Shown in pieces: positions 1 through 64,000 of a DNA stretch of 64,000 nucleotides (positions are counted from its first letter, which is position 1; each line of letters opens with the position of its first letter). The notes under the pieces were generated by a model. It was not told the origin of the DNA, did not search any database, and was given only the letters and a program-made list of their open reading frames with translations. The DNA comes from Bradyrhizobium genosp. L. GTDB lineage: Bacteria > Pseudomonadota > Alphaproteobacteria > Rhizobiales > Xanthobacteraceae. The stretch lies in assembly GCF_015624485.1 (NCBI RefSeq), contig NZ_CP061378.1, positions 1,612,001-1,676,000 of the forward strand, written 5' to 3'. A program made the translations under genes and the position numbers.

Positions 1-1332
<1,332 letters not shown>

Positions 1333-1791
1333 CGTGGCACCTCAAGGCAGAAAAATTGCTCGATTGCCGCAAGGAAGCTGTGGGCATGGCGTCGTTGGAG
1401 CTTATCGTGTGGCGGTTTCCGGGGAGTGTCAATCTCCGGCTGCCGGCCGCTTCGTGTCATCAGAATTGCAGGCGCGGATGCCGATCCGAACCATCCCGGC
1501 GACGCGACAGCTCGAGTTGACGCAGCAGACGAACAGGCGAACATCTGCGTTGCGCGTCACCATCGTCGACGTTCAACGACGGTGGCACGACGCGCGCGTG
1601 ACATCAGGCGTGGCTGAATTGTGGCGAGGTCTGGGTCGTTTCGCGTAACGCGACGCTTGTTGTGTCGCCGGCTGTGACATTTCAGTCCGGTGTAAGGTTC
1701 GGGCGCTAGCGATGACGTGCGTCGGCGTGCGCCGGCACGGGAACCTTTGTTCCTGCATCTTCGTTCAAACCTCCCCAACAAGAGGCTCACA
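1333..1791. other. Intergenic region between divergent clpB and the YxWxPGYW-repeat gene
   Basis: About 460 bases separate the two divergent genes. Short open frames occur on both strands, but none has a believable ribosome site or protein-like composition. Both promoters should lie here; I see no clear -35/-10 pair and no obvious repeat. Confidence 0.6.
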
Positions 1792-3078
1792 ATGACAGTT
1801 CGTCTCCCTCAGACCGTGTGGCGTGCGGCGATCGCTGCGGCGTTGCTTGGCACAACCAGCATCACCGCCGTGCCCGCGATCGCACAGGACGCGGCCTGTG
1901 CGCCGGTCAATGCCGTCGAGACTGCGCCGCCGCCGCTGCCGACCTATGATCAGCCGCCGGTGCCTGGCGCCGGCTACATCTGGTCGCCGGGCTACTGGTC
2001 GTGGGATGAGGATCGTGGCGATTATTATTGGGTGCCCGGCACCTGGGTGCAGCCGCCGCGCGCCGGCTTGTTGTGGACGCCGGGCTATTGGGGCGGGTTC
2101 GCAGGCGGCTACATTTTCCACCCCGGTTACTGGGGCGATCGCGTCGGCTTCTACGGCGGCATCAACTATGGCTTCGGCTATGGCGGCGCTGGCTATGAAG
2201 GCGGCCGCTGGGACCATGGCCAGTTCTTCTACAATCGCACCGTGAACAATCTGCAGGGCGCGCGGATCATCAACGTCTACGAGAAGAACGTCACGATCAA
2301 TCAGACGACGATCAACAACATCAGCTACAATGGCGGCAAGGGCGGCATCGAGGTGCGGCCGACCGCCGAGCAGCGGACCATCGCGAAGGAGCAGCACTTC
2401 GCGCCGACGCCGTTGCAGCGCAAGCAGGTGGAGACCGCGAGCCAGGATCCGAGCCTGTTCAAGCGCACCAACAACGGCGTGCCGGCGGTCGGCGCCACCG
2501 CGCGTCCGGGTGAGCTGAAGGGGCCGGGCGTGGTGCGCGCGCGGCCGGCCGGCGAGGCGGTGCCCGCGAATGGCGCGCGGCCACCGGCCGAGGAGCCGAA
2601 GCGGCCGGGAGCCGCGCCCGCGGTTGCGCCCGCCGAGCAGTCCCACGCGCTTCCGGTTCCCGGCAAGGATGTCCCGGCGCGCGTGCCTGTGCAGGAGGGC
2701 CGGCCCTCCACAGCGCCTGCTCCCGAAACGCGGGTCGAGCCGAGGCCCGCGGCAGAGCCGACACGGCCTGCGGCAGAGCCGACACGGCCCGCGGTGCAGG
2801 AAAGCCGGCCGGCGGTTGAAGAGAAGCGACCTGCGGAGGTGCAGCCGCGGCCCGAGCAACTCGCCCGACCAGAGCCTGCCGCGAAACCCGAGCCGAGACC
2901 GGAGCCGGCGACGCGGCCTGAAGCACGACCGGAGCCAGCGGCGAGACCGGAAGCGCGGCCGGAGACGATGGCCCGCCCCGAGGCGCGACCGCAGCCAGCG
3001 GCGCGGCCGGCGGTGCCGCCGCATGCTGCGGCTCCCGCGGGACATCCCGCCGAGGAGAAGCGGCCCGAGCAGCATTGA
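1792..3078 (+). CDS. Secreted YxWxPGYW-repeat protein with Pro/Arg/Glu-rich repetitive tail
   Basis: Exported protein of unknown function. I chose the ATG at 1792 (MTVRLPQTVW) because AGAGG lies just upstream and a normal signal peptide follows, with a likely cut after AIAQ; the frame is open 75 bases further upstream. Residues about 50-130 hold four or five aromatic repeats (YIWSPGYW, YYWVPGTW, LLWTPGYW, YIFHPGYW), the pattern of the YXWXGXW/DUF3300-like cell-envelope repeat proteins. A Gly/Tyr stretch and a Thr/Asn-rich middle follow. The last 170 residues are low complexity, built from units such as EPTRPAA and RPEARPEPAA, with tandem DNA repeats near 2745-2790. 428 residues. Export and envelope location are inferred; no catalytic motif is visible. 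Confidence 0.85.
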   Translation: MTVRLPQTVWRAAIAAALLGTTSITAVPAIAQDAACAPVNAVETAPPPLPTYDQPPVPGAGYIWSPGYWSWDEDRGDYYWVPGTWVQPPRAGLLWTPGYWGGFAGGYIFHPGYWGDRVGFYGGINYGFGYGGAGYEGGRWDHGQFFYNRTVNNLQGARIINVYEKNVTINQTTINNISYNGGKGGIEVRPTAEQRTIAKEQHFAPTPLQRKQVETASQDPSLFKRTNNGVPAVGATARPGELKGPGVVRARPAGEAVPANGARPPAEEPKRPGAAPAVAPAEQSHALPVPGKDVPARVPVQEGRPSTAPAPETRVEPRPAAEPTRPAAEPTRPAVQESRPAVEEKRPAEVQPRPEQLARPEPAAKPEPRPEPATRPEARPEPAARPEARPETMARPEARPQPAARPAVPPHAAAPAGHPAEEKRPEQH

Positions 3079-3152
3079 TGCAACGGCGCGCTCCGTTCGA
3101 TGTGGCGGAGCGCGCCGCCCGCGCGCAAGCGATTATCCAGAGGAGGTCGATC

Positions 3153-3335
3153 ATGGCACAGCGACTCGGCGGCGATGGACAGCTCGACGACGGAAAGCCG
3201 CGTTTGAGCGAGGACGATATGCAGCGGGCCCTGCTCGGTCCGCGAGGTGTGCCCGGAAAGCCGGACACCGCCAAGATGACGCCGCAGCAGGAAAAGAATA
3301 TGCCGAAATATCTGGACCCAGGACACACGTCTTAG
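3153..3335 (+). CDS. Small hypothetical protein (60 aa)
   Basis: Unrecognised small, probably cytoplasmic protein starting MAQRLGGDGQLDDGKPRLSE. The ATG at 3153 is preceded by a very good ribosome site (AGAGGAGG at 3139-3146), which decides the start over an upstream in-frame ATG at 3075 that overlaps the previous gene. The product is hydrophilic, with no signal peptide, membrane segment or cysteines, and ends YLDPGHTS. It sits 74 bases after the repeat protein and 122 bases before cbpA on the same strand, so it may belong to either transcript. Confidence 0.7.
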   Translation: MAQRLGGDGQLDDGKPRLSEDDMQRALLGPRGVPGKPDTAKMTPQQEKNMPKYLDPGHTS

Positions 3336-3457
3336 TCTGCGCGGCATGAATGTGTCCCGCGCCGCCCGTCGCAGGGTGGCGTCCGAGCGGTATTGCAAAT
3401 CGGCCGATTTTGCGCCCTCATGACGCCGGGCACACTCATGCTGTCGCGGAGCAGGAT

Positions 3458-4360
3458 GTGAAAAATCCGTACGAGGTTCTCGGCGTTGCCCCGGCTGCGT
3501 CAGCGGCCGATATCCAGAAGGCCTATCGCAAGCTGGCAAAGAAGCTGCATCCGGATCTCAATCCGGGCGACAAGGCGGCCGAAGAGAAATTCAAGGAAGT
3601 CGCCGCGGCCTACGATCTGCTCGGCGATGCCGACAAGCGCAAGCGCTTCGACGCCGGCGAGATCGACGAGAGCGGCGCCGAGCGCCCGCAGCATCGCTAC
3701 TACCGGGATTTCGCCACGGCAGACGAGGGCCATCCCTATGCCGACAGTTCCGGCTACGCCGACTACATGGAATCCGACGACGGCCTTGCCGAGCTGTTGC
3801 GGCGCGCCGAGCAGGCGCGCGCCAACCGCCGCGGCCGCGATCTGCACTACAGCCTCGCGATCGATTTCGCCGACTCGATCACCGGTGCGAACAAGCGCGT
3901 GACCTTGCCCGATGGCGGCACGCTCGAGGTGACGATCCCGCCGGGCCTGCTCGATGGGCAGATCATTCGCCTGCGCGGCAAGGGCGCGCCCGGTGCCGGC
4001 AAGGGCGGCCCCGGCGATGCGCTGATCGAGGTGGAGGTGCGCTCCGACCCGCGCTTCACCCGCGAAGGCGATGACATCGCGCTGGAGCTGCCGATCTCGC
4101 TGGTGGAAGCCGTGCTCGGCGGCAAGGTGCGCGTTCCGACACCGACCGGTGCCGTGACCATGACGGTCCCGAAGGGATCGAACTCCGGCACCACCATGCG
4201 CCTGCGCGGCAAGGGCGCGCCGCGCCTTGGCGGCGGCCACGGCGATGAGCTGGTCAAGCTCAAGGTCGTGCTGCCGAAGGGACCCGATCCCGAGCTCGAG
4301 GCGTTCGTCGAAAAATGGGATCGCAAGGCATTCAATCCGCGCGAGGATGGCGCATCATGA
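3458..4360 (+). CDS. cbpA: DnaJ-type co-chaperone CbpA
   Basis: J-domain co-chaperone of the CbpA class, which stimulates DnaK ATPase and delivers substrates. The J domain opens [13 protein letters not shown] and has the diagnostic HPD (KLHPDLN) about 30 residues in. It is followed by a linker (residues about 70-130) and two C-terminal beta-sandwich domains carrying RLRGKGAPG and RLRGKGAPR. There is no zinc-finger CxxCxGxG region, which separates CbpA from DnaJ. I use GTG at 3458 because GGAG lies before it and the J domain begins at once; the frame extends 36 codons upstream with non-domain sequence. 300 residues. It overlaps cbpM by 4 bases (ATGA), implying translational coupling. Confidence 0.92.
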
Positions 4361-4632
4361 ACAAGCAGCAATTCCTCGCCGATGCGGGGCTGGAAGTGCA
4401 AACCTTGGAGATCTGGATCGAGCAGCAGTGGCTCGTTCCCGATCAGACCGAAAGCGAGCCGAGCTTCTCCGAGGCCGACGTGGCGCGGGCGCATCTGATC
4501 CGCGACCTCAGCGGCGATTTCGGCGTCAATGACGAGGGCATCGACGTCATCCTGCATCTGGTCGATCAGCTTCACGGCCTGCGCCGCGCCTTCGCGCAAT
4601 TGCAGCAGGATCTCGCCCCACCCGAAGCATGA
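4357..4632 (+). CDS. cbpM: Chaperone modulator CbpM
   Basis: CbpM is a small MerR-like protein that binds the CbpA J domain and inhibits its action on DnaK. The 91-residue product starts [12 protein letters not shown] at an ATG overlapping the cbpA stop codon. It has the short helical layout of the family: an N-terminal MerR-like segment with [11 protein letters not shown], then a C-terminal helical part ending [12 protein letters not shown]. Position directly after cbpA is the standard arrangement and supports the call as much as the sequence does. Confidence 0.85.
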
Positions 4633-4652
4633 TCCGGACCGGCACGGCCGCG

Positions 4653-4694
4653 TTAGCGCAAAGTGCGAAGCGGTTTCCGAAAAAGAAGCGCTAA
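4653..4694. repeat. Short intergenic inverted repeat after cbpM
   Basis: TTAGCGC (4653-4659) pairs with GCGCTAA (4688-4694) across a loop containing GAAGCGGTTTCCGAAAA. The surrounding sequence (AAGCATGATCCGG followed by GCGAAGCGGTTTCCG) resembles a small repeat common between Bradyrhizobium genes; that resemblance is from memory. It could act as a transcript end for cbpAM. Confidence 0.4.
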
Positions 4695-4736
4695 GGTGCG
4701 GTCAGATCGGGATGTGTATCTCAGGAGACGATCAAG

Positions 4737-4958
4737 ATGGAAAAGCCGACGCAGCTTGCTCACGGCGAGATCGACGTTCTTATTTTGCAGGCGCTGGTGC
4801 GCAAGCTGGTCGCCAAGGGCGTGCTGACGCCGGATGACGTCAGATCGATGCTGTTCGAGGCCGCCAAGAATCTCGACCTGGTCGGCAGCGAGCTGACGGC
4901 ACAGGCAGCCAACATCATCGTGCAGGAAGACTTGGCCCCCGCATTCCTTGGCGGCTGA
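4737..4958 (+). CDS. Small hypothetical protein (73 aa)
   Basis: Unrecognised helical protein beginning MEKPTQLAHGEIDVLILQAL. A CAGGAGA ribosome site sits 9 bases before the ATG. Composition is typical of a folded cytoplasmic protein (LVRKLVAKGVLTPDDVRSML, FEAAKNLDLV), with no signal peptide or cysteine. It stands alone between cbpM and the HAD gene, 104 bases after the former. I cannot assign a function. Confidence 0.75.
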   Translation: MEKPTQLAHGEIDVLILQALVRKLVAKGVLTPDDVRSMLFEAAKNLDLVGSELTAQAANIIVQEDLAPAFLGG

Positions 4959-4983
4959 GCCATCGCCACAATTCGTGATCTAT

Positions 4984-5008
4984 TGCTCAGATGGTGAGCA
5001 TATGATCT
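4984..5008. promoter_or_regulatory. Operator-like site upstream of the HAD-sorC pair
   Basis: TGAGCATATGATCT at 4995-5008 matches 12 of 14 positions of the palindrome TGAGCATATGCTCA that also underlies the sites before the binding-protein gene at 6960-6992. A further half site creates the inverted repeat TGCTCA-N5-TGAGCA at 4984-5000. It lies 10-34 bases before the HAD start codon. Control by the SorC-type regulator encoded two genes downstream is inferred. Confidence 0.5.
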
Positions 5009-5017
5009 CATGTCGGG

Positions 5018-5683
5018 ATGGATACGAGGCTTCCCGACACCGATCTCGTCATCTTCGACTGCGACGGCGTGCTCGTCGACAGCGAGGAGCTGAGCTGCCG
5101 CTGCCTGTCCGAGGCATTGGGCCGGGCAGGCGTCGCCGTCAGCACCGAACAGGTGCTCGTACTGTTCCTCGGGCGCAGCACGGCTGCCGTGATCGATTAC
5201 TGCCAAAGCCTTGGACAGCCCTTGCCGCCCGATTTCCTCGACTCGCTGGCAGGCGAGGTGCGCGAGACATTCCGCACCGAGCTCAAGCCGATCTTGGGTG
5301 TCGCGACCGTGTTGGCCGATTTGCGCCTGCCGCATTGTGTCGCATCATCGAGTGATCTCGAACGTGTCAGATTTTCACTGTATCTGACCGGCCTCTCGTC
5401 TCATTTCGGGCAGCATCTCTACACGTCCCAGATGGTCAAGCACGGCAAGCCGGCGCCGGATCTGTTCCTGCTTGCGGCGAGCCGGATGGGATGCGAGCCG
5501 CGCCGGACGCTGGTGATCGAAGACAGCGTCAGCGGGGTGCAGGCGGCGAAGGCGGCCGGCATGAAAGTCTGGGGATTCGTCGGCGGCGCCCACTACCGCG
5601 CGCGGGATGCCGGTGATTTGCTCCGGGACGCCGGAGCGGATCGAATCTTCGCTTCGATGACCGATTTCTGGACGCAAGGCTGA
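5018..5683 (+). CDS. HAD-superfamily phosphatase (beta-phosphoglucomutase/phosphoglycolate-phosphatase-like)
   Basis: Cytoplasmic HAD hydrolase with a full motif set: motif I DCDGVLVDSE (two catalytic Asp), motif II Ser in CVASSSD, motif III Lys in KHGKPAPD, and motif IV VIEDSVSG. The helical cap lies between motifs I and II (about residues 20-85). The family dephosphorylates or isomerises small phosphorylated metabolites, often sugar or polyol phosphates. The gene is 22 bases upstream of the SorC-type regulator and probably shares its transcript. With the operator-like site just before it, a role in clearing a phosphorylated intermediate of the polyol pathway is plausible but not shown. 221 residues, normal for the family. 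Confidence 0.9.
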   Translation: MDTRLPDTDLVIFDCDGVLVDSEELSCRCLSEALGRAGVAVSTEQVLVLFLGRSTAAVIDYCQSLGQPLPPDFLDSLAGEVRETFRTELKPILGVATVLADLRLPHCVASSSDLERVRFSLYLTGLSSHFGQHLYTSQMVKHGKPAPDLFLLAASRMGCEPRRTLVIEDSVSGVQAAKAAGMKVWGFVGGAHYRARDAGDLLRDAGADRIFASMTDFWTQG

Positions 5684-5705
5684 TCTCAAGGCTGACGGAC
5701 GAACA

Positions 5706-6659
5706 ATGGCGCCGCCCGACAATGAAAAGTCCCGCCTCGACGACGCGGCGCGCGCCGGCTGGCTCTATTTCATCGCCGGCCACACCCAGGATGAAATCGC
5801 CAAGATGCTGCAGGTGTCGCGCGCCTCGGCGCAGCGGCTGGTGTCGCTGTGCCTGGCGGAGCGGCTGATCACGTTTCGTCTCGAGCATCCCATCGCGGCC
5901 TGCATGGAGCTGGCATCCCGGCTCAAGGCGCGCTTCGATCTGGTGCATTGCGATGTGGTCCCGACCGATCCGGCGGCGCCGCTGTCGACCGCCGGGATCG
6001 CCGAGCGCAGCGCCAATCTGCTGGAGATGACGCTGCGCGCGGAAACGCCTGTCATCGTCGCGCTCGGCACCGGCCGCGCGGTGCGCGCCGCGGTCGAGCG
6101 CGTCTCGCCGGTCGAGCGGCCCGATCACCAGATCGTCTCGCTGGTCGGCAATATCTCGACCGACGGCTCGGCGAGTTTCTACGACACGGTCGGGCGGCTC
6201 GCCGACCGCACCGGCGCGCGGCATTACCCGATGCCGCTGCCGTTCTTGATGTCAAGCGAGGACGAGCGCAACCGCATGATCCGGATCGATCCGATCGCGC
6301 GGGTGCGGGCGGTGGCCGCCAAGGCCGATCTCCGGCTGATCGGCATTGGCCAGATGGACCAGAAGGCGCAGGTCCATGTCGATGGCTTCGTCACCCGCGA
6401 GGAGCTGCTGGAGATGATGCGGCTCGGCGCCATCGGTGAGGTGACCGGCTGGGCCTATGACGCCAAGGGCAAGCTGATCAAGGGCGGCACCAACAAACGC
6501 CTGACCAGCATTCCGCCGCAGATCCCGGCGGAAGCGACCACGATCGGCGCCGCGGTCGGTACGGCAAAAGTGCCGGCGATCAAGGCCGCGCTGGCGGGCA
6601 GGGTGGTCAATGGGCTGATCACCGACGAGGCGACCGCGCGCGCCGTGCTCGATCGATAG
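5706..6659 (+). CDS. SorC/DeoR-type sugar-responsive transcriptional regulator
   Basis: The N-terminal helix-turn-helix (about residues 15-55: HTQDEIAKMLQVSRASAQRLVS) is followed by the SorC sugar-binding domain, related to ribose-5-phosphate isomerase folds (VIVALGTGRAVRAAVERV, LVGNISTDGSASFYD, RLIGIGQMD, GEVTGWAYD). Proteins of this family bind phosphorylated sugars or polyols and control the adjacent uptake and catabolic operon. It lies directly upstream of the polyol ABC operon, in the position held by smoC in rhizobial sorbitol loci. Operator-like palindromes before the next gene and before the HAD gene are candidate binding sites. 317 residues, full length. Confidence 0.9.
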   Translation: MAPPDNEKSRLDDAARAGWLYFIAGHTQDEIAKMLQVSRASAQRLVSLCLAERLITFRLEHPIAACMELASRLKARFDLVHCDVVPTDPAAPLSTAGIAERSANLLEMTLRAETPVIVALGTGRAVRAAVERVSPVERPDHQIVSLVGNISTDGSASFYDTVGRLADRTGARHYPMPLPFLMSSEDERNRMIRIDPIARVRAVAAKADLRLIGIGQMDQKAQVHVDGFVTREELLEMMRLGAIGEVTGWAYDAKGKLIKGGTNKRLTSIPPQIPAEATTIGAAVGTAKVPAIKAALAGRVVNGLITDEATARAVLDR

Positions 6660-6663
6660 CTCT

Positions 6664-6808
6664 TCACCTCGCCCCGCCTGCGGGGAGAGGTCGAAATGCA
6701 TCGTAGATGCGTTTCGGGTGAGGGGGAGTCTCCGCAAACTCCCTGTCACCATCAATGCGGAAGCGGCCCCTCACCCCAACCCTCTCCCCGTAAGAACGGG
6801 GCGAGGGA
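6664..6808. repeat. Dispersed palindromic repeat, CTCTCCCC/GGGGAGAGG family, copy 1
   Basis: A block of small hairpins: CCCCGCCTGCGGGG near the left end, GGGTGAGGGG (6716-6725) facing CCCCTCACCC (6769-6778) in the middle, and CCCCGTAAGAACGGGG at the right end. A second copy lies at 45036-45168. It is non-coding and sits between the regulator stop and the promoter of the polyol operon, where it could also end the sorC transcript. Confidence 0.75.
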
Positions 6809-6937
6809 GCGCAGTCCCGCCGCAGTCGCAAATTCGACCTGACTTTGTCGAATGCTCAGCGTCGTCTTCGCAGCTGCACAACTCCATCCCAGCGTGTAGC
6901 GGAACCCACAATCGCGCGCGCCGACCTTCGCGCCGGC

Positions 6938-7010
6938 TTGACAAAATTTGGCGACAGGATGAACATACGCTCAACACGTGGGCATATGCTCAACGTGACA
7001 TATGGGAGGT
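6938..7010 (+). promoter_or_regulatory. Promoter and tandem operators of the polyol operon
   Basis: TTGACA at 6938-6943 is a perfect -35 hexamer; 17 bases later GAACAT (6961-6966) is a possible -10. The -10 is embedded in TGAACATACGCTCA (6960-6973), which fits the symmetric pattern TGARCRTAYGYTCA. A second site TGGGCATATGCTCA (6979-6992) matches 13 of 14 positions of the palindrome TGAGCATATGCTCA, 19 bases further on. A weaker CATATG follows at 6999-7004. GGAGG at 7005-7009 is the ribosome site for a TTG start at 7015. Overlap of operator and -10 suggests repression by the upstream SorC-type protein. Confidence 0.6.
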
Positions 7011-7014
7011 CACC

Positions 7015-8328
7015 TTGAAAAACGTCCTTTGCGCCGTTGCGGGCGCCGCAGCCATATTGATATCCGCTCCCTCGCTGGCCCAGACCACGTTGACGATCGC
7101 GACCGTCAACAATGGCGACATGATCCGCATGCAGGGGCTCACCAGCGAATTCACCGCCAAGAACCCCGACATCACGGTCAAATGGGTGACGCTCGAAGAG
7201 AACGTGCTGCGCCAGCGCGTGACCACCGACATCGCCACCAAGGGCGGCCAGTTCGACGTCCTGACCATCGGCACCTACGAAGTTCCGATCTGGGCCAAGA
7301 AGAGCTGGCTGGTGCCGCTCGACAAGCTCGGCGCCGACTACGACGTCGGTGACCTCCTGCCGAAGATCCGCGACGCGGTCTCGGTCGACGGCAAGCTCTA
7401 CGCCGCGCCGTTCTATGGCGAGAGCTCGATGGTGATGTACCGCACCGACCTGTTCGACAAGGCCGGCCTGAAGATGCCGGACAGCCCGACCTGGGACTTC
7501 GTGGTCGATGCCGCCAAGAAGCTGACCGACAAGAACGCCGGCGTCTACGGCATCTGCCTGCGCGGCAAGGCCGGCTGGGGCGAGAACATGGCGTTCCTGA
7601 CCGCGATGTCCAATTCGTTCGGCGCGCGCTGGTTCGACGAGAAGTGGGAGCCGCAGTTCAATTCGCCGGAATGGAAGAAGACGCTGACGACCTATGTCGA
7701 CCTGATGAAGCAGGCCGGCCCTCCCGGCGCCTCCTCGAACGGCTTCAACGAGAACCTCGCGCTGTTCAACGCCGGCAAATGCGCGATGTGGATCGATGCC
7801 ACGGTGGCGGCGTCGTTCGTGACCAACCCGAAGGAATCCTCGGTCGCCGACAGGGTCGGCTTCGCGCTGGCCCCGAACACCGGGCTCGGCAAGAACGCCA
7901 ACTGGCTGTGGGCGTGGAGCCTCGCGGTCCCCGCCGGCTCGAAGAAGGTCGACGCGGCCCAGAAGTTCATCGCCTGGGCGACCAGCAAGGATTACAGCAA
8001 GCTCGTCGCGGACAAGGAAGGCTGGGCCGCAGCCCCTCCCGGCACGCGCACCTCGCTCTACAAGAACCCCGACTATCTGAAGGCGGCGCCGTTCGCCAAG
8101 ATGACGCTGGCCTCGATCGATGCGGCTGATCCGAGCCACCCGACCGTCAAGCCGGTGCCTTATGTCGGCGTGCAATATGCGGCGATCCCCGAGTTCCAGG
8201 GCATCGGCACCGCGGTGGGCCAGCAATTCTCGGCCGCGCTCTCGGGCTCGTCCACGGTCGATGCCGCGCTGGCGGCTGCCCAGTCCTCGACCGAGCGTGA
8301 AATGAAGCGCGCGGGCTATATCAAGTAG
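7015..8328 (+). CDS. Polyol/sugar ABC transporter substrate-binding protein (SmoE-like)
   Basis: Periplasmic receptor (family 1 extracellular solute-binding protein) for the uptake system encoded next. The start is TTG at 7015, fixed by GGAGG five bases before it and by a clean signal peptide (KNVLCAVAGAAAILISAPSLAQ); the frame stays open far upstream, but that stretch is non-coding repeat and promoter. The mature part begins TTLTIATVNNGDMIRMQGL and shows family features such as FDVLTIGTYEVPIWAKK and LYAAPFYGESSMVMYRTDLFDKAG. 437 residues. Gene order matches the rhizobial sorbitol/mannitol (smo) operon; the actual ligand is inferred from the neighbours. Confidence 0.92.
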   Translation: MKNVLCAVAGAAAILISAPSLAQTTLTIATVNNGDMIRMQGLTSEFTAKNPDITVKWVTLEENVLRQRVTTDIATKGGQFDVLTIGTYEVPIWAKKSWLVPLDKLGADYDVGDLLPKIRDAVSVDGKLYAAPFYGESSMVMYRTDLFDKAGLKMPDSPTWDFVVDAAKKLTDKNAGVYGICLRGKAGWGENMAFLTAMSNSFGARWFDEKWEPQFNSPEWKKTLTTYVDLMKQAGPPGASSNGFNENLALFNAGKCAMWIDATVAASFVTNPKESSVADRVGFALAPNTGLGKNANWLWAWSLAVPAGSKKVDAAQKFIAWATSKDYSKLVADKEGWAAAPPGTRTSLYKNPDYLKAAPFAKMTLASIDAADPSHPTVKPVPYVGVQYAAIPEFQGIGTAVGQQFSAALSGSSTVDAALAAAQSSTEREMKRAGYIK

Positions 8329-8409
8329 CGCTTCCCGCACACTGAACGCCAGGACGCGACACGCGCCCTGGCCCTCCGACCAGCTCAATCCTCCCGAGCT
8401 GGGCCACTG

Positions 8410-8441
8410 GCGGCCATCCTGTCCCGCAACGGGATGGCCGC
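8410..8441 (+). terminator. Strong intercistronic hairpin between binding-protein and permease genes
   Basis: GCGGCCATCC (8410-8419) pairs perfectly with GGATGGCCGC (8432-8441). Only a weak T-rich stretch follows, so it is more likely an RNA stabiliser or attenuator than a complete terminator. Such hairpins after binding-protein genes help give the receptor more expression than the membrane parts. Confidence 0.6.
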
Positions 8442-8526
8442 TCCTTCGGTTCTTTTGATTGAGGCGTTTTCTTCGCGCGAACCGGCGTCCACTTCGCTGG
8501 AAAACGCTATGGGCAAGGAGACGGGG

Positions 8527-9399
8527 ATGGCGACCCAGCAGACCCAACTGCTCGCGCGAACACTGCTCACGCCCGCCGTGGCGCTGTTGTTCATCTGGAT
8601 GATCGTGCCGCTCGCGCTCACGATCTATTTCGCGACGCTGCACTACAATCTGCTCGATCCCGGCTCGGAGGCCTTCGTCGGGCTGGAGAATTTCCGCTAC
8701 TTCCTGACCGATCCGGCCTTCCTCGCCTCGCTGCAAAATACCCTGGTCCTGGTCGGCTCGGTGCTCGCGATCACGATCCTGCTCGGCGTGCCGATCGCCA
8801 TCTTGCTGAATCAGCACGTGGTCGGGCTCGGTATCGTCCGGTTGATGGTGATCGCGCCGTTCTTCGTGATGCCGACCGTCAGTGCGCTGGTCTGGAAGAA
8901 CCTCCTGATGCATCCGGTCTCGGGACTGTTCGCCTGGATCGCAAAATTGTTCGGCGCGACCCCGATCGACTGGTTCACCGACGCGCCGCTGCTCGCGGTG
9001 ATCCTGATCGTCTCCTGGCAATGGCTGCCGTTTGCGACCCTGATCCTGCTGACGGCGCTGCAATCGCTCGACGAGGAGCAGAAGGAGGCGGCCGAGATGG
9101 ATGGTGCCGGGGCGATGTCGACTTTCATCTACATCACGCTGCCACATCTGGCGCGCCCGATCACGGTGGTGATCCTGATCGAGACGATCTTTCTGCTCAC
9201 CGTGTTCGCGGAGATCTTCGTCACCACCGGCGGCGGCCCTGGGCTGCAGACCACCAACATCGCCTTCCTGATCTATTCGTAGGCGCTGATCCAGTACGAT
9301 ATCGGCAGCGCCTCGGCGGGCGGCCTTGTTGCCGTGGTGATCGCCAACATCGTCGCGTTCTTCCTCGTTCGTATCGTCGGCCGGAATCTGGAGGCGTAA
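8527..9399 (+). pseudogene. Polyol/sugar ABC transporter permease (SmoF-like), interrupted by in-frame TAG
   Basis: Inner-membrane permease of the MalF/UgpA type. The start is ATG 8527 with AAGGAG 6 bases upstream. The frame encodes several membrane helices and the EAA loop (EEQKEAAEMDGAGAMSTFIYITLP), then stops at TAG 9280-9282 after IAFLIYS. Translation in the same frame resumes at once as ALIQYDIGSASAGGL and continues 38 codons to a TAA at 9397-9399, 4 bases before the next gene. The second part contains the final membrane helix. Homologues normally read YSQAL here, so one CAG-to-TAG change explains the break. Unless the stop is suppressed, the product is 251 instead of 290 residues and probably inactive. 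A sequencing error is the main alternative. Confidence 0.88.
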
Positions 9400-9403
9400 C
9401 GTC

Positions 9404-10234
9404 ATGGCGCGGATGGTCACGACACAGAACAAGGTGATCTCGACGGCGGCGGCCTGGCTGGTCGGCTTCCTGATCTTCTTCCCGATCCTCTGGATGGTGC
9501 TGACGAGCTTCAAGACCGAGCTCGATGCCTTCTCGATCCCGCCGTCGTTCCTGTTCTTCCACTGGACGACCGAGAACTACGTCACCGTGCAGGAGCGCAG
9601 CGACTACTTCCATCACGCGCTCAACTCGATCATCATCGCCGGCGGATCGACGCTGATCGCGATGCTGATCGCGATCCCGGCGGCGTGGTCGATGGCGTTC
9701 TCGCCGACCAAGCGGACCAAGGACATCCTGCTCTGGATGCTCTCCACCAAGATGATGCCGCCGGTCGGCGTGCTGGTGCCGATCTACCTGATCTTCCGCA
9801 ATGTCGGCCTGCTCGACACCCGCACCGGGCTCGTCTTCATCCTGTGTCTCGGCAACCTGCCGATCGTGATCTGGATGCTGTTCACGTATTTCAAGGAAAT
9901 CCCGAAGGACATCCTCGAGGCCGCGCGGATGGACGGTGCCACGATCGGGCGCGAGCTGATCTACGTGCTGACGCCGATGGCGATCCCCGGGCTCGCCTCG
10001 ACCATGCTGCTCAACCTGATCCTGGCCTGGAACGAGGCGTTCTGGACGCTCAATCTGTCGACGCTCGAGGCCGCGCCGCTCACCGTGTTCATTGCGTCCT
10101 ATTCGAGCCCGGAAGGATTGTTCTGGGCGAAATTGTCGGCGGCGTCGACGCTCGCGATCGCGCCTATTCTCGTGCTCGGCTGGTTCAGTCAGCGGCAACT
10201 CGTCCGCGGCCTGACCTTCGGCGCGGTCAAGTAG
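9404..10234 (+). CDS. Polyol/sugar ABC transporter permease (SmoG-like)
   Basis: Second inner-membrane permease (MalG/UgpE type), 276 residues with six predicted hydrophobic segments: the first at about 14-35 ([20 protein letters not shown]), the last near the C-terminus. The EAA loop, which contacts the ATPase, reads [21 protein letters not shown]. It starts 4 bases after the TAA that should end the first permease, so the operon spacing is intact despite the amber codon upstream. It would pair with the first permease to form the channel, which may therefore be defective in this strain. Confidence 0.93.
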
Positions 10235-10250
10235 CAGAAAGGCTTTTGCC

Positions 10251-11258
10251 ATGGGTCAGATTACGCTGCAGGGTGTGCAAAAATCGTTCGGGCCGGTCCA
10301 CATCATCAAGGGGGCCGACCTCGATATCGCCGACGGCTCGTTCGTCGTGTTCGTCGGGCCGTCCGGCTGCGGCAAGACCACGCTGCTGCGGCTGATCGCG
10401 GGGCTGGAGGACGTCACGGGCGGCGCCATCCTGATAGACGGGCGCAACGTGGTCGATGTGCCGCCGGCCAAGCGCGGGCTGTCGATGGTGTTCCAATCCT
10501 ACGCGCTCTATCCGCATATGAGCGTGCGCGGCAACATCGCCTTCGGCCTCAAGATGGCCGGGTTGGCGAAAGACGAGATCAACCGCAAGGTCGAGGGCGC
10601 CGCGGCCACCCTCAATCTCACGCCGTATCTCGATCGCAAGCCGCGCGAGCTCTCCGGCGGCCAGCGCCAGCGCGTCGCGATCGGCCGCGCCATCGTGCGC
10701 GAGCCGAAGGCGTTCCTGTTCGACGAGCCGCTGTCGAACCTCGATGCAGCGTTGCGGGTGCAGATGCGGCTCGAGGTGACGCGGCTGCAGAAACAGCTCG
10801 CCACGACCGCGATCTACGTCACCCACGACCAGGTCGAGGCGATGACCATGGCCGACAAGATCGTGGTGCTGAACGCCGGCAAGATCGAGCAATATGGTTC
10901 GCCGCTCGAGCTCTACGAGAAGCCGGCCAATCTGTTCGTCGCGGGGTTCATCGGCTCACCAAAGATGAACTTCGTCACCGGCGAGCCGGCGAAGCAGCAG
11001 GGCGCGGCGACCATCGGCGTGCGGCCCGAGCATCTGAAGGTGGAGCGCAACGGGCAGGGCGGCTGGCCCGGGACGGTCTCGGTCGCCGAGCATCTCGGCA
11101 GCGACACCTTCCTTTATATCGACGCCGGGCCGCTCGGGACATTGACGGCTCGCTATGTCGGCGAGCTCGGCCTGAGCCCGGGCGACAAGGTGTCGCTGAT
11201 CCCCGAGCCGTCACGCGTCTATCGTTTCGACGACAGCGGAAAATCGATCCGCGCGTAA
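10251..11258 (+). CDS. ABC transporter ATP-binding protein (SmoK/UgpC/MalK-like)
   Basis: Cytoplasmic ATPase that powers the polyol transporter. Walker A is GPSGCGKTT, the Q-loop [11 protein letters not shown], the signature [14 protein letters not shown], Walker [13 protein letters not shown], and the H-switch THD. After residue 235 comes a C-terminal OB-like regulatory domain ([15 protein letters not shown]), as in MalK/UgpC. 335 residues. It follows the second permease by 16 bases. Confidence 0.94.
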
Positions 11259-11342
11259 GACGCGGACGACGATCTCAGGGGAGAACGCTCGGGCCGGGGC
11301 GACGCGCCCGCTCATCGCGGGCATTGGCAAAGGAAGAAGAAA

Positions 11343-12116
11343 ATGTATCTCGAGAAATTCAAGCTCGGCGGCAAGACCGCCATCATCACCGGCGCCGGCC
11401 AGGGCATCGGGCTCGCCTGCGCCGAGGCGCTGGCGGAAGCCGGCGCCAAGGTGATCATCGGCGACCGCGACGCCAAGGCGGCCAATGACGCCAAGGCCGA
11501 GCTGAAGGCCAAGGGCCTCGACGCCGACATCGCGCTGATGGACGTCACCGATTCCAAGCGCGTCGCCGCGGTGGCCGATGAGCTGGTCGCGAAGTACGGC
11601 AAGGTCGACATCCTCGTCAACAATGCCGGCATCGCGCGCAGCGAGACGCCGGCCGAGACCGTGACCGACGAGCACTGGCTCAACGTCGTCGACGTCAATC
11701 TCAACGGCACCTTCTGGTGCTGCCGCGCCTTCGGCAATCACATGCTGAAGGCGAAGTCCGGCACCATCGTCAATGTCGGCTCGATGTCCGGCTTCATCGT
11801 CAACAAGCCACAGGAACAATGCTTCTACAATGCCTCAAAGGCCGCGGTGCACCATCTGACCAAGTCGCTGGCCGCCGAATGGGGCACGCGCGGCGTCCGC
11901 GTCAACGCCGTGGCACCGACTTATATCGAGACGCCGCTGAACGCCTTCGTCAAGAACAGTCCGAAGATGTACGACGCCTGGATCGGTGGAACTCCGATGG
12001 CCCGGATGGGCCAGGTCGACGAGATCGCCTCGGTCGTGCTGTTCCTCGCCTCCGAGGCCGCCAGCCTGATGACCGGCAGCATCGTTTTGGTCGATGGCGG
12101 CTACACTTGCTGGTAA
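11343..12116 (+). CDS. SDR-family polyol dehydrogenase (SmoS-like)
   Basis: NAD(P)-dependent short-chain dehydrogenase, likely oxidising the imported polyol to its ketose. The cofactor motif TGAGQGIG is at about residues 17-24, NNAG near 95, catalytic Ser in GSMSG, and YNASK as the YxxxK pair. An Asp in IIGDRD at the end of the second strand suggests NAD preference. 257 residues, full length. In rhizobia the equivalent gene of the smo operon is smoS (sorbitol dehydrogenase). Sorbitol, mannitol, arabitol and ribitol are all possible substrates. Confidence 0.9.
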   Translation: MYLEKFKLGGKTAIITGAGQGIGLACAEALAEAGAKVIIGDRDAKAANDAKAELKAKGLDADIALMDVTDSKRVAAVADELVAKYGKVDILVNNAGIARSETPAETVTDEHWLNVVDVNLNGTFWCCRAFGNHMLKAKSGTIVNVGSMSGFIVNKPQEQCFYNASKAAVHHLTKSLAAEWGTRGVRVNAVAPTYIETPLNAFVKNSPKMYDAWIGGTPMARMGQVDEIASVVLFLASEAASLMTGSIVLVDGGYTCW

Positions 12117-12143
12117 GCTCGCGTCAAAGCTGACGGAGCGGAA

Positions 12144-13796
12144 ATGCAGCAAGCCTATATCGGGGTGGACGTCGGGAGCACCAGCGCCCGCGCGGGCGTA
12201 TTCGACGAGAGGGGAAAGCTGCTCGGTTCGGCGCGGCATCCGATCCGGGTCTGGCACGAGCCCGGCGACATCGTCGAGCAATCGTCCGAGGACATCTGGG
12301 CGGCCTGCACGGCTTCGGTGCGCAACGCGATGCGCGAGGCGGCGGTTGCCGCCGAGCACGTCAAGGGCATCGGCTTCGACGCGACCTGCTCGCTGGTCGT
12401 GCTCGACAAGGCCGGGCAGCCGCTCACCGTCAGTCCCTCCGGAGATCCCGCCCGCAATGTCGTGGTCTGGATGGACCACCGCGCGATGGACGAAACCGCG
12501 TTCGTCAACGCCACCGGCGACCGCGTGCTGCGCTATGTCGGCGGTGTCATCTCGCCGGAGATGGAGATCCCGAAGATCCTCTGGTTGAAGCGGCATCTGC
12601 CCGCGACGTATCAGGCCGCCGGGCATTTCTTCGATCTCGCCGACTATCTCTCGTTCCGCGCCACCGGTTCGCTGGCGCGCTCGACCTGCACGGTCACCTG
12701 CAAATGGACTTACGTAGCCGGCGAGGGCGGCTGGAGCGAATCCTTCCTGAGGCGGGTCGGGCTCGAGGCGCTCGCCGCCGGTCGTTTTGCCCGGATCGGC
12801 ACCGAGATCGTCCCGCCAGGCTCGCCGCTCGGCCGCGGCCTGTCGGAGGCCGCCGCGCGCGATCTCGGCCTGATGCCGGGGACAGCGGTCGGCGCCTCCT
12901 TGATCGATGCCCATGCTGGTGGCGTCGGCGCGATCGGCGGCCGTGACGGCTCGGGCGCCGAAGTCGATGTCTGCCAGCGGCTCGCCTACATCATGGGAAC
13001 GTCGGCCTGCATCATGGCGACGACGGTCGATCCTTGCTTCGTGCCCGGCGTCTGGGGCCCGTATTTCGAGGGCATGGTGCCGGGCTTCTGGCTGAACGAG
13101 GGCGGCCAATCCGCGGCCGGAGCTGCGATCGATCATCTGCTGCGCTCGCATCCGGCGCACGTCGAGGTGCAGACTGAAGCGAAAAAGGCCGGCGTCGATA
13201 TCATCGAATACCTCGAGAAACGCATTCTGGCGCGCAGCGGCGATGCCGGCGCGGCGGCGCTGCTCGCGCGCAACGTTCACGTGCTGCCGGAATTCCTCGG
13301 CAACCGGTCGCCCTATGCCGATCCCGGCTCGCGCGCGGTCATTGCCGGCCTCGATCTCGACACCGACGTGTCGGCGATGGAGCGGCTGTTCATCGCCGGC
13401 CTGTGCGGGCTCGCTTACGGGCTCGCCGATGTGATCGACGCGCTGCAGGCCCACGGCGTCACTGGCAAGACCATCGTGATCGGCGGCGGCGCCAGCCGCA
13501 GCCCGCTGGTGCGCCAGATCATGGCCGACACCACGGGTTACACCGTCGCGCTGCCGCAGACCCAGGAGCCGGTGCTGCTTGGGGCTGCGATGCTCGGCGC
13601 AGTTGCGAGCGGCGCGCACAACTCGATCAACGCGGCGATGGCCGGGATGTCGGCGCTCGGCCGCCTGAGCGAGCCGACGAAGCCCGCGATGACACAGTTC
13701 CATCAACGCAAGCGCGCCGTGCACAAGATGCTCCGCGAGCTCGATCTCGGCGCGCGCGAAGCCATGAAGTCGGCGCCCGAAGCGCCGGCGACGTGA
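12144..13796 (+). CDS. FGGY-family carbohydrate kinase (pentulose/ribulokinase-like)
   Basis: ATP-dependent sugar kinase acting on a ketose. The N-terminal ATPase motif is YIGVDVGSTSARAGVFD; VVWMDHRA contains the catalytic Asp region; the C-terminal half has GASLIDAHAGGVGAIGG and the second phosphate motif IVIGGGASRSPLVRQIMAD. At 550 residues it is the length of the D-ribulokinase/FGGY subgroup rather than the shorter xylulokinases. It starts 27 bases after the dehydrogenase and overlaps nothing. It probably phosphorylates the ketose made by the SDR enzyme (ribulose or xylulose type). Confidence 0.9.
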   Translation: MQQAYIGVDVGSTSARAGVFDERGKLLGSARHPIRVWHEPGDIVEQSSEDIWAACTASVRNAMREAAVAAEHVKGIGFDATCSLVVLDKAGQPLTVSPSGDPARNVVVWMDHRAMDETAFVNATGDRVLRYVGGVISPEMEIPKILWLKRHLPATYQAAGHFFDLADYLSFRATGSLARSTCTVTCKWTYVAGEGGWSESFLRRVGLEALAAGRFARIGTEIVPPGSPLGRGLSEAAARDLGLMPGTAVGASLIDAHAGGVGAIGGRDGSGAEVDVCQRLAYIMGTSACIMATTVDPCFVPGVWGPYFEGMVPGFWLNEGGQSAAGAAIDHLLRSHPAHVEVQTEAKKAGVDIIEYLEKRILARSGDAGAAALLARNVHVLPEFLGNRSPYADPGSRAVIAGLDLDTDVSAMERLFIAGLCGLAYGLADVIDALQAHGVTGKTIVIGGGASRSPLVRQIMADTTGYTVALPQTQEPVLLGAAMLGAVASGAHNSINAAMAGMSALGRLSEPTKPAMTQFHQRKRAVHKMLRELDLGAREAMKSAPEAPAT

Positions 13797-13808
13797 GGTG
13801 ATGGCATC

Positions 13809-14747
13809 ATGCTGCTGAGCTGCGGAGATGCGCTGATCGATTTCCTGCCGTCCAGGACCGCGGATGGAGGCGAGGCGCTGACACCCGCGGTCGGCGGCTC
13901 CTGCCTCAATATCGCGGTCGGCATGTCGCGGCTCGACGTGCCCACCGGTTTCGTCGGCGGCATCGCCAATGATACGTTCGGCAAGATGATCGCCGATCAC
14001 GCGGCCAATTCCGCCGTCGATCTCAGCCGCGCCACGCGCAGCGACGATCAGGCGACATTGGCCTTTGCGCGCGTGACCGGCACCGAGACGCAATACGCCT
14101 TCTACGACGCGGATACCGCGTCGCGAAACTGGACCTATCGGCACGATGCGGTCGCGCTTGCCGGCGTCGCATGCATTCATACCGGCTCGACCACGCTGGT
14201 GCATGATCAGGGCGCGGCCGAGACGCTGGCCCTCATCGACGCTGCACGCGCGAACGTGACGATCTCGCTCGATCCGAACTGCCGGCCCAACCTGGTCAAG
14301 GACAAGGACGCCTATCGCGCGCGCATGCTGGCGTTCTGCGGCAAGGCCGACATCGTGAAGATGTCCGATGTCGACTTCGCCTATCTGTTTGGCGACAAGG
14401 CCTATGCCGACCGAGCCGAGATGCTGCTGTCGACGGGCCCATCGCTCGTCGTCGTGACGTTCGGTGATCACGGCGCCTGTGGCTGGCATCGCCAGGCCGG
14501 GATGATCGGGGCCCAGTCGCCGGCGGTAACGGTGGTGGATACGATCGGCGCCGGTGACAGCTTTCAGGCCGCGCTGCTCGCGGCGCTGCATCGGCTGGAT
14601 CGGATCGCGCGGCCACGCTTGCGCGACGTTTCCGCGGCGGAGCTCAGCCGCGCGCTATCCTTTGCCTGCAAATGCGCCGCCTTCACCTGCACGCGCGCCG
14701 GTGCCGATCCGCCACGCAGCCGGGAATTGCCCGCTGATTATTGGTAG
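13809..14747 (+). CDS. PfkB-family carbohydrate kinase (fructokinase-like)
   Basis: Ribokinase-fold kinase. The substrate-binding start is LLSCGDALIDFLP, then GGSCLNIAVGMSRL. The C-terminal signature DTIGAGDSFQAALL holds the anion hole and catalytic Asp. 312 residues. A fructokinase (frk) ends the smo-mtlK-xylB operon in rhizobia, and the position here matches. Together with the FGGY kinase this lets one uptake system feed both a pentulose and a fructose branch. It converges with the LysR gene, stops 12 bases apart. Confidence 0.9.
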   Translation: MLLSCGDALIDFLPSRTADGGEALTPAVGGSCLNIAVGMSRLDVPTGFVGGIANDTFGKMIADHAANSAVDLSRATRSDDQATLAFARVTGTETQYAFYDADTASRNWTYRHDAVALAGVACIHTGSTTLVHDQGAAETLALIDAARANVTISLDPNCRPNLVKDKDAYRARMLAFCGKADIVKMSDVDFAYLFGDKAYADRAEMLLSTGPSLVVVTFGDHGACGWHRQAGMIGAQSPAVTVVDTIGAGDSFQAALLAALHRLDRIARPRLRDVSAAELSRALSFACKCAAFTCTRAGADPPRSRELPADYW

Positions 14748-14759
14748 CGGTGCACGGCG

Positions 14760-15650
14760 TCACAGTCGCGCGACGACCTTCTCCGCGCTCTTCAGGAAAT
14801 TCCGGATCAAGGGGCTCGAAAAATCCCGCCGCCAGCAGGCTGCGATCTCGATCGTGTCGGCGATGTCGACGAAGCGGCGGAACACGATGCCGGGCGGCGC
14901 GCCGAGCTTGGCGCAAGCGGGGAGGATCGCAAACCCTTCGCCGGCGAGCACCAGGCTGAGCGCCGAGTGCACGGTCTCGACCCGGCTGACGACCGGCATC
15001 ACGACCTGATGCCGTCGCAGCATCGCCGAGACCGCCGAGGATGTCGGCTCTTCCGGCCGCGGCAAGGCGACCAGAGGCCGGCCCTGCAACCGGCTCACCG
15101 GCACGGCGGCGAGGCGCGCCAGCGGCGAGCGCGCCGGCATCGCCAGCATCAGGGGCTGGGTGCCGATCTGCGCCACCTGGATCTCCGGGTGATGGATCGC
15201 AGGCATGCACAATGCGACGCTGACGGCGCGGTCGAGCAGCAGCGTCTCGCGCGTCGAGGCGCTGAGCTCGACGAAGTCGAGATCGACGCCCGGCAGCGCG
15301 CGGCGCAGCTCCGGAACCAGCCGCGGCAGCATCGCGCTCGCCAGCACGAACATGTAGCCGACCGAGAGCCGGCCCCGCTGCCCGGCGGCGATCGCGCGCG
15401 CGGCCTCGACGCCCTCCTCGGCCAGCGCCAGCGCCTCGCTCGCCCGCGACAGCAGAGCGAGACCGGCCTCCGTCAGGTCCATGCCGCGGGTGCCGCGGCG
15501 AAACAGCGGCGTGGCGAGCTCGGCCTCGAGCTTGCGGATCTGCACGGAGAGCGGCGGCTGCGCCATCCGCAGCCGTTCGGCCGCCTTGCCGACGCTGCGC
15601 TCTTCCGCCACCGCCACGAAGTAACGAAGCCGACGCAAATCCATAGGCAT
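14760..15650 (-). CDS. LysR-family transcriptional regulator, divergent from the amidase/ABC operon
   Basis: The N-terminal winged helix (LRRLRYFVAVAEERSVGKAAERL, PPLSVQIRKLEAEL) is followed by a LysR effector domain (LSVGYMFVLASAMLPRLVPEL, LVLAGEGFAILPACAKLG). I prefer MPMDLRRLRYF (ATG 15650) or the ATG two codons later over the frame's first ATG, which would add an atypical 27-residue extension before the helix-turn-helix. About 296 residues. It is divergent from the amidase gene with a 134-base gap, so control of the amidase and Dpp-type transporter is likely. The effector domain is closest in style to CbbR/CatR-like regulators. Confidence 0.88.
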   Translation of the reverse strand: MPMDLRRLRYFVAVAEERSVGKAAERLRMAQPPLSVQIRKLEAELATPLFRRGTRGMDLTEAGLALLSRASEALALAEEGVEAARAIAAGQRGRLSVGYMFVLASAMLPRLVPELRRALPGVDLDFVELSASTRETLLLDRAVSVALCMPAIHHPEIQVAQIGTQPLMLAMPARSPLARLAAVPVSRLQGRPLVALPRPEEPTSSAVSAMLRRHQVVMPVVSRVETVHSALSLVLAGEGFAILPACAKLGAPPGIVFRRFVDIADTIEIAACWRRDFSSPLIRNFLKSAEKVVARL

Positions 15651-15784
15651 ACCCAAATCGTATGGGTTGGTCTTCAAATTCGTATTGGACGGCGAGTTAA
15701 CACGGGTGTCATTCTCGCTGTCAACGATCATGGAAGGCGCGGCCTTGATGATACGAGGCGCGGCCCTGGGAGACCAATTCTGAG

Positions 15785-17206
15785 ATGAGCGGCGATCCCT
15801 GCCTTCTGTCGGCGACCGAGCTGCGCGCGCGCATCGGCCGCAAGGACGTTTCCCCGGTCGAGATCACGGCCGCGGTGCTGGCCCGCGCCGAGCGGCTGCA
15901 ACCCGAGCTGAACTGCTTCATCACGCTGTGCGGTGATGCGGCGATGGCACAGGCGAAGGCCGCGGAACGGCAAGTCATGGCCGGCGAGCCGCTCGGCCTG
16001 CTGCACGGCATCCCCTTCACCGTGAAGGACATCGTCAGCACCAAAGGCGTGCGAACGACGTTCGGCGCGGTGCCTTACCGTGACAATGTCCCCGACCACG
16101 ATGCCGTCGCGGTGGCGCGGCTGCGTGCGCAGGGCGGCATCCTGATCGGCAAGACCACGACGCCCGAGTTCGGCAGCAAGTGCCTGACCGACTCGCCGCT
16201 GTTCGGCCGCACCCGGAATGCGTGGGACGCACACCGTTCCAGCGGCGGCTCGAGCGGGGGCGCGGCAGTGGCGGTCGCGAGCGGCATCGCGCCGCTGGCG
16301 GTTGCGACCGACGGCGGCGGCTCGACCCGGATCCCTGCGGCCTGCAACGGCGTGGTCGGAATCAAGCAGAGCAACGGCGTGATCCCGCACAGCCAGGTGC
16401 AGGATGCCTTCGGCAATCAGACCTATGTCACGCCGACCACGCGCACTGTCGCCGACACCGCGCTGATGATGCAGGCGATGGCCGGGGAGGATCCGTCCGA
16501 TCCCTGGTCGATCGGCGTGCCGGTGCCCGATTATCTCGAGCTCGCCGCGCCGCGCGGCGATCTCCGCGGCAAGCGGGTTCTGTTCTGCCTGTCACCGCCG
16601 GGAAGGCCGGTGACGGCGGATGTCGCCGCCGCCTTCAAGGCGAGCCTCGACCGGTTGGCCGGTCTCGGCGCCGAGCTCGAAGAATTTTCCGGCGACGATT
16701 TCGATATCGAGCCGATCTGGCGCGCCATCAACCACACCGTCTGGCGCACCCGCTTCGAGAAGCTCGCGGCCGATCATCCGAACGATCTCAGCGAGACTTT
16801 CCTGAAACAGCTCGCGCTGGCCGCCCATGTCAGCGGCGTCGAGTACCAGCAGGCGATGTTCGACCGCACCGCGCTGTTCCGGCGCGTCCAGTCGCTGTTC
16901 GCGCGTGCCGATTATCTGGCGATGCCGACGCTGACCCGCACCGCGCTGCCGATCGACCAGGACCTGTTCGGCACCATCGAAATCGACGGCCAGAGCTTCG
17001 ACAGCGTGCGGCCGCACTGGTTTCCCTGGACCATGCTGTTCAACATGACCGGCCATCCCGCGATCAGCCTGCCGGCCGGATTCGGCCGCGACGGCCTGCC
17101 GATCGGCCTGCATCTGGTCGGCCGCTTCCGGGCCGACGCGGAACTGCTGCGCGTCTCCGCGCTGTTCGAGCAGGCCAGCGACCTGCTCGGCCGCTGGCCG
17201 GCGTGA
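15785..17206 (+). CDS. Amidase (amidase signature family)
   Basis: Hydrolyses a carboxamide to acid and ammonia. The Ser-cisSer-Lys triad is visible: Lys in PFTVKDIVS (near residue 82), and Ser residues in SSGGSSGGAA (155-165) and in DGGGSTRIPAACNG (near 178-184). 473 residues, usual for the family. It leads a cluster with a complete Dpp/Opp-type transporter on the same strand and is divergent from a LysR gene. It probably acts in the cytoplasm on the imported amide or peptide-like compound; substrate not predictable. Confidence 0.92.
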   Translation: MSGDPCLLSATELRARIGRKDVSPVEITAAVLARAERLQPELNCFITLCGDAAMAQAKAAERQVMAGEPLGLLHGIPFTVKDIVSTKGVRTTFGAVPYRDNVPDHDAVAVARLRAQGGILIGKTTTPEFGSKCLTDSPLFGRTRNAWDAHRSSGGSSGGAAVAVASGIAPLAVATDGGGSTRIPAACNGVVGIKQSNGVIPHSQVQDAFGNQTYVTPTTRTVADTALMMQAMAGEDPSDPWSIGVPVPDYLELAAPRGDLRGKRVLFCLSPPGRPVTADVAAAFKASLDRLAGLGAELEEFSGDDFDIEPIWRAINHTVWRTRFEKLAADHPNDLSETFLKQLALAAHVSGVEYQQAMFDRTALFRRVQSLFARADYLAMPTLTRTALPIDQDLFGTIEIDGQSFDSVRPHWFPWTMLFNMTGHPAISLPAGFGRDGLPIGLHLVGRFRADAELLRVSALFEQASDLLGRWPA

Positions 17207-17290
17207 TCCCATGCACGGCGCCGCAAAGCACTTGCTTTCGCTGCCAAACCTGTTGAAACCTGCGGCCAGTTCGACCTGCTCCGGGCACGC

Positions 17291-18241
17291 ATGAGCCTGT
17301 TCATCCTACGGCGAATCCTGACCCTGGTGGCGACGCTGTTCGCCGCGTCGGTGATCATTTTCCTGGTGCTCGACGCGTTGCCCGGCAATGCCGCCCAGAT
17401 GCTGATGGGCGCCGACGCCTCGCCCGACGCGGTGCGCGCGCTCACCGTCAAGCTCGGGCTCGACCAGCCGCTTGCGCTTCGCTATTTGCTCTGGATCAAG
17501 GGCATCGCGGTCGGCGACCTCGGCAACAGTTATGTCTACGGCACGCCGGTTGCCGCTCTGATCGCGGAGCGGCTGGTGCTGACCATCCCGCTCGCCATCA
17601 TGTCGATGTCGATCACGGTGACACTGGCGCTTGCCGCCGGCATCTACACCGCCGCCAACCACAACAAGCTCGGCGACGTCGGCGTGATGTCGCTGACCCA
17701 GGTCGGCATCGCGTTGCCGAATTTCTGGTTCGCGATCCTCCTGATCCTGCTGTTCTCGGTGAAGCTGCATCTGCTCGCCGCCGGCGGCTTTGCCGGCTGG
17801 GATGACGGCATCTGGCCCGGTGTCAAATCGCTGCTGCTGCCTGCGGTCTCGCTCGCGGTGGTGCAGGCCGCGATCCTCGCCCGCGTCACCCGCTCGGCGG
17901 TATTGGAGGTGCTGCGCGAGGATTTCGTGCGCACGGCGCGCGCCAAGGGACTTGGTAAACGCGAGGTGCTGTGGCGTCACGTGCTGCGCAACGCGATGAT
18001 CCCTGTCATGACGGTGATGGGCCTGCAATTCGCCAACCTGCTCGCCGGCACCATCGTGATCGAGAACGTGTACTACCTGCCGGGCCTCGGCCGGCTGATC
18101 TTCCAGTCGATCGCCAATCGCGACCTGATCGTGGTGCGCAACTGCGTGATGCTGCTCGCTGCGATGGTGGTCATCGTCAACTTCGTGGTCGACGTGCTCT
18201 ATGCCTTCATCGATCCGCGCATCAAGGTGGCCAATCTGTGA
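17291..18241 (+). CDS. Dpp/Opp-type ABC transporter permease (DppB-like)
   Basis: Inner-membrane permease with N-terminal SLFILRRILTLVATLFAASVIIFL, the conserved DppB-type start, and six hydrophobic segments. The EAA loop reads EDFVRTARAKGLGKREVLWRHVLRNA, and the C-terminal part has IENVYYLPGLGRLIFQS. 316 residues. The stop overlaps the GTG start of the next permease (GTGA), indicating coupling. Confidence 0.93.
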   Translation: MSLFILRRILTLVATLFAASVIIFLVLDALPGNAAQMLMGADASPDAVRALTVKLGLDQPLALRYLLWIKGIAVGDLGNSYVYGTPVAALIAERLVLTIPLAIMSMSITVTLALAAGIYTAANHNKLGDVGVMSLTQVGIALPNFWFAILLILLFSVKLHLLAAGGFAGWDDGIWPGVKSLLLPAVSLAVVQAAILARVTRSAVLEVLREDFVRTARAKGLGKREVLWRHVLRNAMIPVMTVMGLQFANLLAGTIVIENVYYLPGLGRLIFQSIANRDLIVVRNCVMLLAAMVVIVNFVVDVLYAFIDPRIKVANL

Positions 18242-19134
18242 GCGCCCCGCTGACCATTCCCGCCGATGCGCCGGCGATCGTGCCCGGCATGAGGCCGGCA
18301 ACCGGCTTCTGGCGCCGCGCACTGCGCCATCGCAGCTTCGTGCTCGGCGCCGTGCTCAGCCTGCTCGTGCTCGGTTCGGCTTTGCTGTCGCTGGTCTGGA
18401 CGCCGTGGCCGGCCACCGACATCGACATCGCCGCGAAGCTGCGCCCGCCCTCGGCCGCGCATTGGCTCGGCACCGATGCGTTCGGCCGCGACATCGTCTC
18501 GCTGCTCCTGGTCGGCGCGCGCTCCACCATCATGGTCGGCGTCATCGCGGTCGGCATCGGCCTCACCTTCGGCGTCTGCCTCGGCCTGATCGCCGCCGCG
18601 CGCAGGGGCTGGACCGAGGAGCTCATCATGCGGATGAGTGATTTCACCTTCGCCTTTCCCGCGGTGCTGTCGGCGATCATGCTCGCCGCGGTGATCGGGC
18701 CGGGCATGGTGACGTCGATCACCGCGATCGGCATCTTCCAGATCCCGACCTTCATCCGCGTCACCCGCGGCTCGGCCAATGCGGTCTGGGCCCGCGAATT
18801 CGTGCTGGCGGCGCGCGCCGCGGGCAAGGGCAAATTCCGCATCACCATCGAGCATGTGCTGCCGAACATCCTGTCGATCCTGATCGTGCAGGCGACGATC
18901 CAGTTCGCGCTGGCGATCCTGGCCGAGGCCGCGCTGTCCTATCTCGGGCTCGGCACCCAGCCGCCGCAACCGTCCTGGGGCCGCATGCTCAACGATGCGC
19001 AGACGCTGCTGTTCCAGTCGCCGATGCTCGCGGTCTATCCCGGCGCTGCGATCGCGATCGCCGTGCTCGGGCTCAATCTGCTCGGCGACGGCCTGCGCGA
19101 TCTGCTCGATCCGCGGCTGGCACGGGAGCGTTGA
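18238..19134 (+). CDS. Dpp/Opp-type ABC transporter permease (DppC-like)
   Basis: Partner permease. The start is GTG 18238, overlapping the preceding stop; the in-frame ATG further upstream lies inside dppB-like coding sequence and is rejected. N-terminal cytoplasmic tail, first membrane helix (SFVLGAVLSLLVLGSALLSL), then the family motif HWLGTDAFGRDIVSLLLVGAR. The EAA loop is REFVLAARAAGKGKFRITIEHVLPN. 298 residues. Confidence 0.93.
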   Translation: MSAPLTIPADAPAIVPGMRPATGFWRRALRHRSFVLGAVLSLLVLGSALLSLVWTPWPATDIDIAAKLRPPSAAHWLGTDAFGRDIVSLLLVGARSTIMVGVIAVGIGLTFGVCLGLIAAARRGWTEELIMRMSDFTFAFPAVLSAIMLAAVIGPGMVTSITAIGIFQIPTFIRVTRGSANAVWAREFVLAARAAGKGKFRITIEHVLPNILSILIVQATIQFALAILAEAALSYLGLGTQPPQPSWGRMLNDAQTLLFQSPMLAVYPGAAIAIAVLGLNLLGDGLRDLLDPRLARER

Positions 19135-19136
19135 GC

Positions 19137-20144
19137 ATGAACGAGGCCAACGCAGCGCTGATCGAGGTCAGGAATCTCGGCGTCAGGCTCAACACCAGCC
19201 GTGGACCGGCGCAGGCGGTGCGCGGCGTCAGTTTCTCGCTTCGTCGTGGCGAGACGCTCGGGCTGGTCGGCGAATCCGGCTGCGGCAAGTCGGTCACCGC
19301 GCTGGCGCTGATGGGCCTGTTGCCCGACAGCGCCGTCGTCAGCGGCAGCATCCGGCTCGACGGCTCCGAGCTGGTCGGCCTGCGTGATGCGAGTTACTGC
19401 AAGCTGCGCGGCAACCGCATCAGCATGATCTTTCAGGAGCCGATGACCGCGCTCAATCCGATGCACACGATCGGGCGGCAGGTCGCTGAGCCGCTACGGC
19501 GTCACACCGGCTGCTCTCCGTCGGAGGCGCGCCGGCAAGCCATCGCCTTGCTCGATCGCGTTGGCTTGCCGGATGCGGCAAAACGCGTCGACGCCTATCC
19601 ACACCAGTTCTCCGGCGGCCAGCGCCAGCGCGTCACCATCGCGATGGCGCTGGCCTGCCAGCCCGACGTGCTGATCGCGGACGAACCGACCACCGCACTC
19701 GATGTCACGATCCAGGGCCAAATCCTGGATCTGATCGCCGACCTGGTCGAGGAGCGCGGCATGGCGATGATCCTGATCTCGCATGATCTCGGCGTGATCG
19801 CCGAGAATGTGCAGCGCATGATGGTGATGTATGGCGGCACCGTGGTCGAAAGCGGCGCCACCGATGCCGTCTTCACCCGGATGGGCCATCCCTACACGCA
19901 GGGCCTGTTCCGCGCCCGCCCGCGGCTCGGCGCGCGCAAGGGGACGCGGCTGAGAACCATCGCCGGCACCGTGCCGGAGCTCGCCGACCTGCCGGCCGGC
20001 TGCACTTTTGCGGATCGCTGCGGCATCGTCGAGCCGCGTTGCCGTGCGGCGCTGCCTGATGTGGTCGATGTCGGGGCCGGCCATGGCGTGCGCTGTATCA
20101 GGACCGACGTGTCGATGGCCGACGCCGCTGGGGTCGGCGCATGA
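19137..20144 (+). CDS. Dpp/Opp-type ABC transporter ATP-binding protein (DppD-like)
   Basis: ATPase subunit with Walker [10 protein letters not shown], signature [15 protein letters not shown], Walker [14 protein letters not shown], and the C-terminal oligopeptide-transporter region with the CxxxxRC cysteine pattern (AGCTFADRCGIVEPRC). The start ATG 19137 is supported by GGGAG 8 bases upstream; a TTG two codons earlier is in frame but overlaps the previous stop. 335 residues. It overlaps the next ATPase gene by 4 bases. Confidence 0.93.
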   Translation: MNEANAALIEVRNLGVRLNTSRGPAQAVRGVSFSLRRGETLGLVGESGCGKSVTALALMGLLPDSAVVSGSIRLDGSELVGLRDASYCKLRGNRISMIFQEPMTALNPMHTIGRQVAEPLRRHTGCSPSEARRQAIALLDRVGLPDAAKRVDAYPHQFSGGQRQRVTIAMALACQPDVLIADEPTTALDVTIQGQILDLIADLVEERGMAMILISHDLGVIAENVQRMMVMYGGTVVESGATDAVFTRMGHPYTQGLFRARPRLGARKGTRLRTIAGTVPELADLPAGCTFADRCGIVEPRCRAALPDVVDVGAGHGVRCIRTDVSMADAAGVGA

Positions 20145-21172
20145 CGCTGCTCGACCAGCCGCCCGCGCCCGAGACGCCGCTGCTCGACGTCAAGGACCTC
20201 GCGCAGCGCTACACGTTGCCGCGGGAAAATCTGTTCAAGCCGGCGGCGCAGGTGCATGCGCTCAACGGCGTCACGGTGCAGGTCGCCGCCGGGAAAAGCC
20301 TCGGCGTGGTCGGCGAGTCCGGCTCGGGCAAATCGACCTTCGCGCGGCTGGTGATGGCGCTGGAGCGGCCGACGTCGGGCTCGGTCTCGCTGCTCGGCCG
20401 CGATCTCAACCGGATTCCGGCCGAGGAGCTGCGCCGCGCCCGGCGTGATTTCCAGATGGTGTTCCAGGATCCTTATGGATCGCTCGATCCGCGGCAGACC
20501 ATTGCGCGCATCGTCGCCGAGCCGTTGACGGCCTTGGGGCGGATGGATCGCGCGGAGCTGCGCCAGCGCGTCGCCACGGTGCTGCGCCAGGTCGGCTTGC
20601 GCGACGCCGACATGGATAAATTTCCGCACGAATTCTCCGGCGGCCAGCGCCAGCGCGTCGCGATCGCGCGCGCGTTGATCACCCAGCCCAAGCTGATCGT
20701 CGCCGACGAGCCGGTCAGTGCGCTCGACGTCTCGGTGCAGGCGCAGGTACTGAACCTGATGCAGGATCTGCAGGACCAGTTCGGGCTGAGCTACATCCTG
20801 ATCAGCCACGACCTCGCGGTGGTCGACCTGATCTGCGACGAGATTGCGGTGATGTACCACGGCCGGGTCGTCGAGCAGGGGCGGCCCGAAGACCTGTTCG
20901 CGCGCGCGGCCCACCCCTACACGCGTGCGCTGCTCGATGCGGTGCCGCGGGCAGCTGCCGGCGGCACCCGACGGCGGCGCGGCGCGCAGGCGATCGCTTC
21001 GCAATCATCGGCCGGTGCGGGGTGTCCCTATGCGTCGCGCTGCCTGCTGGCCGATCCGCATTGTCGCGAGATCGTGCCTGCGTTACGCAGCATCGGGCCG
21101 GCGCATCTCGCCGCATGCCACCACGCCGAAGCCGTGATGGCGTTGCCGTCGGTGATGGCCGGGCCGGGTTAG
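20141..21172 (+). CDS. Dpp/Opp-type ABC transporter ATP-binding protein (DppF-like)
   Basis: Second ATPase subunit: Walker A GESGSGKST, Q-loop VFQDPYGSLDPR, signature [15 protein letters not shown], Walker [15 protein letters not shown]-loop ISHD, and the C-terminal region with CPYASRCLLADPHC. 343 residues. ATGA overlap with the preceding gene. The pair of ATPases is standard for peptide-type importers. Confidence 0.93.
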   Translation: MTLLDQPPAPETPLLDVKDLAQRYTLPRENLFKPAAQVHALNGVTVQVAAGKSLGVVGESGSGKSTFARLVMALERPTSGSVSLLGRDLNRIPAEELRRARRDFQMVFQDPYGSLDPRQTIARIVAEPLTALGRMDRAELRQRVATVLRQVGLRDADMDKFPHEFSGGQRQRVAIARALITQPKLIVADEPVSALDVSVQAQVLNLMQDLQDQFGLSYILISHDLAVVDLICDEIAVMYHGRVVEQGRPEDLFARAAHPYTRALLDAVPRAAAGGTRRRRGAQAIASQSSAGAGCPYASRCLLADPHCREIVPALRSIGPAHLAACHHAEAVMALPSVMAGPG

Positions 21173-21227
21173 CCTTTTGCGCGGGATTGGCCTAGGCTGA
21201 TCGAACGAGACGTCCGGGAGCGAACGA

Positions 21228-22718
21228 ATGTTGAAGAAACTATCGATTGTCGCGGTGCTGGCCGCAATTGCCGCGGCGCCGCTGCCGAGCCTTGCTCAGT
21301 CCAAGAAGGACAGCGTCGTGATGGGCATGACGCTGGAGCCGCCGGGGCTCGATCCCACCAACGCGGCGGCGGCTGCAATTGCCGAAGTGACGCTCTACAA
21401 CATCTACGAGACGCTGACCAAGATCAACGAGGACGGCTCGGTGGCGCCGCTGCTGGCCGAGAGCTGGCAGGCTTCGGCGGATCTCAAGACCTACACTTTC
21501 AAGCTCCGCAAGGGCGTCAAATTCCACAATGGCGAGCCGTTCGATTCCGCGGCGGTGAAATTCTCGTTCGAGCGCGCCGCGGCGCCGACCTCGACCAACA
21601 AGGACAAGAGCCTGTATCAGGCCTTCGAGTCCGTCACCGCGCCCGATGCCGACACCATCGTGGTCAAGCTGAAATACTCCGAGCCGAACCTGCCGTTCCT
21701 GCTCGGCCAGGCCTCCGGCTCGATCGTCGAGCCGAAGAGCGCGCCGACCGACGTGACGCAGCCGGTCGGCACCGGGCCGTACACGCTCGGCGCCTGGGCC
21801 AAGGGCTCGTCGATCACGCTGGTGAAATGGCCGGAGTATCGCAACGCCGCCGCAATCAAGCTGTCCAAGGTGACGATCCGCTTCATCGGCGATCCCGCCG
21901 CGCAGGTCGCGGCCCTGCTGTCCGGCGACGTCGATGCGTTTCCGCGAGTTGCGGCGGCGCGCAGCCTTGCCCAGTTCAAGGCCGATCCGCGCTTCTCCGT
22001 GCTGGTCGGTGGCAGCAAGGCAAAGACCATCGTCGGCATCAATGAGCGCAAGAAGCCGTTCGACGACGTCCGCGTTCGCCGCGCCATCCTGGCTGCGATC
22101 GACCGCAAGGCGATGATCGACGGCGCCGTCGACGGTTTCGGCACGCCGATCGGCAGCTTCTACACGCCGGGCTCGCTCGGCTATGTCGATACGTCAGGCA
22201 TCAATCCCTACGACCCGGAGAAGGCCAAGAAGCTGTTGGCCGAGGCCGGCGTCACCACCCCGCTCGAGCTGACACTCAAGCTGCCGCCGCCATCCTACGC
22301 GCGGCAGGGCGGCGAGATCCTCGCGGCCCAGCTCGCCAAGGTCGGCATCACCGCCAAGATCGAGAACGTCGAGTGGGCGCAGTGGCTGTCGCAGGTCTTC
22401 ACCGGTCTGCACAATTACGACCTCACCATCGTCTCGCATGTCGAGCCGTTCGATCTCGTGAAGCTGACCGAGCCGGATTATTATCTCGGCTACCGGTCCG
22501 AGGCGTTCAACGGACTCTATCAGCAGATCATGGCGACCCCGGACGAGGCCGGCCGCGCCAAGCTGCTCGGCGACGCTCAGAAGATGCTGGCAACCGACGC
22601 GGTGGCCGGTTTCCTGTTCCAGCCGCAATGGATCACCATTGCCAACAAGAAGCTGAAGGGCGTCTGGAAGGAAGTCCCGCAGTTCGAGAACGATTTCTCC
22701 GCGTGGTCGTGGGAGTAG
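21228..22718 (+). CDS. Dpp/Opp-type ABC transporter substrate-binding protein
   Basis: Periplasmic receptor of solute-binding family 5. Signal peptide MLKKLSIVAVLAAIAAAPLPSLAQ cut after Ala-Gln; the mature protein has the family signatures LYNIYETLTKINEDGSVAPLLAESW, YTFKLRKGVKFHNGEPFDSAAV and PVGTGPYTL. 496 residues. It is unusually placed last in the operon, 55 bases after the second ATPase. The ligand is probably the amide or peptide-like substrate of the amidase encoded first in the operon (inference). Confidence 0.93.
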   Translation: MLKKLSIVAVLAAIAAAPLPSLAQSKKDSVVMGMTLEPPGLDPTNAAAAAIAEVTLYNIYETLTKINEDGSVAPLLAESWQASADLKTYTFKLRKGVKFHNGEPFDSAAVKFSFERAAAPTSTNKDKSLYQAFESVTAPDADTIVVKLKYSEPNLPFLLGQASGSIVEPKSAPTDVTQPVGTGPYTLGAWAKGSSITLVKWPEYRNAAAIKLSKVTIRFIGDPAAQVAALLSGDVDAFPRVAAARSLAQFKADPRFSVLVGGSKAKTIVGINERKKPFDDVRVRRAILAAIDRKAMIDGAVDGFGTPIGSFYTPGSLGYVDTSGINPYDPEKAKKLLAEAGVTTPLELTLKLPPPSYARQGGEILAAQLAKVGITAKIENVEWAQWLSQVFTGLHNYDLTIVSHVEPFDLVKLTEPDYYLGYRSEAFNGLYQQIMATPDEAGRAKLLGDAQKMLATDAVAGFLFQPQWITIANKKLKGVWKEVPQFENDFSAWSWE

Positions 22719-22777
22719 TAGGAAGACGTTCCCCGTCATCTTGAGAGGATGTGAGGTCATATATTCTCATCCACCGC

Positions 22778-22900
22778 TGTCATCGCCCGGCCTGTGCGCA
22801 ATTGCGCACATGGACCGGGCGACCCAGTACGCCGCGGCCCATCGGTTCAATCACTGCTGCCTCTGGAGTACTGGGTCACCCGCATGCGCGGGTGACGACA
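22778..22900. repeat. Dispersed palindromic repeat, family A copy 1
   Basis: A 123-base element between two convergent genes. It starts TGTCATCGCCCGG, contains a hairpin built on CGCCCGG/CCGGGCG around a GTGCGCAATTGCGCAC palindrome, then CCCAGTACGCCGCGGCC, and ends with TACTGGGTCACCCG-CATG-CGCGGGTGACGACA. The same organisation is found reversed at 58262-58366. Non-coding; it could fold as a bidirectional terminator. Confidence 0.8.
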
Positions 22901-22909
22901 CTGAGCAAA

Positions 22910-23809
22910 TTACCCCGTCTTCCCCGTGCTCGCGTCGGCCACCGCACGCGCCACCTTGGCGATCGCCGCATTGCAGTCGGCGAGCGGTGCGGTCGCGCCG
23001 GTGAGATAGACCGTCACCACGATCGGCTTGCGGCCGGGCGGCCAGAATACGCCGATGTCGTTATAGGTACCGCGTTCGCCGGTGCCGGTCTTGTCTGCGA
23101 CCCGCCAATCCTTCGGCAGCCCGGCGCGCAGCCTTGTATCGCCGGTCTTGTTGGCCACCATCCAGTCCGTCAGCCGCCGACGTGACGCCGCGGACAACAC
23201 GTCGCCGAGCAGCACGCGCTGCAAATTTTTCAGCATCGCGGTCGGGCTCGTGGTATCGCGCTCGTCACCGGGAACGGCCTCGTTCAGCGCGACTTCCCAG
23301 CGGTCGAGCCTGGAGACATTGTCGCCGATCGCGCGGAAGAAGCTGGTGAAGCCGGCCGGCCCGCCGATCTCGCGCAGGATCATGTTGCCGGCGGTGTTGT
23401 CGCTCTGGGTGATGGCGGCTTCACAGATCTCGGCCAGCGTCATGCCGGAGGCAACGTGCTCCTTGGTCACAGGCGAGTAGGGCTGGATGTCCTTGGCCTC
23501 GAACTGCACGCGCTGATCGAGGCTCGATTCGCCGCGGTCGACCCGGCGCAGCACGGCGGCGGTGGCCAGCGCCTTGAAAGTACTGCACATCGGAAACCGC
23601 TCGTCGCCGCGCAGGCTGGCGCGCGCGCCGGTTTCGGTGTCGAGCACCGCGATCCCGAGCCGCCCGCCGGTCCCTTGCTCGATGCGCGCGAATTCCTGCT
23701 GTAGCCGCCGTGTCGGCTCGTTGCCGTCCGTCGCCGCGCTGTAGCGCGGCAGGGCGAACGACATCGCAAAGCCCAGGGCGCGCCCGCCAAATGTCCGTCT
23801 CGTCAGCAT
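22910..23809 (-). CDS. Class A beta-lactamase
   Basis: Periplasmic serine beta-lactamase. The start chosen is MLTRRTFGGRALGF (ATG 23809), giving a twin-arginine-like signal peptide; the frame is open 20 codons upstream with no signal-like sequence. Catalytic set: Ser76 in CSTFK (Ambler 70-73), SDN at 136-138 (130-132), Glu172 and Asn176 in EVALN (166-170), and KTGTG at 240-244 (234-238). Cys precedes the active Ser, as in CTX-M and L2 enzymes, but position 238 is Gly, so the carbapenemase-type disulfide is not predicted. 299 residues, full length. Divergent from an AmpR-type regulator, the usual arrangement for inducible chromosomal enzymes. Confidence 0.95.
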   Translation of the reverse strand: MLTRRTFGGRALGFAMSFALPRYSAATDGNEPTRRLQQEFARIEQGTGGRLGIAVLDTETGARASLRGDERFPMCSTFKALATAAVLRRVDRGESSLDQRVQFEAKDIQPYSPVTKEHVASGMTLAEICEAAITQSDNTAGNMILREIGGPAGFTSFFRAIGDNVSRLDRWEVALNEAVPGDERDTTSPTAMLKNLQRVLLGDVLSAASRRRLTDWMVANKTGDTRLRAGLPKDWRVADKTGTGERGTYNDIGVFWPPGRKPIVVTVYLTGATAPLADCNAAIAKVARAVADASTGKTG

Positions 23810-23908
23810 GTTTTTCTCCGTTGACGGCGGCGAACCTGCCGGGCGGCGTGACGGCGCACAAACGATCATTTATACAACGAGGCATGAGAAAAACTTGGTC
23901 ATGATACC

Positions 23909-24910
23909 GTGCGCCGACATCTCCCATTGAACGCGTTGCGCGCCTTCGAGGCGTCGGCCCGGCTGTTGAGCTTCACCCGCGCCGGGATGGAGCTGCGGGT
24001 GACGCAGACCGCGATCAGCCATCAGGTCAAGCAACTCGAGGACACGTTGGGCGTGCCGCTGTTCCGCCGCCTGTCGCGTGGTCTCGTGCTCAGCGACGAG
24101 GGCCTCGCGCTATTGCCGGTGCTGACCGAGGCGCTCGACCGGATCGGCGCCGCGATCGATCGCATCGAAGCCAAGGGCACCCGCGAGGTCGTCACCGTCG
24201 GTTGCGTCGCGACCTTTGCCACCGGCTGGCTGCTGCAGCGGATCGACCGCTTCAAGCGCGCGCACCCCTATATCGATCTGCGCCTGCTCACCAACAACAA
24301 CCGTGTCGACATCGCCGGCGACGGGCTCGATCTCGCGCTGCGCTTCGGCGACGGCTCATGGCACGGCACCGAGGCGATCCATCTCGTCGCCGCGCCGTTC
24401 TCGCCGGTGTGCCGGCCCGAGGTCGCGGTGCGCCTGCGCAAGCCGTCCGATCTTGCCCAGGAATTTCTGTTGCGCTCCTACCGCGCGGAGGAATGGCCGC
24501 TGTGGTTCGCGGTCGCAGGCTCCCCATGCCCGAAAATCCAGGGCCCGATCTTCGACAGCTCGGTGGCGATGGCCGAGGCCGCGGCACGCGGCGTCGGCGT
24601 CGGGCTGGTGCCGGTCGCGATGTTCCAGAACGAGTTGACGTCGGGCCGGCTGGCGCGGCCATTCGCGATCGAGGTCGCAGCGGGGTCGTATTGGCTGAGC
24701 TGGTTGAAGTCGAAGGAGGTGACGCCGGGCATGCGCGCGTTCCGTGACTGGCTGCTGGAGACGCTGCGGGTGGATGCGAGCGAGGCGGAGACGGCGAGGG
24801 ACGAGGCGGTCCCAATCGCGCGCCCCGAGGCGAGAAAGTCGAAAGCCAAGGCAAAGACCAAAACAAAGGCAAAGACCAAAACAAAGGCCGCGAAGAAGCG
24901 GCGACGTTAG
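23909..24910 (+). CDS. AmpR-type LysR regulator with Lys-rich C-terminal tail
   Basis: LysR activator/repressor of the AmpR/GcvA subgroup. It starts at GTG 23909 with LPLNALRAFEASARLLSFTRAGMEL, TAISHQVKQLEDTLGVPLF, the N-terminus shared by AmpR proteins, and ends its effector domain near residue 290. In known systems AmpR senses cell-wall muropeptides and controls the divergent beta-lactamase gene; the 99-base gap here should hold the shared operator. The last 45 residues are an unusual basic tail (KSKAKAKTKTKAKTKTKAAK) encoded by an 18-base DNA unit present twice. 333 residues versus about 295 for typical AmpR. Confidence 0.88.
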   Translation: MRRHLPLNALRAFEASARLLSFTRAGMELRVTQTAISHQVKQLEDTLGVPLFRRLSRGLVLSDEGLALLPVLTEALDRIGAAIDRIEAKGTREVVTVGCVATFATGWLLQRIDRFKRAHPYIDLRLLTNNNRVDIAGDGLDLALRFGDGSWHGTEAIHLVAAPFSPVCRPEVAVRLRKPSDLAQEFLLRSYRAEEWPLWFAVAGSPCPKIQGPIFDSSVAMAEAAARGVGVGLVPVAMFQNELTSGRLARPFAIEVAAGSYWLSWLKSKEVTPGMRAFRDWLLETLRVDASEAETARDEAVPIARPEARKSKAKAKTKTKAKTKTKAAKKRRR

Positions 24911-24932
24911 TCACAGGCCTCGCCAAATAGCC

Positions 24933-25060
24933 GCTGTCGTCCCGGCGTAGGCCGGGACCCATAACCACCAACGATCATTGTGCGCACCGGTGGTACGACG
25001 AGCTCCGCCCACGACATTCGCCACGGAGTATGGGTCCCGGCCTTCGCCGGGACGACAGCG
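24933..25060. repeat. Dispersed repeat with long terminal inverted repeats, family C
   Basis: The left end CTGTCGTCCCGGCGTAGGCC and the right end GGCCTTCGCCGGGACGACAG are inverted copies differing at one or two bases, each with TGGGTCCCGG or its complement on the inner side. About 70 bases separate them. It lies between two convergent genes and can fold into one long hairpin. The arrangement is that of palindromic elements dispersed in Bradyrhizobium genomes. The rest of the gap (25061-25224) shows nothing recognisable. Confidence 0.75.
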
Positions 25061-25224
25061 GTAATTTCGGAATATTGGAATATTGCCCCTGAGTTGCCCG
25101 ACGTGTCAAGCGGCCATGTCGACACTGCAATGTTGACGTCGACAGCCGTCTGCTCCTTTGCATGGGGTTGTTTTCGCTATTTTGGCAAGACGCGCCCAAC
25201 GACGGCTCGCATCCGGCGCGGCAG

Positions 25225-26189
25225 CTACGCCAGATGGCACGCCACGAAATGGCCGTTGGCGCCCTCCCGCAGCTCCGGCGCGCTTTGCTTGCAGCGCTCC
25301 TCGGCCACCGGGCATCGCGTGTGGAAGTGGCAGCCATTCGGCGGATTCATCGGGCTCGGCACGTCGCCCTTGAGGCGGACGCGCAGCTTCTTCGCCTTGG
25401 GGTCCGGCACCGGCACGGCCGACAGCAGGGCCTTGGTGTAGGGGTGCTGCGGGTTGCGGTAGAGGTCGCTGGCCTTGGCGAGCTCGACGATGCGGCCGAG
25501 ATACATCACCGCGACGCGGTCGGAGATGTGCTCGACAACAGAGAGATCGTGGGCGACGAACAGATAGGTCAGGTTCAGCTCGGCCTGCAGGTCCTCGAGC
25601 AGATTGATCACCTGGGCCTGGATCGAGACGTCAAGCGCCGACACCGGCTCATCGCAGACGATCAGCTTCGGCTCCAGGGTCAGCGCACGCGCGATCGCGA
25701 TGCGCTGGCGCTGGCCGCCGGAGAACTCATGCGGGTAGCGCCGCATGTGCTCGGCCTTCAGCCCGACCTTGATCAGTAGGCTCGCGACGCGGTCCTCCCG
25801 CTCGCTCGCCGAAGTCACGGTGCCGTGGATGATGAAGGGCTCGCCGAGGATCGCCCCGACCGTCATGCGCGGGTTCAGCGAGGCGAACGGATCCTGGAAC
25901 ACGAGCTGCATGTTGCGCCGCATGGCGCGCAGGTCGCCGCCGCCGAGGCCCATGACGCTTTGTCCGTCGAACACCACCTCGCCGGAGGTCGGTTCGATCA
26001 GCCGCAGCACGCAGCGGCCGGTAGTCGACTTGCCGCAACCGGATTCGCCGACCAGCCCGAGCGTCTCGCCGCGGTTGACCGAGAACGACACACCGTCCAC
26101 CGCATAGACCTGGCCGACCTCGCGCGACAGCAGGCCGCCGAGCACCGGAAAATGCTTCTTCAGATTGCTGACGCGCAGCAGCGGTTCGC

Positions 26190-26193
<4 letters not shown>
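25225..26193 (-). CDS. Dpp/Opp-type ABC transporter ATP-binding protein (DppF-like)
   Basis: ATPase with Walker [11 protein letters not shown]-loop [13 protein letters not shown], signature [15 protein letters not shown], Walker [15 protein letters not shown]-loop AHDLSV, and a C-terminal [14 protein letters not shown] cysteine pattern. 322 residues. Last gene of the second peptide-type transporter operon in transcription order; its ATG overlaps the stop of the preceding ATPase gene. Confidence 0.94.
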
Positions 26194-27166
<973 letters not shown>

Positions 27167-27167
<1 letters not shown>

Positions 27168-28084
27168 CAGATCACCTTGCGGGCGTCGAGCGCGTCGCGC
27201 AGCCCGTCGCCGATGAAGTTGATGGCGACCACGGCGATGAAGATCGCGCCGCCGGGAAACAGCGCCCAGTGCGGGCCGATGTCGAGAAAGTCCTTGGCGT
27301 CATAGAGGATGCGGCCCCAGGTCGGGGTGTCCGGCGGAAAGCCCAGGCCGAGGAACGACAGCGTCGATTCCGCGATGATCGCAGCCGCGACGTCGATGGT
27401 GCCGGCGATGATCACAGGCCCGAGCGCGTTGGGCAGGATGTGGCGGATCACTTGCCGCGTCGGGCTCGCACCGAGCGCCCGCGCCGCCTCGACGAATTCC
27501 TTCTCGCGCAGCGAGAGGAACTGGGCGCGCACCAGCCGCGCCACCGGCATCCAGCGCAGGCCGCCGATCACCAGCACGATCAGGATAAAGATGCCGCCCT
27601 CCGGGCCGAAAACCGCCTTCAGCCCGTCGCGGAACAGATAGATCAAGAGCAGCAGCAGCGGCAGTTGCGGCAGCGACAGGAACAGGTCGGTCACCCACAT
27701 CAAGAGATAGCCGAGCGGCCCGCGCGACATGCCGGCGAGCGCGCCGATCAGCGTGCCGACGAACACCGAGACCAGCATCGCGGCGAGCCCGACCGCGAGC
27801 GAGATGCGGCCGCCATAGATCATGCGGGCGAGCAGGTCCTGGCCGAGATCGTCGGTGCCGAACGGATGCGCCAGTGACGGCCCCTGCAGGCCGGCGACGA
27901 CGTCGACGTCGTTGATGGCGACGCGCCAGATGAACGGGCCGATCACGACGGCCGCGATCAACAGCAGCAGCAGCACGGCGCTCACCACGGCAAGCTTGTG
28001 CCGGCGGTAGCGCCGCCAGGTTTCCCGCCACGGCGAATAGCCGCGCCGCTCAGCGGAAGGAGATGCGAGGGTCAAGCCAGCCAT
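27167..28084 (-). CDS. Dpp/Opp-type ABC transporter permease (DppC-like)
   Basis: Inner-membrane permease with a cytoplasmic N-tail (SPWRETWRRYRRHKLAVVSA), first helix, HPFGTDDLGQDLLARMIYGGR, and EAA loop KEFVEAARALGASPTRQVIRHILPN. 305 residues. The assigned ATG lies 35 bases inside the upstream permease gene; no better start follows before the first helix, so the overlap seems real. Confidence 0.93.
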
Positions 28085-29006
28085 AGAGGATGTCTGCGAT
28101 CAGGTTGAACAACACGACAAGGCACGCGAAGACGAAGGTCACTGCCATGATGACCGGCGTGTCGTTGGCGAGGATGGATGAGATCAGGAGCGAGCCGATG
28201 CCGGGGATCCGGAAGATCTGCTCGGTGACGATGGCGCCGCCGAATACGGCAGGCATCTGCAACGCGATCAGCGTGACGACCGGGATCATGGCGTTGCGCA
28301 TCACATGCTTGACGATCACCTTGGCCTGCCCGAGCCCCTTGGCGCGCGCGGTGGTGACGTAGTCGAGCCTGATCACATCGAGCATCGCCGAGCGCACGAA
28401 GCGGGTCAGCGACGCCGCCTGGAACAGGCCGAGCACCATCACCGGCATGATCGCCTGGCGGATCATCTCCAGCGCCCATTTGATGCCGCCTCCGGGGACA
28501 TCGGTGTAGACGAAGGGCAGCCAGTCCAGCTTCACCGAGAAGATCAGGATGAACAGGATGCCGGTGAAGAAGGTCGGCAGCGAGAAGCCGATGAAGGCGA
28601 AGGTGTTGGCGAGCTGGTCGAACAGCGAGTAGGGGCGGGTCGCGGCATAGACGCCGACCGGGATTGCAATCAGGAGCGCCAGCAACTGTGCAGATCCGAT
28701 CACGTAGAGCGTCGCCGGCAAGCGTTGCAGGATCAGCGTGTCGACATCCATCCGGCTGACGAAGGAAAAGCCCCAGTCGCCATGCGCCATCGCCGCAAGC
28801 CAGTGCAGGTAGCGAAGATAGATCGGGTCGTCGAGGCCGAATCTGGCGCGCAGCGCCGCCTGCACTTCGGGCGGCACGTTCGGATTGGTGGCGAGCTCGG
28901 AGAAGGGGTCGCCCGGCGCCAGCGCCAGCACGACGAACAGCACGAGCGAGATGCCGAGCAGGCTCGGCACCGCGATCATCAGGCGACGCAGGATATACTG
29001 ACTCAT
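28050..29006 (-). CDS. Dpp/Opp-type ABC transporter permease (DppB-like)
   Basis: Permease with N-terminal SQYILRRLMIAVPSLLGISLVLFVVL, periplasmic loop including FGLDDPIYLRYLHWL, EAA loop YVTTARAKGLGQAKVIVKHVMRNA, and EQIFRIPGIGSLLISS near the C-terminus. 318 residues. It follows the binding-protein gene by 28 bases. Confidence 0.93.
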   Translation of the reverse strand: MSQYILRRLMIAVPSLLGISLVLFVVLALAPGDPFSELATNPNVPPEVQAALRARFGLDDPIYLRYLHWLAAMAHGDWGFSFVSRMDVDTLILQRLPATLYVIGSAQLLALLIAIPVGVYAATRPYSLFDQLANTFAFIGFSLPTFFTGILFILIFSVKLDWLPFVYTDVPGGGIKWALEMIRQAIMPVMVLGLFQAASLTRFVRSAMLDVIRLDYVTTARAKGLGQAKVIVKHVMRNAMIPVVTLIALQMPAVFGGAIVTEQIFRIPGIGSLLISSILANDTPVIMAVTFVFACLVVLFNLIADILYGWLDPRISFR

Positions 29007-29034
29007 GAGGAAGCGATCCGTTCGAGGCTTGTCG

Positions 29035-30828
29035 TCACGCCTCGCGGCACCAGTCCTGCAGATTGTCGAGATCGTTGGCCCAGCCGCTCATCACCGGGCG
29101 CAGCGTGTTGGAGGTCGCGCCCACCTTGATGCGATGCATGACCGGAATCATCACGTTATCCTGCCACATCAGGTCGTTGCACTTGATGTAGAGATCCGCG
29201 CGCTTGAGCGGATCGATTTCGGTCTCGGCGGCGTCGACCGCCGCGTCGTAATCCTTGTTGACCCAGCGCGGGAAGTTCTGGCCCTGCCACTTGTTCTCCT
29301 TGGTGGCGACATAGCGCGAGTGATAGCGGCGCATCTGCAGCGCGGGATCGGGCTGCGCCATCGGGATCTGGAACATCTCGATGTCGGCATAGAAGTGGGC
29401 GTAGGTGTCGGGATTGGCGACATCGGAGGAGAAGAACACGGAGGCGACCACCGATTTCAGCTCGACGTCGATGCCGGCCTTCTGGCAGGCCTGCTTGACG
29501 ATCGCCTGGGTCTTCTGCCGCGGCCCGTTGATCGAGGTCTGGTACAGGAGCTTCAGCTTCTTGCCGTCCTTCTCGCGGATGCCGTCACCGCCGGCCTTCC
29601 ATCCGGCTTGATCGAGCAGCGCGCCCGCCTTCTCGATGTTGAACTCCCATTTCGTGTTCTTCGAGACGAACTCCTCGGGGCCGTTGAGATAGTTCGCAGT
29701 GGTGCGGCCGGCGCGGCCGTAGATCGCCTTCTTGACGGAGTCGCGATCGACCAGCATCGCCAGCGCCTGGCGCACGCGGGGATCGGACAGGATCGGATGC
29801 TTGGTCTTCATCGACGAGCGTTCGCCGTCGACCTCGGTGTTGGGATCGGTGAAGTTGACGGCGATGAACTCGATGTCGCCGCCGACGGCGTAGATCGTCT
29901 TGCCCTTGCCACCCTTCTCGAGCCGCAGCAGCACCTCGTCCTCGACCTGCATGTTCCAGGCATAGTCGTATTCGCCGGTCTGGATGATGGCGCGCGCCGC
30001 CGAGACGGCGTCGCCGCCGCCCTTCAGCTCGATCGTGTCGAAATAGGGCCGGTTGGGCATGTGGTAGTCGGGATTGATCTCGCCGCGGATCTGGTCGCCG
30101 GGCTTGAACTCGACGAATTTGTAGGGTCCGGTGCCGACCGGCTTCAGATTGTTCGGCGCCTCGCGCGATTTGCTGCCCTTGTACTCCGCGAACAGGTGCT
30201 TGGGGATGATGCAGCCATAGGCGCCGATAAAGGCGTTGGCCCAGAACGGCGTCGGCTTCTTGAATCGGATGCGAATGGTGAGATCGTCGACCTTCTCGAT
30301 CGCGTCGACGTCGCTGTAGGAGCCGATGCTGACGGCTGCGGTGGCGGGATCGGTCGCATACTCCCAGTTGAAGATCAGGTCGTCAGCGGTGAGCGGCTTG
30401 CCGTCGTGAAACTTGACGCCCGGCTTGAGCTTCCAGACCACCGATTTGGCGTCGGCGGCGAGCCCGCCGTTCTGCAGCGATGGGATTTCGGCGGCGAGGA
30501 TCGGGTTGAGGTGGCCCTCGAGATCCCAGCTCGCGAGCGGCTCGTAGAAGATGCGCGAGCCGTCCTGGTCCTTGGTGCCGGTGGCGAAATGCGGGTTGAG
30601 CAGCGTCGGACCCTGCCACCACAACAGCTTCAGCGGACCGCCGCCGCCGCGCTTGGTCGGCTTGTAGGGCGACGGGCTTTGCGCCATCGCGACGCCGCCG
30701 AGGCTGAGAAGCTGGCTCGCCATCGGCGCGGTGAGGCCGACGGCGATCATGCGCTGGATGAAGGCGCGGCGATCGATCCGCCCGCCCTTCACGTCATCGA
30801 TCATTGTTCGCAGGTTGGTGTCGAACAT
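29035..30828 (-). CDS. Dpp/Opp-type ABC transporter substrate-binding protein
   Basis: Large periplasmic receptor (solute-binding family 5), 597 residues from ATG 30828, which has GAGGGG just upstream. The N-terminus MFDTNLRTMIDDVKGGRIDRRAFIQRM followed by a hydrophobic stretch looks like a twin-arginine signal, common in this subgroup. Family motifs include VWKLKPGVKFHDGKPLTADDLIFNWEY and KPVGTGPYKFVEF. The frame is open 59 codons further upstream without signal-like sequence. With the M20 hydrolase upstream, a peptide or N-acylated amino acid ligand is a fair guess. Confidence 0.92.
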   Translation of the reverse strand: MFDTNLRTMIDDVKGGRIDRRAFIQRMIAVGLTAPMASQLLSLGGVAMAQSPSPYKPTKRGGGGPLKLLWWQGPTLLNPHFATGTKDQDGSRIFYEPLASWDLEGHLNPILAAEIPSLQNGGLAADAKSVVWKLKPGVKFHDGKPLTADDLIFNWEYATDPATAAVSIGSYSDVDAIEKVDDLTIRIRFKKPTPFWANAFIGAYGCIIPKHLFAEYKGSKSREAPNNLKPVGTGPYKFVEFKPGDQIRGEINPDYHMPNRPYFDTIELKGGGDAVSAARAIIQTGEYDYAWNMQVEDEVLLRLEKGGKGKTIYAVGGDIEFIAVNFTDPNTEVDGERSSMKTKHPILSDPRVRQALAMLVDRDSVKKAIYGRAGRTTANYLNGPEEFVSKNTKWEFNIEKAGALLDQAGWKAGGDGIREKDGKKLKLLYQTSINGPRQKTQAIVKQACQKAGIDVELKSVVASVFFSSDVANPDTYAHFYADIEMFQIPMAQPDPALQMRRYHSRYVATKENKWQGQNFPRWVNKDYDAAVDAAETEIDPLKRADLYIKCNDLMWQDNVMIPVMHRIKVGATSNTLRPVMSGWANDLDNLQDWCREA

Positions 30829-31150
30829 TGTCCCCTCGGTCCGGCTCAAATGTGATTGCGGCGGGCCGTGAAAACCGGCCGCCGTTGCTGGCGGCAGATG
30901 GCACACCGAATGACCGCTGAGGTCAACGCCTCCCGGGCCACACCGTCTCAGTCTTTTGGCTATCGCTTGAGCAGAATGTCCTGCGGCCGCACATCGCTTC
31001 GGCAATTCGGCGGCAAAGACCGCCTATCCGTGGCTCGTGCTTGCGGAAAATTTGTGCGTTATCCCTTCGTTCCGAGGCCTTTTTTTCAAGGCGCTTTTCT
31101 CTAGCGCAAGCCGGGCCATGCCGCCGAAGCGCCGGCCCGGCTCGCAACTG
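30829..31150. other. Intergenic region before the peptide-type transporter operon
   Basis: About 320 bases between the M20 hydrolase stop and the binding-protein start, both minus strand. Open frames here are not protein-like. It presumably holds the promoter of the transporter genes; I saw no clear hexamers. The T-rich run near 31080-31090 lies downstream of the hydrolase on the transcribed strand but lacks a convincing stem. Confidence 0.5.
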
Positions 31151-32569
31151 CTACATCACCGACATGGTCAACGGCGGTGCAACATTTGATGGCAGCGGGC
31201 TGACATAGGGGGTGCGGGCCGTCCGCCTGGTCAGGTCGGCCTTGGCGTCTTCGATCAGCTTGGGCTCCAGCAGCGCCCGTACGCCGAGGCCGGCCATCGC
31301 CTTGGCGGCCTGTACCATCGCCTTGTGCGCGGCCGGGGTCTTGCCCTGCGCCACCACCTGCCAGGTGTGGAACGGGGTGCCGATTGCAACCGTCGGGGCA
31401 TGGACCTGCACGGTCGGCACCACCCAGGAGACGTCGCCGACATCGGTCGAGCCGATCAAAGGGTTGCGCTTTGCGTCCATCGGCACCAGGAAATCGGCGA
31501 GCGGCCGCTCGGTCGGCTCCATGCCGATCGCGTAATAGACCGAGGCGATGTCCTTGTCGGTCAAGGTCGCGCGGATCTTGCCGGCGAAATCCTTGTCGGC
31601 ATCGTCGAAATGCGGCGGGCCGAGCTCTTCCATGATGCCGTGCAGCTCCTGCTCCAGCGGCGTATTGGGCAGGATGTTGGAGACCGCGGAGATGATCTTC
31701 ATCTCGACCTTGGTCTCGGTCATCAGCGCAGCACCCTGTGCGATCTTGTGCACGCGCTCGACCAGTTCGTTCATGCCGGGCAGGTCGCGGGCGCGGATCG
31801 AGTAGCGCACCCGGGCATGGGCCTGCACCACGTTCGGCGCAATGCCGCCGGTGTCGAGCAACGCGTAATGCACCCGGGCGTCGCTCGGCATGTGCTCGCG
31901 CATGTAGTTGACGCCGACATTCATCAATTCCACCGCGTCGAGCGCGCTGCGGCCGAGATGCGGCGAGGCCGCGGCATGCGAGGTGCGCCCGGTGAAGGTG
32001 AAATCGGCGCGGGTGTTGGCGAGCGACGGCGTCACCGCCACTTCCCAGAAGCTGTGCGGATGCCAGGTGATGGCGATGTCGGCATCCTCGAACGCGCCGG
32101 AGCGCACCATGAACGCCTTCGCTGCGCCGCCTTCCTCCGCGGGGCAGCCGTAGTAGCGCACGCGGCCCGGCACCTTGTTGGTGGCGAGCCAGTCCTTGAC
32201 CGCGGTCGCGGCGAGCAGCGCGGAGGAGCCGAGCAGATTGTGGCCGCAGCCATGGCCATGGCCGTTGGTCTCCACGGGACGATGCTCGGCGACACCGGCT
32301 TCCTGGCTGAGGCCGGGCAGTGCGTCATATTCGCCCATGAACGCGATCACGGGCCCGCCTTCGCCCCATTCGCCCATCAGCGCGGTCGGAATGCCGGCGA
32401 CGTTCTCGGTGATGCGAAAGCCCTGATGGCGCAGTTCGGCCAGATGCTCGGCGGACGAGCGCGCCTCGGTGTAGCAGACCTCCGGCGTCGCCCACACTTT
32501 GTCGCTCAATTCGATGAAACGCGGCTTGATCGCGTCGACGCCGCGCCAAACGTCACTACGGTTGTCCAT
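31151..32569 (-). CDS. M20-family amidohydrolase (AbgB/p-aminobenzoyl-glutamate hydrolase-like)
   Basis: Zinc metallohydrolase of the M20D group that splits amide bonds of acylated amino acids or small peptides. Visible motifs: AFMGEYDALPGLSQEAG with the first ligand region, GHGHGCGHNLLGSSAL with metal-binding His, PAEEGGAAK with the catalytic/ligand Glu pair, ITWHPHSFWE, and a dimerisation domain from about residue 190. The start is ATG 32569 (MDNRSDVWRG); an in-frame TTG lies nine codons upstream. 472 residues, matching AbgB-like proteins. Its place above a peptide-type transporter suggests it processes the imported compound. Confidence 0.92.
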   Translation of the reverse strand: MDNRSDVWRGVDAIKPRFIELSDKVWATPEVCYTEARSSAEHLAELRHQGFRITENVAGIPTALMGEWGEGGPVIAFMGEYDALPGLSQEAGVAEHRPVETNGHGHGCGHNLLGSSALLAATAVKDWLATNKVPGRVRYYGCPAEEGGAAKAFMVRSGAFEDADIAITWHPHSFWEVAVTPSLANTRADFTFTGRTSHAAASPHLGRSALDAVELMNVGVNYMREHMPSDARVHYALLDTGGIAPNVVQAHARVRYSIRARDLPGMNELVERVHKIAQGAALMTETKVEMKIISAVSNILPNTPLEQELHGIMEELGPPHFDDADKDFAGKIRATLTDKDIASVYYAIGMEPTERPLADFLVPMDAKRNPLIGSTDVGDVSWVVPTVQVHAPTVAIGTPFHTWQVVAQGKTPAAHKAMVQAAKAMAGLGVRALLEPKLIEDAKADLTRRTARTPYVSPLPSNVAPPLTMSVM

Positions 32570-32704
32570 TTGCTTCGGTCCCTTTAGATAAGGCAATCTG
32601 AAGCGCCGGAAGCTAGCAGCTTGCCGTGAGCCCGCCTAGCACTTGCCGGCAGAGCAGGTTCCCCGCCGCGTCACGTCTCGCAGAAATGCGTCTGTCGCAC
32701 TTCG

Positions 32705-33796
32705 TCAACGCGCGCTGAGCCGCTCCAGCCCGTTCCAGTCGAAGGCGATGCCGTGGCCCGGGCGGTCCGGCGCGATCGCCATGCCCTGATCCAGCACCAG
32801 CGGGTTCTCGATGTAACGGTCGAGGCCGAAGCCGTGCGCTTCGAGATAGGAGCGGTTCGGGCAAGCGGCCAGCAGATGCACGGTGACGTCGTGCGCGCCG
32901 TGGCTGGTCACCGGGATGTTGAAGGCTTCCGCAAGGCGGGCGATCTTCATGAAGCTGGTCACGCCGCCGCAATTGGTGACGTCGGGTTCGGCATAGGACA
33001 GCGCGTTGCCTGCGATATAGGGCTTGAACTCCCACAGGCTGCGCAGATTCTCGCCGGCTGCGATCGGCACGCCGCCGGCCTGCAGGATGCGCGCATGCCC
33101 TGCGACGTCGTCGGGAATGGTCGGCTCTTCCAGCCAGGTCAGGTCGAACGGCTGCAGGGCGCGCGCGGCGCGGATCGCCTCCTCGACGGTCCATTTCATG
33201 TTGGCGTCGGCCATCAGCGGAAACTCATCGCCGAGATGGCCGCGCATCGCCTTCACGCGCGCCACATCGGATGCAAGGCTGGGCCGGCCGACCTTCATCT
33301 TGATGGCGCGAAAGCCTTTCGCGAGATTGTCGTCAGTCTGCTTGAGCAAGCCGTCCAGTGGCAGGTCGAGATCGATGCCGCCGGCATAGCAGGGCACGCG
33401 CCGGTCGAATCCGCCGAGCAGGCGCCACAGCGGCAGCGACGCCCGCCGCGCCTTGAGATCCCACAGCGCGATGTCGAGCGCGGAGAGCGCCAGCACCGTC
33501 GGGCCGCCGCGACCGCCATAATGCAGCGCCCACCACACTTTGTGCCAGAGCTGCTCGGTGTCCTCGGCCTCCATCCCGTGTGCGACCTCGGTGATTTCGC
33601 GGGCGAGGATGTTGGCGACCGCGCCGCCATTGCGGCCGACGGTGTAGGTGTAGCCGATGCCCTCGGCACCGTCGGCATCGCGGGCGCGGATCGTGATCAG
33701 CTCGAATGCCGTGATCTCGCCATGGGTGCTGTCGCTGAGCACGACCGGCAGCGGGATCCTGTAGAAGCCCACTGCAAAATCCTTGAGGATGGCCAT
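32705..33796 (-). CDS. Mandelate racemase/muconate lactonizing-type enolase-superfamily enzyme
   Basis: Cytoplasmic Mg-dependent enzyme that abstracts a proton alpha to a carboxylate. Residues visible: the Lys pair KMK (AIKMKVGRP, about 165), metal ligands Asp in ADANMKW, Glu in WLEEPTIPDD and Glu in AGENL, then His in TSHGAHDVTVHL. The KxK plus C-terminal His combination places it in the mandelate-racemase subgroup (acid-sugar dehydratases, racemases) rather than the dipeptide epimerases. 363 residues. It is 135 bases upstream of the M20 gene on the same strand, perhaps the first gene of that transcript. Confidence 0.92.
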   Translation of the reverse strand: MAILKDFAVGFYRIPLPVVLSDSTHGEITAFELITIRARDADGAEGIGYTYTVGRNGGAVANILAREITEVAHGMEAEDTEQLWHKVWWALHYGGRGGPTVLALSALDIALWDLKARRASLPLWRLLGGFDRRVPCYAGGIDLDLPLDGLLKQTDDNLAKGFRAIKMKVGRPSLASDVARVKAMRGHLGDEFPLMADANMKWTVEEAIRAARALQPFDLTWLEEPTIPDDVAGHARILQAGGVPIAAGENLRSLWEFKPYIAGNALSYAEPDVTNCGGVTSFMKIARLAEAFNIPVTSHGAHDVTVHLLAACPNRSYLEAHGFGLDRYIENPLVLDQGMAIAPDRPGHGIAFDWNGLERLSAR

Positions 33797-33888
33797 GGCA
33801 AAGCTCCTTCGCGCGGGGATCGGATGCGCAGCACGATCCCAAGAGGCGCGACAAGCTGCAACCCTTGGCCGCCGAATGCCTGCCTTGA

Positions 33889-34008
33889 GCGATCAGCCTG
33901 CCTGATCCAGGTGGCGGCTTCGATGCATCGGCGCAAAAGAACGCGCTCAAGGCGCTCAGCGCCGAAGCCCAGGCGCTCGCCGGCCTGCTGCCGGCAAGCG
34001 AGGCGTGA
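33889..34008 (+). pseudogene. Possible gene remnant (C-terminal tail of a lost coding sequence)
   Basis: A 39-codon open stretch without a start codon reads SLPDPGGGFD followed by a strongly helical, coding-like tail, ALSAEAQALAGLLPASEA, ending at TGA 34006. There is no ribosome site, and an in-frame TGA lies just before it. It may be the decayed 3' end of an old gene, or chance in high-GC DNA. Confidence 0.25.
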
Positions 34009-34016
34009 TCGCGCGG

Positions 34017-34217
34017 CTAAGGTTCGGAGCCCTCGATCCGCTTCAGCTCGCGGTCGATGATCGTGCAGACCCTTCGCTGCGCCAGCAGGTCGAGCCGTGC
34101 GCGCGTGGTGCCTTGCTTGATCTTGCCGTTGATTTCGAAGGACCAGCTCCACAGGTCCGGTTCGATGTTGGTGAGCGTGTATTCGATGTCCCGATGTCGA
34201 TCGATCAGCTTTTTCAT
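34017..34217 (-). CDS. Small hypothetical protein (66 aa)
   Basis: Begins MKKLIDRHRDIEYTLTNIEP, continues with a beta-rich centre (LWSWSFEINGKIKQGTT) and ends with an amphipathic helix (RRVCTIIDRELKRIEG). I recognise this pattern from short uncharacterised Bradyrhizobium proteins, but no function is known to me. An imperfect purine-rich ribosome site (AGAAACGGA) precedes the ATG. It stands alone with about 200 bases of non-coding DNA on each side. Confidence 0.7.
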   Translation of the reverse strand: MKKLIDRHRDIEYTLTNIEPDLWSWSFEINGKIKQGTTRARLDLLAQRRVCTIIDRELKRIEGSEP

Positions 34218-34415
34218 TCCGTTTCTTCTTGTTGGCTGACTGTTGCATAGCGAGATCGGGAACTCCTCTGTATCCGGTCCACTACTTACGCATTTGGTCT
34301 AACCGTTGCGCCGTGCGGCGGAATTTCCGCAACCAGGTTGGGATGCTTGCCCCCGGAAAGCCGCGAGAATGCGGACTCAAGTTCTGATCGCTATTTGGCA
34401 GTCGAACCGGGCCAA

Positions 34416-34526
34416 CCCGTCATCCTGAGGTGCGAGCTCTTGCGAGCCTCGAAGGATGCACGGCCCGGCCGGTGGCCGTCGATCCTTCGAGGGCTGCTGA
34501 AGAAGCAGCCACCTCAGGATGACGGG
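34416..34526. repeat. Dispersed repeat with perfect 17-base terminal inverted repeats, family D
   Basis: CCCGTCATCCTGAGGTG at the left end is the exact reverse complement of the right end. The inside contains GCCTCGAAGGATGCACGGCC and GGCCGTCGATCCTTCGAGG, forming a second nested stem. It lies downstream of the azoR-like gene, and the whole element could fold as a terminator. Flanking sequence from 34218 to 34576 has nothing else I recognise. Confidence 0.75.
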
Positions 34527-34576
34527 ACTACGGGTGTCGTCCGGGCAAGGGACGGGATGACTGGGCAGCTGGACCT

Positions 34577-35212
34577 TCAGAATCTCGCCGCCATCTCCGC
34601 GAGCCTGCGATGCGCGGCGTCACGGGCGGCGCGGATCGGCTCGGCGGGGCCGGTAGTCGGGCCGATCGGCACGAAGCTGACGTTGCTGATGCCGATGAAG
34701 CGCAGTGCCTCGCGCAGGTAGGGCGTCGCCATGTCGATGCGGCCGCGGTTCATGCCGGTGACGAAATCGCTGCCGCTGGCGAGGATCACGATCGTCGGAC
34801 GATCCTTGAGCAGCGGCAGGTAGCCGGTCGCGGGATCGAAGCGGAAGGTCAGTCCCGGCTGGATGATGAGGTCGAGCCATTGCTTGAGCTTGTAGGGAAT
34901 CGAGAAATTCCACATCGGCGTCGAGATCAGCACCCGATCGGCCAGCGACAGCCGCAGCGCGAGGCGTTCGGCGACCGCAAACGCATCGCGCTGTGCGTTG
35001 TTGAAAGCGCGTCCGCCGATGCGGGCATATTTGGCCTCCAGCACGTCGCCCGTGAATTCGGGCAAGGACTCGCGCCAGAGGTTCAGCTCATCGATATCCC
35101 AATCAGGCCGCGCCTTGTGGAACTGATCGAGAAAGACGCGTGCCGCCGCCGCCGACTCCGAGTCGGCGCGGGGCGAGCAGGCGACGTGGAGCAGCTTTGG
35201 CACCGCGTTCAC
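34577..35212 (-). CDS. FMN-dependent NADH-azoreductase-like flavoprotein (AzoR family)
   Basis: Flavodoxin-fold quinone/azo reductase. The phosphate loop is LLHVACSPRADSESAAA; ISTPMWNFSIPYKLKQWLDLI is the hallmark MxNFxxPxxLKxWxD segment of AzoR; ILASGSDF follows. 211 residues. It starts at GTG 35212, 3 bases after the SMP-30/isochorismatase-like fusion gene, so it is the last gene of the 22-kb minus-strand cluster. Such enzymes reduce quinones with two electrons, which fits a catabolic cluster producing quinoid or aromatic intermediates. Confidence 0.9.
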   Translation of the reverse strand: MNAVPKLLHVACSPRADSESAAAARVFLDQFHKARPDWDIDELNLWRESLPEFTGDVLEAKYARIGGRAFNNAQRDAFAVAERLALRLSLADRVLISTPMWNFSIPYKLKQWLDLIIQPGLTFRFDPATGYLPLLKDRPTIVILASGSDFVTGMNRGRIDMATPYLREALRFIGISNVSFVPIGPTTGPAEPIRAARDAAHRRLAEMAARF

Positions 35213-35215
35213 CTG

Positions 35216-36802
35216 TCAGCCGAGCGCCTTGATCACGGCATCGGCGTTGGTGACGACGGAGACGTTTTGCAGAGCGAAGTTGATCGCGGCGTTGTGCCAG
35301 TCGGCGTTCATGGTCGAGCAGCAATCCTCCGGCACGATCATGAAATAGCCCTTGTCGGCGCCGGTGCGTGCGGTGTGCTCGACCGACATGTTGGTCCAGG
35401 CGCCGGTGTTGATGATCATGTCGCGGCCGGTGGCTTTGAGGATCGTTTCGAGTCTTGTGCCTTCCCACGCGCTCATCCGCATCTTCTCGACCACGAAATC
35501 GCCCGGCCGCGGCTCGAGCCCCGACACCGGCGCCGCGCCCCAACTGCCACGCACCATCGCCTTGCTGTCGACCAGCCCTTCGAACAGCGGCGCGTTCAAG
35601 GTGACGCCGGGCGCGCCCGGCTCGACCACGAACCAGACATGGATGATGGCGACGCCACGGGCGCGCGCCGCCTCGGCTACGCGGCGGACATTCTCGACCA
35701 CATGCTGCTGGCGCGCATGCGCGGGCGCGCCGGACTCGGCGAACGCGCCGCCGTCCATGATGACGTCGTTCTGCATGTCCTGGATGATCATCGCGCAGCG
35801 CTGTGGATCGATCCGCATCTCGCCGGTGGCAAGGTTCGGTGCGGAAGCGGACGGCGACGTCGTCGAGGCCGTCGCACCCGCGCCGCCGCGTCTGCCGCTC
35901 ATATAGGGCTCATGCCGCGGCCCGACCTTGGTCGGGATCGCATAGACAGAATGCGTCGCGGTCAGATAGAGCGTGCGAAAATCAGCGCCGCCCCAGGCGA
36001 GGTTGGCGACGAGCTCCGGCAGTCGCAACTTGCCGAGCAGATTGCCATCTTGCGAATAGACCCAGACGCCGCCGGGCGCGGTGACCCAGACATTGCCGCG
36101 CTGGTCGCACTTCATGCCATCGGGAAGGCCGGGCTCGAGCTCGGAGCGGATGCCGGAGGCGAACACGCGGGGATTGGCGAGCGAACCGTCGCCCAGGACA
36201 TCGAAGGCGCGGATCAGCGCCTGCACGGTGTCGTTGACATAGAGAGTGCGCTCGTCCGGCGAGAAACACAGCCCGTTCGGCTGCTCGAACAAATAACGGT
36301 CGACCAGAAGCTGCGGCGCTCCGCCACCTGGCGGCACGCGATAGACACCCTGGAAACCGAGCTGACGCGGCCGCTCGACGCCATAAACCGGCATGCGGCC
36401 GTACCAGGGATCGCTGAAATAGATCGCGCCGGAGGAATGAACGCAGACGTCGTTCGGGCTGTTGAGCTCCTGGTTGTCGAAATGCGAGGCCAGCACTTCA
36501 CGCCGACCATCGGGCCGCTCGCGAATCAGCGACGACGTCGTATGCTCGCAGACGATCAGATTGAGCTCGGCATCATAGGTCATGCCGTTGCATTTGTTCG
36601 ACGGGCGCTTGACCTCGACCACGCCGCGCCGCGCATCCCACCTCCTGCGCACATCGCCCGGCATGTCCGAGAACAGCAGGAAATGATCGAGCGGGTGCCA
36701 GATCGGCCCCTCCGTGAATTCGAATCCCGTACCGACCTGGCCGACCGGCGCATAGGGATCGATCAGGGCCTCGAACTCGCTGCGCAGCGTGACATGCGTC
36801 AT
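35216..36802 (-). CDS. Fusion: SMP-30/gluconolactonase domain + isochorismatase-like hydrolase with Cys-to-Ser change
   Basis: Residues about 1-300 form an SMP-30/gluconolactonase beta-propeller: EGPIWHP (metal Glu31), NSPNDVCVHSSG, EQPNGLCFSPDE, and LPDGMKCD (metal Asp228). A Ser/Thr/Gly-rich linker (about 302-326) leads to an isochorismatase-like cysteine hydrolase (about 328-528): CAMIIQDMQND (Asp342), VVEKMRMSAW (Lys440) and NTGAWTNMSVEHTAR, where Ser473 stands at the position of the usual nucleophilic Cys. The propeller should hydrolyse a lactone. The second domain has two of three catalytic residues, so it may be inactive, scaffold-like, or work without Cys as true isochorismatases do. 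528 residues, continuous frame. Confidence 0.9.
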   Translation of the reverse strand: MTHVTLRSEFEALIDPYAPVGQVGTGFEFTEGPIWHPLDHFLLFSDMPGDVRRRWDARRGVVEVKRPSNKCNGMTYDAELNLIVCEHTTSSLIRERPDGRREVLASHFDNQELNSPNDVCVHSSGAIYFSDPWYGRMPVYGVERPRQLGFQGVYRVPPGGGAPQLLVDRYLFEQPNGLCFSPDERTLYVNDTVQALIRAFDVLGDGSLANPRVFASGIRSELEPGLPDGMKCDQRGNVWVTAPGGVWVYSQDGNLLGKLRLPELVANLAWGGADFRTLYLTATHSVYAIPTKVGPRHEPYMSGRRGGAGATASTTSPSASAPNLATGEMRIDPQRCAMIIQDMQNDVIMDGGAFAESGAPAHARQQHVVENVRRVAEAARARGVAIIHVWFVVEPGAPGVTLNAPLFEGLVDSKAMVRGSWGAAPVSGLEPRPGDFVVEKMRMSAWEGTRLETILKATGRDMIINTGAWTNMSVEHTARTGADKGYFMIVPEDCCSTMNADWHNAAINFALQNVSVVTNADAVIKALG

Positions 36803-36814
36803 CGCATTGATCCT

Positions 36815-37663
36815 CTAGGCGGGGAACCAGCTGCGCTGCGGCAGGCTCTGCACGATCGGCCCGGGCACCTGGTCGTGCAGACGGCCCACGACCATGCCAC
36901 CCTCGATCTTCGCCGGGCGATCATGCACCGGCAGCAGATAGCGCGAACTCGACAACAACTTCTTGATCGAAGCCTTCTCCGCCCGCTTGCTGGTGCCGTG
37001 ATTGCCCGTCGTGCGCGGCTCGGCGTCGTGGATCTCATTGAAGGGATTCACAATCTGGTCGTTGAAATCGTAGATCACGTCGCCGCAGATCGTGGCGATG
37101 CCGTCGGCGGTGTGGACGTGGATGTTCATCGACCCTTCGGTGTGGGCGTTGGCGGCGTCGCAATAGACGCCGGGCATCAGCTCGACCGGCCCGGTGATCT
37201 CGAGGTCGAGGAAGCGCAGCGCGCTCTTGGTGTGCAGGCGGTCGATCAAATGCTTGATGTCGGGCGCCGGATATTGCGGATGCATCAGGCCGGAGACGGA
37301 GTATTCCAGCTCCTTGCGGTTGACCACGACCGTCGTGTTCATCGGGAACAGATCGTCCTTGCCGGCATGGTCGATGTGCAGGTGGGTGTGGCAGACGAAG
37401 CGCACGTCGCCCATCCGCACGCCGTGGCGCGCGAGCTGGTTCTCGATCATGTTCTCGTGGAACTGGAGCCCGCGCATGCCGAGCGTCTCCATGATCCGGT
37501 TGGAGCGATAGCCGGTGTCGACCAGCACCGGGTAGGGACCGCCGAGGATCAGAAAGCCGAGCGTCAGCACGCGGCGGGTGCGGCCGCAATTGTGCCCGAG
37601 CACGAGGAAACTCGATTCCAGCTCGATATCGCCATAGTCCAGGACCTTGATCTCCAGCGGCAT
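36815..37663 (-). CDS. Metallo-beta-lactamase-fold lactonase-like hydrolase
   Basis: Two-metal hydrolase related to N-acyl-homoserine lactonases. The metal motif CHTHLHIDHAGKDD (HxHxDH) is at about residues 92-101, the further His in ANAHTEGSMN, bridging Asp in CGDVIYD, and the last His in PVHDRP. 282 residues. Transcribed between a COG3618 amidohydrolase and the SMP-30 fusion; the gap to the latter is 12 bases. It probably opens a lactone ring in the same pathway; quorum-signal cleavage is possible but the operon context argues for catabolism. Confidence 0.88.
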   Translation of the reverse strand: MPLEIKVLDYGDIELESSFLVLGHNCGRTRRVLTLGFLILGGPYPVLVDTGYRSNRIMETLGMRGLQFHENMIENQLARHGVRMGDVRFVCHTHLHIDHAGKDDLFPMNTTVVVNRKELEYSVSGLMHPQYPAPDIKHLIDRLHTKSALRFLDLEITGPVELMPGVYCDAANAHTEGSMNIHVHTADGIATICGDVIYDFNDQIVNPFNEIHDAEPRTTGNHGTSKRAEKASIKKLLSSSRYLLPVHDRPAKIEGGMVVGRLHDQVPGPIVQSLPQRSWFPA

Positions 37664-37708
37664 TGCATCCCTCCCAATTCGTTGCGTGTGTCCGTCTGCG
37701 CAGCGCGG

Positions 37709-38599
37709 CTATGGATCAAGCCGGTAGACCTGCGCGGCCGTCGTGTTGAAGATCGCCTCGCGCTGATCAGGGCTCAGCCGTGCGGCTGCCGCCTTGAAGG
37801 CGTCGACCAGGTCGCGGTAGCTGGTCCACAGCTTCTCGATCGGAAAGTTCGAGCCGAACAGGCAGCGGTCGGCGCCGAAGATCGCGACCGTGTCGGTCAC
37901 GACATCGGCGATATGCGCGGGATCGTTGCGGTGGATGAAGGTGCCGAGCCCGGAGAGCTTCGACACCACGTTCGGGCAGCTCGCGAGCCGCGCCATCCCG
38001 GCGCGCCAGGCCGCGTGGCCCCGCGGCGACAGATCCTCCAGCATGCCGGCATGCTGCAGGATGAAGGTGACGTCGGGACAGGCCTCGGCGAGGCCCGCGG
38101 CCTCGGCCATCTGCGGCGCGAACACCTGGAGATCAAAGCTCCAGCCATAGTCGGCGAGGCGGCCGACATTGCGCCGGATCACGGGATCGGCGCAGAGGTC
38201 CGGCCGCGACGCGAAGCGATACAGCGGATTCTCATGCCAGTGCAGCTGCATGCGCACGCCGCGCACCAGCGGATAGCGCTTGAGACGATCGAGCTGCGGG
38301 CGGACATCGTCGACCGAGAAATCGGCATAGGCGACCAGCGCATGCGGCCAGCCGTGCGCGTCGGCGGTCTGCTGCACCCAGGCGGCCTCGTCCTCGAACT
38401 GGCCGGTCGGCCAGTTGGTCTGGACATAGACCGAGCGGGTGACGCCGGTGCCCTTGAGGTCGTCGCGGAATTCTTCGATCGGATAATCGCGGCGGATCGG
38501 CTCGTAGGGACCGAAGATGCGGGGCTGCATCGGGCCGGACAGCCAGGCGAGATCGGACTTCCGCCAGATGTGGTGATGTCCGTCGACGATATCGGTCAC
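37709..38599 (-). CDS. COG3618-type metal-dependent amidohydrolase (lactonase-like)
   Basis: TIM-barrel hydrolase of the amidohydrolase-2 family. The N-terminal metal motif is VDGHHHIW; later strands include VRGVRMQLHWH, FILQHAGM and CLFGSNFPIEKLW. Characterised relatives hydrolyse sugar lactones (fuconolactonase, rhamnonolactonase) or 2-pyrone-4,6-dicarboxylate. 296 residues. Its ATG overlaps the stop of the coxE-like gene by 4 bases, tying it to the molybdenum hydroxylase operon. Confidence 0.88.
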   Translation of the reverse strand: MTDIVDGHHHIWRKSDLAWLSGPMQPRIFGPYEPIRRDYPIEEFRDDLKGTGVTRSVYVQTNWPTGQFEDEAAWVQQTADAHGWPHALVAYADFSVDDVRPQLDRLKRYPLVRGVRMQLHWHENPLYRFASRPDLCADPVIRRNVGRLADYGWSFDLQVFAPQMAEAAGLAEACPDVTFILQHAGMLEDLSPRGHAAWRAGMARLASCPNVVSKLSGLGTFIHRNDPAHIADVVTDTVAIFGADRCLFGSNFPIEKLWTSYRDLVDAFKAAAARLSPDQREAIFNTTAAQVYRLDP

Positions 38600-39714
38600 G
38601 CAACTCTCCTTCGTCCAAGCGACAGCAGGTGCGCAACGATCGCCGCGCTGGAGCCGCCGTCCACGAGATCATCGACAAAGCGCTGGATCGCGACCAGCGC
38701 CTCGGTCTGCGGCTTGAAGCCGGGCGACGTCGCAAGCGGCGTCAGCCAGCTCACCCGCCAGGCCCGGCGCGACAGCTTTGCCACCGCATCGCGCAACGCC
38801 GTGGGGTCGCCGCGCTCCAGGCCATCGGAGACGATCACCACCGCGGCGCCACGGGCATATCCGCCGAAGCGCGGCACGGCGAGGAACGCCTGCAACGCAT
38901 CGCCGATCCGGGTGCCGCCGTCCCAATCGCTGACCAGGAACGATGCCGCACTGAGCGCCTGCTCGCGCCGCTTCAGCCGTAGTGCCGACGTGACGCGGGT
39001 CAGCCGCGTGCCGAAGGTGAAGACCTCGACATTGCCGGCCGATTGCACCAGCGTATGCGCGAGCCGCATGTTCTCCTCGGTGCGCGCCTTCATCGAGCCG
39101 GATACGTCGATCAACAGCAGGATTTTCCGTGCACGCTGCCGCCGCCGCATCCGACCGAGCCGCTGCACTTCGCCGTCATTGCGCACGCTGTCGCGCAAGG
39201 TGCGACGGAGATCGGCGAACGGGCCGGAGCGTGCGCGCCGCCGCCGGTGGCCGCGCCGCCGCGGCAGGCGCCTGGCCGCCTCGCGTGATAATTGCCGCAG
39301 CGGATCGCTGGTCGCGATCTGCGCGAAACGGCGCTCGACCAGCGCCTCGGCCCGCGCCGCGGCGAGGCCGGATTCGTTGGCCTCGTCGGCGAGCGGCGGC
39401 TCGTCGTCGCCGCGACCTTCTTCCTGCAGGCGGACGACTTCCTCGTCCTCGCCCTCAGCCCTTTCGATCGCCTCCGCTCCGCGGAAGTGGATGTCGAACA
39501 GGCGGTCATATGTCGCGCGGCGCTCCGGCGGCGGCGCCAGGGTCGCAAGGCCGGCCTGGCGGATGTGCTCCAGGCTGCGCGGTCCGAGCAGCTCGATTGC
39601 GGCGAGGAAGCTCGTGGTCTGCTCCGGGGCGACGGAGAAGCCGTTGGCCCGCAGCAGCGCGACAAAAGAGACGAAGACCTGCGCGGCGCGCGGCAGCCTG
39701 AGATCGTCGCTCAC
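38596..39714 (-). CDS. coxE: VWA-domain maturation protein, CoxE family
   Basis: CoxE proteins work with the MoxR-type ATPase CoxD in maturing molybdenum hydroxylases. The C-terminal von Willebrand A domain has the metal-adhesion motif ILLLIDVSGSMKA (DxSxS, about residue 205) and VVIVSDGLERGDP. The N-terminal half is the helical CoxE region with a highly acidic and Arg-rich centre. 372 residues. ATG overlaps the stop of the AAA gene upstream (ATGA-type). The symbol is by family; CO oxidation itself is not implied. Confidence 0.88.
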   Translation of the reverse strand: MSDDLRLPRAAQVFVSFVALLRANGFSVAPEQTTSFLAAIELLGPRSLEHIRQAGLATLAPPPERRATYDRLFDIHFRGAEAIERAEGEDEEVVRLQEEGRGDDEPPLADEANESGLAAARAEALVERRFAQIATSDPLRQLSREAARRLPRRRGHRRRRARSGPFADLRRTLRDSVRNDGEVQRLGRMRRRQRARKILLLIDVSGSMKARTEENMRLAHTLVQSAGNVEVFTFGTRLTRVTSALRLKRREQALSAASFLVSDWDGGTRIGDALQAFLAVPRFGGYARGAAVVIVSDGLERGDPTALRDAVAKLSRRAWRVSWLTPLATSPGFKPQTEALVAIQRFVDDLVDGGSSAAIVAHLLSLGRRRVA

Positions 39715-40592
39715 GCGGCAGCCTCCGCGATGATCGCATCGAGCCGGGGCGAGATGAAATGAATATCTTCCTCATCCTTCAGCGCCACACCGATCGAGCG
39801 CTTGAACGCGTCGGGCCAGCGCGTCCCGCCCTTGTTGAGCAGGGTTGCGGCCTCCGCCCAGTCGACGGCTTCGGCGATGCCCGGCGCCTTGCTCAGCGGC
39901 TCGCGGCGCAGGCGGCCGACCGCCGCCACGACGGCGCGCGCCGTAGCCTCGGCGACGCTCGACGCCCGCATCATCACGATGCGCGCCTCGCGCTCGGCAT
40001 TGGGATAACCGATCCAGTGATAGACGCAGCGGCGGCGCAGCGCTTCGTGCAAATCGCGGGTCCGGTTCGACGTCAGCACCACGACGGGATGCTCGGCGGC
40101 GCGGACGGTGCCGCGTTCCGGGATCGAGATCTGGAAGTCGGAGAGGAATTCGAGCAGGAAAGCCTCGAACTCCTGGTCGGCGCGATCGATTTCGTCGATC
40201 AGCAGCACCGTTGCATCCGGCGCGCGCAACGCGGCGAGCATCGGGCGCTCGATCAGGAAGGATTCGCCATAGATGTCGATGCTCTGTTCGCCTGCTTGCC
40301 GGATCGCCAGCATCTGGCGCGGATAGTTCCACTCGTAGAGCGCCGATGCGGCGTCGATGCCCTCATAGCATTGCAGGCGGATCAGCCTGCGGCCGAGCAC
40401 CGCGGCGATCGCCTTCGCCGCCTCGGTCTTGCCGACACCCGGCGCGCCCTCGAGCAGCAGCGGCTTGCCGAGCGCGAGCGAGAGATAGGATGCGGTCGCG
40501 ATGCCGTCGTCGGCGAGATAATAGGCCGCGCGCAGCGCCTTCTCCAGCGCCTCCGGGCTGTCGATGCCGACGATGTTGCTGCGAACCGGCAT
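39711..40592 (-). CDS. coxD: MoxR-type AAA+ ATPase, CoxD family
   Basis: AAA+ chaperone-like ATPase: Walker A EGAPGVGKTEAAKAI, Walker B TVLLIDEIDRADQEF, sensor 1 VVLTSNRTRDL, and an arginine finger region EALRRRCVYHWIGYP. 293 residues. In carboxydotrophs CoxD remodels the apo-enzyme so that the copper-sulfur or sulfurated Mo site can form. It follows the large-subunit C-terminal gene by 9 bases and overlaps coxE. Confidence 0.9.
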   Translation of the reverse strand: MPVRSNIVGIDSPEALEKALRAAYYLADDGIATASYLSLALGKPLLLEGAPGVGKTEAAKAIAAVLGRRLIRLQCYEGIDAASALYEWNYPRQMLAIRQAGEQSIDIYGESFLIERPMLAALRAPDATVLLIDEIDRADQEFEAFLLEFLSDFQISIPERGTVRAAEHPVVVLTSNRTRDLHEALRRRCVYHWIGYPNAEREARIVMMRASSVAEATARAVVAAVGRLRREPLSKAPGIAEAVDWAEAATLLNKGGTRWPDAFKRSIGVALKDEEDIHFISPRLDAIIAEAAA

Positions 40593-40601
40593 GCAAAGAC
40601 C

Positions 40602-41624
40602 TCAGCGCCGCGGTTGCGGCCGGGCGCCGCCCTGTGCCTTGATCGCGCGCAGCACCTTCTCCGGCGTAATCGGCAGATCGTCGATCCGCACCCCGACCGC
40701 ATTGAAGATCGCATTGGCGACCGCGGGCAGCACAGGATTGGCGCACATTTCGCCCGGCCCCTTGGCGCCGAACGGGCCGTCCGGCGCCGGACGTTCCAGC
40801 ACCGCGATATCGTGCGGGCAGATGTCACCCGGACCCGGCATCAGATATTCGACGAAGTCGCGCGGGCCGTGCACGGGATCGGGATAATAAGGCTCGGGCG
40901 TCTCGTACAGCGCGTGGCTGACGCCCATCCAGGCACCGCCGACCAGCTGCTGCTCGACCAGGCGCGGATTGAGCGCGCGGCCGAGCTCATAGGCCGAGTC
41001 CATCCGGATCATCGCGACCTCGCCGGTCTCGTCGTCGACCTCGAGCTCGGCGACGAGGCAGGCATGCGCGTAGCAGGTCGCTGGCGACATCTCGCCGGTC
41101 TCCGGATCGACGTCGGACAGCGGCACCAGGAAGATGCCGCGGCCCGAGATGGTCTTGCCCTGCTTGAACTGGGCGGCTATGGCGACGTCCTTGGTCGAGA
41201 TCGAACGGTGCGGTGCGCCCTTGATGTGGATATTGCCGCGGCCGTCGGTTTCGAGGTCGGCGGCGTTGACCTCGAGCTCCTCGGCGGCCGCCTCCATCAT
41301 CACGCCGCGCGCCTCCCGCGCCGCCGCCATCACGGCATTGCCGACGCGATGCGTGCCGCGCGAGGCGAACGAGCCCATGCAGTGCGGACCGGTATCGGAA
41401 TCCGCTGTGTCGACATAGACGTCCTCGACGGGCACGCCGAGCGTCTCGGCGCAGATCTGCCGCGTCACCGACTTCATGCCCTGGCCGAGATCGATCGACG
41501 ACAGCGCCACGGTGAATTTGCCGCTGGGATTGGAATGCACCAGTGCCTGGCTCGGATCGCCGCCGAGATTCATGCCGATGGGGTAATTGACCGACGCGAT
41601 GCCGCGTCCGCGATGCCTGGTCAT
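40602..41624 (-). CDS. Molybdenum hydroxylase large subunit, C-terminal half (separate gene)
   Basis: Second half of a xanthine-dehydrogenase/CoxL-type molybdopterin subunit. It has the cofactor motif SSIDLGQGMKSVTRQ near residue 45, DSDTGPHCMGSFASRGTHRVGNA, and GPFGAKGPGEMCANP near 285, which contains the catalytic Glu. It begins MTRHRGRGIASVNYPIGMNL, exactly where intact homologues continue after the first domain pair. ATG 41624 is preceded by a perfect AGGAGG (41633-41638, minus strand) at 8-base spacing, inside the end of the upstream gene, so it is translated on its own. 340 residues. Confidence 0.9.
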   Translation of the reverse strand: MTRHRGRGIASVNYPIGMNLGGDPSQALVHSNPSGKFTVALSSIDLGQGMKSVTRQICAETLGVPVEDVYVDTADSDTGPHCMGSFASRGTHRVGNAVMAAAREARGVMMEAAAEELEVNAADLETDGRGNIHIKGAPHRSISTKDVAIAAQFKQGKTISGRGIFLVPLSDVDPETGEMSPATCYAHACLVAELEVDDETGEVAMIRMDSAYELGRALNPRLVEQQLVGGAWMGVSHALYETPEPYYPDPVHGPRDFVEYLMPGPGDICPHDIAVLERPAPDGPFGAKGPGEMCANPVLPAVANAIFNAVGVRIDDLPITPEKVLRAIKAQGGARPQPRR

Positions 41625-41626
41625 GC

Positions 41627-43213
41627 TTAGCGCCTCCTGGTACCGAAGACGGAAGAGAAACGCGTGGCGCCATGCGACGGCGCATTGGGTCGCGGCGGCG
41701 AGGGTGGTGCCGGCGGAGGAGGCGGTGGCGGCTCACGGGTCGCGGCCGGTGCGCGGTCATATGTCGTGCGCTGCTGGGCCGGGGCGGCGGCCATCGGCGC
41801 ATGCGTCTCGCGCGGCGTCAGCGGGACGGCTGCGCGGAGACCGCCGCCATCCTTGCGCGACGACATCTGCCTGAACTCCTCGCGCAGCGGCCATTTCGCT
41901 TTCTCGGCGGCGACCTGCACGCATTCGATCAGCGCCGTGTTCTTGGCCTCGCGGCGATGCGCCTTCATGTCGCCGTCGCGATACGCATTGAGGATGCGGA
42001 ACTCCATCGGGTCCATGCCGACGAGATGCGCGAGCTTGTCCATCTGGCATTCGATGGCGAAGTCCATGGCCGTGACGCCGAAGCCGCGCATCGCGGTCGC
42101 CGGCGTCCGGTTGGTGAAGACGCAATAGACGTCGCCATGGACATTGGGGATCGTGTAGGGACCGGGCAGATGCGCGGCGCATTTCACGGCGGCGTAGCTC
42201 GACAGCCGCGTGTAGGCGCCGCTGTCGAAATAGGCGCGCACCTTGCGTGCGACGACGCGGCCATCACGCATCACGCCATCCTTGATGTAGATGCGCTCGG
42301 CGCCGCGCGGCGGGCCATATTGCATTTCCTCCTCGCGCCCGAACAGATAGCGCACCGGGCGTCCCGTCAGCATCGCGCCGAGGATGCACAGCGGCTCGGT
42401 CAGCGTATCGACCTTGCCGCCGAACCCGCCGCCCACGGTGCCGCCGATGAAATGGAAGGTGTTGGACGGCATATCGAGGATCTTTGCGCAGGTATCGACC
42501 GAGAAGAACAGCGCCTGCGTCGAGGTGTAGACGATGTAGCGGCCATTGGTGTCGGGCGCTGCGATCGAGCCGTTGGTCTCGGTCGGCGCGTGCTCGATCG
42601 GCGACATCTGGTAGCGCTGCTCCAGCACATGGTCGGCGGAGGCGAGCGCATGGTCGGCATCGCCGAAGCGCAGCTGCTGGCGATCATAGGTCTCGTGATA
42701 GGTGAAAGTGTTCTTGGGATAGACCTCGTTGACGACGGGCGCGCCCGGCTTCAGCGCGTCCTCGACGTCGAACACCGCCGGCAGCACCTCGTAGTCGATC
42801 TTGACCTTTGCGATGGCCTCATAGGCCTCGCGCGGGCTGTCGGCGACGATGGCGACGATGGGCTCGCCCTTGTAGCGCACCTTGTCGACTGCAAGCGACG
42901 GCTCGTCGTCCTTGCCGAAATTGATCAGGCTGAGCAGCGTGTTCAGGTTGCGTGGCACGTCAGAGGCGCGGATGACGCGACGCACGCCCTGCGACCGCTC
43001 GGCCTCAGACGTGTCGATGCGGCGCAGCCTTGCATGCGAATGCGCGCTGCGCACCACCTTCAAATGCAGCATGCCCTGCAGATTATGGTCGTTGAAATAG
43101 GGCGAGGTACCGGTGACATGGCCGAGCATGTCCTGGCGCTGCGTGCCTTTGCCGATTTCCTTGAGATTGTCGTCGCGCTCGTCGGCGAACAGGTCCTTGC
43201 GCAGTTCCAGCAT
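41627..43213 (-). CDS. Molybdenum hydroxylase large subunit, N-terminal half with Pro-rich tail
   Basis: First half of the molybdopterin subunit: aldehyde-oxidase a/b hammerhead (TGTSPYFNDHNLQGMLHLKVVRS), the cofactor motifs GGTVGGGFGGK and TPATAMRGFGVTAMD. After about residue 440 the family sequence ends and a low-complexity tail follows (REPPPPPPPAPPSPPRP), finishing FSSVFGTRRR at TAA 41627-41629. The next gene supplies the missing half after 2 bases. An ordinary frameshift is unlikely: the tail is long and Pro-rich, and the downstream gene has its own strong ribosome site. 528 residues. It assembles with the FAD and 2Fe-2S subunits upstream to hydroxylate an aromatic heterocycle or aldehyde. 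Confidence 0.9.
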   Translation of the reverse strand: MLELRKDLFADERDDNLKEIGKGTQRQDMLGHVTGTSPYFNDHNLQGMLHLKVVRSAHSHARLRRIDTSEAERSQGVRRVIRASDVPRNLNTLLSLINFGKDDEPSLAVDKVRYKGEPIVAIVADSPREAYEAIAKVKIDYEVLPAVFDVEDALKPGAPVVNEVYPKNTFTYHETYDRQQLRFGDADHALASADHVLEQRYQMSPIEHAPTETNGSIAAPDTNGRYIVYTSTQALFFSVDTCAKILDMPSNTFHFIGGTVGGGFGGKVDTLTEPLCILGAMLTGRPVRYLFGREEEMQYGPPRGAERIYIKDGVMRDGRVVARKVRAYFDSGAYTRLSSYAAVKCAAHLPGPYTIPNVHGDVYCVFTNRTPATAMRGFGVTAMDFAIECQMDKLAHLVGMDPMEFRILNAYRDGDMKAHRREAKNTALIECVQVAAEKAKWPLREEFRQMSSRKDGGGLRAAVPLTPRETHAPMAAAPAQQRTTYDRAPAATREPPPPPPPAPPSPPRPNAPSHGATRFSSVFGTRRR

Positions 43214-43225
43214 GGTGTTGTTCCT

Positions 43226-43705
43226 CTACGCGCGAGCCCGGCCGCCGGATGCGGCGGCGAGCACGGCGTTGATGATCGGCTCATAGCCGGTGCAGCGGCA
43301 GATATTGCCCGAGATCGCCTCGACCACCTCGGCGCGGCTCGGCTGCGGATTGCGGTCGAGCAGCGCTTTTGCGGCCATCAGCATGCCCGGCGTGCAATAG
43401 CCGCACTGCGCGGCGAAATTATCGGCGAAGGCGCGCTGCAGCGGATGCAGGTTGGGGCCGTCCTTGATGCCGTCGAGCGTCTCGACCGAGCGGCCGGCGA
43501 CCGTCTCGGCCAGCGTCAGGCAAGACAGATGCAACTCGCCGTCAACAAGCACGCTGCACGTGCCGCAGCCGCCCTGGCCGCAACCGAATTTCGGCGTCAT
43601 GTCGCCGATCAGCTCGCGCAGCGCGACCAGGAGATTGGTGCCGCCGTCGACGAAGATCGCGACGTCGCGGCCGTTATGGCGGAATTGCAGGGGAGTTTTC
43701 GCCAT
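43226..43705 (-). CDS. Molybdenum hydroxylase 2Fe-2S subunit (CoxS/XdhC-type small subunit)
   Basis: Carries both iron-sulfur clusters of the enzyme: plant-ferredoxin-type motif CGQGGCGTC with a fourth Cys in HLSC, and the all-alpha motif CGYCTPGML with NICRCTGY. 159 residues, standard size. It passes electrons from the Mo site to the FAD subunit. It lies between the FAD subunit (6 bases upstream) and the large subunit (12 bases downstream) in the order M-S-L typical of CO-dehydrogenase-like operons. Confidence 0.95.
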   Translation of the reverse strand: MAKTPLQFRHNGRDVAIFVDGGTNLLVALRELIGDMTPKFGCGQGGCGTCSVLVDGELHLSCLTLAETVAGRSVETLDGIKDGPNLHPLQRAFADNFAAQCGYCTPGMLMAAKALLDRNPQPSRAEVVEAISGNICRCTGYEPIINAVLAAASGGRARA

Positions 43706-43711
43706 CGTGCT

Positions 43712-44530
43712 CTATTCCTGACCGGACAACAGGCGCTTCAGATGCACGCCGACGATCTCGCGGCGATACCAGGCGCTGGCGATTGCATTGTCGCCGGGCG
43801 AGGTGCCTTCGACAGCGGCTGCGGCGGCCGCGTTGATCGTGGATGCATCGAGAGCGCGCCCTTCCAGCGCGCGCTCGGCGGCGCGGGCGCGGATCGGGGT
43901 CGGCGCCATCGAGCCGAGCGCGATGCGCGCGCCGACAACGCGGCTGCCGTTGACCGGTAAATGCGCGGCCAACGTGATCACGGCGCCACCTTTCGGCTTG
44001 ATCCGTGCGATCTTGCGGTAACGGAAGGCCTCGGAGTTGCCGGGCTTCGCGAAAGAGATCGCGAGCACCAGCGCGCCGGCCTGCCGGTCGCGCGATTGCA
44101 GGAATTCCTCCAGCGCGATCTCACGGCCGCCAAGGCCGCCCTGGACCGATACGACAGCATCGAGCGCCAGCATCGCGACGGTGAAGTCGCCATACGGAAC
44201 GGGCGCGAACAGGTTGCCGCCGATGGTGCCCATGTTGCGCACCGCCGGTCCGCCGATCGAGCGGGCCGCGGCATGCAGGAAAGCAAGCTCGCGCTCGGCG
44301 AGGATGCGCGCATAGGTGACGCCGGCGCCGAGCATGATCCGCGCGCCCGAGGTGTCGATCCTCGTCATCGCCTGGTCGCTTGCGCGCACGATGGTCGAGA
44401 TCGAGATATCCCCCTCGTTCAGCGCCCGCATCACCAGCGTGCCGCCGCCGAGATAGCGCGCGCCGCGATCCGACGACAGCGCCGCCGCCGCGTCATGGGT
44501 GCTGGTGAAGGTCTTCACCGTGATGGGCAT
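43712..44530 (-). CDS. Molybdenum hydroxylase FAD-binding subunit (CoxM-type)
   Basis: Medium subunit with the two FAD pyrophosphate motifs: ARYLGGGTLVMRAL near residue 30 and VRNMGTIGGNLFAPVPYGDF near 100-120. A C-terminal CO-dehydrogenase flavoprotein domain follows (KPKGGAVITLAAHL). 272 residues. It transfers electrons from the clusters to the final acceptor. Confidence 0.94.
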   Translation of the reverse strand: MPITVKTFTSTHDAAAALSSDRGARYLGGGTLVMRALNEGDISISTIVRASDQAMTRIDTSGARIMLGAGVTYARILAERELAFLHAAARSIGGPAVRNMGTIGGNLFAPVPYGDFTVAMLALDAVVSVQGGLGGREIALEEFLQSRDRQAGALVLAISFAKPGNSEAFRYRKIARIKPKGGAVITLAAHLPVNGSRVVGARIALGSMAPTPIRARAAERALEGRALDASTINAAAAAAVEGTSPGDNAIASAWYRREIVGVHLKRLLSGQE

Positions 44531-44545
44531 GATGTCTTTCTCCGC

Positions 44546-44989
44546 TTACGCGGCCTCCTTCAGATGCCGGCGGATCGCCTCGAAACCGGCTTGATAGATG
44601 TCTTCCGCAACCATCTGCGTGATGCGATCCATGTCCTCCGGCCGGGTCGAGAAGCGCGATTCCCAGTGCCAGAAGGTGCGGTCGCCATCGGTGACCGGCA
44701 GCAGACGGACATGCGCCACATAGTTGAACATCGGGATCGGCGTATCGAGCAGGCAGTAGCTGAACGACTGCTCCAGATCGGACAGCGCCAGCAATTGCTC
44801 GCGCAGTTCGGCACCGTCCTTCAGCTTGAATCGCCTGACACAACCAACCTTGTCCGAAGATTGCGCGCGCTCGATCGCGCTGGTCGCGACCGCAGGATGC
44901 CAGCGGTCGTGGCCATTGAAATCGCGCAGCACGGCCCACGCCGCGTCGGTCGATGCGTCCAGGATCGTGCTTTTGACGATATGCGGCAC
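44546..44989 (-). CDS. SRPBCC/START-like protein, copy 2 (CoxG-like context)
   Basis: Small helix-grip protein of the polyketide-cyclase/START superfamily, with a hydrophobic cavity for a lipid-like or aromatic ligand. I place the start at GTG 44989 (VPHIVKSTILDAS), where similarity to the paralogue at 45205-45642 begins; there is no clear ribosome site, and the frame runs upstream into a non-coding repeat. Shared motifs with the paralogue: RDFNGHDRWHP, SDKVGCVRRFKL, LLPVTDGD. 147 residues. CoxG, a related protein, anchors CO dehydrogenase to the membrane in carboxydotrophs; the same is possible here. Confidence 0.82.
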   Translation of the reverse strand: MPHIVKSTILDASTDAAWAVLRDFNGHDRWHPAVATSAIERAQSSDKVGCVRRFKLKDGAELREQLLALSDLEQSFSYCLLDTPIPMFNYVAHVRLLPVTDGDRTFWHWESRFSTRPEDMDRITQMVAEDIYQAGFEAIRRHLKEAA

Positions 44990-45035
44990 GGCTACAATCC
45001 AACATCTGACGTTTGCACCGATATTGGCGCGCGCA

Positions 45036-45168
45036 TCACCTCTCCCCAACGGGGAGAGGTCGCGCCGGAGGCGCGGGTGAGGGGGCTCAGGTCTCTCGAT
45101 AGACCGCAACCCCTCACCCGGATCGCATCTGGCGATGCGATCCGACCTCTCCCACAAGGGGAGAGGTG
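45036..45168. repeat. Dispersed palindromic repeat, CTCTCCCC/GGGGAGAGG family, copy 2
   Basis: Begins CACCTCTCCCCAACGGGGAGAG and ends CTCTCCCACAAGGGGAGAGGTG, with GGGTGAGGGG and CCCCTCACCC in between, plus GGATCGCATC-TGGC-GATGCGATCC. Same layout as 6664-6808. It sits between the two paralogous SRPBCC genes, where a strong hairpin could lower expression of the downstream hydroxylase genes or end one transcript. Confidence 0.8.
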
Positions 45169-45204
45169 GACCGTCTGCGTGGCTGTGAGTGATCGATGCA
45201 TCCG

Positions 45205-45642
45205 TCAGCCTCCAAATGCCCGCTTCAGGGCGTCGAAGCCGCCCTGGAACACGCCGCCGCCGATATTGTTGACCAGCTCCGCCTCCCGCTCCTGGGCGCA
45301 ATCGAACTCCGCCGTCCATTCCATGAAGGTCTGGTCGCCGTCGGTGACCGGAGTCAGCCGCAAGGTCGCGACGTAGTTCTCGACGCCCATCGGCGATTCC
45401 AGGATCGAGTAGGTGCAGAACATGTCGTAGTCGGAGAGCCCGAGCAGCTTCTCCCTGATCCGGTCGCCATTGCGCAGCCGGAAATCCCTGACGCAGCCGA
45501 TCTTGTCCGAGGGCTCGCCGCCCTCGATGCGGCTTTCGGCGATCGCGGGATGCCAGTTCGGCAGGCCGTTGAAGTCGCGCACCCGGGCCCAGACGCGGTC
45601 GTTGCGGGCGTTGACGACAGTGGAGACGTAGACTCGTGCCAT
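45205..45642 (-). CDS. SRPBCC/START-like protein, copy 1
   Basis: Helix-grip fold protein, 145 residues, starting MARVYVSTVVNARNDRVWARVRDFNGLPNWHP. Paralogue of the next gene downstream, sharing RDFNG..WHP, SDKIGCVRDFRL, ENYVATLRLTPVTDGD and a Trp-rich strand. No catalytic residues can be assigned. It follows the giant flotillin gene by 9 bases on the same strand, so the flotillin, the SRPBCC pair and the hydroxylase may share a transcript. Confidence 0.88.
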   Translation of the reverse strand: MARVYVSTVVNARNDRVWARVRDFNGLPNWHPAIAESRIEGGEPSDKIGCVRDFRLRNGDRIREKLLGLSDYDMFCTYSILESPMGVENYVATLRLTPVTDGDQTFMEWTAEFDCAQEREAELVNNIGGGVFQGGFDALKRAFGG

Positions 45643-45651
45643 GGCGTCAGC

Positions 45652-48546
45652 TCAGTCCTTCTTGCGCGGCGTACGCTCGGGGCGCGCTGGCTCGCCGCCG
45701 CCTTCGGGCGCGGCCGGCTTGGCTTCGCCGCCGCTCTTGCGCGCGGAGTCCTTGATGCCCTGCATGTCGCGGGCCTCGCGGATCAGGCCGGGCATTTTGG
45801 CGAGGCTGCCGCCCTCGACGCCGATGTCGGAGAGGATCGAATCGATCAGCGGCGCCTGCACGCGATAGCGCAGCGCGGAGTCGATCACCTCGTCGGTGGC
45901 GCTGCGGCCGCTGCCATTGCCATGGCCGTTGCCGTTGAGCCCATCGACCTGGAGGATGCGGATGCCCTCGATCTTCTCCATCGGCTTGACGCTCTCGCGC
46001 ACGATGCCCTCGATGCGGTCGAGCAGCTTGCGGCGGAACAGCGAGTAGCGCGCCTGGTCGGTCAGCACGTTCTCGGCTTCGTTGAGCAGGCGTTGCGCCT
46101 CAGCCTCGACCGTGGCGCGGACACGCTCGGCCCCGGCCGCGATCCTGGTCTCCTCGGCCTGCTTCTCGGCGAGCAGCACCTCGACGGTCTTGCGCCGTTT
46201 TGCGATCTCGCTCTCCCGGGCGGTCACGACGCGCTCGGCCGCTTCAGTGGCATGCATCCGCGCTTCCTCGGCCGCGGCGCGCGCTGCGGACTCTTCCAGC
46301 GATTTCTGATGGATCGCAATAGCCTTCTCCATCAGCGTGGTCTCGACGTCCCTCTCGCGGTTGACCTCGAGCTTGCGCAGCTCGCGTTCACGGCCGACCC
46401 TGGCCTCGTCGAGGCCGCGGTCCGAAGCAATACGCGCGCGCTCGACCTCCTCGCGCGCGGCGATCTCGGCCTCCTGCAGCGACTGGTTGCGCGAGACTTC
46501 GAGCTGCTCGATGGAACGGCGCCGCGCGATCCGAGCCGCCTCCAATGCCTGCTCACGCGAGACGTCGGTGGTCTCGACTTCCTTGCGGGCCACGATCTCG
46601 GCCTGCTTGACCTGCCGATCGGCGTCGATCCGTTCCGAGCGCTTGGCGGCGAGCGCGATCACGCGTTCCTCGTCGGCGAGCTCGATCGCCTTCTTCTGGT
46701 CGATGTTCAGCACCTCGCGGGTCCGGGAGGAGGCGATCCGCTCGCTCTCCAGCGTCAACTCGACATCGATGCGCTGCCGCTCGATCGCGTCGCGGCGCTT
46801 CAGCTCGGCGGCCTCGATCGCCTCGGTGCGCTTGATCTCGAGCCCGCGGGTCTCCTGCTCGGCGCGAATGCGCTGCGCGGCGACGGATTTCTCCTGTGCA
46901 ATGCGCGCCGCCTCGATCGCTTCGCGCGCGGCGATATCGGCTTCCTCGATCGTGCGGGTGCGCGCGATCTCGAGCGCCCGGACGTGTTCCTCCTGCGCGA
47001 TCCGCGACGCTTCGGTGGCGTCGCGCGCCGTAATCCCCGCGATCTCGACGGCCTGGTTGCGTTCGATTTCGAGCTTGCGCGTGGTGTGATCGGCGCTGAT
47101 GCGCTCGGCGGCGAGCGTCTTCTCTCGGGTGATGCGCGCTGTTTCGACCGCCTTCTGCGCCTCGATCTCGGCCTCCTGGATGGTGCGGACCTGATGGATT
47201 TCCAGCGCGCGGGTGCGTTCGTCGGAGGAAATCCGCTCGACATTGACTGTCATGGTCTGAGCGATGCGTGCCTTCTCGGTCGCCTCGCGGGCAGCGATCT
47301 CGGCCTCCTCGACGGCGCGGGTGCGCTCGATCTCGCGCCGGCGGGTCTCTTCCTCGTTGGCGATGCGGGCGTCGGTGACGACGCGATCCTGCTGGATGCG
47401 CGCCTTCTCGATCGATTCGCGGGCGGCGATCTCGGCTTCCTCGACCGTGCGCATCCGCTCGATCTCGCGCTGGCGAACCTCGCGCTCCGAAGCAATGCGC
47501 GTGGTGTCGACCGCGCGCTGGTTGGCGATCCTGGCCTTCTCGATCTCCTCGCGCGCCAGCAGCTCCTTTTCTTCCACCGCGCGGGTCCGCTCGATCTCCC
47601 GGTGCCGGGTCTCGCGTTCGGAGGCTATCCGCGCCTCGGTGATGGCTTGCTCATTGGCGATGCGGGCCTTCTCGATGGTTTCGCGCGCGGTGATCTGGGC
47701 CTGTTCGGCCTCGGTCTCGCGCAGCGCGCGTTCGCGGGCGACCTCGGTGCGTTGCAGGGCGCGGCGCATCTCGATGTCGCGTTCCTGCTCCAGGCGCGCG
47801 GTCTCGCTCTCGCGCTCGATGTCCAGCGCCTGCCGCTCGGCCTCGAGGTTGCGGGTGCGGATCTTGATCATCGAGTCCTGTTCGATGTCGTTGCGCAGCT
47901 TGCGCCTGGCCTCGATGTCCTCCATCAGGCGGGTCAAGCCTTCGGCGTCGAAACGGTTCGAAGGATTGAAATATTCGAGGTCGGTCTGATCGAGGTCGGT
48001 GATCGCGACCGATTCCAGCTCGAGACCGTTCTGCGCCAGCGCTTCCGCGGCGTTGGCCTTGACGCGCGCGACATAGTCGCCGCGCTGCTCATGCATCTGC
48101 TCCATGGTCATTTCGGAGGCGACCGAGCGGATCGCGGAGATGAACTTGCCGGAGAGCAAGGTGTGCAGCTGCTCGGGCTCCATGGTGCGGCGGCCGAGCG
48201 TGGCGGCGGCGATCGACACCGCTTCGCGAGTCGGCTGGACGCGGACGTAAAAATCGGCCTCGATGTCCACGCGCATGCGGTCGCGGGTGATCACGGCGTC
48301 CTGCCGGGAGCGCACGATCCCCATCGGCAGCACGTTCATGTTGACCGGCGTGGTGTCGTGGATGAACGGTAGCACGAAGGCGCCGCCGTTGATCACCACG
48401 CGTTCGCCGAGGAAGCCGGTGCGGACGAAGGAGACCTCCTTCGATGAGCGGTGGTACAGCCAGTTCACGACATAGACGATGATGATGATCGCGACGATTG
48501 CGACGATGAGCCAGAGGATCAATTCACCTGCCAGCATCCCCGACAT
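45652..48546 (-). CDS. Giant flotillin-like (SPFH) membrane protein with 31 hendecad repeats
   Basis: 964 residues, about twice the usual flotillin length. One N-terminal membrane helix (about 9-30: LILWLIVAIVAIIIIVYVV), an SPFH/PHB domain (about 32-230; SFVRTGFLGERVVINGG, VDIEADFYVRVQP), then a long charged helix. From residue 284 to 624 there are 31 consecutive 11-residue units, each with Ile or Leu at its second position (RIANEQAITEA, EIERMRTVEEA, EIAARESIEKA), grouped mostly in 44-residue sets. The helix continues to about 830, followed by a C-terminal region with a Gly/Asn linker (NGNGHGNGSG) and a Pro-rich end. Flotillins oligomerise at the inner membrane to organise microdomains. GGAGGAAGAT precedes the ATG. 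Its job in this cluster is unknown. Confidence 0.93.
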   Translation of the reverse strand: MSGMLAGELILWLIVAIVAIIIIVYVVNWLYHRSSKEVSFVRTGFLGERVVINGGAFVLPFIHDTTPVNMNVLPMGIVRSRQDAVITRDRMRVDIEADFYVRVQPTREAVSIAAATLGRRTMEPEQLHTLLSGKFISAIRSVASEMTMEQMHEQRGDYVARVKANAAEALAQNGLELESVAITDLDQTDLEYFNPSNRFDAEGLTRLMEDIEARRKLRNDIEQDSMIKIRTRNLEAERQALDIERESETARLEQERDIEMRRALQRTEVARERALRETEAEQAQITARETIEKARIANEQAITEARIASERETRHREIERTRAVEEKELLAREEIEKARIANQRAVDTTRIASEREVRQREIERMRTVEEAEIAARESIEKARIQQDRVVTDARIANEEETRRREIERTRAVEEAEIAAREATEKARIAQTMTVNVERISSDERTRALEIHQVRTIQEAEIEAQKAVETARITREKTLAAERISADHTTRKLEIERNQAVEIAGITARDATEASRIAQEEHVRALEIARTRTIEEADIAAREAIEAARIAQEKSVAAQRIRAEQETRGLEIKRTEAIEAAELKRRDAIERQRIDVELTLESERIASSRTREVLNIDQKKAIELADEERVIALAAKRSERIDADRQVKQAEIVARKEVETTDVSREQALEAARIARRRSIEQLEVSRNQSLQEAEIAAREEVERARIASDRGLDEARVGRERELRKLEVNRERDVETTLMEKAIAIHQKSLEESAARAAAEEARMHATEAAERVVTARESEIAKRRKTVEVLLAEKQAEETRIAAGAERVRATVEAEAQRLLNEAENVLTDQARYSLFRRKLLDRIEGIVRESVKPMEKIEGIRILQVDGLNGNGHGNGSGRSATDEVIDSALRYRVQAPLIDSILSDIGVEGGSLAKMPGLIREARDMQGIKDSARKSGGEAKPAAPEGGGEPARPERTPRKKD

Positions 48547-48571
48547 ATCTTCCTCCCTTGGTCACAGCGCG

Positions 48572-49405
48572 TTAGCGCGCGCCGATCGCCTTGAATTTAC
48601 GAACCTGATCCGTCAGTGCCCGCTCCACCGGCAGGCGCTCCATCGAGGAGGCGCCGTAGAAGCCGTGGCAGTTGCGGGTCTGCTTCATGATGAAATCGGC
48701 ATCGGCGGGGTCGGCGATCGGACCGCCATGCGCGAGCACGATGATGTCGGAATTGACCGCGAGCGCGGCCTCGGCCCAGGCCTCGATCCGGGCAGGGCAG
48801 TCGGCGAGCTTCAGCGCGGTCTGCGCGCCGATCGTGCCGCCGGTGGTCAGGCCCATGTGGCAGACGATGATGTCGGCGCCGGCGATCGCCATCGCGGCGG
48901 CTTCCTGCTCGCTGAACACGTAGGGCGTGGTCAGCATGTCCTTGTCATGGGCCTTGGCGATCATGTCGATCTCGAGTGCATAGGACATCCCCGTTTCCTC
49001 CAAGTTGGCGCGGAAGGTGCCGTCGATCAGGCCGACGGTCGGGAAATTCTGCACGCCGGCGAAGCCGAGCGCCTTGATCTGGTCCAGGAACAGATCCATG
49101 TCGCGGAACGGATCGGTGCCGTTGACCCCGGCAAGTACCGGCGTCTTGCTTACGACCGGCAGCACTTCGCCGGCCATCTCGACCACGATGGCGTTGGCGT
49201 CGCCATAGGGCATCAGGCCGGCAAGGGAGCCGCGGCCGGCCATGCGGTAGCGGCCGGAATTGTAGATCACGATCAGGTCGACGCCGCCGGCCTCTTCGCA
49301 TTTTGCGGAGAGGCCGGTGCCGGCGCCGCCGCCGACGATCGGCTCGCCGCGCGCGACCATGTCGCGAAATCTCTTCAGCAGCGCCGCGCGTTCAAACCTG
49401 GCCAT
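48572..49405 (-). CDS. PEP-hydrolase-family TIM-barrel protein (Tm-1 C-terminal domain type)
   Basis: TIM-barrel protein of the phosphoenolpyruvate-hydrolase-like family: [88 protein letters not shown], and [15 protein letters not shown]. 277 residues. The same domain forms the C-terminal half of plant Tm-1, whose N-terminal half is UPF0261; here the UPF0261 part is encoded 3 bases upstream as a fusion to an ABC ATPase. Reaction unproven in bacteria. Confidence 0.9.
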
Positions 49406-49408
49406 GGG

Positions 49409-51619
49409 TCACCTCGCCACTCTCCGCCGACCACCGGCGCGTCCGAGCAAAGGACGGAACGCGCTGACGATGGCGGCGGTGAACTCGGGATCGTTGATGT
49501 TGCGCTTGATGCGGATGATCTGTCGGTTGCTGGTTTGGCGCACGGTGCGCTCCAGCGCGCCGAACAGCGCCGCGTCGGCATCGGGGTCCCAGAACGGCTG
49601 GCCAGGCGCATCGAGCGCGGAGACGCCGCCTTCGGGGAGGAAGAAGCGCACGATGCCGTCCATCTGGTTCAGCCTGTCGCCGATCCAGCGGCCGATCCGC
49701 TCGTTTTCGTCCGGCGTCGTCCGCATCAGGGTGACCTGCGGATTGTGGACGTGGAATTTACGCTGCCGGTAGCGTTCGGGGATGGTGTCCGGCGCACCGA
49801 AGTTGACCATGTCGAGCGCGCCGACCGAACCGACATAGGGCACGCGGCTGCGGATGATGGCACCGAAGCGGTCGTCGGTCGCCGGGAATACGCCGCCCAT
49901 CAGGAGGTCGCAGACTTCGGTCGTGGTGAGATCGATCACGCCGGCGATCTGGCCGGACTCGACCAGCTTCTCCATCGAGCGGCCGCCGACGCCAGTGGCG
50001 TGGAACACCAGGCATTCGAAGTCCTCGCGCAAGTCGGCTGCCATCTTCTGGACGGCCGGCGTCGTCACACCGAACATTGTGATGCCGATCGCGGGCAGGC
50101 CGGAGCCTGCGTTACGCGGCTTGCTCGACTGTTCATCGAGCCGCGCCTTGACCATGCCGACCAGCGCGTTGGCGCCGTTGCCGAGCACCGTGCGCGAGAT
50201 CGCGTTGAGGCCCTGCACGTCGGTCACGGAATACATCATGGTGATGTCGGCCGGGCCGACATAGGGACCGACATCCCCGGAGGCGACCGAGGAAATGATG
50301 AGCTTCGGCACGCCGACCGGCAGCGCGCGCATCGCCGGCGCGACCAGCGACGCACCGCCCGACCCGCCGGCCGAGATGATTCCCGCGATATTGCCCTGAC
50401 GGCGCAGCCATCGTTCGAATGCCTCCGCCATCGCGGTGACCGAGGCGCCGCGATCGCTGCCGAACACGCCCGAGCCGCCACGGCCATGATTCAGCGCGAT
50501 CTCCTGCGCCGTGACATCGCAGCTCGCCGCCTTGCCGCTGGTCGAGACATCGACCAGGCGCGTGCGCAGTCCGCTGCCCGCAATGATGTCGCGGATGAAG
50601 CGCAGCTCGGCGCCCTTGGTGTCGAGCGTGCCAACGACCAGCACGACGGGTGGCCCCGACGTCCTCGATGCCACAGGCTCGCTCGTTCGGCGATTTGTCC
50701 CGTCCAACCGCGTGACACCCGCGGATTGCGTCCGTGCCGCCGCCTCGATCCGGGCGATCGGCACCGGTCGCGACCAGCGCGTCGGGAGCACGGGATTGGA
50801 GACGTAGATGCGGACCGGGCCCTTGCGTTCGGGTTGCGGGCCGCCGGCGGCGTCAGTCTTCGCCGGTCGGACCTCGACGTCGGTCTCGTCGCTGCCATGC
50901 GTGCCGACGCCGAGCAGCCGCTGCTGCAACTCGCGGTCGGCGGCAAGGCGCGCGGAGTCGATGATGCGGTTGATACGGCCATTGACCATGATCGCGACGT
51001 TCTGCGACACAGCCGTCGCCACGCCGATATTCTGCTCGATGACCAGGACCGAGATGTCGCCTTCGTCGCCGAGCCGCAGCAGCATCTCCTCGACCTGCGC
51101 CACGATGACGGGCGCCAGCCCCTCGGTCGGCTCGTCCATGATCAAGAGCTGCGGGTTGGTCAGCAGCGCGCGCGCGATCGCGAGCATTTGCTGCTCGCCG
51201 CCGGAAAGCTGGCTGCCGCCGTGACCCTTGCGCTCGGCGAGCCGCGGGAAGGTGTCGTAGATGCGTTCGGCCGTCCAGGCGCCGCGCCGCAGGCCGCCGG
51301 CAAGTGCGAGATGCTCGTCGACGGTGAGCGAGCGCCACAGCCGCCGGCCTTGCGGCACATAGCCGACGCCGAGCCGGGCGATCCGCGCCGGAGGTTGCCG
51401 CGTTACCTCTTCGCCTCGGATCCGGATCGAGCCGGCGCTGACACGAACCAGGCCCATGATCGCCTTGCACAGGGTGGTCTTGCCCATGCCGTTGCGGCCG
51501 ACCACCGAGAACACGCCGGAAGAGAGCGTGAGGTCGACGCCCTGCAGCGCGTGCGAATGCCCGTAATAGACATCGAGGCCCTTCACCTCGAGCGCGGGAG
51601 CTGTGCGGCGGTCATTCAT
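49409..51619 (-). CDS. Fusion: LivF-type ABC ATPase + UPF0261/Tm-1-like ATP-binding domain
   Basis: Residues 8-240 are a branched-chain-type ABC ATPase: Walker A GRNGMGKTT (41-49), signature LSGGEQQMLAIARAL, Walker B LLIMDEPTEG. After an 80-residue charged linker (about 240-322), residues 323-728 form a complete UPF0261 domain: VVLVVGTLDTKGAELRFIRD, LGNGANALVGMVKARL, FHATGVGGRSMEKLVESG, DLTTTEVCDLLMGG, and a GRWIGDRLN C-terminal helix. UPF0261 is the ATP-binding N-terminal domain of plant Tm-1. The fused ATPase replaces LivF in this operon. The start overlaps the LivG-like stop. 736 residues in one frame. Confidence 0.92.
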   Translation of the reverse strand: MNDRRTAPALEVKGLDVYYGHSHALQGVDLTLSSGVFSVVGRNGMGKTTLCKAIMGLVRVSAGSIRIRGEEVTRQPPARIARLGVGYVPQGRRLWRSLTVDEHLALAGGLRRGAWTAERIYDTFPRLAERKGHGGSQLSGGEQQMLAIARALLTNPQLLIMDEPTEGLAPVIVAQVEEMLLRLGDEGDISVLVIEQNIGVATAVSQNVAIMVNGRINRIIDSARLAADRELQQRLLGVGTHGSDETDVEVRPAKTDAAGGPQPERKGPVRIYVSNPVLPTRWSRPVPIARIEAAARTQSAGVTRLDGTNRRTSEPVASRTSGPPVVLVVGTLDTKGAELRFIRDIIAGSGLRTRLVDVSTSGKAASCDVTAQEIALNHGRGGSGVFGSDRGASVTAMAEAFERWLRRQGNIAGIISAGGSGGASLVAPAMRALPVGVPKLIISSVASGDVGPYVGPADITMMYSVTDVQGLNAISRTVLGNGANALVGMVKARLDEQSSKPRNAGSGLPAIGITMFGVTTPAVQKMAADLREDFECLVFHATGVGGRSMEKLVESGQIAGVIDLTTTEVCDLLMGGVFPATDDRFGAIIRSRVPYVGSVGALDMVNFGAPDTIPERYRQRKFHVHNPQVTLMRTTPDENERIGRWIGDRLNQMDGIVRFFLPEGGVSALDAPGQPFWDPDADAALFGALERTVRQTSNRQIIRIKRNINDPEFTAAIVSAFRPLLGRAGGRRRVAR

Positions 51620-52394
51620 GGCCGCCTCCGAGATAGAGCTCCTGCACCTCGGGATCGGTCTCGATCTCGCGCGGAGGGCCTTCCTTGAAGATGCGGCCGT
51701 TGTGCATCATCGTCACGCTCTCGACCACGCGCAGCGCGACGTCCATGTCATGCTCGATGATGATGTAGCCGATATGCGCCGGCAGCGAGGTCAGGATCTC
51801 GATCAACTCGCGGCGCTCGGTCGGCGACAATCCTGCCGCCGGCTCGTCGAACAGGATGAAGCGTGGCGCGCCGGCGAGCGCCAGCGCAATCTCCAGCTGG
51901 CGTTGCTGGCCGTGGGCGAGCTCGGCAACGCGTTGGTCCTTCACGGCGGTGAGATGCACGGCTTGAACCAGCGTCTCGGTCGCGTGCATCAGCGCGTCGT
52001 TCTGGCCGGGGCGGAGGAACGAGAAGCGGCCGCGCGAGACGCCACGGCAGGCGAGGTAGACGTTGTCCTGTACCGTGAGGCCGGGGAACAACGCCGAGAT
52101 CTGGTAGGTGCGGCGCAGGCCGCGGCGGATCCGTTCGTAAGGCGGGAACTGGGTGATGTCCTCGCCGAAGAAGCGGATGGTGCCGGATGAGGGCGGGAAG
52201 TCGCCGGTGATGCAGTTGAACAGCGTGGTCTTGCCGGCGCCGTTGGAGCCGAGCACCGCGCGCCGCTCGCCGGGACGGACGGTGATAGTGACGTCGGTCA
52301 GCGCCGCCAGCGCGCCGAACAGCCGCGTCACGCCGCGCAGCTCCAAGGCCGCACCGGCGCCGACCGCGGACAGTCGCTGTGCGACGCTATCCAT
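51612..52394 (-). CDS. Branched-chain-type ABC transporter ATP-binding protein (LivG-like)
   Basis: Cytoplasmic ATPase: Walker A GSNGAGKTT, a divergent signature ELAHGQQRQLEIALAL (usual for LivG), Walker B FILFDEPAAGLSP, and the H-loop IIEHDMDV. 260 residues. Overlaps the LivM-like gene by 8 bases at its start and the LivF fusion by 8 bases at its end, so the three are co-translated. Confidence 0.94.
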   Translation of the reverse strand: MDSVAQRLSAVGAGAALELRGVTRLFGALAALTDVTITVRPGERRAVLGSNGAGKTTLFNCITGDFPPSSGTIRFFGEDITQFPPYERIRRGLRRTYQISALFPGLTVQDNVYLACRGVSRGRFSFLRPGQNDALMHATETLVQAVHLTAVKDQRVAELAHGQQRQLEIALALAGAPRFILFDEPAAGLSPTERRELIEILTSLPAHIGYIIIEHDMDVALRVVESVTMMHNGRIFKEGPPREIETDPEVQELYLGGGHE

Positions 52395-53472
52395 GGCGGC
52401 CTCCGCGTGAGCGCGTTGCAGAGGAGGTGTTGCGGCGGCGCCAGCGTTCCCACAGGCCGATCACGCCGTCGGACGACCAGAACACGATGGCGAGGAAGCC
52501 GAGCCCGATCAGCAGCCGGAAGCGATTGCCGTCGAGCCCCACCTTGACCAGCAGGTCGATCGCAAATGTCCGCAGCAGGACGAAGATCAAGGCACCGATG
52601 AACGGGCCGATCGGCCGCGTGATGCCGCCGACCACGGCGATGATCAGGACGTCGATGCAGGCGTTGACGCTGACCGAGCCCGGCGAGATTTGCCGGTAGT
52701 TCCAGACCTGCAGCACCCCTCCGAGCGCGGCGATGAAGGCGGCGAAGGCATAGGCTGCGATGCGGTGCGCATTGGGATTGAAGCCGAGCGCGGCCATGCG
52801 GCGCGAATTGTCGCGCACGCCTTGCAGCGCGAGGCCGAACGGGGCGCGCGAGATGTACTGGACCGCGAAGTAGCAGATCGCGGCGACGCTGAGCGTCACG
52901 TAGTAGAAGGCGATATCTGCGCGCCAGTCGACACCCCAGAAATGCGGCGTCGCGATCGTGTTCATGCCGGTATGGCCGTTGAAGATCGCCCAGTTCTGGT
53001 TGGTGAAATAGTAGAACGCCGCGCCGATCGCCAGCGTGATCATGATGGTGTAGATGCCCTCGGTGCGCACCGCGAGCGCGCCGCCGAGCGTGCCGAACAG
53101 CGTCGCCAGCGCCAGCGCCATCGGGGTCGCCAGCCACCATGGCCAGCCCAGGCTGATATTCGCGTTGCCGCTGACGCCGAACACCGCGACCATGTAGCCG
53201 GCAAAACCGGCGATGGTGAGCTGCATCAGGCTGACCATGCCGCCATAGCCGGCGAGGAACATCAGGCTGAGCGCGATGATGCCGAGGATCAGCGTGGTGG
53301 CGAAGATCTCGATCAGGAAGAAGCCGTTGGCGATGACAGGCATGATCACGAGGATCAGCGCCACCAGCCATGCCGCCGGGTTCTGGAACTCCGGCCAGGC
53401 GCGGATGAAGGCGCGGCGCGCCGTTGATGCGGTGGCGTCGGGGCGAAGCTGGGTGCTCTGCAACAGCGACAT
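52387..53472 (-). CDS. Branched-chain-type ABC transporter permease (LivM-like)
   Basis: Inner-membrane permease with about ten hydrophobic segments (AAWLVALILVIMPVIANGFFLIEIF, ATTLILGIIALSLMFLAGYGGMVSLMQ) and the LivM motif ALQGVRDNSRRMAALGFNPNAHRIAAYAFAA. 361 residues. Starts one base before the end of the LivH-like stop. Confidence 0.94.
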   Translation of the reverse strand: MSLLQSTQLRPDATASTARRAFIRAWPEFQNPAAWLVALILVIMPVIANGFFLIEIFATTLILGIIALSLMFLAGYGGMVSLMQLTIAGFAGYMVAVFGVSGNANISLGWPWWLATPMALALATLFGTLGGALAVRTEGIYTIMITLAIGAAFYYFTNQNWAIFNGHTGMNTIATPHFWGVDWRADIAFYYVTLSVAAICYFAVQYISRAPFGLALQGVRDNSRRMAALGFNPNAHRIAAYAFAAFIAALGGVLQVWNYRQISPGSVSVNACIDVLIIAVVGGITRPIGPFIGALIFVLLRTFAIDLLVKVGLDGNRFRLLIGLGFLAIVFWSSDGVIGLWERWRRRNTSSATRSRGGRHG

Positions 53473-54483
53473 TCATCGCCTCGCGAGCAGGCCCTGCGGC
53501 CGCACTGCCAGCACCAGCACCATGATCAGGAAGGTGACGACGATGGCGTAGGTCGGGATGTAGACCGAGCCGAGCTGTTCGGCGAGGCCGATGATGACGG
53601 CGCCGAGTGCCGCCCCCGGGATCGAGCCCATGCCGCCGACGATCACGACCACCAGCGAGGCGAGCAGGAAGCGGGTGTCCTCGCCTGGCGACAGCGACTG
53701 GAAGGTGCCGCCGACGACGCCGGCGATGCCGGCCAATCCAGCGCCGAGCGCGAACACCAGCACGAAGACGAGCTGGATCCGCACGCCTGTCGCCGCCAGG
53801 ATGTCGCGGTCGTCGACGCCGGCGCGCACGATCATGCCGATCCGGGTGCGGTTGAGCGCGAGCCACATCGCGACGCCGATCACGACGGAGGCGGCGAAGA
53901 TCACCAGCCGCACCAGCGGATATTGCAGATAGACCGGCTCGCCGGAGGATTTCACCGCCGTGAGCAGCGGCAGCTGTACCGGGCCGATCAGCCAGCTAGG
54001 GGTCTGGATCTGGTAGAAGTCGCCGCCGAACACCCACAGCATCAGGTCGGCGAACACGATCGACAGACCGATCGTCACCATGGTTTGCCTGAGGTCCTGG
54101 CCCTCCATGCGGCGGAACACGGCAAGCTGCAGGATCACGCCGAGCGCCGCCACCGCGATGAAGGCGACGATGAAGCTCAGGATCCACGACCCGGTCCAGG
54201 TGCTGATGGCGTAGCCGATATAGCCGCCGAACAGATAGAGCGAGCCGTGCGCGAGGTTGACGTTGCGCATCAGGCCGAAGATCAGCGTGAAGCCGCTCGC
54301 CACCAGGAAATACAGCCCGCCGAGCGTGATGCCGTTGAGCACCGCGTTGAGGAACACGCGCTTGCGGCCGATCGCGGCTTCCAGCCCCGGCGGCCAGATC
54401 GCGAACACGAGCCACAGCAGCACCGCGATCGCGATGATTGCGATCAGCGCCCAGGCCGGATGGCGTTCGATGAAGGAGGCCAT
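53473..54483 (-). CDS. Branched-chain-type ABC transporter permease (LivH-like)
   Basis: Partner permease with NGITLGGLYFLVASGFTLIFGLMRNVNLAHGSLY, the LivH fingerprint, then about seven further hydrophobic segments and MWLALNRTRIGMIVRAGVDDRDILAATGV. 336 residues. An extra N-terminal helix (HPAWALIAIIAIAVLLWLVFAI) precedes the usual start. It follows the AraC gene by 114 bases. Confidence 0.94.
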   Translation of the reverse strand: MASFIERHPAWALIAIIAIAVLLWLVFAIWPPGLEAAIGRKRVFLNAVLNGITLGGLYFLVASGFTLIFGLMRNVNLAHGSLYLFGGYIGYAISTWTGSWILSFIVAFIAVAALGVILQLAVFRRMEGQDLRQTMVTIGLSIVFADLMLWVFGGDFYQIQTPSWLIGPVQLPLLTAVKSSGEPVYLQYPLVRLVIFAASVVIGVAMWLALNRTRIGMIVRAGVDDRDILAATGVRIQLVFVLVFALGAGLAGIAGVVGGTFQSLSPGEDTRFLLASLVVVIVGGMGSIPGAALGAVIIGLAEQLGSVYIPTYAIVVTFLIMVLVLAVRPQGLLARR

Positions 54484-54597
54484 CTCCGTCGCGTTCCCTC
54501 GAGCCGCGACCGTCTGCCGGGTCGCGTATCTCCCATCCTATCGAGGGCGAGCGGGCCTGATTTGATCGAGAGTATCTTTTATCGTTCCGGAACCCGC

Positions 54598-55416
54598 TTA
54601 CGGCCGCAACACCTTGGCGGCGCGGCGATAGTCGGTCGGGGCCATGCCGACATTGGCGGCGAAGAAGCGGGTGAATCCGCTCTGCGAGGAGAAGCCGAGG
54701 TCGAAGCCGATATCGGCGATCGGCGATTCCGTCGCGACCAGTGCATCCAGCGCCTGCTCCATGATCAACGTGTTCATGTAGAGGTGTGGTGTGACGCCGG
54801 TCTGGGTGCGGAACAGCCGGTAGAAATGCGGCCGCGACAGGCCGGCTTCGCGCGCGATCGCGTCGAGCTCGATCTCGGCGCCGGGGCTTTCCGACATCAG
54901 CTTGATCGACTTGCGGACCCGGAAATCGGTGACCGCAGCCGTCGCCCGCGCCTCGGCTGCCGCCTGCCAGCTCTCCTCGTAGCAGGAATCGATCAGTTGC
55001 CGCAGCTCGCAATCGAGGCTGCGCAGCGATGGCGCGCCGCACACCAGCGCTGCGGTGCGGCGGATCAATTTGTCGAGCGCCGCGGTGCGGGGAAAGAAGG
55101 TGCGGCCGAACCGCATGGCTTGCGTATTGGCGCCGGCGGGCGCGAACCATTCGGCGTTGACATAGAGCACGAAGAAGATCGCGCCGTGGTCGATGTCGGC
55201 CGGCAGAAAATTGTGCGGCTCCCATGGGTTGACCGCGACCACGGTATCATCCTTGAGCAGCCAGCGCTGCTCGGAGACGTCGATCTGCGCCGGCGTACCG
55301 CCGACATGAAAGATCAGGTGCCCTTCGCGGTGCGCATGCACGTTGAAGGGACGGTTCAACTGATAGACCGTCGCGCGGCCGAACCGGCCGTGGAAGACGG
55401 CAAGCGCCCTGCTCAT
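54598..55416 (-). CDS. AraC-family transcriptional regulator
   Basis: N-terminal cupin-type effector domain (FNVHAHREGHLIFHVGG, VVAVNPWEPHNFLP) and C-terminal double helix-turn-helix (about 170-272: ELDAIAREAGLSRPHFYRLFRTQTGVTPHLYMN, SPIADIGFDLGFSSQSGFTRFFAANVGMAPTDYRR). 272 residues. It is encoded inside the transporter cluster, between the binding-protein and LivH genes, on the same strand. Control of the whole 22-kb cluster is the natural inference. Confidence 0.92.
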   Translation of the reverse strand: MSRALAVFHGRFGRATVYQLNRPFNVHAHREGHLIFHVGGTPAQIDVSEQRWLLKDDTVVAVNPWEPHNFLPADIDHGAIFFVLYVNAEWFAPAGANTQAMRFGRTFFPRTAALDKLIRRTAALVCGAPSLRSLDCELRQLIDSCYEESWQAAAEARATAAVTDFRVRKSIKLMSESPGAEIELDAIAREAGLSRPHFYRLFRTQTGVTPHLYMNTLIMEQALDALVATESPIADIGFDLGFSSQSGFTRFFAANVGMAPTDYRRAAKVLRP

Positions 55417-55544
55417 GCCTCCCCTCCCGCGGGATGTTCTTGTCTTTTCGACAAGCGTTCAACATCCGCCCGCGGAAAGCAAGGGCGAGCAAGGCACCTG
55501 ACGCAACCTTGTCACGGCCGGCTGCCCGCACTGCAACAAATACG

Positions 55545-56792
55545 TCAGTACTTCTTGCACTCCGGAACCGTGCGGCTCGGCAGCCCGATCTTGGCGAATA
55601 CCGCCGGATCGTAGCCCAGCGTCTGGTTGACGTTCGGGATCACCTTGACGACCTTGGAGAACAGCGCGCCCTTGCCGTCATCGACCACTTCGGTGACGAA
55701 ATTGGTGCCGATCGCCTGGCGGTTGGAGTCGAGCTTGATCTTGCCGTTCGGCGCGTCGATCTCGATCTTGGCCAGCGCGTCCTTCAGCTTGGCCTGGTTG
55801 TTGGAGAGATCGCCATTGACCTGGCGCAGCGCCAGGATCAGCGCCATCGTCGAGTCATAGTAGTTGGTGGCGAGCAGCGACGGGCTCGGGAAACGCTTCT
55901 CCGGCGGGAAGGCGTCCTGATAGGCCTTGACGAATTTCTGCCAGGCCGGGTCGTCCCAGGTGTCGGCCTGGCCGCTCGCCGCGAGCGTGCCGACCAGCGC
56001 GTTCTTGGCGCTGCCTTTCGACGACAGGATGGTCTGGTCGATCATGATCGAGCCCCCCATCAGATGCGCCTTGCCGCCGGCCTGCTGGTACTGGTTGAGG
56101 AAGTTGACGGCGTCGGCGCCGCCGAGGCCGAGATAGATCGCGTCGACATCGTCGGGCAGTGCTGCGATCACCGAGGCAAAATCCTTGGTGCCGAGCGGCA
56201 CCCATTGCCGGCTCGTCACCTGGCCGCCGGCGCCGCAGAATTCCAGCACCAGGCCGAACACCTGGGTGTAGATGAAGGAATAATCCTCGCCGACGGTTGC
56301 GATCTTGCGATAGCCCTTGGTCTCATAGGCGTATTTACCGAGGCCCACCTGCCACTGCGCGCCATCCATGTTGTAGCGGAAGAAGTTCGGCGCCGGATCG
56401 ACATAGGTCGTCTCCTGCGCGCCGGAGGCGGCGTTGACGAAAGTCAGCTCCGGATGCGTCTTGGCGAAATTCTTCACCGCGATGCCCTCGTCGCCGGACA
56501 GCGGTGAGAGCAGGATCTGCACCTTGTCCTGCTCGATCAGCTTGCGCACCGCACGCACCGCGGAGTCCGGCGTCGCGTCGGTCGAGGCGACCACGAATTC
56601 GAGTTCCTTGTCGCCGATCTTCTTGCCGAGCACGTTGAGCGCGGTCTGGAAGCCGCGCATGCCGTCCTCGCCGAGCACGGTGTAGGTGCCTTCGAGCGTG
56701 GCGGTGACGCCGACCTTGATCTTCTCCTGCGCCGACGCCGTGCCCGATAGCAACAGGCTCAACGCGATCAGTCCCACACTGCGTTTCAACAT
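55545..56792 (-). CDS. Branched-chain-type ABC transporter substrate-binding protein (LivK-like)
   Basis: Periplasmic receptor (peripla-BP family 6). Signal peptide MLKRSVGLIALSLLLSGTASAQ; the mature start EKIKVGVTATLEGTYTVLGEDGMRGFQTALN is typical, and SPLSGDEGIAVKNFA and FVNAASGAQETTYVDPAPNFFR follow. 415 residues; GGGAGGAGAG precedes the ATG. Such receptors bind amino acids, amides or aromatic acids. Encoded first in the cluster, separated from the permeases by the AraC gene, it probably defines the cluster's substrate. Confidence 0.93.
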   Translation of the reverse strand: MLKRSVGLIALSLLLSGTASAQEKIKVGVTATLEGTYTVLGEDGMRGFQTALNVLGKKIGDKELEFVVASTDATPDSAVRAVRKLIEQDKVQILLSPLSGDEGIAVKNFAKTHPELTFVNAASGAQETTYVDPAPNFFRYNMDGAQWQVGLGKYAYETKGYRKIATVGEDYSFIYTQVFGLVLEFCGAGGQVTSRQWVPLGTKDFASVIAALPDDVDAIYLGLGGADAVNFLNQYQQAGGKAHLMGGSIMIDQTILSSKGSAKNALVGTLAASGQADTWDDPAWQKFVKAYQDAFPPEKRFPSPSLLATNYYDSTMALILALRQVNGDLSNNQAKLKDALAKIEIDAPNGKIKLDSNRQAIGTNFVTEVVDDGKGALFSKVVKVIPNVNQTLGYDPAVFAKIGLPSRTVPECKKY

Positions 56793-57115
56793 CGCTCTCC
56801 TCCCTGGCGTTTTTCTTGGCGTTGTCGCCGGCCTGCGTTTGGGCGCGGGCGTTCGGCTATTGCGCGCAAGGCTAGCCGATGGCGAGCGGATCGCGGATGT
56901 CGTCGCCCGTCACCGGCTTGACGGGTAGTCTCATTTTGATTGTTGCGCCGCAGCGGGATCAGCGACGCTATGCCGCTGACATCGTCGGCATTCGCAGGAC
57001 GCCAGCAATGCTTTCTCTGCATCGATCGATAGCCATTCGCTTTTGGCGCGACTGCGGTTGCCTCGCTATCATCGGCTGAACAAGACAAGCCGCAAGAAAA
57101 ACTGAAGGAGGCCCC
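56793..57115. other. Divergent intergenic region between the LivK-like and lactonase-like genes
   Basis: 323 bases that should hold the promoter of the 22-kb minus-strand cluster and that of the plus-strand propeller gene. Open frames here have no ribosome site. AAGGAGG at 57104-57110 belongs to the plus-strand gene. I did not find a convincing AraC operator or promoter hexamers by eye. Confidence 0.5.
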
Positions 57116-58222
57116 ATGATCGGATCGATACGCGCGTTCGCCGTCGCATTGCCGCTTGCGCTAGTGGCGATCCTGGCCGGAGGTGGAGCGGGAATGGCCG
57201 ATACGTATGTCTATGTCGCCAACGCCGACAGCAACGACATCAATGTCTTCCGTCTCGCGCCCGAGACCGGCGAGATGGTTCCGGTGCAGACCGCCGCTTT
57301 CACCGGCGTCGAGAAGCCCGGCGCGTCGACGCCGCTCGCGATCAGTCCGGACCACCGCATCCTGATCGCCGGCGTGCGCTCGCAACCTTATCAGGCGGTG
57401 AGCTTTGCGATCGACCCGAACAGCGGCATGCTCAAGCATATCGGCAACGGACCGCTCGCCGACAGCATGGCGAACATCGCGATGGACCGCACCGGCAAGG
57501 TGCTGTTCAGCGCGTCCTATGGCGGTAACAAGGTCGCGGTCAATCCGATCCAGACGGGCGGCGTGGTCGGCGCGCCGAGCCAGGTAATCCCGACCGGACT
57601 GAACGCCCATGCCATCCTGCCCGATCCCGCCAATCGCTTCGTGTTCGCCACCAATCTCGGCTCCGATCAGGTGCTGAGCTTCCGCTTCGACGCTGCGCGC
57701 GGCGCGCTCACCGCGAACGATCCGCCGGCCATCAAGGTCCTGGAGAAGTCTGGGCCGCGGCACTTCGTGTTTCATCCGAACGGCAGGTTCGTCTATCTGG
57801 TCCATGAGCTGAACGGCGACGTCGCCGCCTTCAGCTATGACGGAGGTGCCGGCACATGGCAGGAGATCCAGCGCACCACGGCGCTGCCGTCCGGCTTCAG
57901 CGGCAAGCCGTGGGCCGCCGACATCCATCTCACGCCCGATGGGCGGTTCCTCTATGCGTCCGAGCGCGGCTCCGACACGATCGCCGCCTTCAAGGTCGAT
58001 GCCGCGACCGGGAAGCTGACGACGATCGGAAGCGTGCCGACCGAGCGACAGCCGCGCGGCTTCAACATCGATCCGTCCGGGCGCTATCTCGCCGCGGTCG
58101 GCGAACTGTCCGACGGAATAACGGTCTATCGCATCGATCCGGCCAGCGGCGCGCTGACCAGGCTGAAATCCTATCCGGTCGGGAAAAAGCCGAACTGGGT
58201 GGAGTTTGTCAGCCTGCCGTGA
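57116..58222 (+). CDS. Secreted lactonase-family beta-propeller protein (6-phosphogluconolactonase-like)
   Basis: Seven-bladed propeller of the YbhE/Pgl-like lactonase family with an N-terminal signal peptide (SIRAFAVALPLALVAILAGG, cut near MADTYVYVAN). Repeated blade motifs include YVYVANADSNDINVFRL, HAILPDPANRFVFATNLGSDQVLSF, RHFVFHPNGRFVYLVHEL and DIHLTPDGRFLYASERGSDTIAAF. 368 residues. AAGGAGG lies 5 bases before ATG 57116. Export makes a role on periplasmic sugar lactones or as a binding protein more likely than in the cytoplasmic pentose pathway. Divergent from the LivK-like gene. Confidence 0.88.
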   Translation: MIGSIRAFAVALPLALVAILAGGGAGMADTYVYVANADSNDINVFRLAPETGEMVPVQTAAFTGVEKPGASTPLAISPDHRILIAGVRSQPYQAVSFAIDPNSGMLKHIGNGPLADSMANIAMDRTGKVLFSASYGGNKVAVNPIQTGGVVGAPSQVIPTGLNAHAILPDPANRFVFATNLGSDQVLSFRFDAARGALTANDPPAIKVLEKSGPRHFVFHPNGRFVYLVHELNGDVAAFSYDGGAGTWQEIQRTTALPSGFSGKPWAADIHLTPDGRFLYASERGSDTIAAFKVDAATGKLTTIGSVPTERQPRGFNIDPSGRYLAAVGELSDGITVYRIDPASGALTRLKSYPVGKKPNWVEFVSLP

Positions 58223-58261
58223 TGGGCCTGTTTTTTTGTCGTCCCGGCGCAACTTGTTCGA

Positions 58262-58366
58262 TGTCGTCACCCGCGAAGACGGGTGATCCAGTATTCCAGA
58301 GGCAGGAGTGCTTGAGCCGAGAGGCCGCGGCGTACTGGGTCGCCCGATTAAATCGGGCGATGACAG
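58262..58366. repeat. Dispersed palindromic repeat, family A copy 2 (inverted relative to copy 1)
   Basis: Reading the minus strand: TGTCATCGCCCG, a CGCCCGATT-AAATCGGGCG hairpin, CCCAGTACGCCGCGGCC, then CTGGAATACTGGATCACCCG-TCTTCG-CGGGTGACGACA. The order and most bases match 22778-22900; only the first hairpin differs in length. It follows the propeller gene by 39 bases and could serve as its terminator. Confidence 0.8.
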
Positions 58367-58410
58367 TTGTAGGTGGGGATACAGCTTCGCGTTCTCGCGA
58401 CATGAATTGT

Positions 58411-58780
58411 CCGAGTCTTGCTGTTCGTTCCGCCCTCTCATTTCGCAGAGGGCGCAGGGAAAGCCGGGTGCCGATTGCACCCATGGGTCCCGTGCAACAA
58501 AAAGCACGGGAGTAGGACCACAGGTGTAACCGGGAACAACCCGGCTTTCCCTGCGCGATGGGTTACGGCTTATACGTGCTCGCCCCGGCGAGACTGGGCT
58601 TTTGTGTCACCGCGCCCAGCAAGAAGGCTTCGCCTTCTGCCAGGGGACATCTGCCACTAGGACGTCAGGCCTGCACGATTTCGCCGTCCGCCTCGCATGC
58701 TGTCGTCACTGGCACGCGAACCGTCCACCGCATCTCACACCGCGTCTGTGACGATGCGCAGCGCCCCTCGATCGGGTGAG
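58411..58780. repeat. Long dispersed non-coding repeat of Bradyrhizobium type
   Basis: About 370 bases with many internal complementarities: GGGAAAGCCGGGT near 58458 facing ACCCGGCTTTCCC, and AGAAGGCTTCGCCTTCT at 58623-58639. Translated, it gives the Pro/Arg/His-rich false peptides that I recognise from wrongly predicted genes in many Bradyrhizobium genomes (GKAGCRLHPW, GNNPAFPARW). I regard it as a non-coding dispersed element. Family membership is from memory and needs a database comparison. Confidence 0.65.
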
Positions 58781-58807
58781 ACGGGGACACCATACATCGA
58801 ACCGGTG

Positions 58808-58837
58808 TTCGGATAAAGAGAATTATATTTATCCGAA
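58808..58837. repeat. Perfect 10-base AT-rich inverted repeat
   Basis: TTCGGATAAA (58808-58817) and TTTATCCGAA (58828-58837) around GAGAATTATA. This is the most AT-rich spot of the neighbourhood. The following CTTGCGCCGTCGGGCAACTCAGTG also resembles dispersed repeat sequence. From here to 59173 I see no gene. Confidence 0.7.
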
Positions 58838-59173
58838 GGGCTTGCGCCGTCGGGCAACTCAGTGATAGCGGCGCCGCCTCACGACTTCGTGGAAGCGGAG
58901 AGCCCAGCGCCTGCTTGCGATCGGCCAACCTAGCGAGTTCCAATGACACCGGCGTCACCCAATCAGGTGACGCAGAGACGCGCTGACGAAGTATTCTCGG
59001 CGTCGCCATAGGTTTGCTCACAAGCGAACACGCCGTGTGAATGGGATCATAACCCTTCGACAAGCCACCGTCTAACGTTCGCTTGCGACGACTCTGGCGC
59101 CATTGAACGCCACTCGAATTGCTCATGGTCGCCCTCGCAATTCGACATGAACCGCTGCTCCGGAGTATCCAAC

Positions 59174-59446
59174 ATGAGACGTTTATTGGATCTTGACCTC
59201 GGTGCGAAGGATAGATCGCCGGCGCGCCATTGGGCGATCGCCCTTCCTTCGGCTTGTTCGTCGATCCTCGTCATCGCCATGATTGTCGTCGCCTTGGTCA
59301 CTTCAGCCGCCGACAAGCCGATTGTCGTGACCAGCTCCGAATCGAAGAATCCGTTGCCGGACCGATCCGGCGTTCGACCGCACGGACTTTCGCCATACGG
59401 ATCGCTGCCCAGCATGGTCGCCGGCTGGTCGATGACCAAAACGTGA
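59174..59446 (+). CDS. Possible small single-pass membrane protein
   Basis: 90-residue open frame beginning MRRLLDLDLGAKDRSPARHW, with one strong hydrophobic segment (about residues 21-44: ALPSACSSILVIAMIVVALV) and a polar Pro/Ser-rich end. GGAG lies 9 bases before the ATG. It lies just upstream of the LuxR gene on the same strand. No family recognised; it may be chance. Confidence 0.4.
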   Translation: MRRLLDLDLGAKDRSPARHWAIALPSACSSILVIAMIVVALVTSAADKPIVVTSSESKNPLPDRSGVRPHGLSPYGSLPSMVAGWSMTKT

Positions 59447-59506
59447 GTCGTCGCGATCTGACGCCAGCGCGGCGGCGGTCGATCCGTGGCGAGCGCTTCA
59501 GGAAAG

Positions 59507-60643
59507 ATGGTGTGGTGCAGTGCCGTGACTGATCAATTTGAAGCGTTGGTCACCGAGGTTTACGACGCCGCAGTCGACCCGCTGCTTTGGCCCATCTTCC
59601 TCGAACGGCTGAGGACGCGCCTCGGCGCCGAATTCGTTTCGATTGTCGCAATCCACAAGCCGACGATCCGGGTGACCCATGTCCATCACACGACATGGGA
59701 TGCCACGGCGATCAGCGATCTTGCGGACCGACAACTGGTGCGGATTCCCATGCGGGACAAGATCCTGTTCGGCATGCTCGATACGCCGGTCTCCACGCTA
59801 CAACTGATGCCGGAGCAGGAATTTCAGCAATCAAGCTTCCATCGCGAATGGGTCGCGCCAAACGGTCTGCGCGACGGCAGCACCACGCTGATCGCGGACA
59901 CGGCAGAAGAACTGATTACGATCGGTTTCGTGACGTCGCAACGGCGTGACCCGGTCACGGCCGACGAAATGATGCTCGTGCAACGGCTTTCCCCTCATCT
60001 GCGGCGCGCCTTCATGATCGGGGAAACGCTGGAGCGGACGCGCTGGGGCGCCGAGATCACTCTTGCGGCTCTTTCCGGGATCGCGACGCCCATTCTGATC
60101 AGCGATGCGACCGGGCGTCTGATCTTCGCCAATCCCGCCGCTGAAAGGATCCTGGGTGCCGACGGGCCATTGCTTGTGCGACGCGGCCGTGTCGAACCAC
60201 GTTCGGCTGCAGTCAGGGCGAATTTCTCGGAGGCCTTGCAGCGGGCGGCGTCGAGCGACCTTGCGCTCGGGCGGCGCGGTGTAGGCGTGCCGCTGCTGGC
60301 ACAACTCGAGGCGACCTATGCCTACATTCTTCCCTTACTCGGAGTCGGGACCCGACGCGTCGGCAATCAGCCGCTCGTCGCGATCTTTCTCTCAACCCGC
60401 GAGAGCCGTGCGCTGCCCGAAGACGCCGTTCTCATGACCCTGTTCGATCTGACGCCTTCCGAGGCCAGAATCATGTCGCGGATTGCCGACGGACAAAGCG
60501 CGATAACCCTCAAGGATGAGCTTGGGATCAGCATCAATACGTTGAAGTCGCACCTGGCACGGATTTTCGCCAAGACAAATTGCGGCAGGCAGGCCGACCT
60601 CGTGAAATTGATGTCAGAACTCTCGCTGCCAACGCGGCTGTGA
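59507..60643 (+). CDS. LuxR-family transcriptional regulator
   Basis: C-terminal LuxR/FixJ helix-turn-helix (about 315-378: LTPSEARIMSRIADGQSAITLKDELGISINTLKSHLARIFAKTNC). The N-terminal 300 residues lack a receiver domain; they contain a PAS-like segment (about 185-240: ATPILISDATGRLIFANPAAERIL). Start uncertain: ATG 59507 has AGGA close before it, a GTG seven codons upstream and another six codons downstream are in frame. 378 residues from the chosen start. It converges with the Liv-type operon (11-base gap), so its target is not obvious from position. Confidence 0.85.
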   Translation: MVWCSAVTDQFEALVTEVYDAAVDPLLWPIFLERLRTRLGAEFVSIVAIHKPTIRVTHVHHTTWDATAISDLADRQLVRIPMRDKILFGMLDTPVSTLQLMPEQEFQQSSFHREWVAPNGLRDGSTTLIADTAEELITIGFVTSQRRDPVTADEMMLVQRLSPHLRRAFMIGETLERTRWGAEITLAALSGIATPILISDATGRLIFANPAAERILGADGPLLVRRGRVEPRSAAVRANFSEALQRAASSDLALGRRGVGVPLLAQLEATYAYILPLLGVGTRRVGNQPLVAIFLSTRESRALPEDAVLMTLFDLTPSEARIMSRIADGQSAITLKDELGISINTLKSHLARIFAKTNCGRQADLVKLMSELSLPTRL

Positions 60644-60654
60644 CACGCCGGCCC

Positions 60655-61443
60655 TCATCCGGCGGCGTCCGCTGCCGCCGGCCGCGTCTTCATTTCGCCG
60701 AGATAGGCCTGCTGCACCATCTCGTTGTCGCGCAGGCTCCGGGCCGAGCCGTGCAGCACCACCTGGCCGGTCTGCAGAACGTAGCCATAATTGGCGATCG
60801 ACAGCGCCATGTTGGCGTTCTGCTCGACCATGAAGATGCTGGTGCCCTGGCGGTTGATGACCTGGATGATGTCGAACACCTGCTCGACGAAGGCAGGCGA
60901 CAGCCCCATCGACGGCTCGTCCATGCACAACAGCTTCGGACGCGCCATCAGCGCGCGGCCGATCGCGACCATCTGCTGCTCGCCGCCCGACAGCGTGCCG
61001 GCCTGCTGCTTGAGGCGCTCCTTGATGCGCGGGAACAGGTCGAAGACGCGTTCCTTGTCGGCCTCGATCTCGGCGACGTCGTCGCGGGTGAAGGCGCCCA
61101 TTTCCAGGTTCTCGAGCACGGTCATGCGCGGAAACAGCCGGCGCGCCTCCGGCACCGGCGCGATACCGCGCTTCACCCGCTGCGCCGTCGGCAGATCGTT
61201 GATCCGCGACCCCGCGTAGCTGATCGTGCCGCTCTTCGGCGTAACAATGCCGAGGATCGTCTTCATGGTGGTGGACTTGCCGCAGGCGTTGCCGCCGAGC
61301 AGGCAGACGATCTCGCCTTCGCCGACGCGATAGTCGACGTCCTTCAGGACGTGCAACTCGCCGTAATAGGTGTTGACATCCTTGAACTCAAGAAGCGGCG
61401 GCGGCCGCTGCGACGGCGTCGGTTGTTCGTCCGAGATAGGCAC
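60655..61443 (-). CDS. Branched-chain-type ABC transporter ATP-binding protein (LivF-like)
   Basis: ATPase: Walker A GGNACGKST (a Cys before Gly-Lys, slightly unusual), signature LSGGEQQMVAIGRAL, Walker B LLCMDEPSMGLSP, H-loop MVEQN. The start is GTG 61443, with AAGGAAG 6 bases upstream; the frame's earlier start codon lies deep inside the upstream gene. 262 residues. It overlaps the LivM-LivG fusion gene by 56 bases, an unusually long operon overlap. Confidence 0.92.
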   Translation of the reverse strand: MPISDEQPTPSQRPPPLLEFKDVNTYYGELHVLKDVDYRVGEGEIVCLLGGNACGKSTTMKTILGIVTPKSGTISYAGSRINDLPTAQRVKRGIAPVPEARRLFPRMTVLENLEMGAFTRDDVAEIEADKERVFDLFPRIKERLKQQAGTLSGGEQQMVAIGRALMARPKLLCMDEPSMGLSPAFVEQVFDIIQVINRQGTSIFMVEQNANMALSIANYGYVLQTGQVVLHGSARSLRDNEMVQQAYLGEMKTRPAAADAAG

Positions 61444-63460
61444 GCAGCACTTCCTTGTTTGAATGAACCTGTTTCGGGGTGCCCTCGGCGATCTTCTCGC
61501 CATGGTCGAGCACGATCACCTTGTCGGCGATCTCATTGACCACATCGAGCTTGTGCTCGATCAGGAGGATCGAGACGCCGCGTTCGCGCAATTGCCGGAT
61601 CTGGTCGGTCAATTCCAGCGTCTCGGTCGGGTTCATGCCGGCGGTCGGCTCGTCGAGCAGCAGCAGCACGGGCTCCGACACCAGCGCACGCGCGATCTCC
61701 AGCCGCCGCCGGTTGGCGTAGGACAGCGAGAAGGCGAGATGCTGCAGGCGCGGCATCAGCCGGTTGCCGAAGATGCCGAGGATGTCGAGCGCGCGGGCGC
61801 GTGCGGCGGCTTCCTCGCGCTTGACGCGGGGCAGGCGCAGCACCGCGCCGATGGCCCCCGTCGCGGTGCGCGAATGGGCTCCGACCAGCGCATTCTCCAT
61901 CAGCGTCATGTGCGGGAACAGGCGCAGGTTCTGGAAGGTGCGCGCAATGCCCTTTTCGACGATCCGGTGCGGCTTCAGTCCGGTGACGTCCTCGCTTGCA
62001 AGCCGCACGTGACCGCCGTCGGGTGCGATCAGGCCGGTGATGAGATTGAAGAACGTCGTCTTGCCGGAGCCGTTCGGTCCGATGATGGCGACGATCGCGC
62101 CGGGCATCACGTCGAGATCGACGCCGTTCACGGCCTTGATGCCGCCGAACGACTTCTTCAGGCCCTTGATCTCGAGCAGCGGTCTGCCCGGGTCGATCGT
62201 CCGCCGGTGCAGCGGCGCTAGTCCGGCCTCCACCTCGTTGCGCGACGGCATCGCGTTCTGCTGGTCGTAGGACAGCGCCGTCACCGGGGCACGTTCGGGA
62301 ATCAATCCCTGGCGGCGATAGAGCATCATCACCACGAGGATGATGCCGAAGATCAGCTCGATCGACTGCACCAGATCGAGCTTCTGCAGGAAGCCGATGC
62401 CGGTCAGCTTGCCGAGCGCGTGGATCCATTGCGTCAGGTCCTGCAGGAACCAGGATTGCAGCAGCTGCAGGAGCAGTGCGCCGACCACCACGCCGGCGAC
62501 GCTGCCGATGCCGCCGAGCACGATCATGACGAGGATCATGACCGAGACCGGGAACATGAACATCTCCGGCGTGGCGGTCTGCAGCTTGGCGACGTAGAAG
62601 GTGCCGGTCACGCCGGCAAATCCCGCACCGATGGCAAAGGCGAGCAGCTTGAGCCTGGTGCGGTTGACCCCCATCGCCTCGGCGGCGATTTCGTCCTCGC
62701 GGATCGCAAGCCAGGCCCGGCCGACGCGCGAATTCTTCAGCCTCGTGCTGATGAAGATCAGGAGCACGATGAGGGCGAGCCCGAGATAGTAGTAGGGCGT
62801 CGACATCACGCCGAAATCGTAGCCGAACAATTTCGGCGTGCTGACGCCGCTGAGGCCCTGCGCGCCGTTGGTGACGGTGGGCGTGTTGCGCGCCACGATC
62901 GGCACGATCTCGCCGAAGCCGAGCGTCACGATAGCGAGGTAGTCGCCCTTGAGGCGAAGCGTCGGTGCGCCGAACACGACACCGAAGAAGGCGGCAACCA
63001 GGCCCGCGATCGGCAGCATCAGCCAGAACGACACGTCGAAATGCACGGTGCCGGCGCCGCCCCCGGCGTTCAGATGCTGCACCAGCCCAAGCCACTGGAA
63101 CGGCTCCCAGAAGCCGCTCCATGGCGGCTGGATCTGGTAGGACGACAGCGCGCCGTAGGTGTAGGCGCCGATGGCGAAGAACGCCGCATAGCCGAGATCG
63201 AGCAGGCCGGCGAAGCCGACCACGATGTTCAGCCCGAGCGCCAGCATGGCATAGGAGAGCGCATTGGCGGCGGCGTCGATGTCGCCCTCATTGCCGTCGA
63301 GATAGGGGAAGGCGAGCGCCGCCATCAGGATGATGACGAGCAGATAGGGACGGAACTGCTCGCTGGCGACGCGCGCGCGGAGCGCCGCGATCCCGCCTTG
63401 CGGGCGTGCGATTGCAGGGGCTGCGATTTGCTGGGCGCGTTCGAGAGGTGAATCCGACAC
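61388..63460 (-). CDS. Branched-chain-type ABC transporter, LivM permease fused to LivG ATPase
   Basis: One 690-residue protein from GTG 63460 (VSDSPLERAQQ), preceded by AAGGGG within the end of the LivH-like gene. Residues about 35-385 are a LivM permease (LSYAMLALGLNIVVGFAGLLDLGYAAFFAIGAY, WLAIREDEIAAEAMGVNRTRLKLLAFAIGA). Residues about 425-680 are a LivG ATPase: Walker A GPNGSGKTT, LSYANRRRLEIARAL in place of the signature, Walker B VLLLLDEPTAGMNP, H-loop IEHKLDVV. The frame is open upstream of the GTG but that part is out-of-frame LivH coding sequence. Such fusions are known in alphaproteobacteria. Confidence 0.92.
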   Translation of the reverse strand: MSDSPLERAQQIAAPAIARPQGGIAALRARVASEQFRPYLLVIILMAALAFPYLDGNEGDIDAAANALSYAMLALGLNIVVGFAGLLDLGYAAFFAIGAYTYGALSSYQIQPPWSGFWEPFQWLGLVQHLNAGGGAGTVHFDVSFWLMLPIAGLVAAFFGVVFGAPTLRLKGDYLAIVTLGFGEIVPIVARNTPTVTNGAQGLSGVSTPKLFGYDFGVMSTPYYYLGLALIVLLIFISTRLKNSRVGRAWLAIREDEIAAEAMGVNRTRLKLLAFAIGAGFAGVTGTFYVAKLQTATPEMFMFPVSVMILVMIVLGGIGSVAGVVVGALLLQLLQSWFLQDLTQWIHALGKLTGIGFLQKLDLVQSIELIFGIILVVMMLYRRQGLIPERAPVTALSYDQQNAMPSRNEVEAGLAPLHRRTIDPGRPLLEIKGLKKSFGGIKAVNGVDLDVMPGAIVAIIGPNGSGKTTFFNLITGLIAPDGGHVRLASEDVTGLKPHRIVEKGIARTFQNLRLFPHMTLMENALVGAHSRTATGAIGAVLRLPRVKREEAAARARALDILGIFGNRLMPRLQHLAFSLSYANRRRLEIARALVSEPVLLLLDEPTAGMNPTETLELTDQIRQLRERGVSILLIEHKLDVVNEIADKVIVLDHGEKIAEGTPKQVHSNKEVLRAYLGRTTDAVAAAAAAS

Positions 63461-63471
63461 GCCGTCACCCC

Positions 63472-64000
63472 TTACGATTTGTTCGGCGCGGCGCGGCCGA
63501 GCAGCCCCGAGGGGCGCAGCACCAGCACGATCACCAGCAGCGAAAAGATGATGACGTCGGTCCAGCGCACCGCGATGTACTGGCCGCCCAGCGATTCGAT
63601 CAGTCCGATCACGACACCGCCCAGCATCGCCCCCGGGATGTTGCCGATGCCGCCGAGCACCGCCGCGGTGAACGCGCGCAGGCCGGAGGTGTAGCCGATC
63701 AGATAGCTCGTATAATTGTAGTACAGGCCGAAGATCAGCCCGGCCGCGCCGGCCAGTGCCGAGCCCAGGAAGAAGGTGATGATCACGACGCGGTCGACAT
63801 CGATGCCGACCATGCGCGCCGCCTCCTGATCCTGTGCCATCGCCCGCATCGCCTTGCCCATCTTGGTCCGCCGGACGAAATAGTTCAGCGCGATCATGAG
63901 CAGCAGCGATATGGTCCAGAGCAGCACCTCGCGCAGCCGCAGCGTGACGCCGCCGAACTCCCACGCGGTCTTCGGCATCGGGTTGGAATAGTTCTTGGTA
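63472..64000 (-). CDS. Branched-chain-type ABC transporter permease (LivH-like), N-terminus outside window
   Basis: C-terminal 175 or so residues of a LivH permease: FVRRTKMGKAMRAMAQDQEAARMVGIDVDRVV (the LivH loop that meets the ATPase), GLRAFTAAVLGGIGNIPGAMLGGVVIGLIES and a last hydrophobic stretch ending LRPSGLLGRAAPNKS. The frame runs through the right edge (the ATG at 63978 is internal). First visible gene of the second Liv-type operon. Confidence 0.93.
   Translation of the reverse strand, partial: TKNYSNPMPKTAWEFGGVTLRLREVLLWTISLLLMIALNYFVRRTKMGKAMRAMAQDQEAARMVGIDVDRVVIITFFLGSALAGAAGLIFGLYYNYTSYLIGYTSGLRAFTAAVLGGIGNIPGAMLGGVVIGLIESLGGQYIAVRWTDVIIFSLLVIVLVLRPSGLLGRAAPNKS

Follow-up and report, generated by a model that had tools for sequence, protein, structure and literature searches.

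A giant flotillin of Bradyrhizobium and an 11-residue length rule in proteobacterial flotillins

The 64,000-nucleotide stretch of Bradyrhizobium genosp. L analysed here (the window) raises the question of how a flotillin came by a coil built of dozens of 11-residue repeats (hendecads), and whether this coil has to do with the enzyme genes beside it.

The giant flotillin and its coil

The gene, intact and encoding 964 aa, was identified by its open reading frame, translation and Pfam matches at 45652..48546 on the minus strand, which also carries every feature located below. In line with the original prediction of a flotillin, both Pfam Band_7 (SPFH; 62.4 bits against a cut-off of 23.6) and the C-terminal Pfam Flot (127.8 bits against 27) exceeded their cut-offs. 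The SPFH/Band_7 domain (PF01145) covers residues 47-193 (47968..48408), and the Flot domain (PF15975), expected to form a basket cap, covers residues 793-910 (45817..46170). With the FloT equivalog model NCBIfam NF058507, the protein scored 23.9 bits against a curated cut-off of 700, and among the neighbours analysed with Pfam none matched an NfeD family as a partner gene. By eye, a hydrophobic N-terminal segment was found at residues ~6-31 (48454..48531), followed by the basic YHRSSK; judged in this way, the segment is probably a membrane anchor and the coil cytoplasmic.

Row tiling and scoring resolved residues 284-624 (46675..47697) into 31 uninterrupted hendecads with Ile (29 rows) or Leu (2 rows) at position 2 in 31/31 rows, exactly as had been predicted, and the proposed 44-residue supermodule was likewise visible in the rows, its one shortened set lying at 515-536. 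The predicted 11-residue signal was present on periodicity analysis of ILVMF, with a power of 43 at a period of 2.75 (=11/4) compared with 0.06 at 7 and 0.51 at 3.5, which rules out a heptad reading of this coil, and identity autocorrelation against shuffles gave z=7.0 at lag 11, 20.0 at lag 44 and 15.4 at lag 88. The coil thus shows the dominant 11-residue periodicity over many repeats that marks a hendecad coil. Tandem Repeats Finder reported a 132-base tandem, four hendecads per unit, at 47263..47598 (2.5 copies, 74% matches). While the 31 rows stood, residue 624 is not the end of the array: after a phase slip at residues 625-638 (46633..46674), where tiling gives a step of 14 in place of 11 (a 3-residue slip), a second array of eight rows runs over residues 639-726 (46369..46632). 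Similarly, the estimate of about 50 nm holds for the 31 repeats alone, whereas the SPFH anchor and the Flot anchor are 635 residues apart, corresponding by arithmetic to ~95 nm of helix at a rise of 0.15 nm per residue. Two opposite hydrophobic faces in the coil were not significant, the ratio being reached in 22.5% of permutations, and this result was therefore left out as evidence for a wall.

Spacing between the SPFH and Flot domains

Spacings between profile anchors ranged from 236 to 855 residues in 178 distinct flotillins. These came from 193 measured frames, fifteen of which repeat the same protein by the last 250 residues; seven loci with an SPFH anchor and no in-frame Flot anchor, mostly cut at contig ends, were dropped (L033, L067, L070, L094, L109, L123 and L128). 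Taken modulo 11, the spacings of the 178 fell into class 5 (75 proteins), class 8 (99) and class 1 (4) and into no other, so that three of eleven classes were used, each 3 or 4 residues from the next. Many of the 178 flotillins are close relatives. The rule was also obeyed by 40/40 ordinary flotillins fetched later and outside anchor building, a hand-chosen subset of the listed matches. In a scan of moduli 5-19 on the 31 spacings known then (a 32nd, 283, was added later), 11 alone stood out with 3 classes filled, while random draws for modulus 11 filled a mean of 10.5 classes and a minimum of 8 in 2000; in a control from the same stage, 41 distinct C-tail lengths filled all 11 classes. The genome's own paralogue (L002) was considered as an off-rule outlier at 259 by pairwise anchors, and was rejected as such when profile anchors gave 258, which is in class. 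These results indicate that, within the proteobacterial set studied, SPFH-to-Flot spacing is quantised in units of 11.

The view that ordinary flotillins have heptad-like coils was not upheld, as they follow the 11-residue length rule and showed no heptad peak in periodicity. Their hydrophobic period was 2.78-2.80 in 11 of 12 with spacings up to 280, not exactly 2.75, and the coil of E. coli YqiK peaked at 2.71. The human flotillin-2 wall stretch had no 2.75 peak, its top period being 2.24, and the rule is therefore not extended beyond Proteobacteria. PMC11260169 also describes human flotillin as lacking heptads.

Length changed often. When the coil was left out of tree building, the 78 rows required no fewer than 36 changes of length and only 5 of phase; for the 52 long rows among them the figures were 25 and 2. 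A first tree had kept 89 of 117 rows by thinning Bradyrhizobium rows with spacing 635, and some long-branch, further same-genus and duplicate rows were also left out of the 78. The long form of the flotillin constitutes one clade. Among seven hand-picked close pairs, four differed by a single indel of 11, 11, 88 or 132 residues (78-90% identity), one by an indel of 44 (63% identity) and one by 33 plus 44, and one pair of the same length needed no indel; these are length differences between relatives, unpolarised as to gain or loss. Hand-picked pairs at greater distance required several gaps, some of which were not multiples of 11. Together with the 132-base tandem, the indels support the predicted growth by 33- and 132-base units.

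The spacing was 635 in the measured Bradyrhizobium orthologues except in a metagenome-assembled genome titled Bradyrhizobium (L133; 547). It was 635, with total lengths of 960-971, in the 26 other genomes of the genus that carry an orthologue, which rules out a fast-evolving tandem repeat within the species group; total length reached 975 on named Bradyrhizobium contigs, the variation lying in the C-tail. The word giant is thus deserved for an unusual length and is relative only, 635 being typical of Bradyrhizobium and the longest spacing among relatives being 855.

Neighbouring genes and the molybdenum hydroxylase

Families of the neighbours were assigned by Pfam. Directly upstream of the flotillin lies a gene for a PEP_hydrolase-type TIM-barrel protein (48572..49405; PF09370, 438.6 bits), which we take to be one Tm-1-like half, the other presumably being the UPF0261 protein fused to a LivF-type ATPase at 49409..51619. 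Beyond these are a branched-chain-type ABC importer (51612..54483; LivG 51612-52394, LivM 52387-53472, LivH 53473-54483), an AraC-type regulator (54598..55416) and a periplasmic binding protein (55545..56792). Downstream, two SRPBCC proteins (both PF10604) are encoded at 45205..45642, with 3cnw, named XoxI, as best solved match, and at 44546..45319, where the Pfam domain begins at residue 113 and the true start is probably further in. They are followed by the FAD (CoxM-like; 43712..44530) and 2Fe-2S (CoxS-like; 43226..43705) subunits of a molybdenum hydroxylase, the N half (41627..43213; MoCoBD_1) and C half (40602..41624; MoCoBD_2) of its molybdopterin subunit, an AAA ATPase (39711..40592; AAA and AAA_5) that we take to be MoxR/CoxD from its position beside CoxE, a CoxE-like VWA protein (38596..39714; PF05762), an amidohydrolase (37709-38599), a metallo-beta-lactamase fold protein (36815-37663) and an SMP-30/isochorismatase fusion (35216-36802).

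The best solved matches of the N and C halves were the large (3hrd_A) and medium (3hrd_B) subunits of nicotinate dehydrogenase, and the enzyme appears from its sequence to be a split nicotinate-dehydrogenase-like molybdenum hydroxylase. A Mo-Cu CO dehydrogenase was ruled out, since the large subunit is split and both halves match 3hrd best. The active-site motif of CoxL in that enzyme, which we take to be AYXCSFR, was not found, the putative motif stretch in the translation reading TAMRGFG by eye. Whole-chain CoxL models scored far below cut-off on the split subunit, as expected of a half chain.

The PEP-hydrolase gene was upstream in 85 of 86 long flotillins, and hydroxylase genes followed in 76 of the 77 long-flotillin loci that left 5 kb or more of room, compared with 0/20 shorter-flotillin loci, 11 of which had a PEP-hydrolase neighbour. 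Most of the support for the hydroxylase link comes from a single clade.

A proposed basket wall that grows by hendecads, and its alternatives

We favour, with reasonable though far from full confidence, the explanation that in-register duplication lengthened the wall helix of a YqiK-type flotillin, giving a basket wall of 11n lengths. The coil, ~2.5-fold longer than in relatives of ~560-590 residues, would have arisen by duplication of an older 11-residue unit. By homology with the human flotillin cage, many copies may stand side by side with SPFH on the membrane and Flot closing the far end. Because 11 residues make three whole helix turns, gain or loss of a hendecad would raise or lower the basket by ~1.65 nm of helix while cap and base kept their mutual orientation, and in-register duplication would be favoured for the same reason; lengths off the ladder would be selected against, and the rare phase changes of 3 or 4 residues would amount to about one turn. 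More tentatively, the tall basket might be a cytoplasmic membrane scaffold for the operon proteins, foremost the molybdenum hydroxylase. A strict 11-residue rule implies that helix rotational phase is kept from base to cap, as a continuous wall needs; it can be checked in any flotillin and would offer a simple means of designing baskets to a set height. As even near relatives differ in natural length, height could be tested as a variable. In an extension that we regard as improbable, bacterial flotillins would form baskets of adjustable height in 11-residue storeys, and one alphaproteobacterial clade, with ~80-130 nm of helix, would enclose the molybdenum hydroxylase and SRPBCC helpers in a protein-walled, membrane-floored compartment.

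Unequal recombination of 33-base repeats could quantise length without any selection, the steps then being a mutational signature and phase structurally irrelevant. DNA identity at lag 33 is indeed raised in long coils (0.417 vs 0.313 at neighbouring lags), and some inserts resemble their neighbours, such as the 88-residue insert of one relative (L131) at 78% DNA identity against a background maximum of 77%, values that lean upwards as the best over many shifts. Yet the rule also holds in ordinary flotillins, whose repeats are far weaker (DNA 0.372 vs 0.324; mean z 3.5 at lag 11 and 0.95 at lag 44), and the spacing classes lie 3 or 4 apart rather than arbitrarily. We regard this account as rather unlikely. 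We give still less credence, and less than to the enclosed compartment, to a rod or tether, in which a dimer or small oligomer would reach from the membrane to a distant cytoplasmic partner: hendecads go well with a rod that is almost straight and the present data leave oligomer size free, but the 11-residue rule holds at ordinary lengths too, and the domains at the two ends, SPFH and Flot, are of the flotillin type, whose human members form a cage (PMC11260169).

A serious contender, to which we give somewhat less than even weight, is that the flotillin serves as a generic scaffold for membrane domains and that its operon position says nothing about the hydroxylase. The core of Liv, UPF0261, PEP-hydrolase, flotillin and SRPBCC genes also occurs with spacings 258 and 379 without the hydroxylase, and in all five such loci that were inspected the second SRPBCC gene has a zinc alcohol dehydrogenase as its fusion partner. 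Furthermore, one locus with a long coil lacks hydroxylase genes (L148), another retains a CoxM-like match as its sole hydroxylase match (L122), and one genome has the hydroxylase module and no match to the giant flotillin (G050); because of these exceptions the link is weakened as functional proof. Against this, in counts read off the tables, long flotillin and close orthologues of the hydroxylase and PEP-hydrolase, separated from weaker homologues by a score gap, occurred together in 26 of 35 other same-genus genomes and in 0 of the remaining 9.

Comparison with known systems

Hendecad amplification is already known outside flotillins; the hendecad-family survey of Martinez-Goikoetxea and Lupas in 2023 reportedly covers coils of 11-residue repeats and names such amplification as a route to new coils. 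Our literature search, outside which that survey lay, found no paper on hendecad amplification in flotillins. The tetrabrachion stalk of Staphylothermus marinus, likened here by description only, shares with the giant flotillin a long non-heptad coil. That stalk is hendecad and right-handed, and belongs to a surface-layer protein not known to be related to flotillins. PMC11676326 names it as a non-canonical coiled-coil stalk. Nicotinate dehydrogenase (PDB 3hrd) is a likeness of the neighbouring molybdopterin subunit, not of the flotillin itself.

According to PMC11260169, the wall of human Flotillin1/2 is a right-handed barrel, 22 nm high, in which heptad-free helices of 186 residues stand next to one another, and the helices of SPFH walls are put at 44-189 residues. 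In the giant forms the wall helix would be roughly three or more times as long as the 189 residues at the top of that range. The human cage, with its SPFH base, single-layer helical and heptad-free wall and capped end, is the likeness on which the putative basket is modelled (PMC11260169); the two differ in that the sequence match reaches only E=0.0085 and the flotillin-2 stretch lacks the 2.75 periodicity. E. coli YqiK, an inner membrane protein of the flotillin family, has SPFH and Flot by the same profiles, and its spacing of 247 (class 5, profile anchors) stands on the same ladder, while it differs in its 553 aa, in a coil 2.6 times shorter and in its setting, yqiK lying beside yqiJ (annotated as a DUF1449 membrane protein) and not in the operon of the giant flotillin.

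The hendecad array of the giant flotillin

Translation of the ORF at 45652-48546 on the minus strand gave a protein of 964 residues with the layout of a flotillin: a hydrophobic N-terminus, an SPFH/Band_7 domain (residues 47-193) and, beyond a long charged region, a Flot domain (793-910), with Band_7 and Flot both far above the Pfam cut-offs. The original prediction that this protein carries a long run of 11-residue repeats was borne out, and was somewhat understated. Residues 284-624 form 31 rows of eleven, with Ile at position 2 in 29 rows and Leu in two, and tiling placed eight further rows in a second hendecad stretch at residues 639-726, after one step of 14 replacing 11. Hydrophobic power reached 43 at a period of 2.75 residues, with next to none at heptad periods. 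Identity autocorrelation peaked at lags 11, 44 and 88, and the DNA contains a 132-base tandem repeat (47263-47598, 74% matches). An antisense ORF of 1058 codons (45196-48372, plus strand) crosses the gene and is probably a shadow of the repeat's codon pattern.

A ladder of coil lengths

We measured coil length as the spacing between an SPFH anchor (residue 200 in giant flotillin numbering) and a Flot anchor (residue 835). Sampling of 35 other genomes from the genus found full-length orthologues in 26. These are 960-971 residues long in total, and the spacing is 635 in every one; a shorter paralogue of 584 residues lies elsewhere in the same genome as the giant flotillin. Long-form spacings in other families run from 536 to 855. 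Locus L133, from a MAG titled Bradyrhizobium, has a spacing of 547 and is placed elsewhere on the tree, and locus L090, on a contig titled Frankia sp. RB7, has a flotillin with a 91% identical SPFH part that falls among Bradyrhizobium, so that this title is probably wrong.

Among 178 distinct flotillins, many of them close relatives, profile anchors yielded 32 different spacings between 236 and 855, which are separated by multiples of 11 except for shifts among three classes (spacing modulo 11) lying 3 or 4 apart: class 8 holds 99 proteins, class 5 holds 75, class 1 holds four, and none falls outside. When the 31 spacings known at that stage were tested against every modulus from 5 to 19, 11 alone stood out, with three classes; random spacings occupied a mean of 10.5 classes modulo 11 and a minimum of 8 in 2000 draws versus the three observed, related sequences not being independent draws. 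As a control, the C-terminal tail lengths of the same proteins (41 distinct) occupied all 11 classes. All 40 ordinary flotillins fetched from outside the anchor set once the rule was known obeyed it (38 in class 5, two in class 8), and E. coli YqiK, with a spacing of 247, belongs to class 5. On a tree of SPFH and Flot without the coil (78 rows), at least 36 changes of spacing stood against five changes of class, and the 52 long rows by themselves required 25 and two, respectively.

Seven flotillin pairs, picked by hand, were aligned. A single 11-residue indel separated two pairs (90% and 78% identity), single indels of 88, 132 and 44 residues separated one pair each (80%, 83% and 63% identity), another pair differed by indels of 33 plus 44, and one same-length pair was gap-free. 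Most of the more distant pairs need several gaps, not every one a multiple of 11, while loci L140 and L143 differ in class by one event of 80 residues (7 x 11 + 3). The 88-residue insert of locus L131 shares 78% DNA identity with its neighbour, barely over the background maximum, and the two 11-residue inserts tested for such likeness were within the in-register background. The mean z at lag 11 was raised in long, intermediate and ordinary coils alike (8.7, 5.3 and 3.5), and at lag 44 it was 15.9, 5.9 and 0.95, the last not evident as a signal, which suggests that the hendecad is the older unit and the 44-residue supermodule the later one. Hydrophobic periods of 2.78-2.80 in 11 of 12 short coils, and of 2.71 in E. 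coli YqiK, argue against complete hendecad regularity in ordinary flotillins.

Gene surroundings and the molybdenum hydroxylase

The flotillin gene lies in a long minus-strand run, the upstream part of which encodes a periplasmic binding protein, an AraC regulator, LivHMG, a LivF-type ATPase fused to UPF0261 (49409-51619, minus strand, by Pfam) and a PEP-hydrolase-type protein. From the flotillin onward follow two SRPBCC genes, FAD and 2Fe-2S subunits, a molybdopterin subunit that Pfam places in two minus-strand genes 2 bases apart (40602-43213), a MoxR-like AAA protein, a CoxE-like VWA protein, an amidohydrolase and others; Pfam also identified a fusion of SMP-30/gluconolactonase and isochorismatase domains (35216-36802, minus strand). 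UPF0261 and the PEP-hydrolase-type protein correspond to the two halves of Tm-1-like proteins. Their genes are also adjacent in two other genomes, G053, which has no match to the giant flotillin, and G058, whose flotillin paralogue is encoded elsewhere. Between the two SRPBCC genes, a dispersed repeat (45060-45215) with 47 matches in the genome at E <= 0.001, query included, overlaps the N-terminal extension of ORF 44546-45319, an extension that is unlikely to be real. Both molybdopterin halves were best matched by the two-chain nicotinate dehydrogenase 3hrd, and not by CO dehydrogenase.

Of the long-flotillin loci, 77 have 5 kb or more of sequence downstream, and 76 of these carry FAD, Fe-S and molybdopterin genes. 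The molybdopterin halves are separate frames in 76 of the 77, and the counts include many close relatives; the hydroxylase genes occur in none of 20 shorter-flotillin loci, 11 of which have a PEP-hydrolase neighbour. L147 is a further long locus with the hydroxylase genes, L148 is a long locus with an aldehyde dehydrogenase and no hydroxylase genes, and at L122 a CoxM-like match alone remains. The long form groups as a single clade (bootstrap/SH-aLRT 96/88), and the link is therefore essentially one event, well retained. Genome G050 carries the hydroxylase module, with its subunit likewise split, and no match to the giant flotillin. Five loci with a spacing of 258 or 379 (L050, L054, L055, L059 and L066) carry a fusion of the second SRPBCC gene with a zinc-type alcohol dehydrogenase, and no hydroxylase genes lie downstream of their flotillin.

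Comparison with known flotillin cages and Cox proteins

According to PMC11260169, the human flotillin cage, with a height of 22 nm, has a right-handed wall of side-by-side, heptad-free helices of 186 residues, and SPFH wall helices span 44-189 residues. A wall helix with unchanged packing partners along its whole length must hold its phase, eleven residues amount to three helix turns, and the observed length ladder is the trace to be expected in the sequence from a wall of this kind. The anchor-to-anchor stretch would form a helix of about 95 nm if straight, and the height of the basket would depend on tilt. We only infer such a wall for the giant flotillin, from homology and the ladder, because a test for two opposite packing faces on the coil helix was not significant and the human flotillin-2 stretch differs in having no 2.75 period.

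PMC4240915 describes CoxD and CoxE of a CO-oxidising bacterium as helping the enzyme to mature, and CoxG as its proposed carrier to the membrane; by analogy, we speculate that a flotillin basket could have a similar purpose here.

Hendecad families were reportedly surveyed by Martinez-Goikoetxea and Lupas in 2023. That survey may mention such proteins; in the literature searched, no paper was found combining flotillin or SPFH with hendecad, or flotillin with molybdenum hydroxylase, and the matches for flotillin with '11-residue' appear unrelated, judged by their listing. Hendecad amplification as a process is already known, and what appears to be new here is a flotillin with a quantised wall length, greatly lengthened in the giant flotillin.
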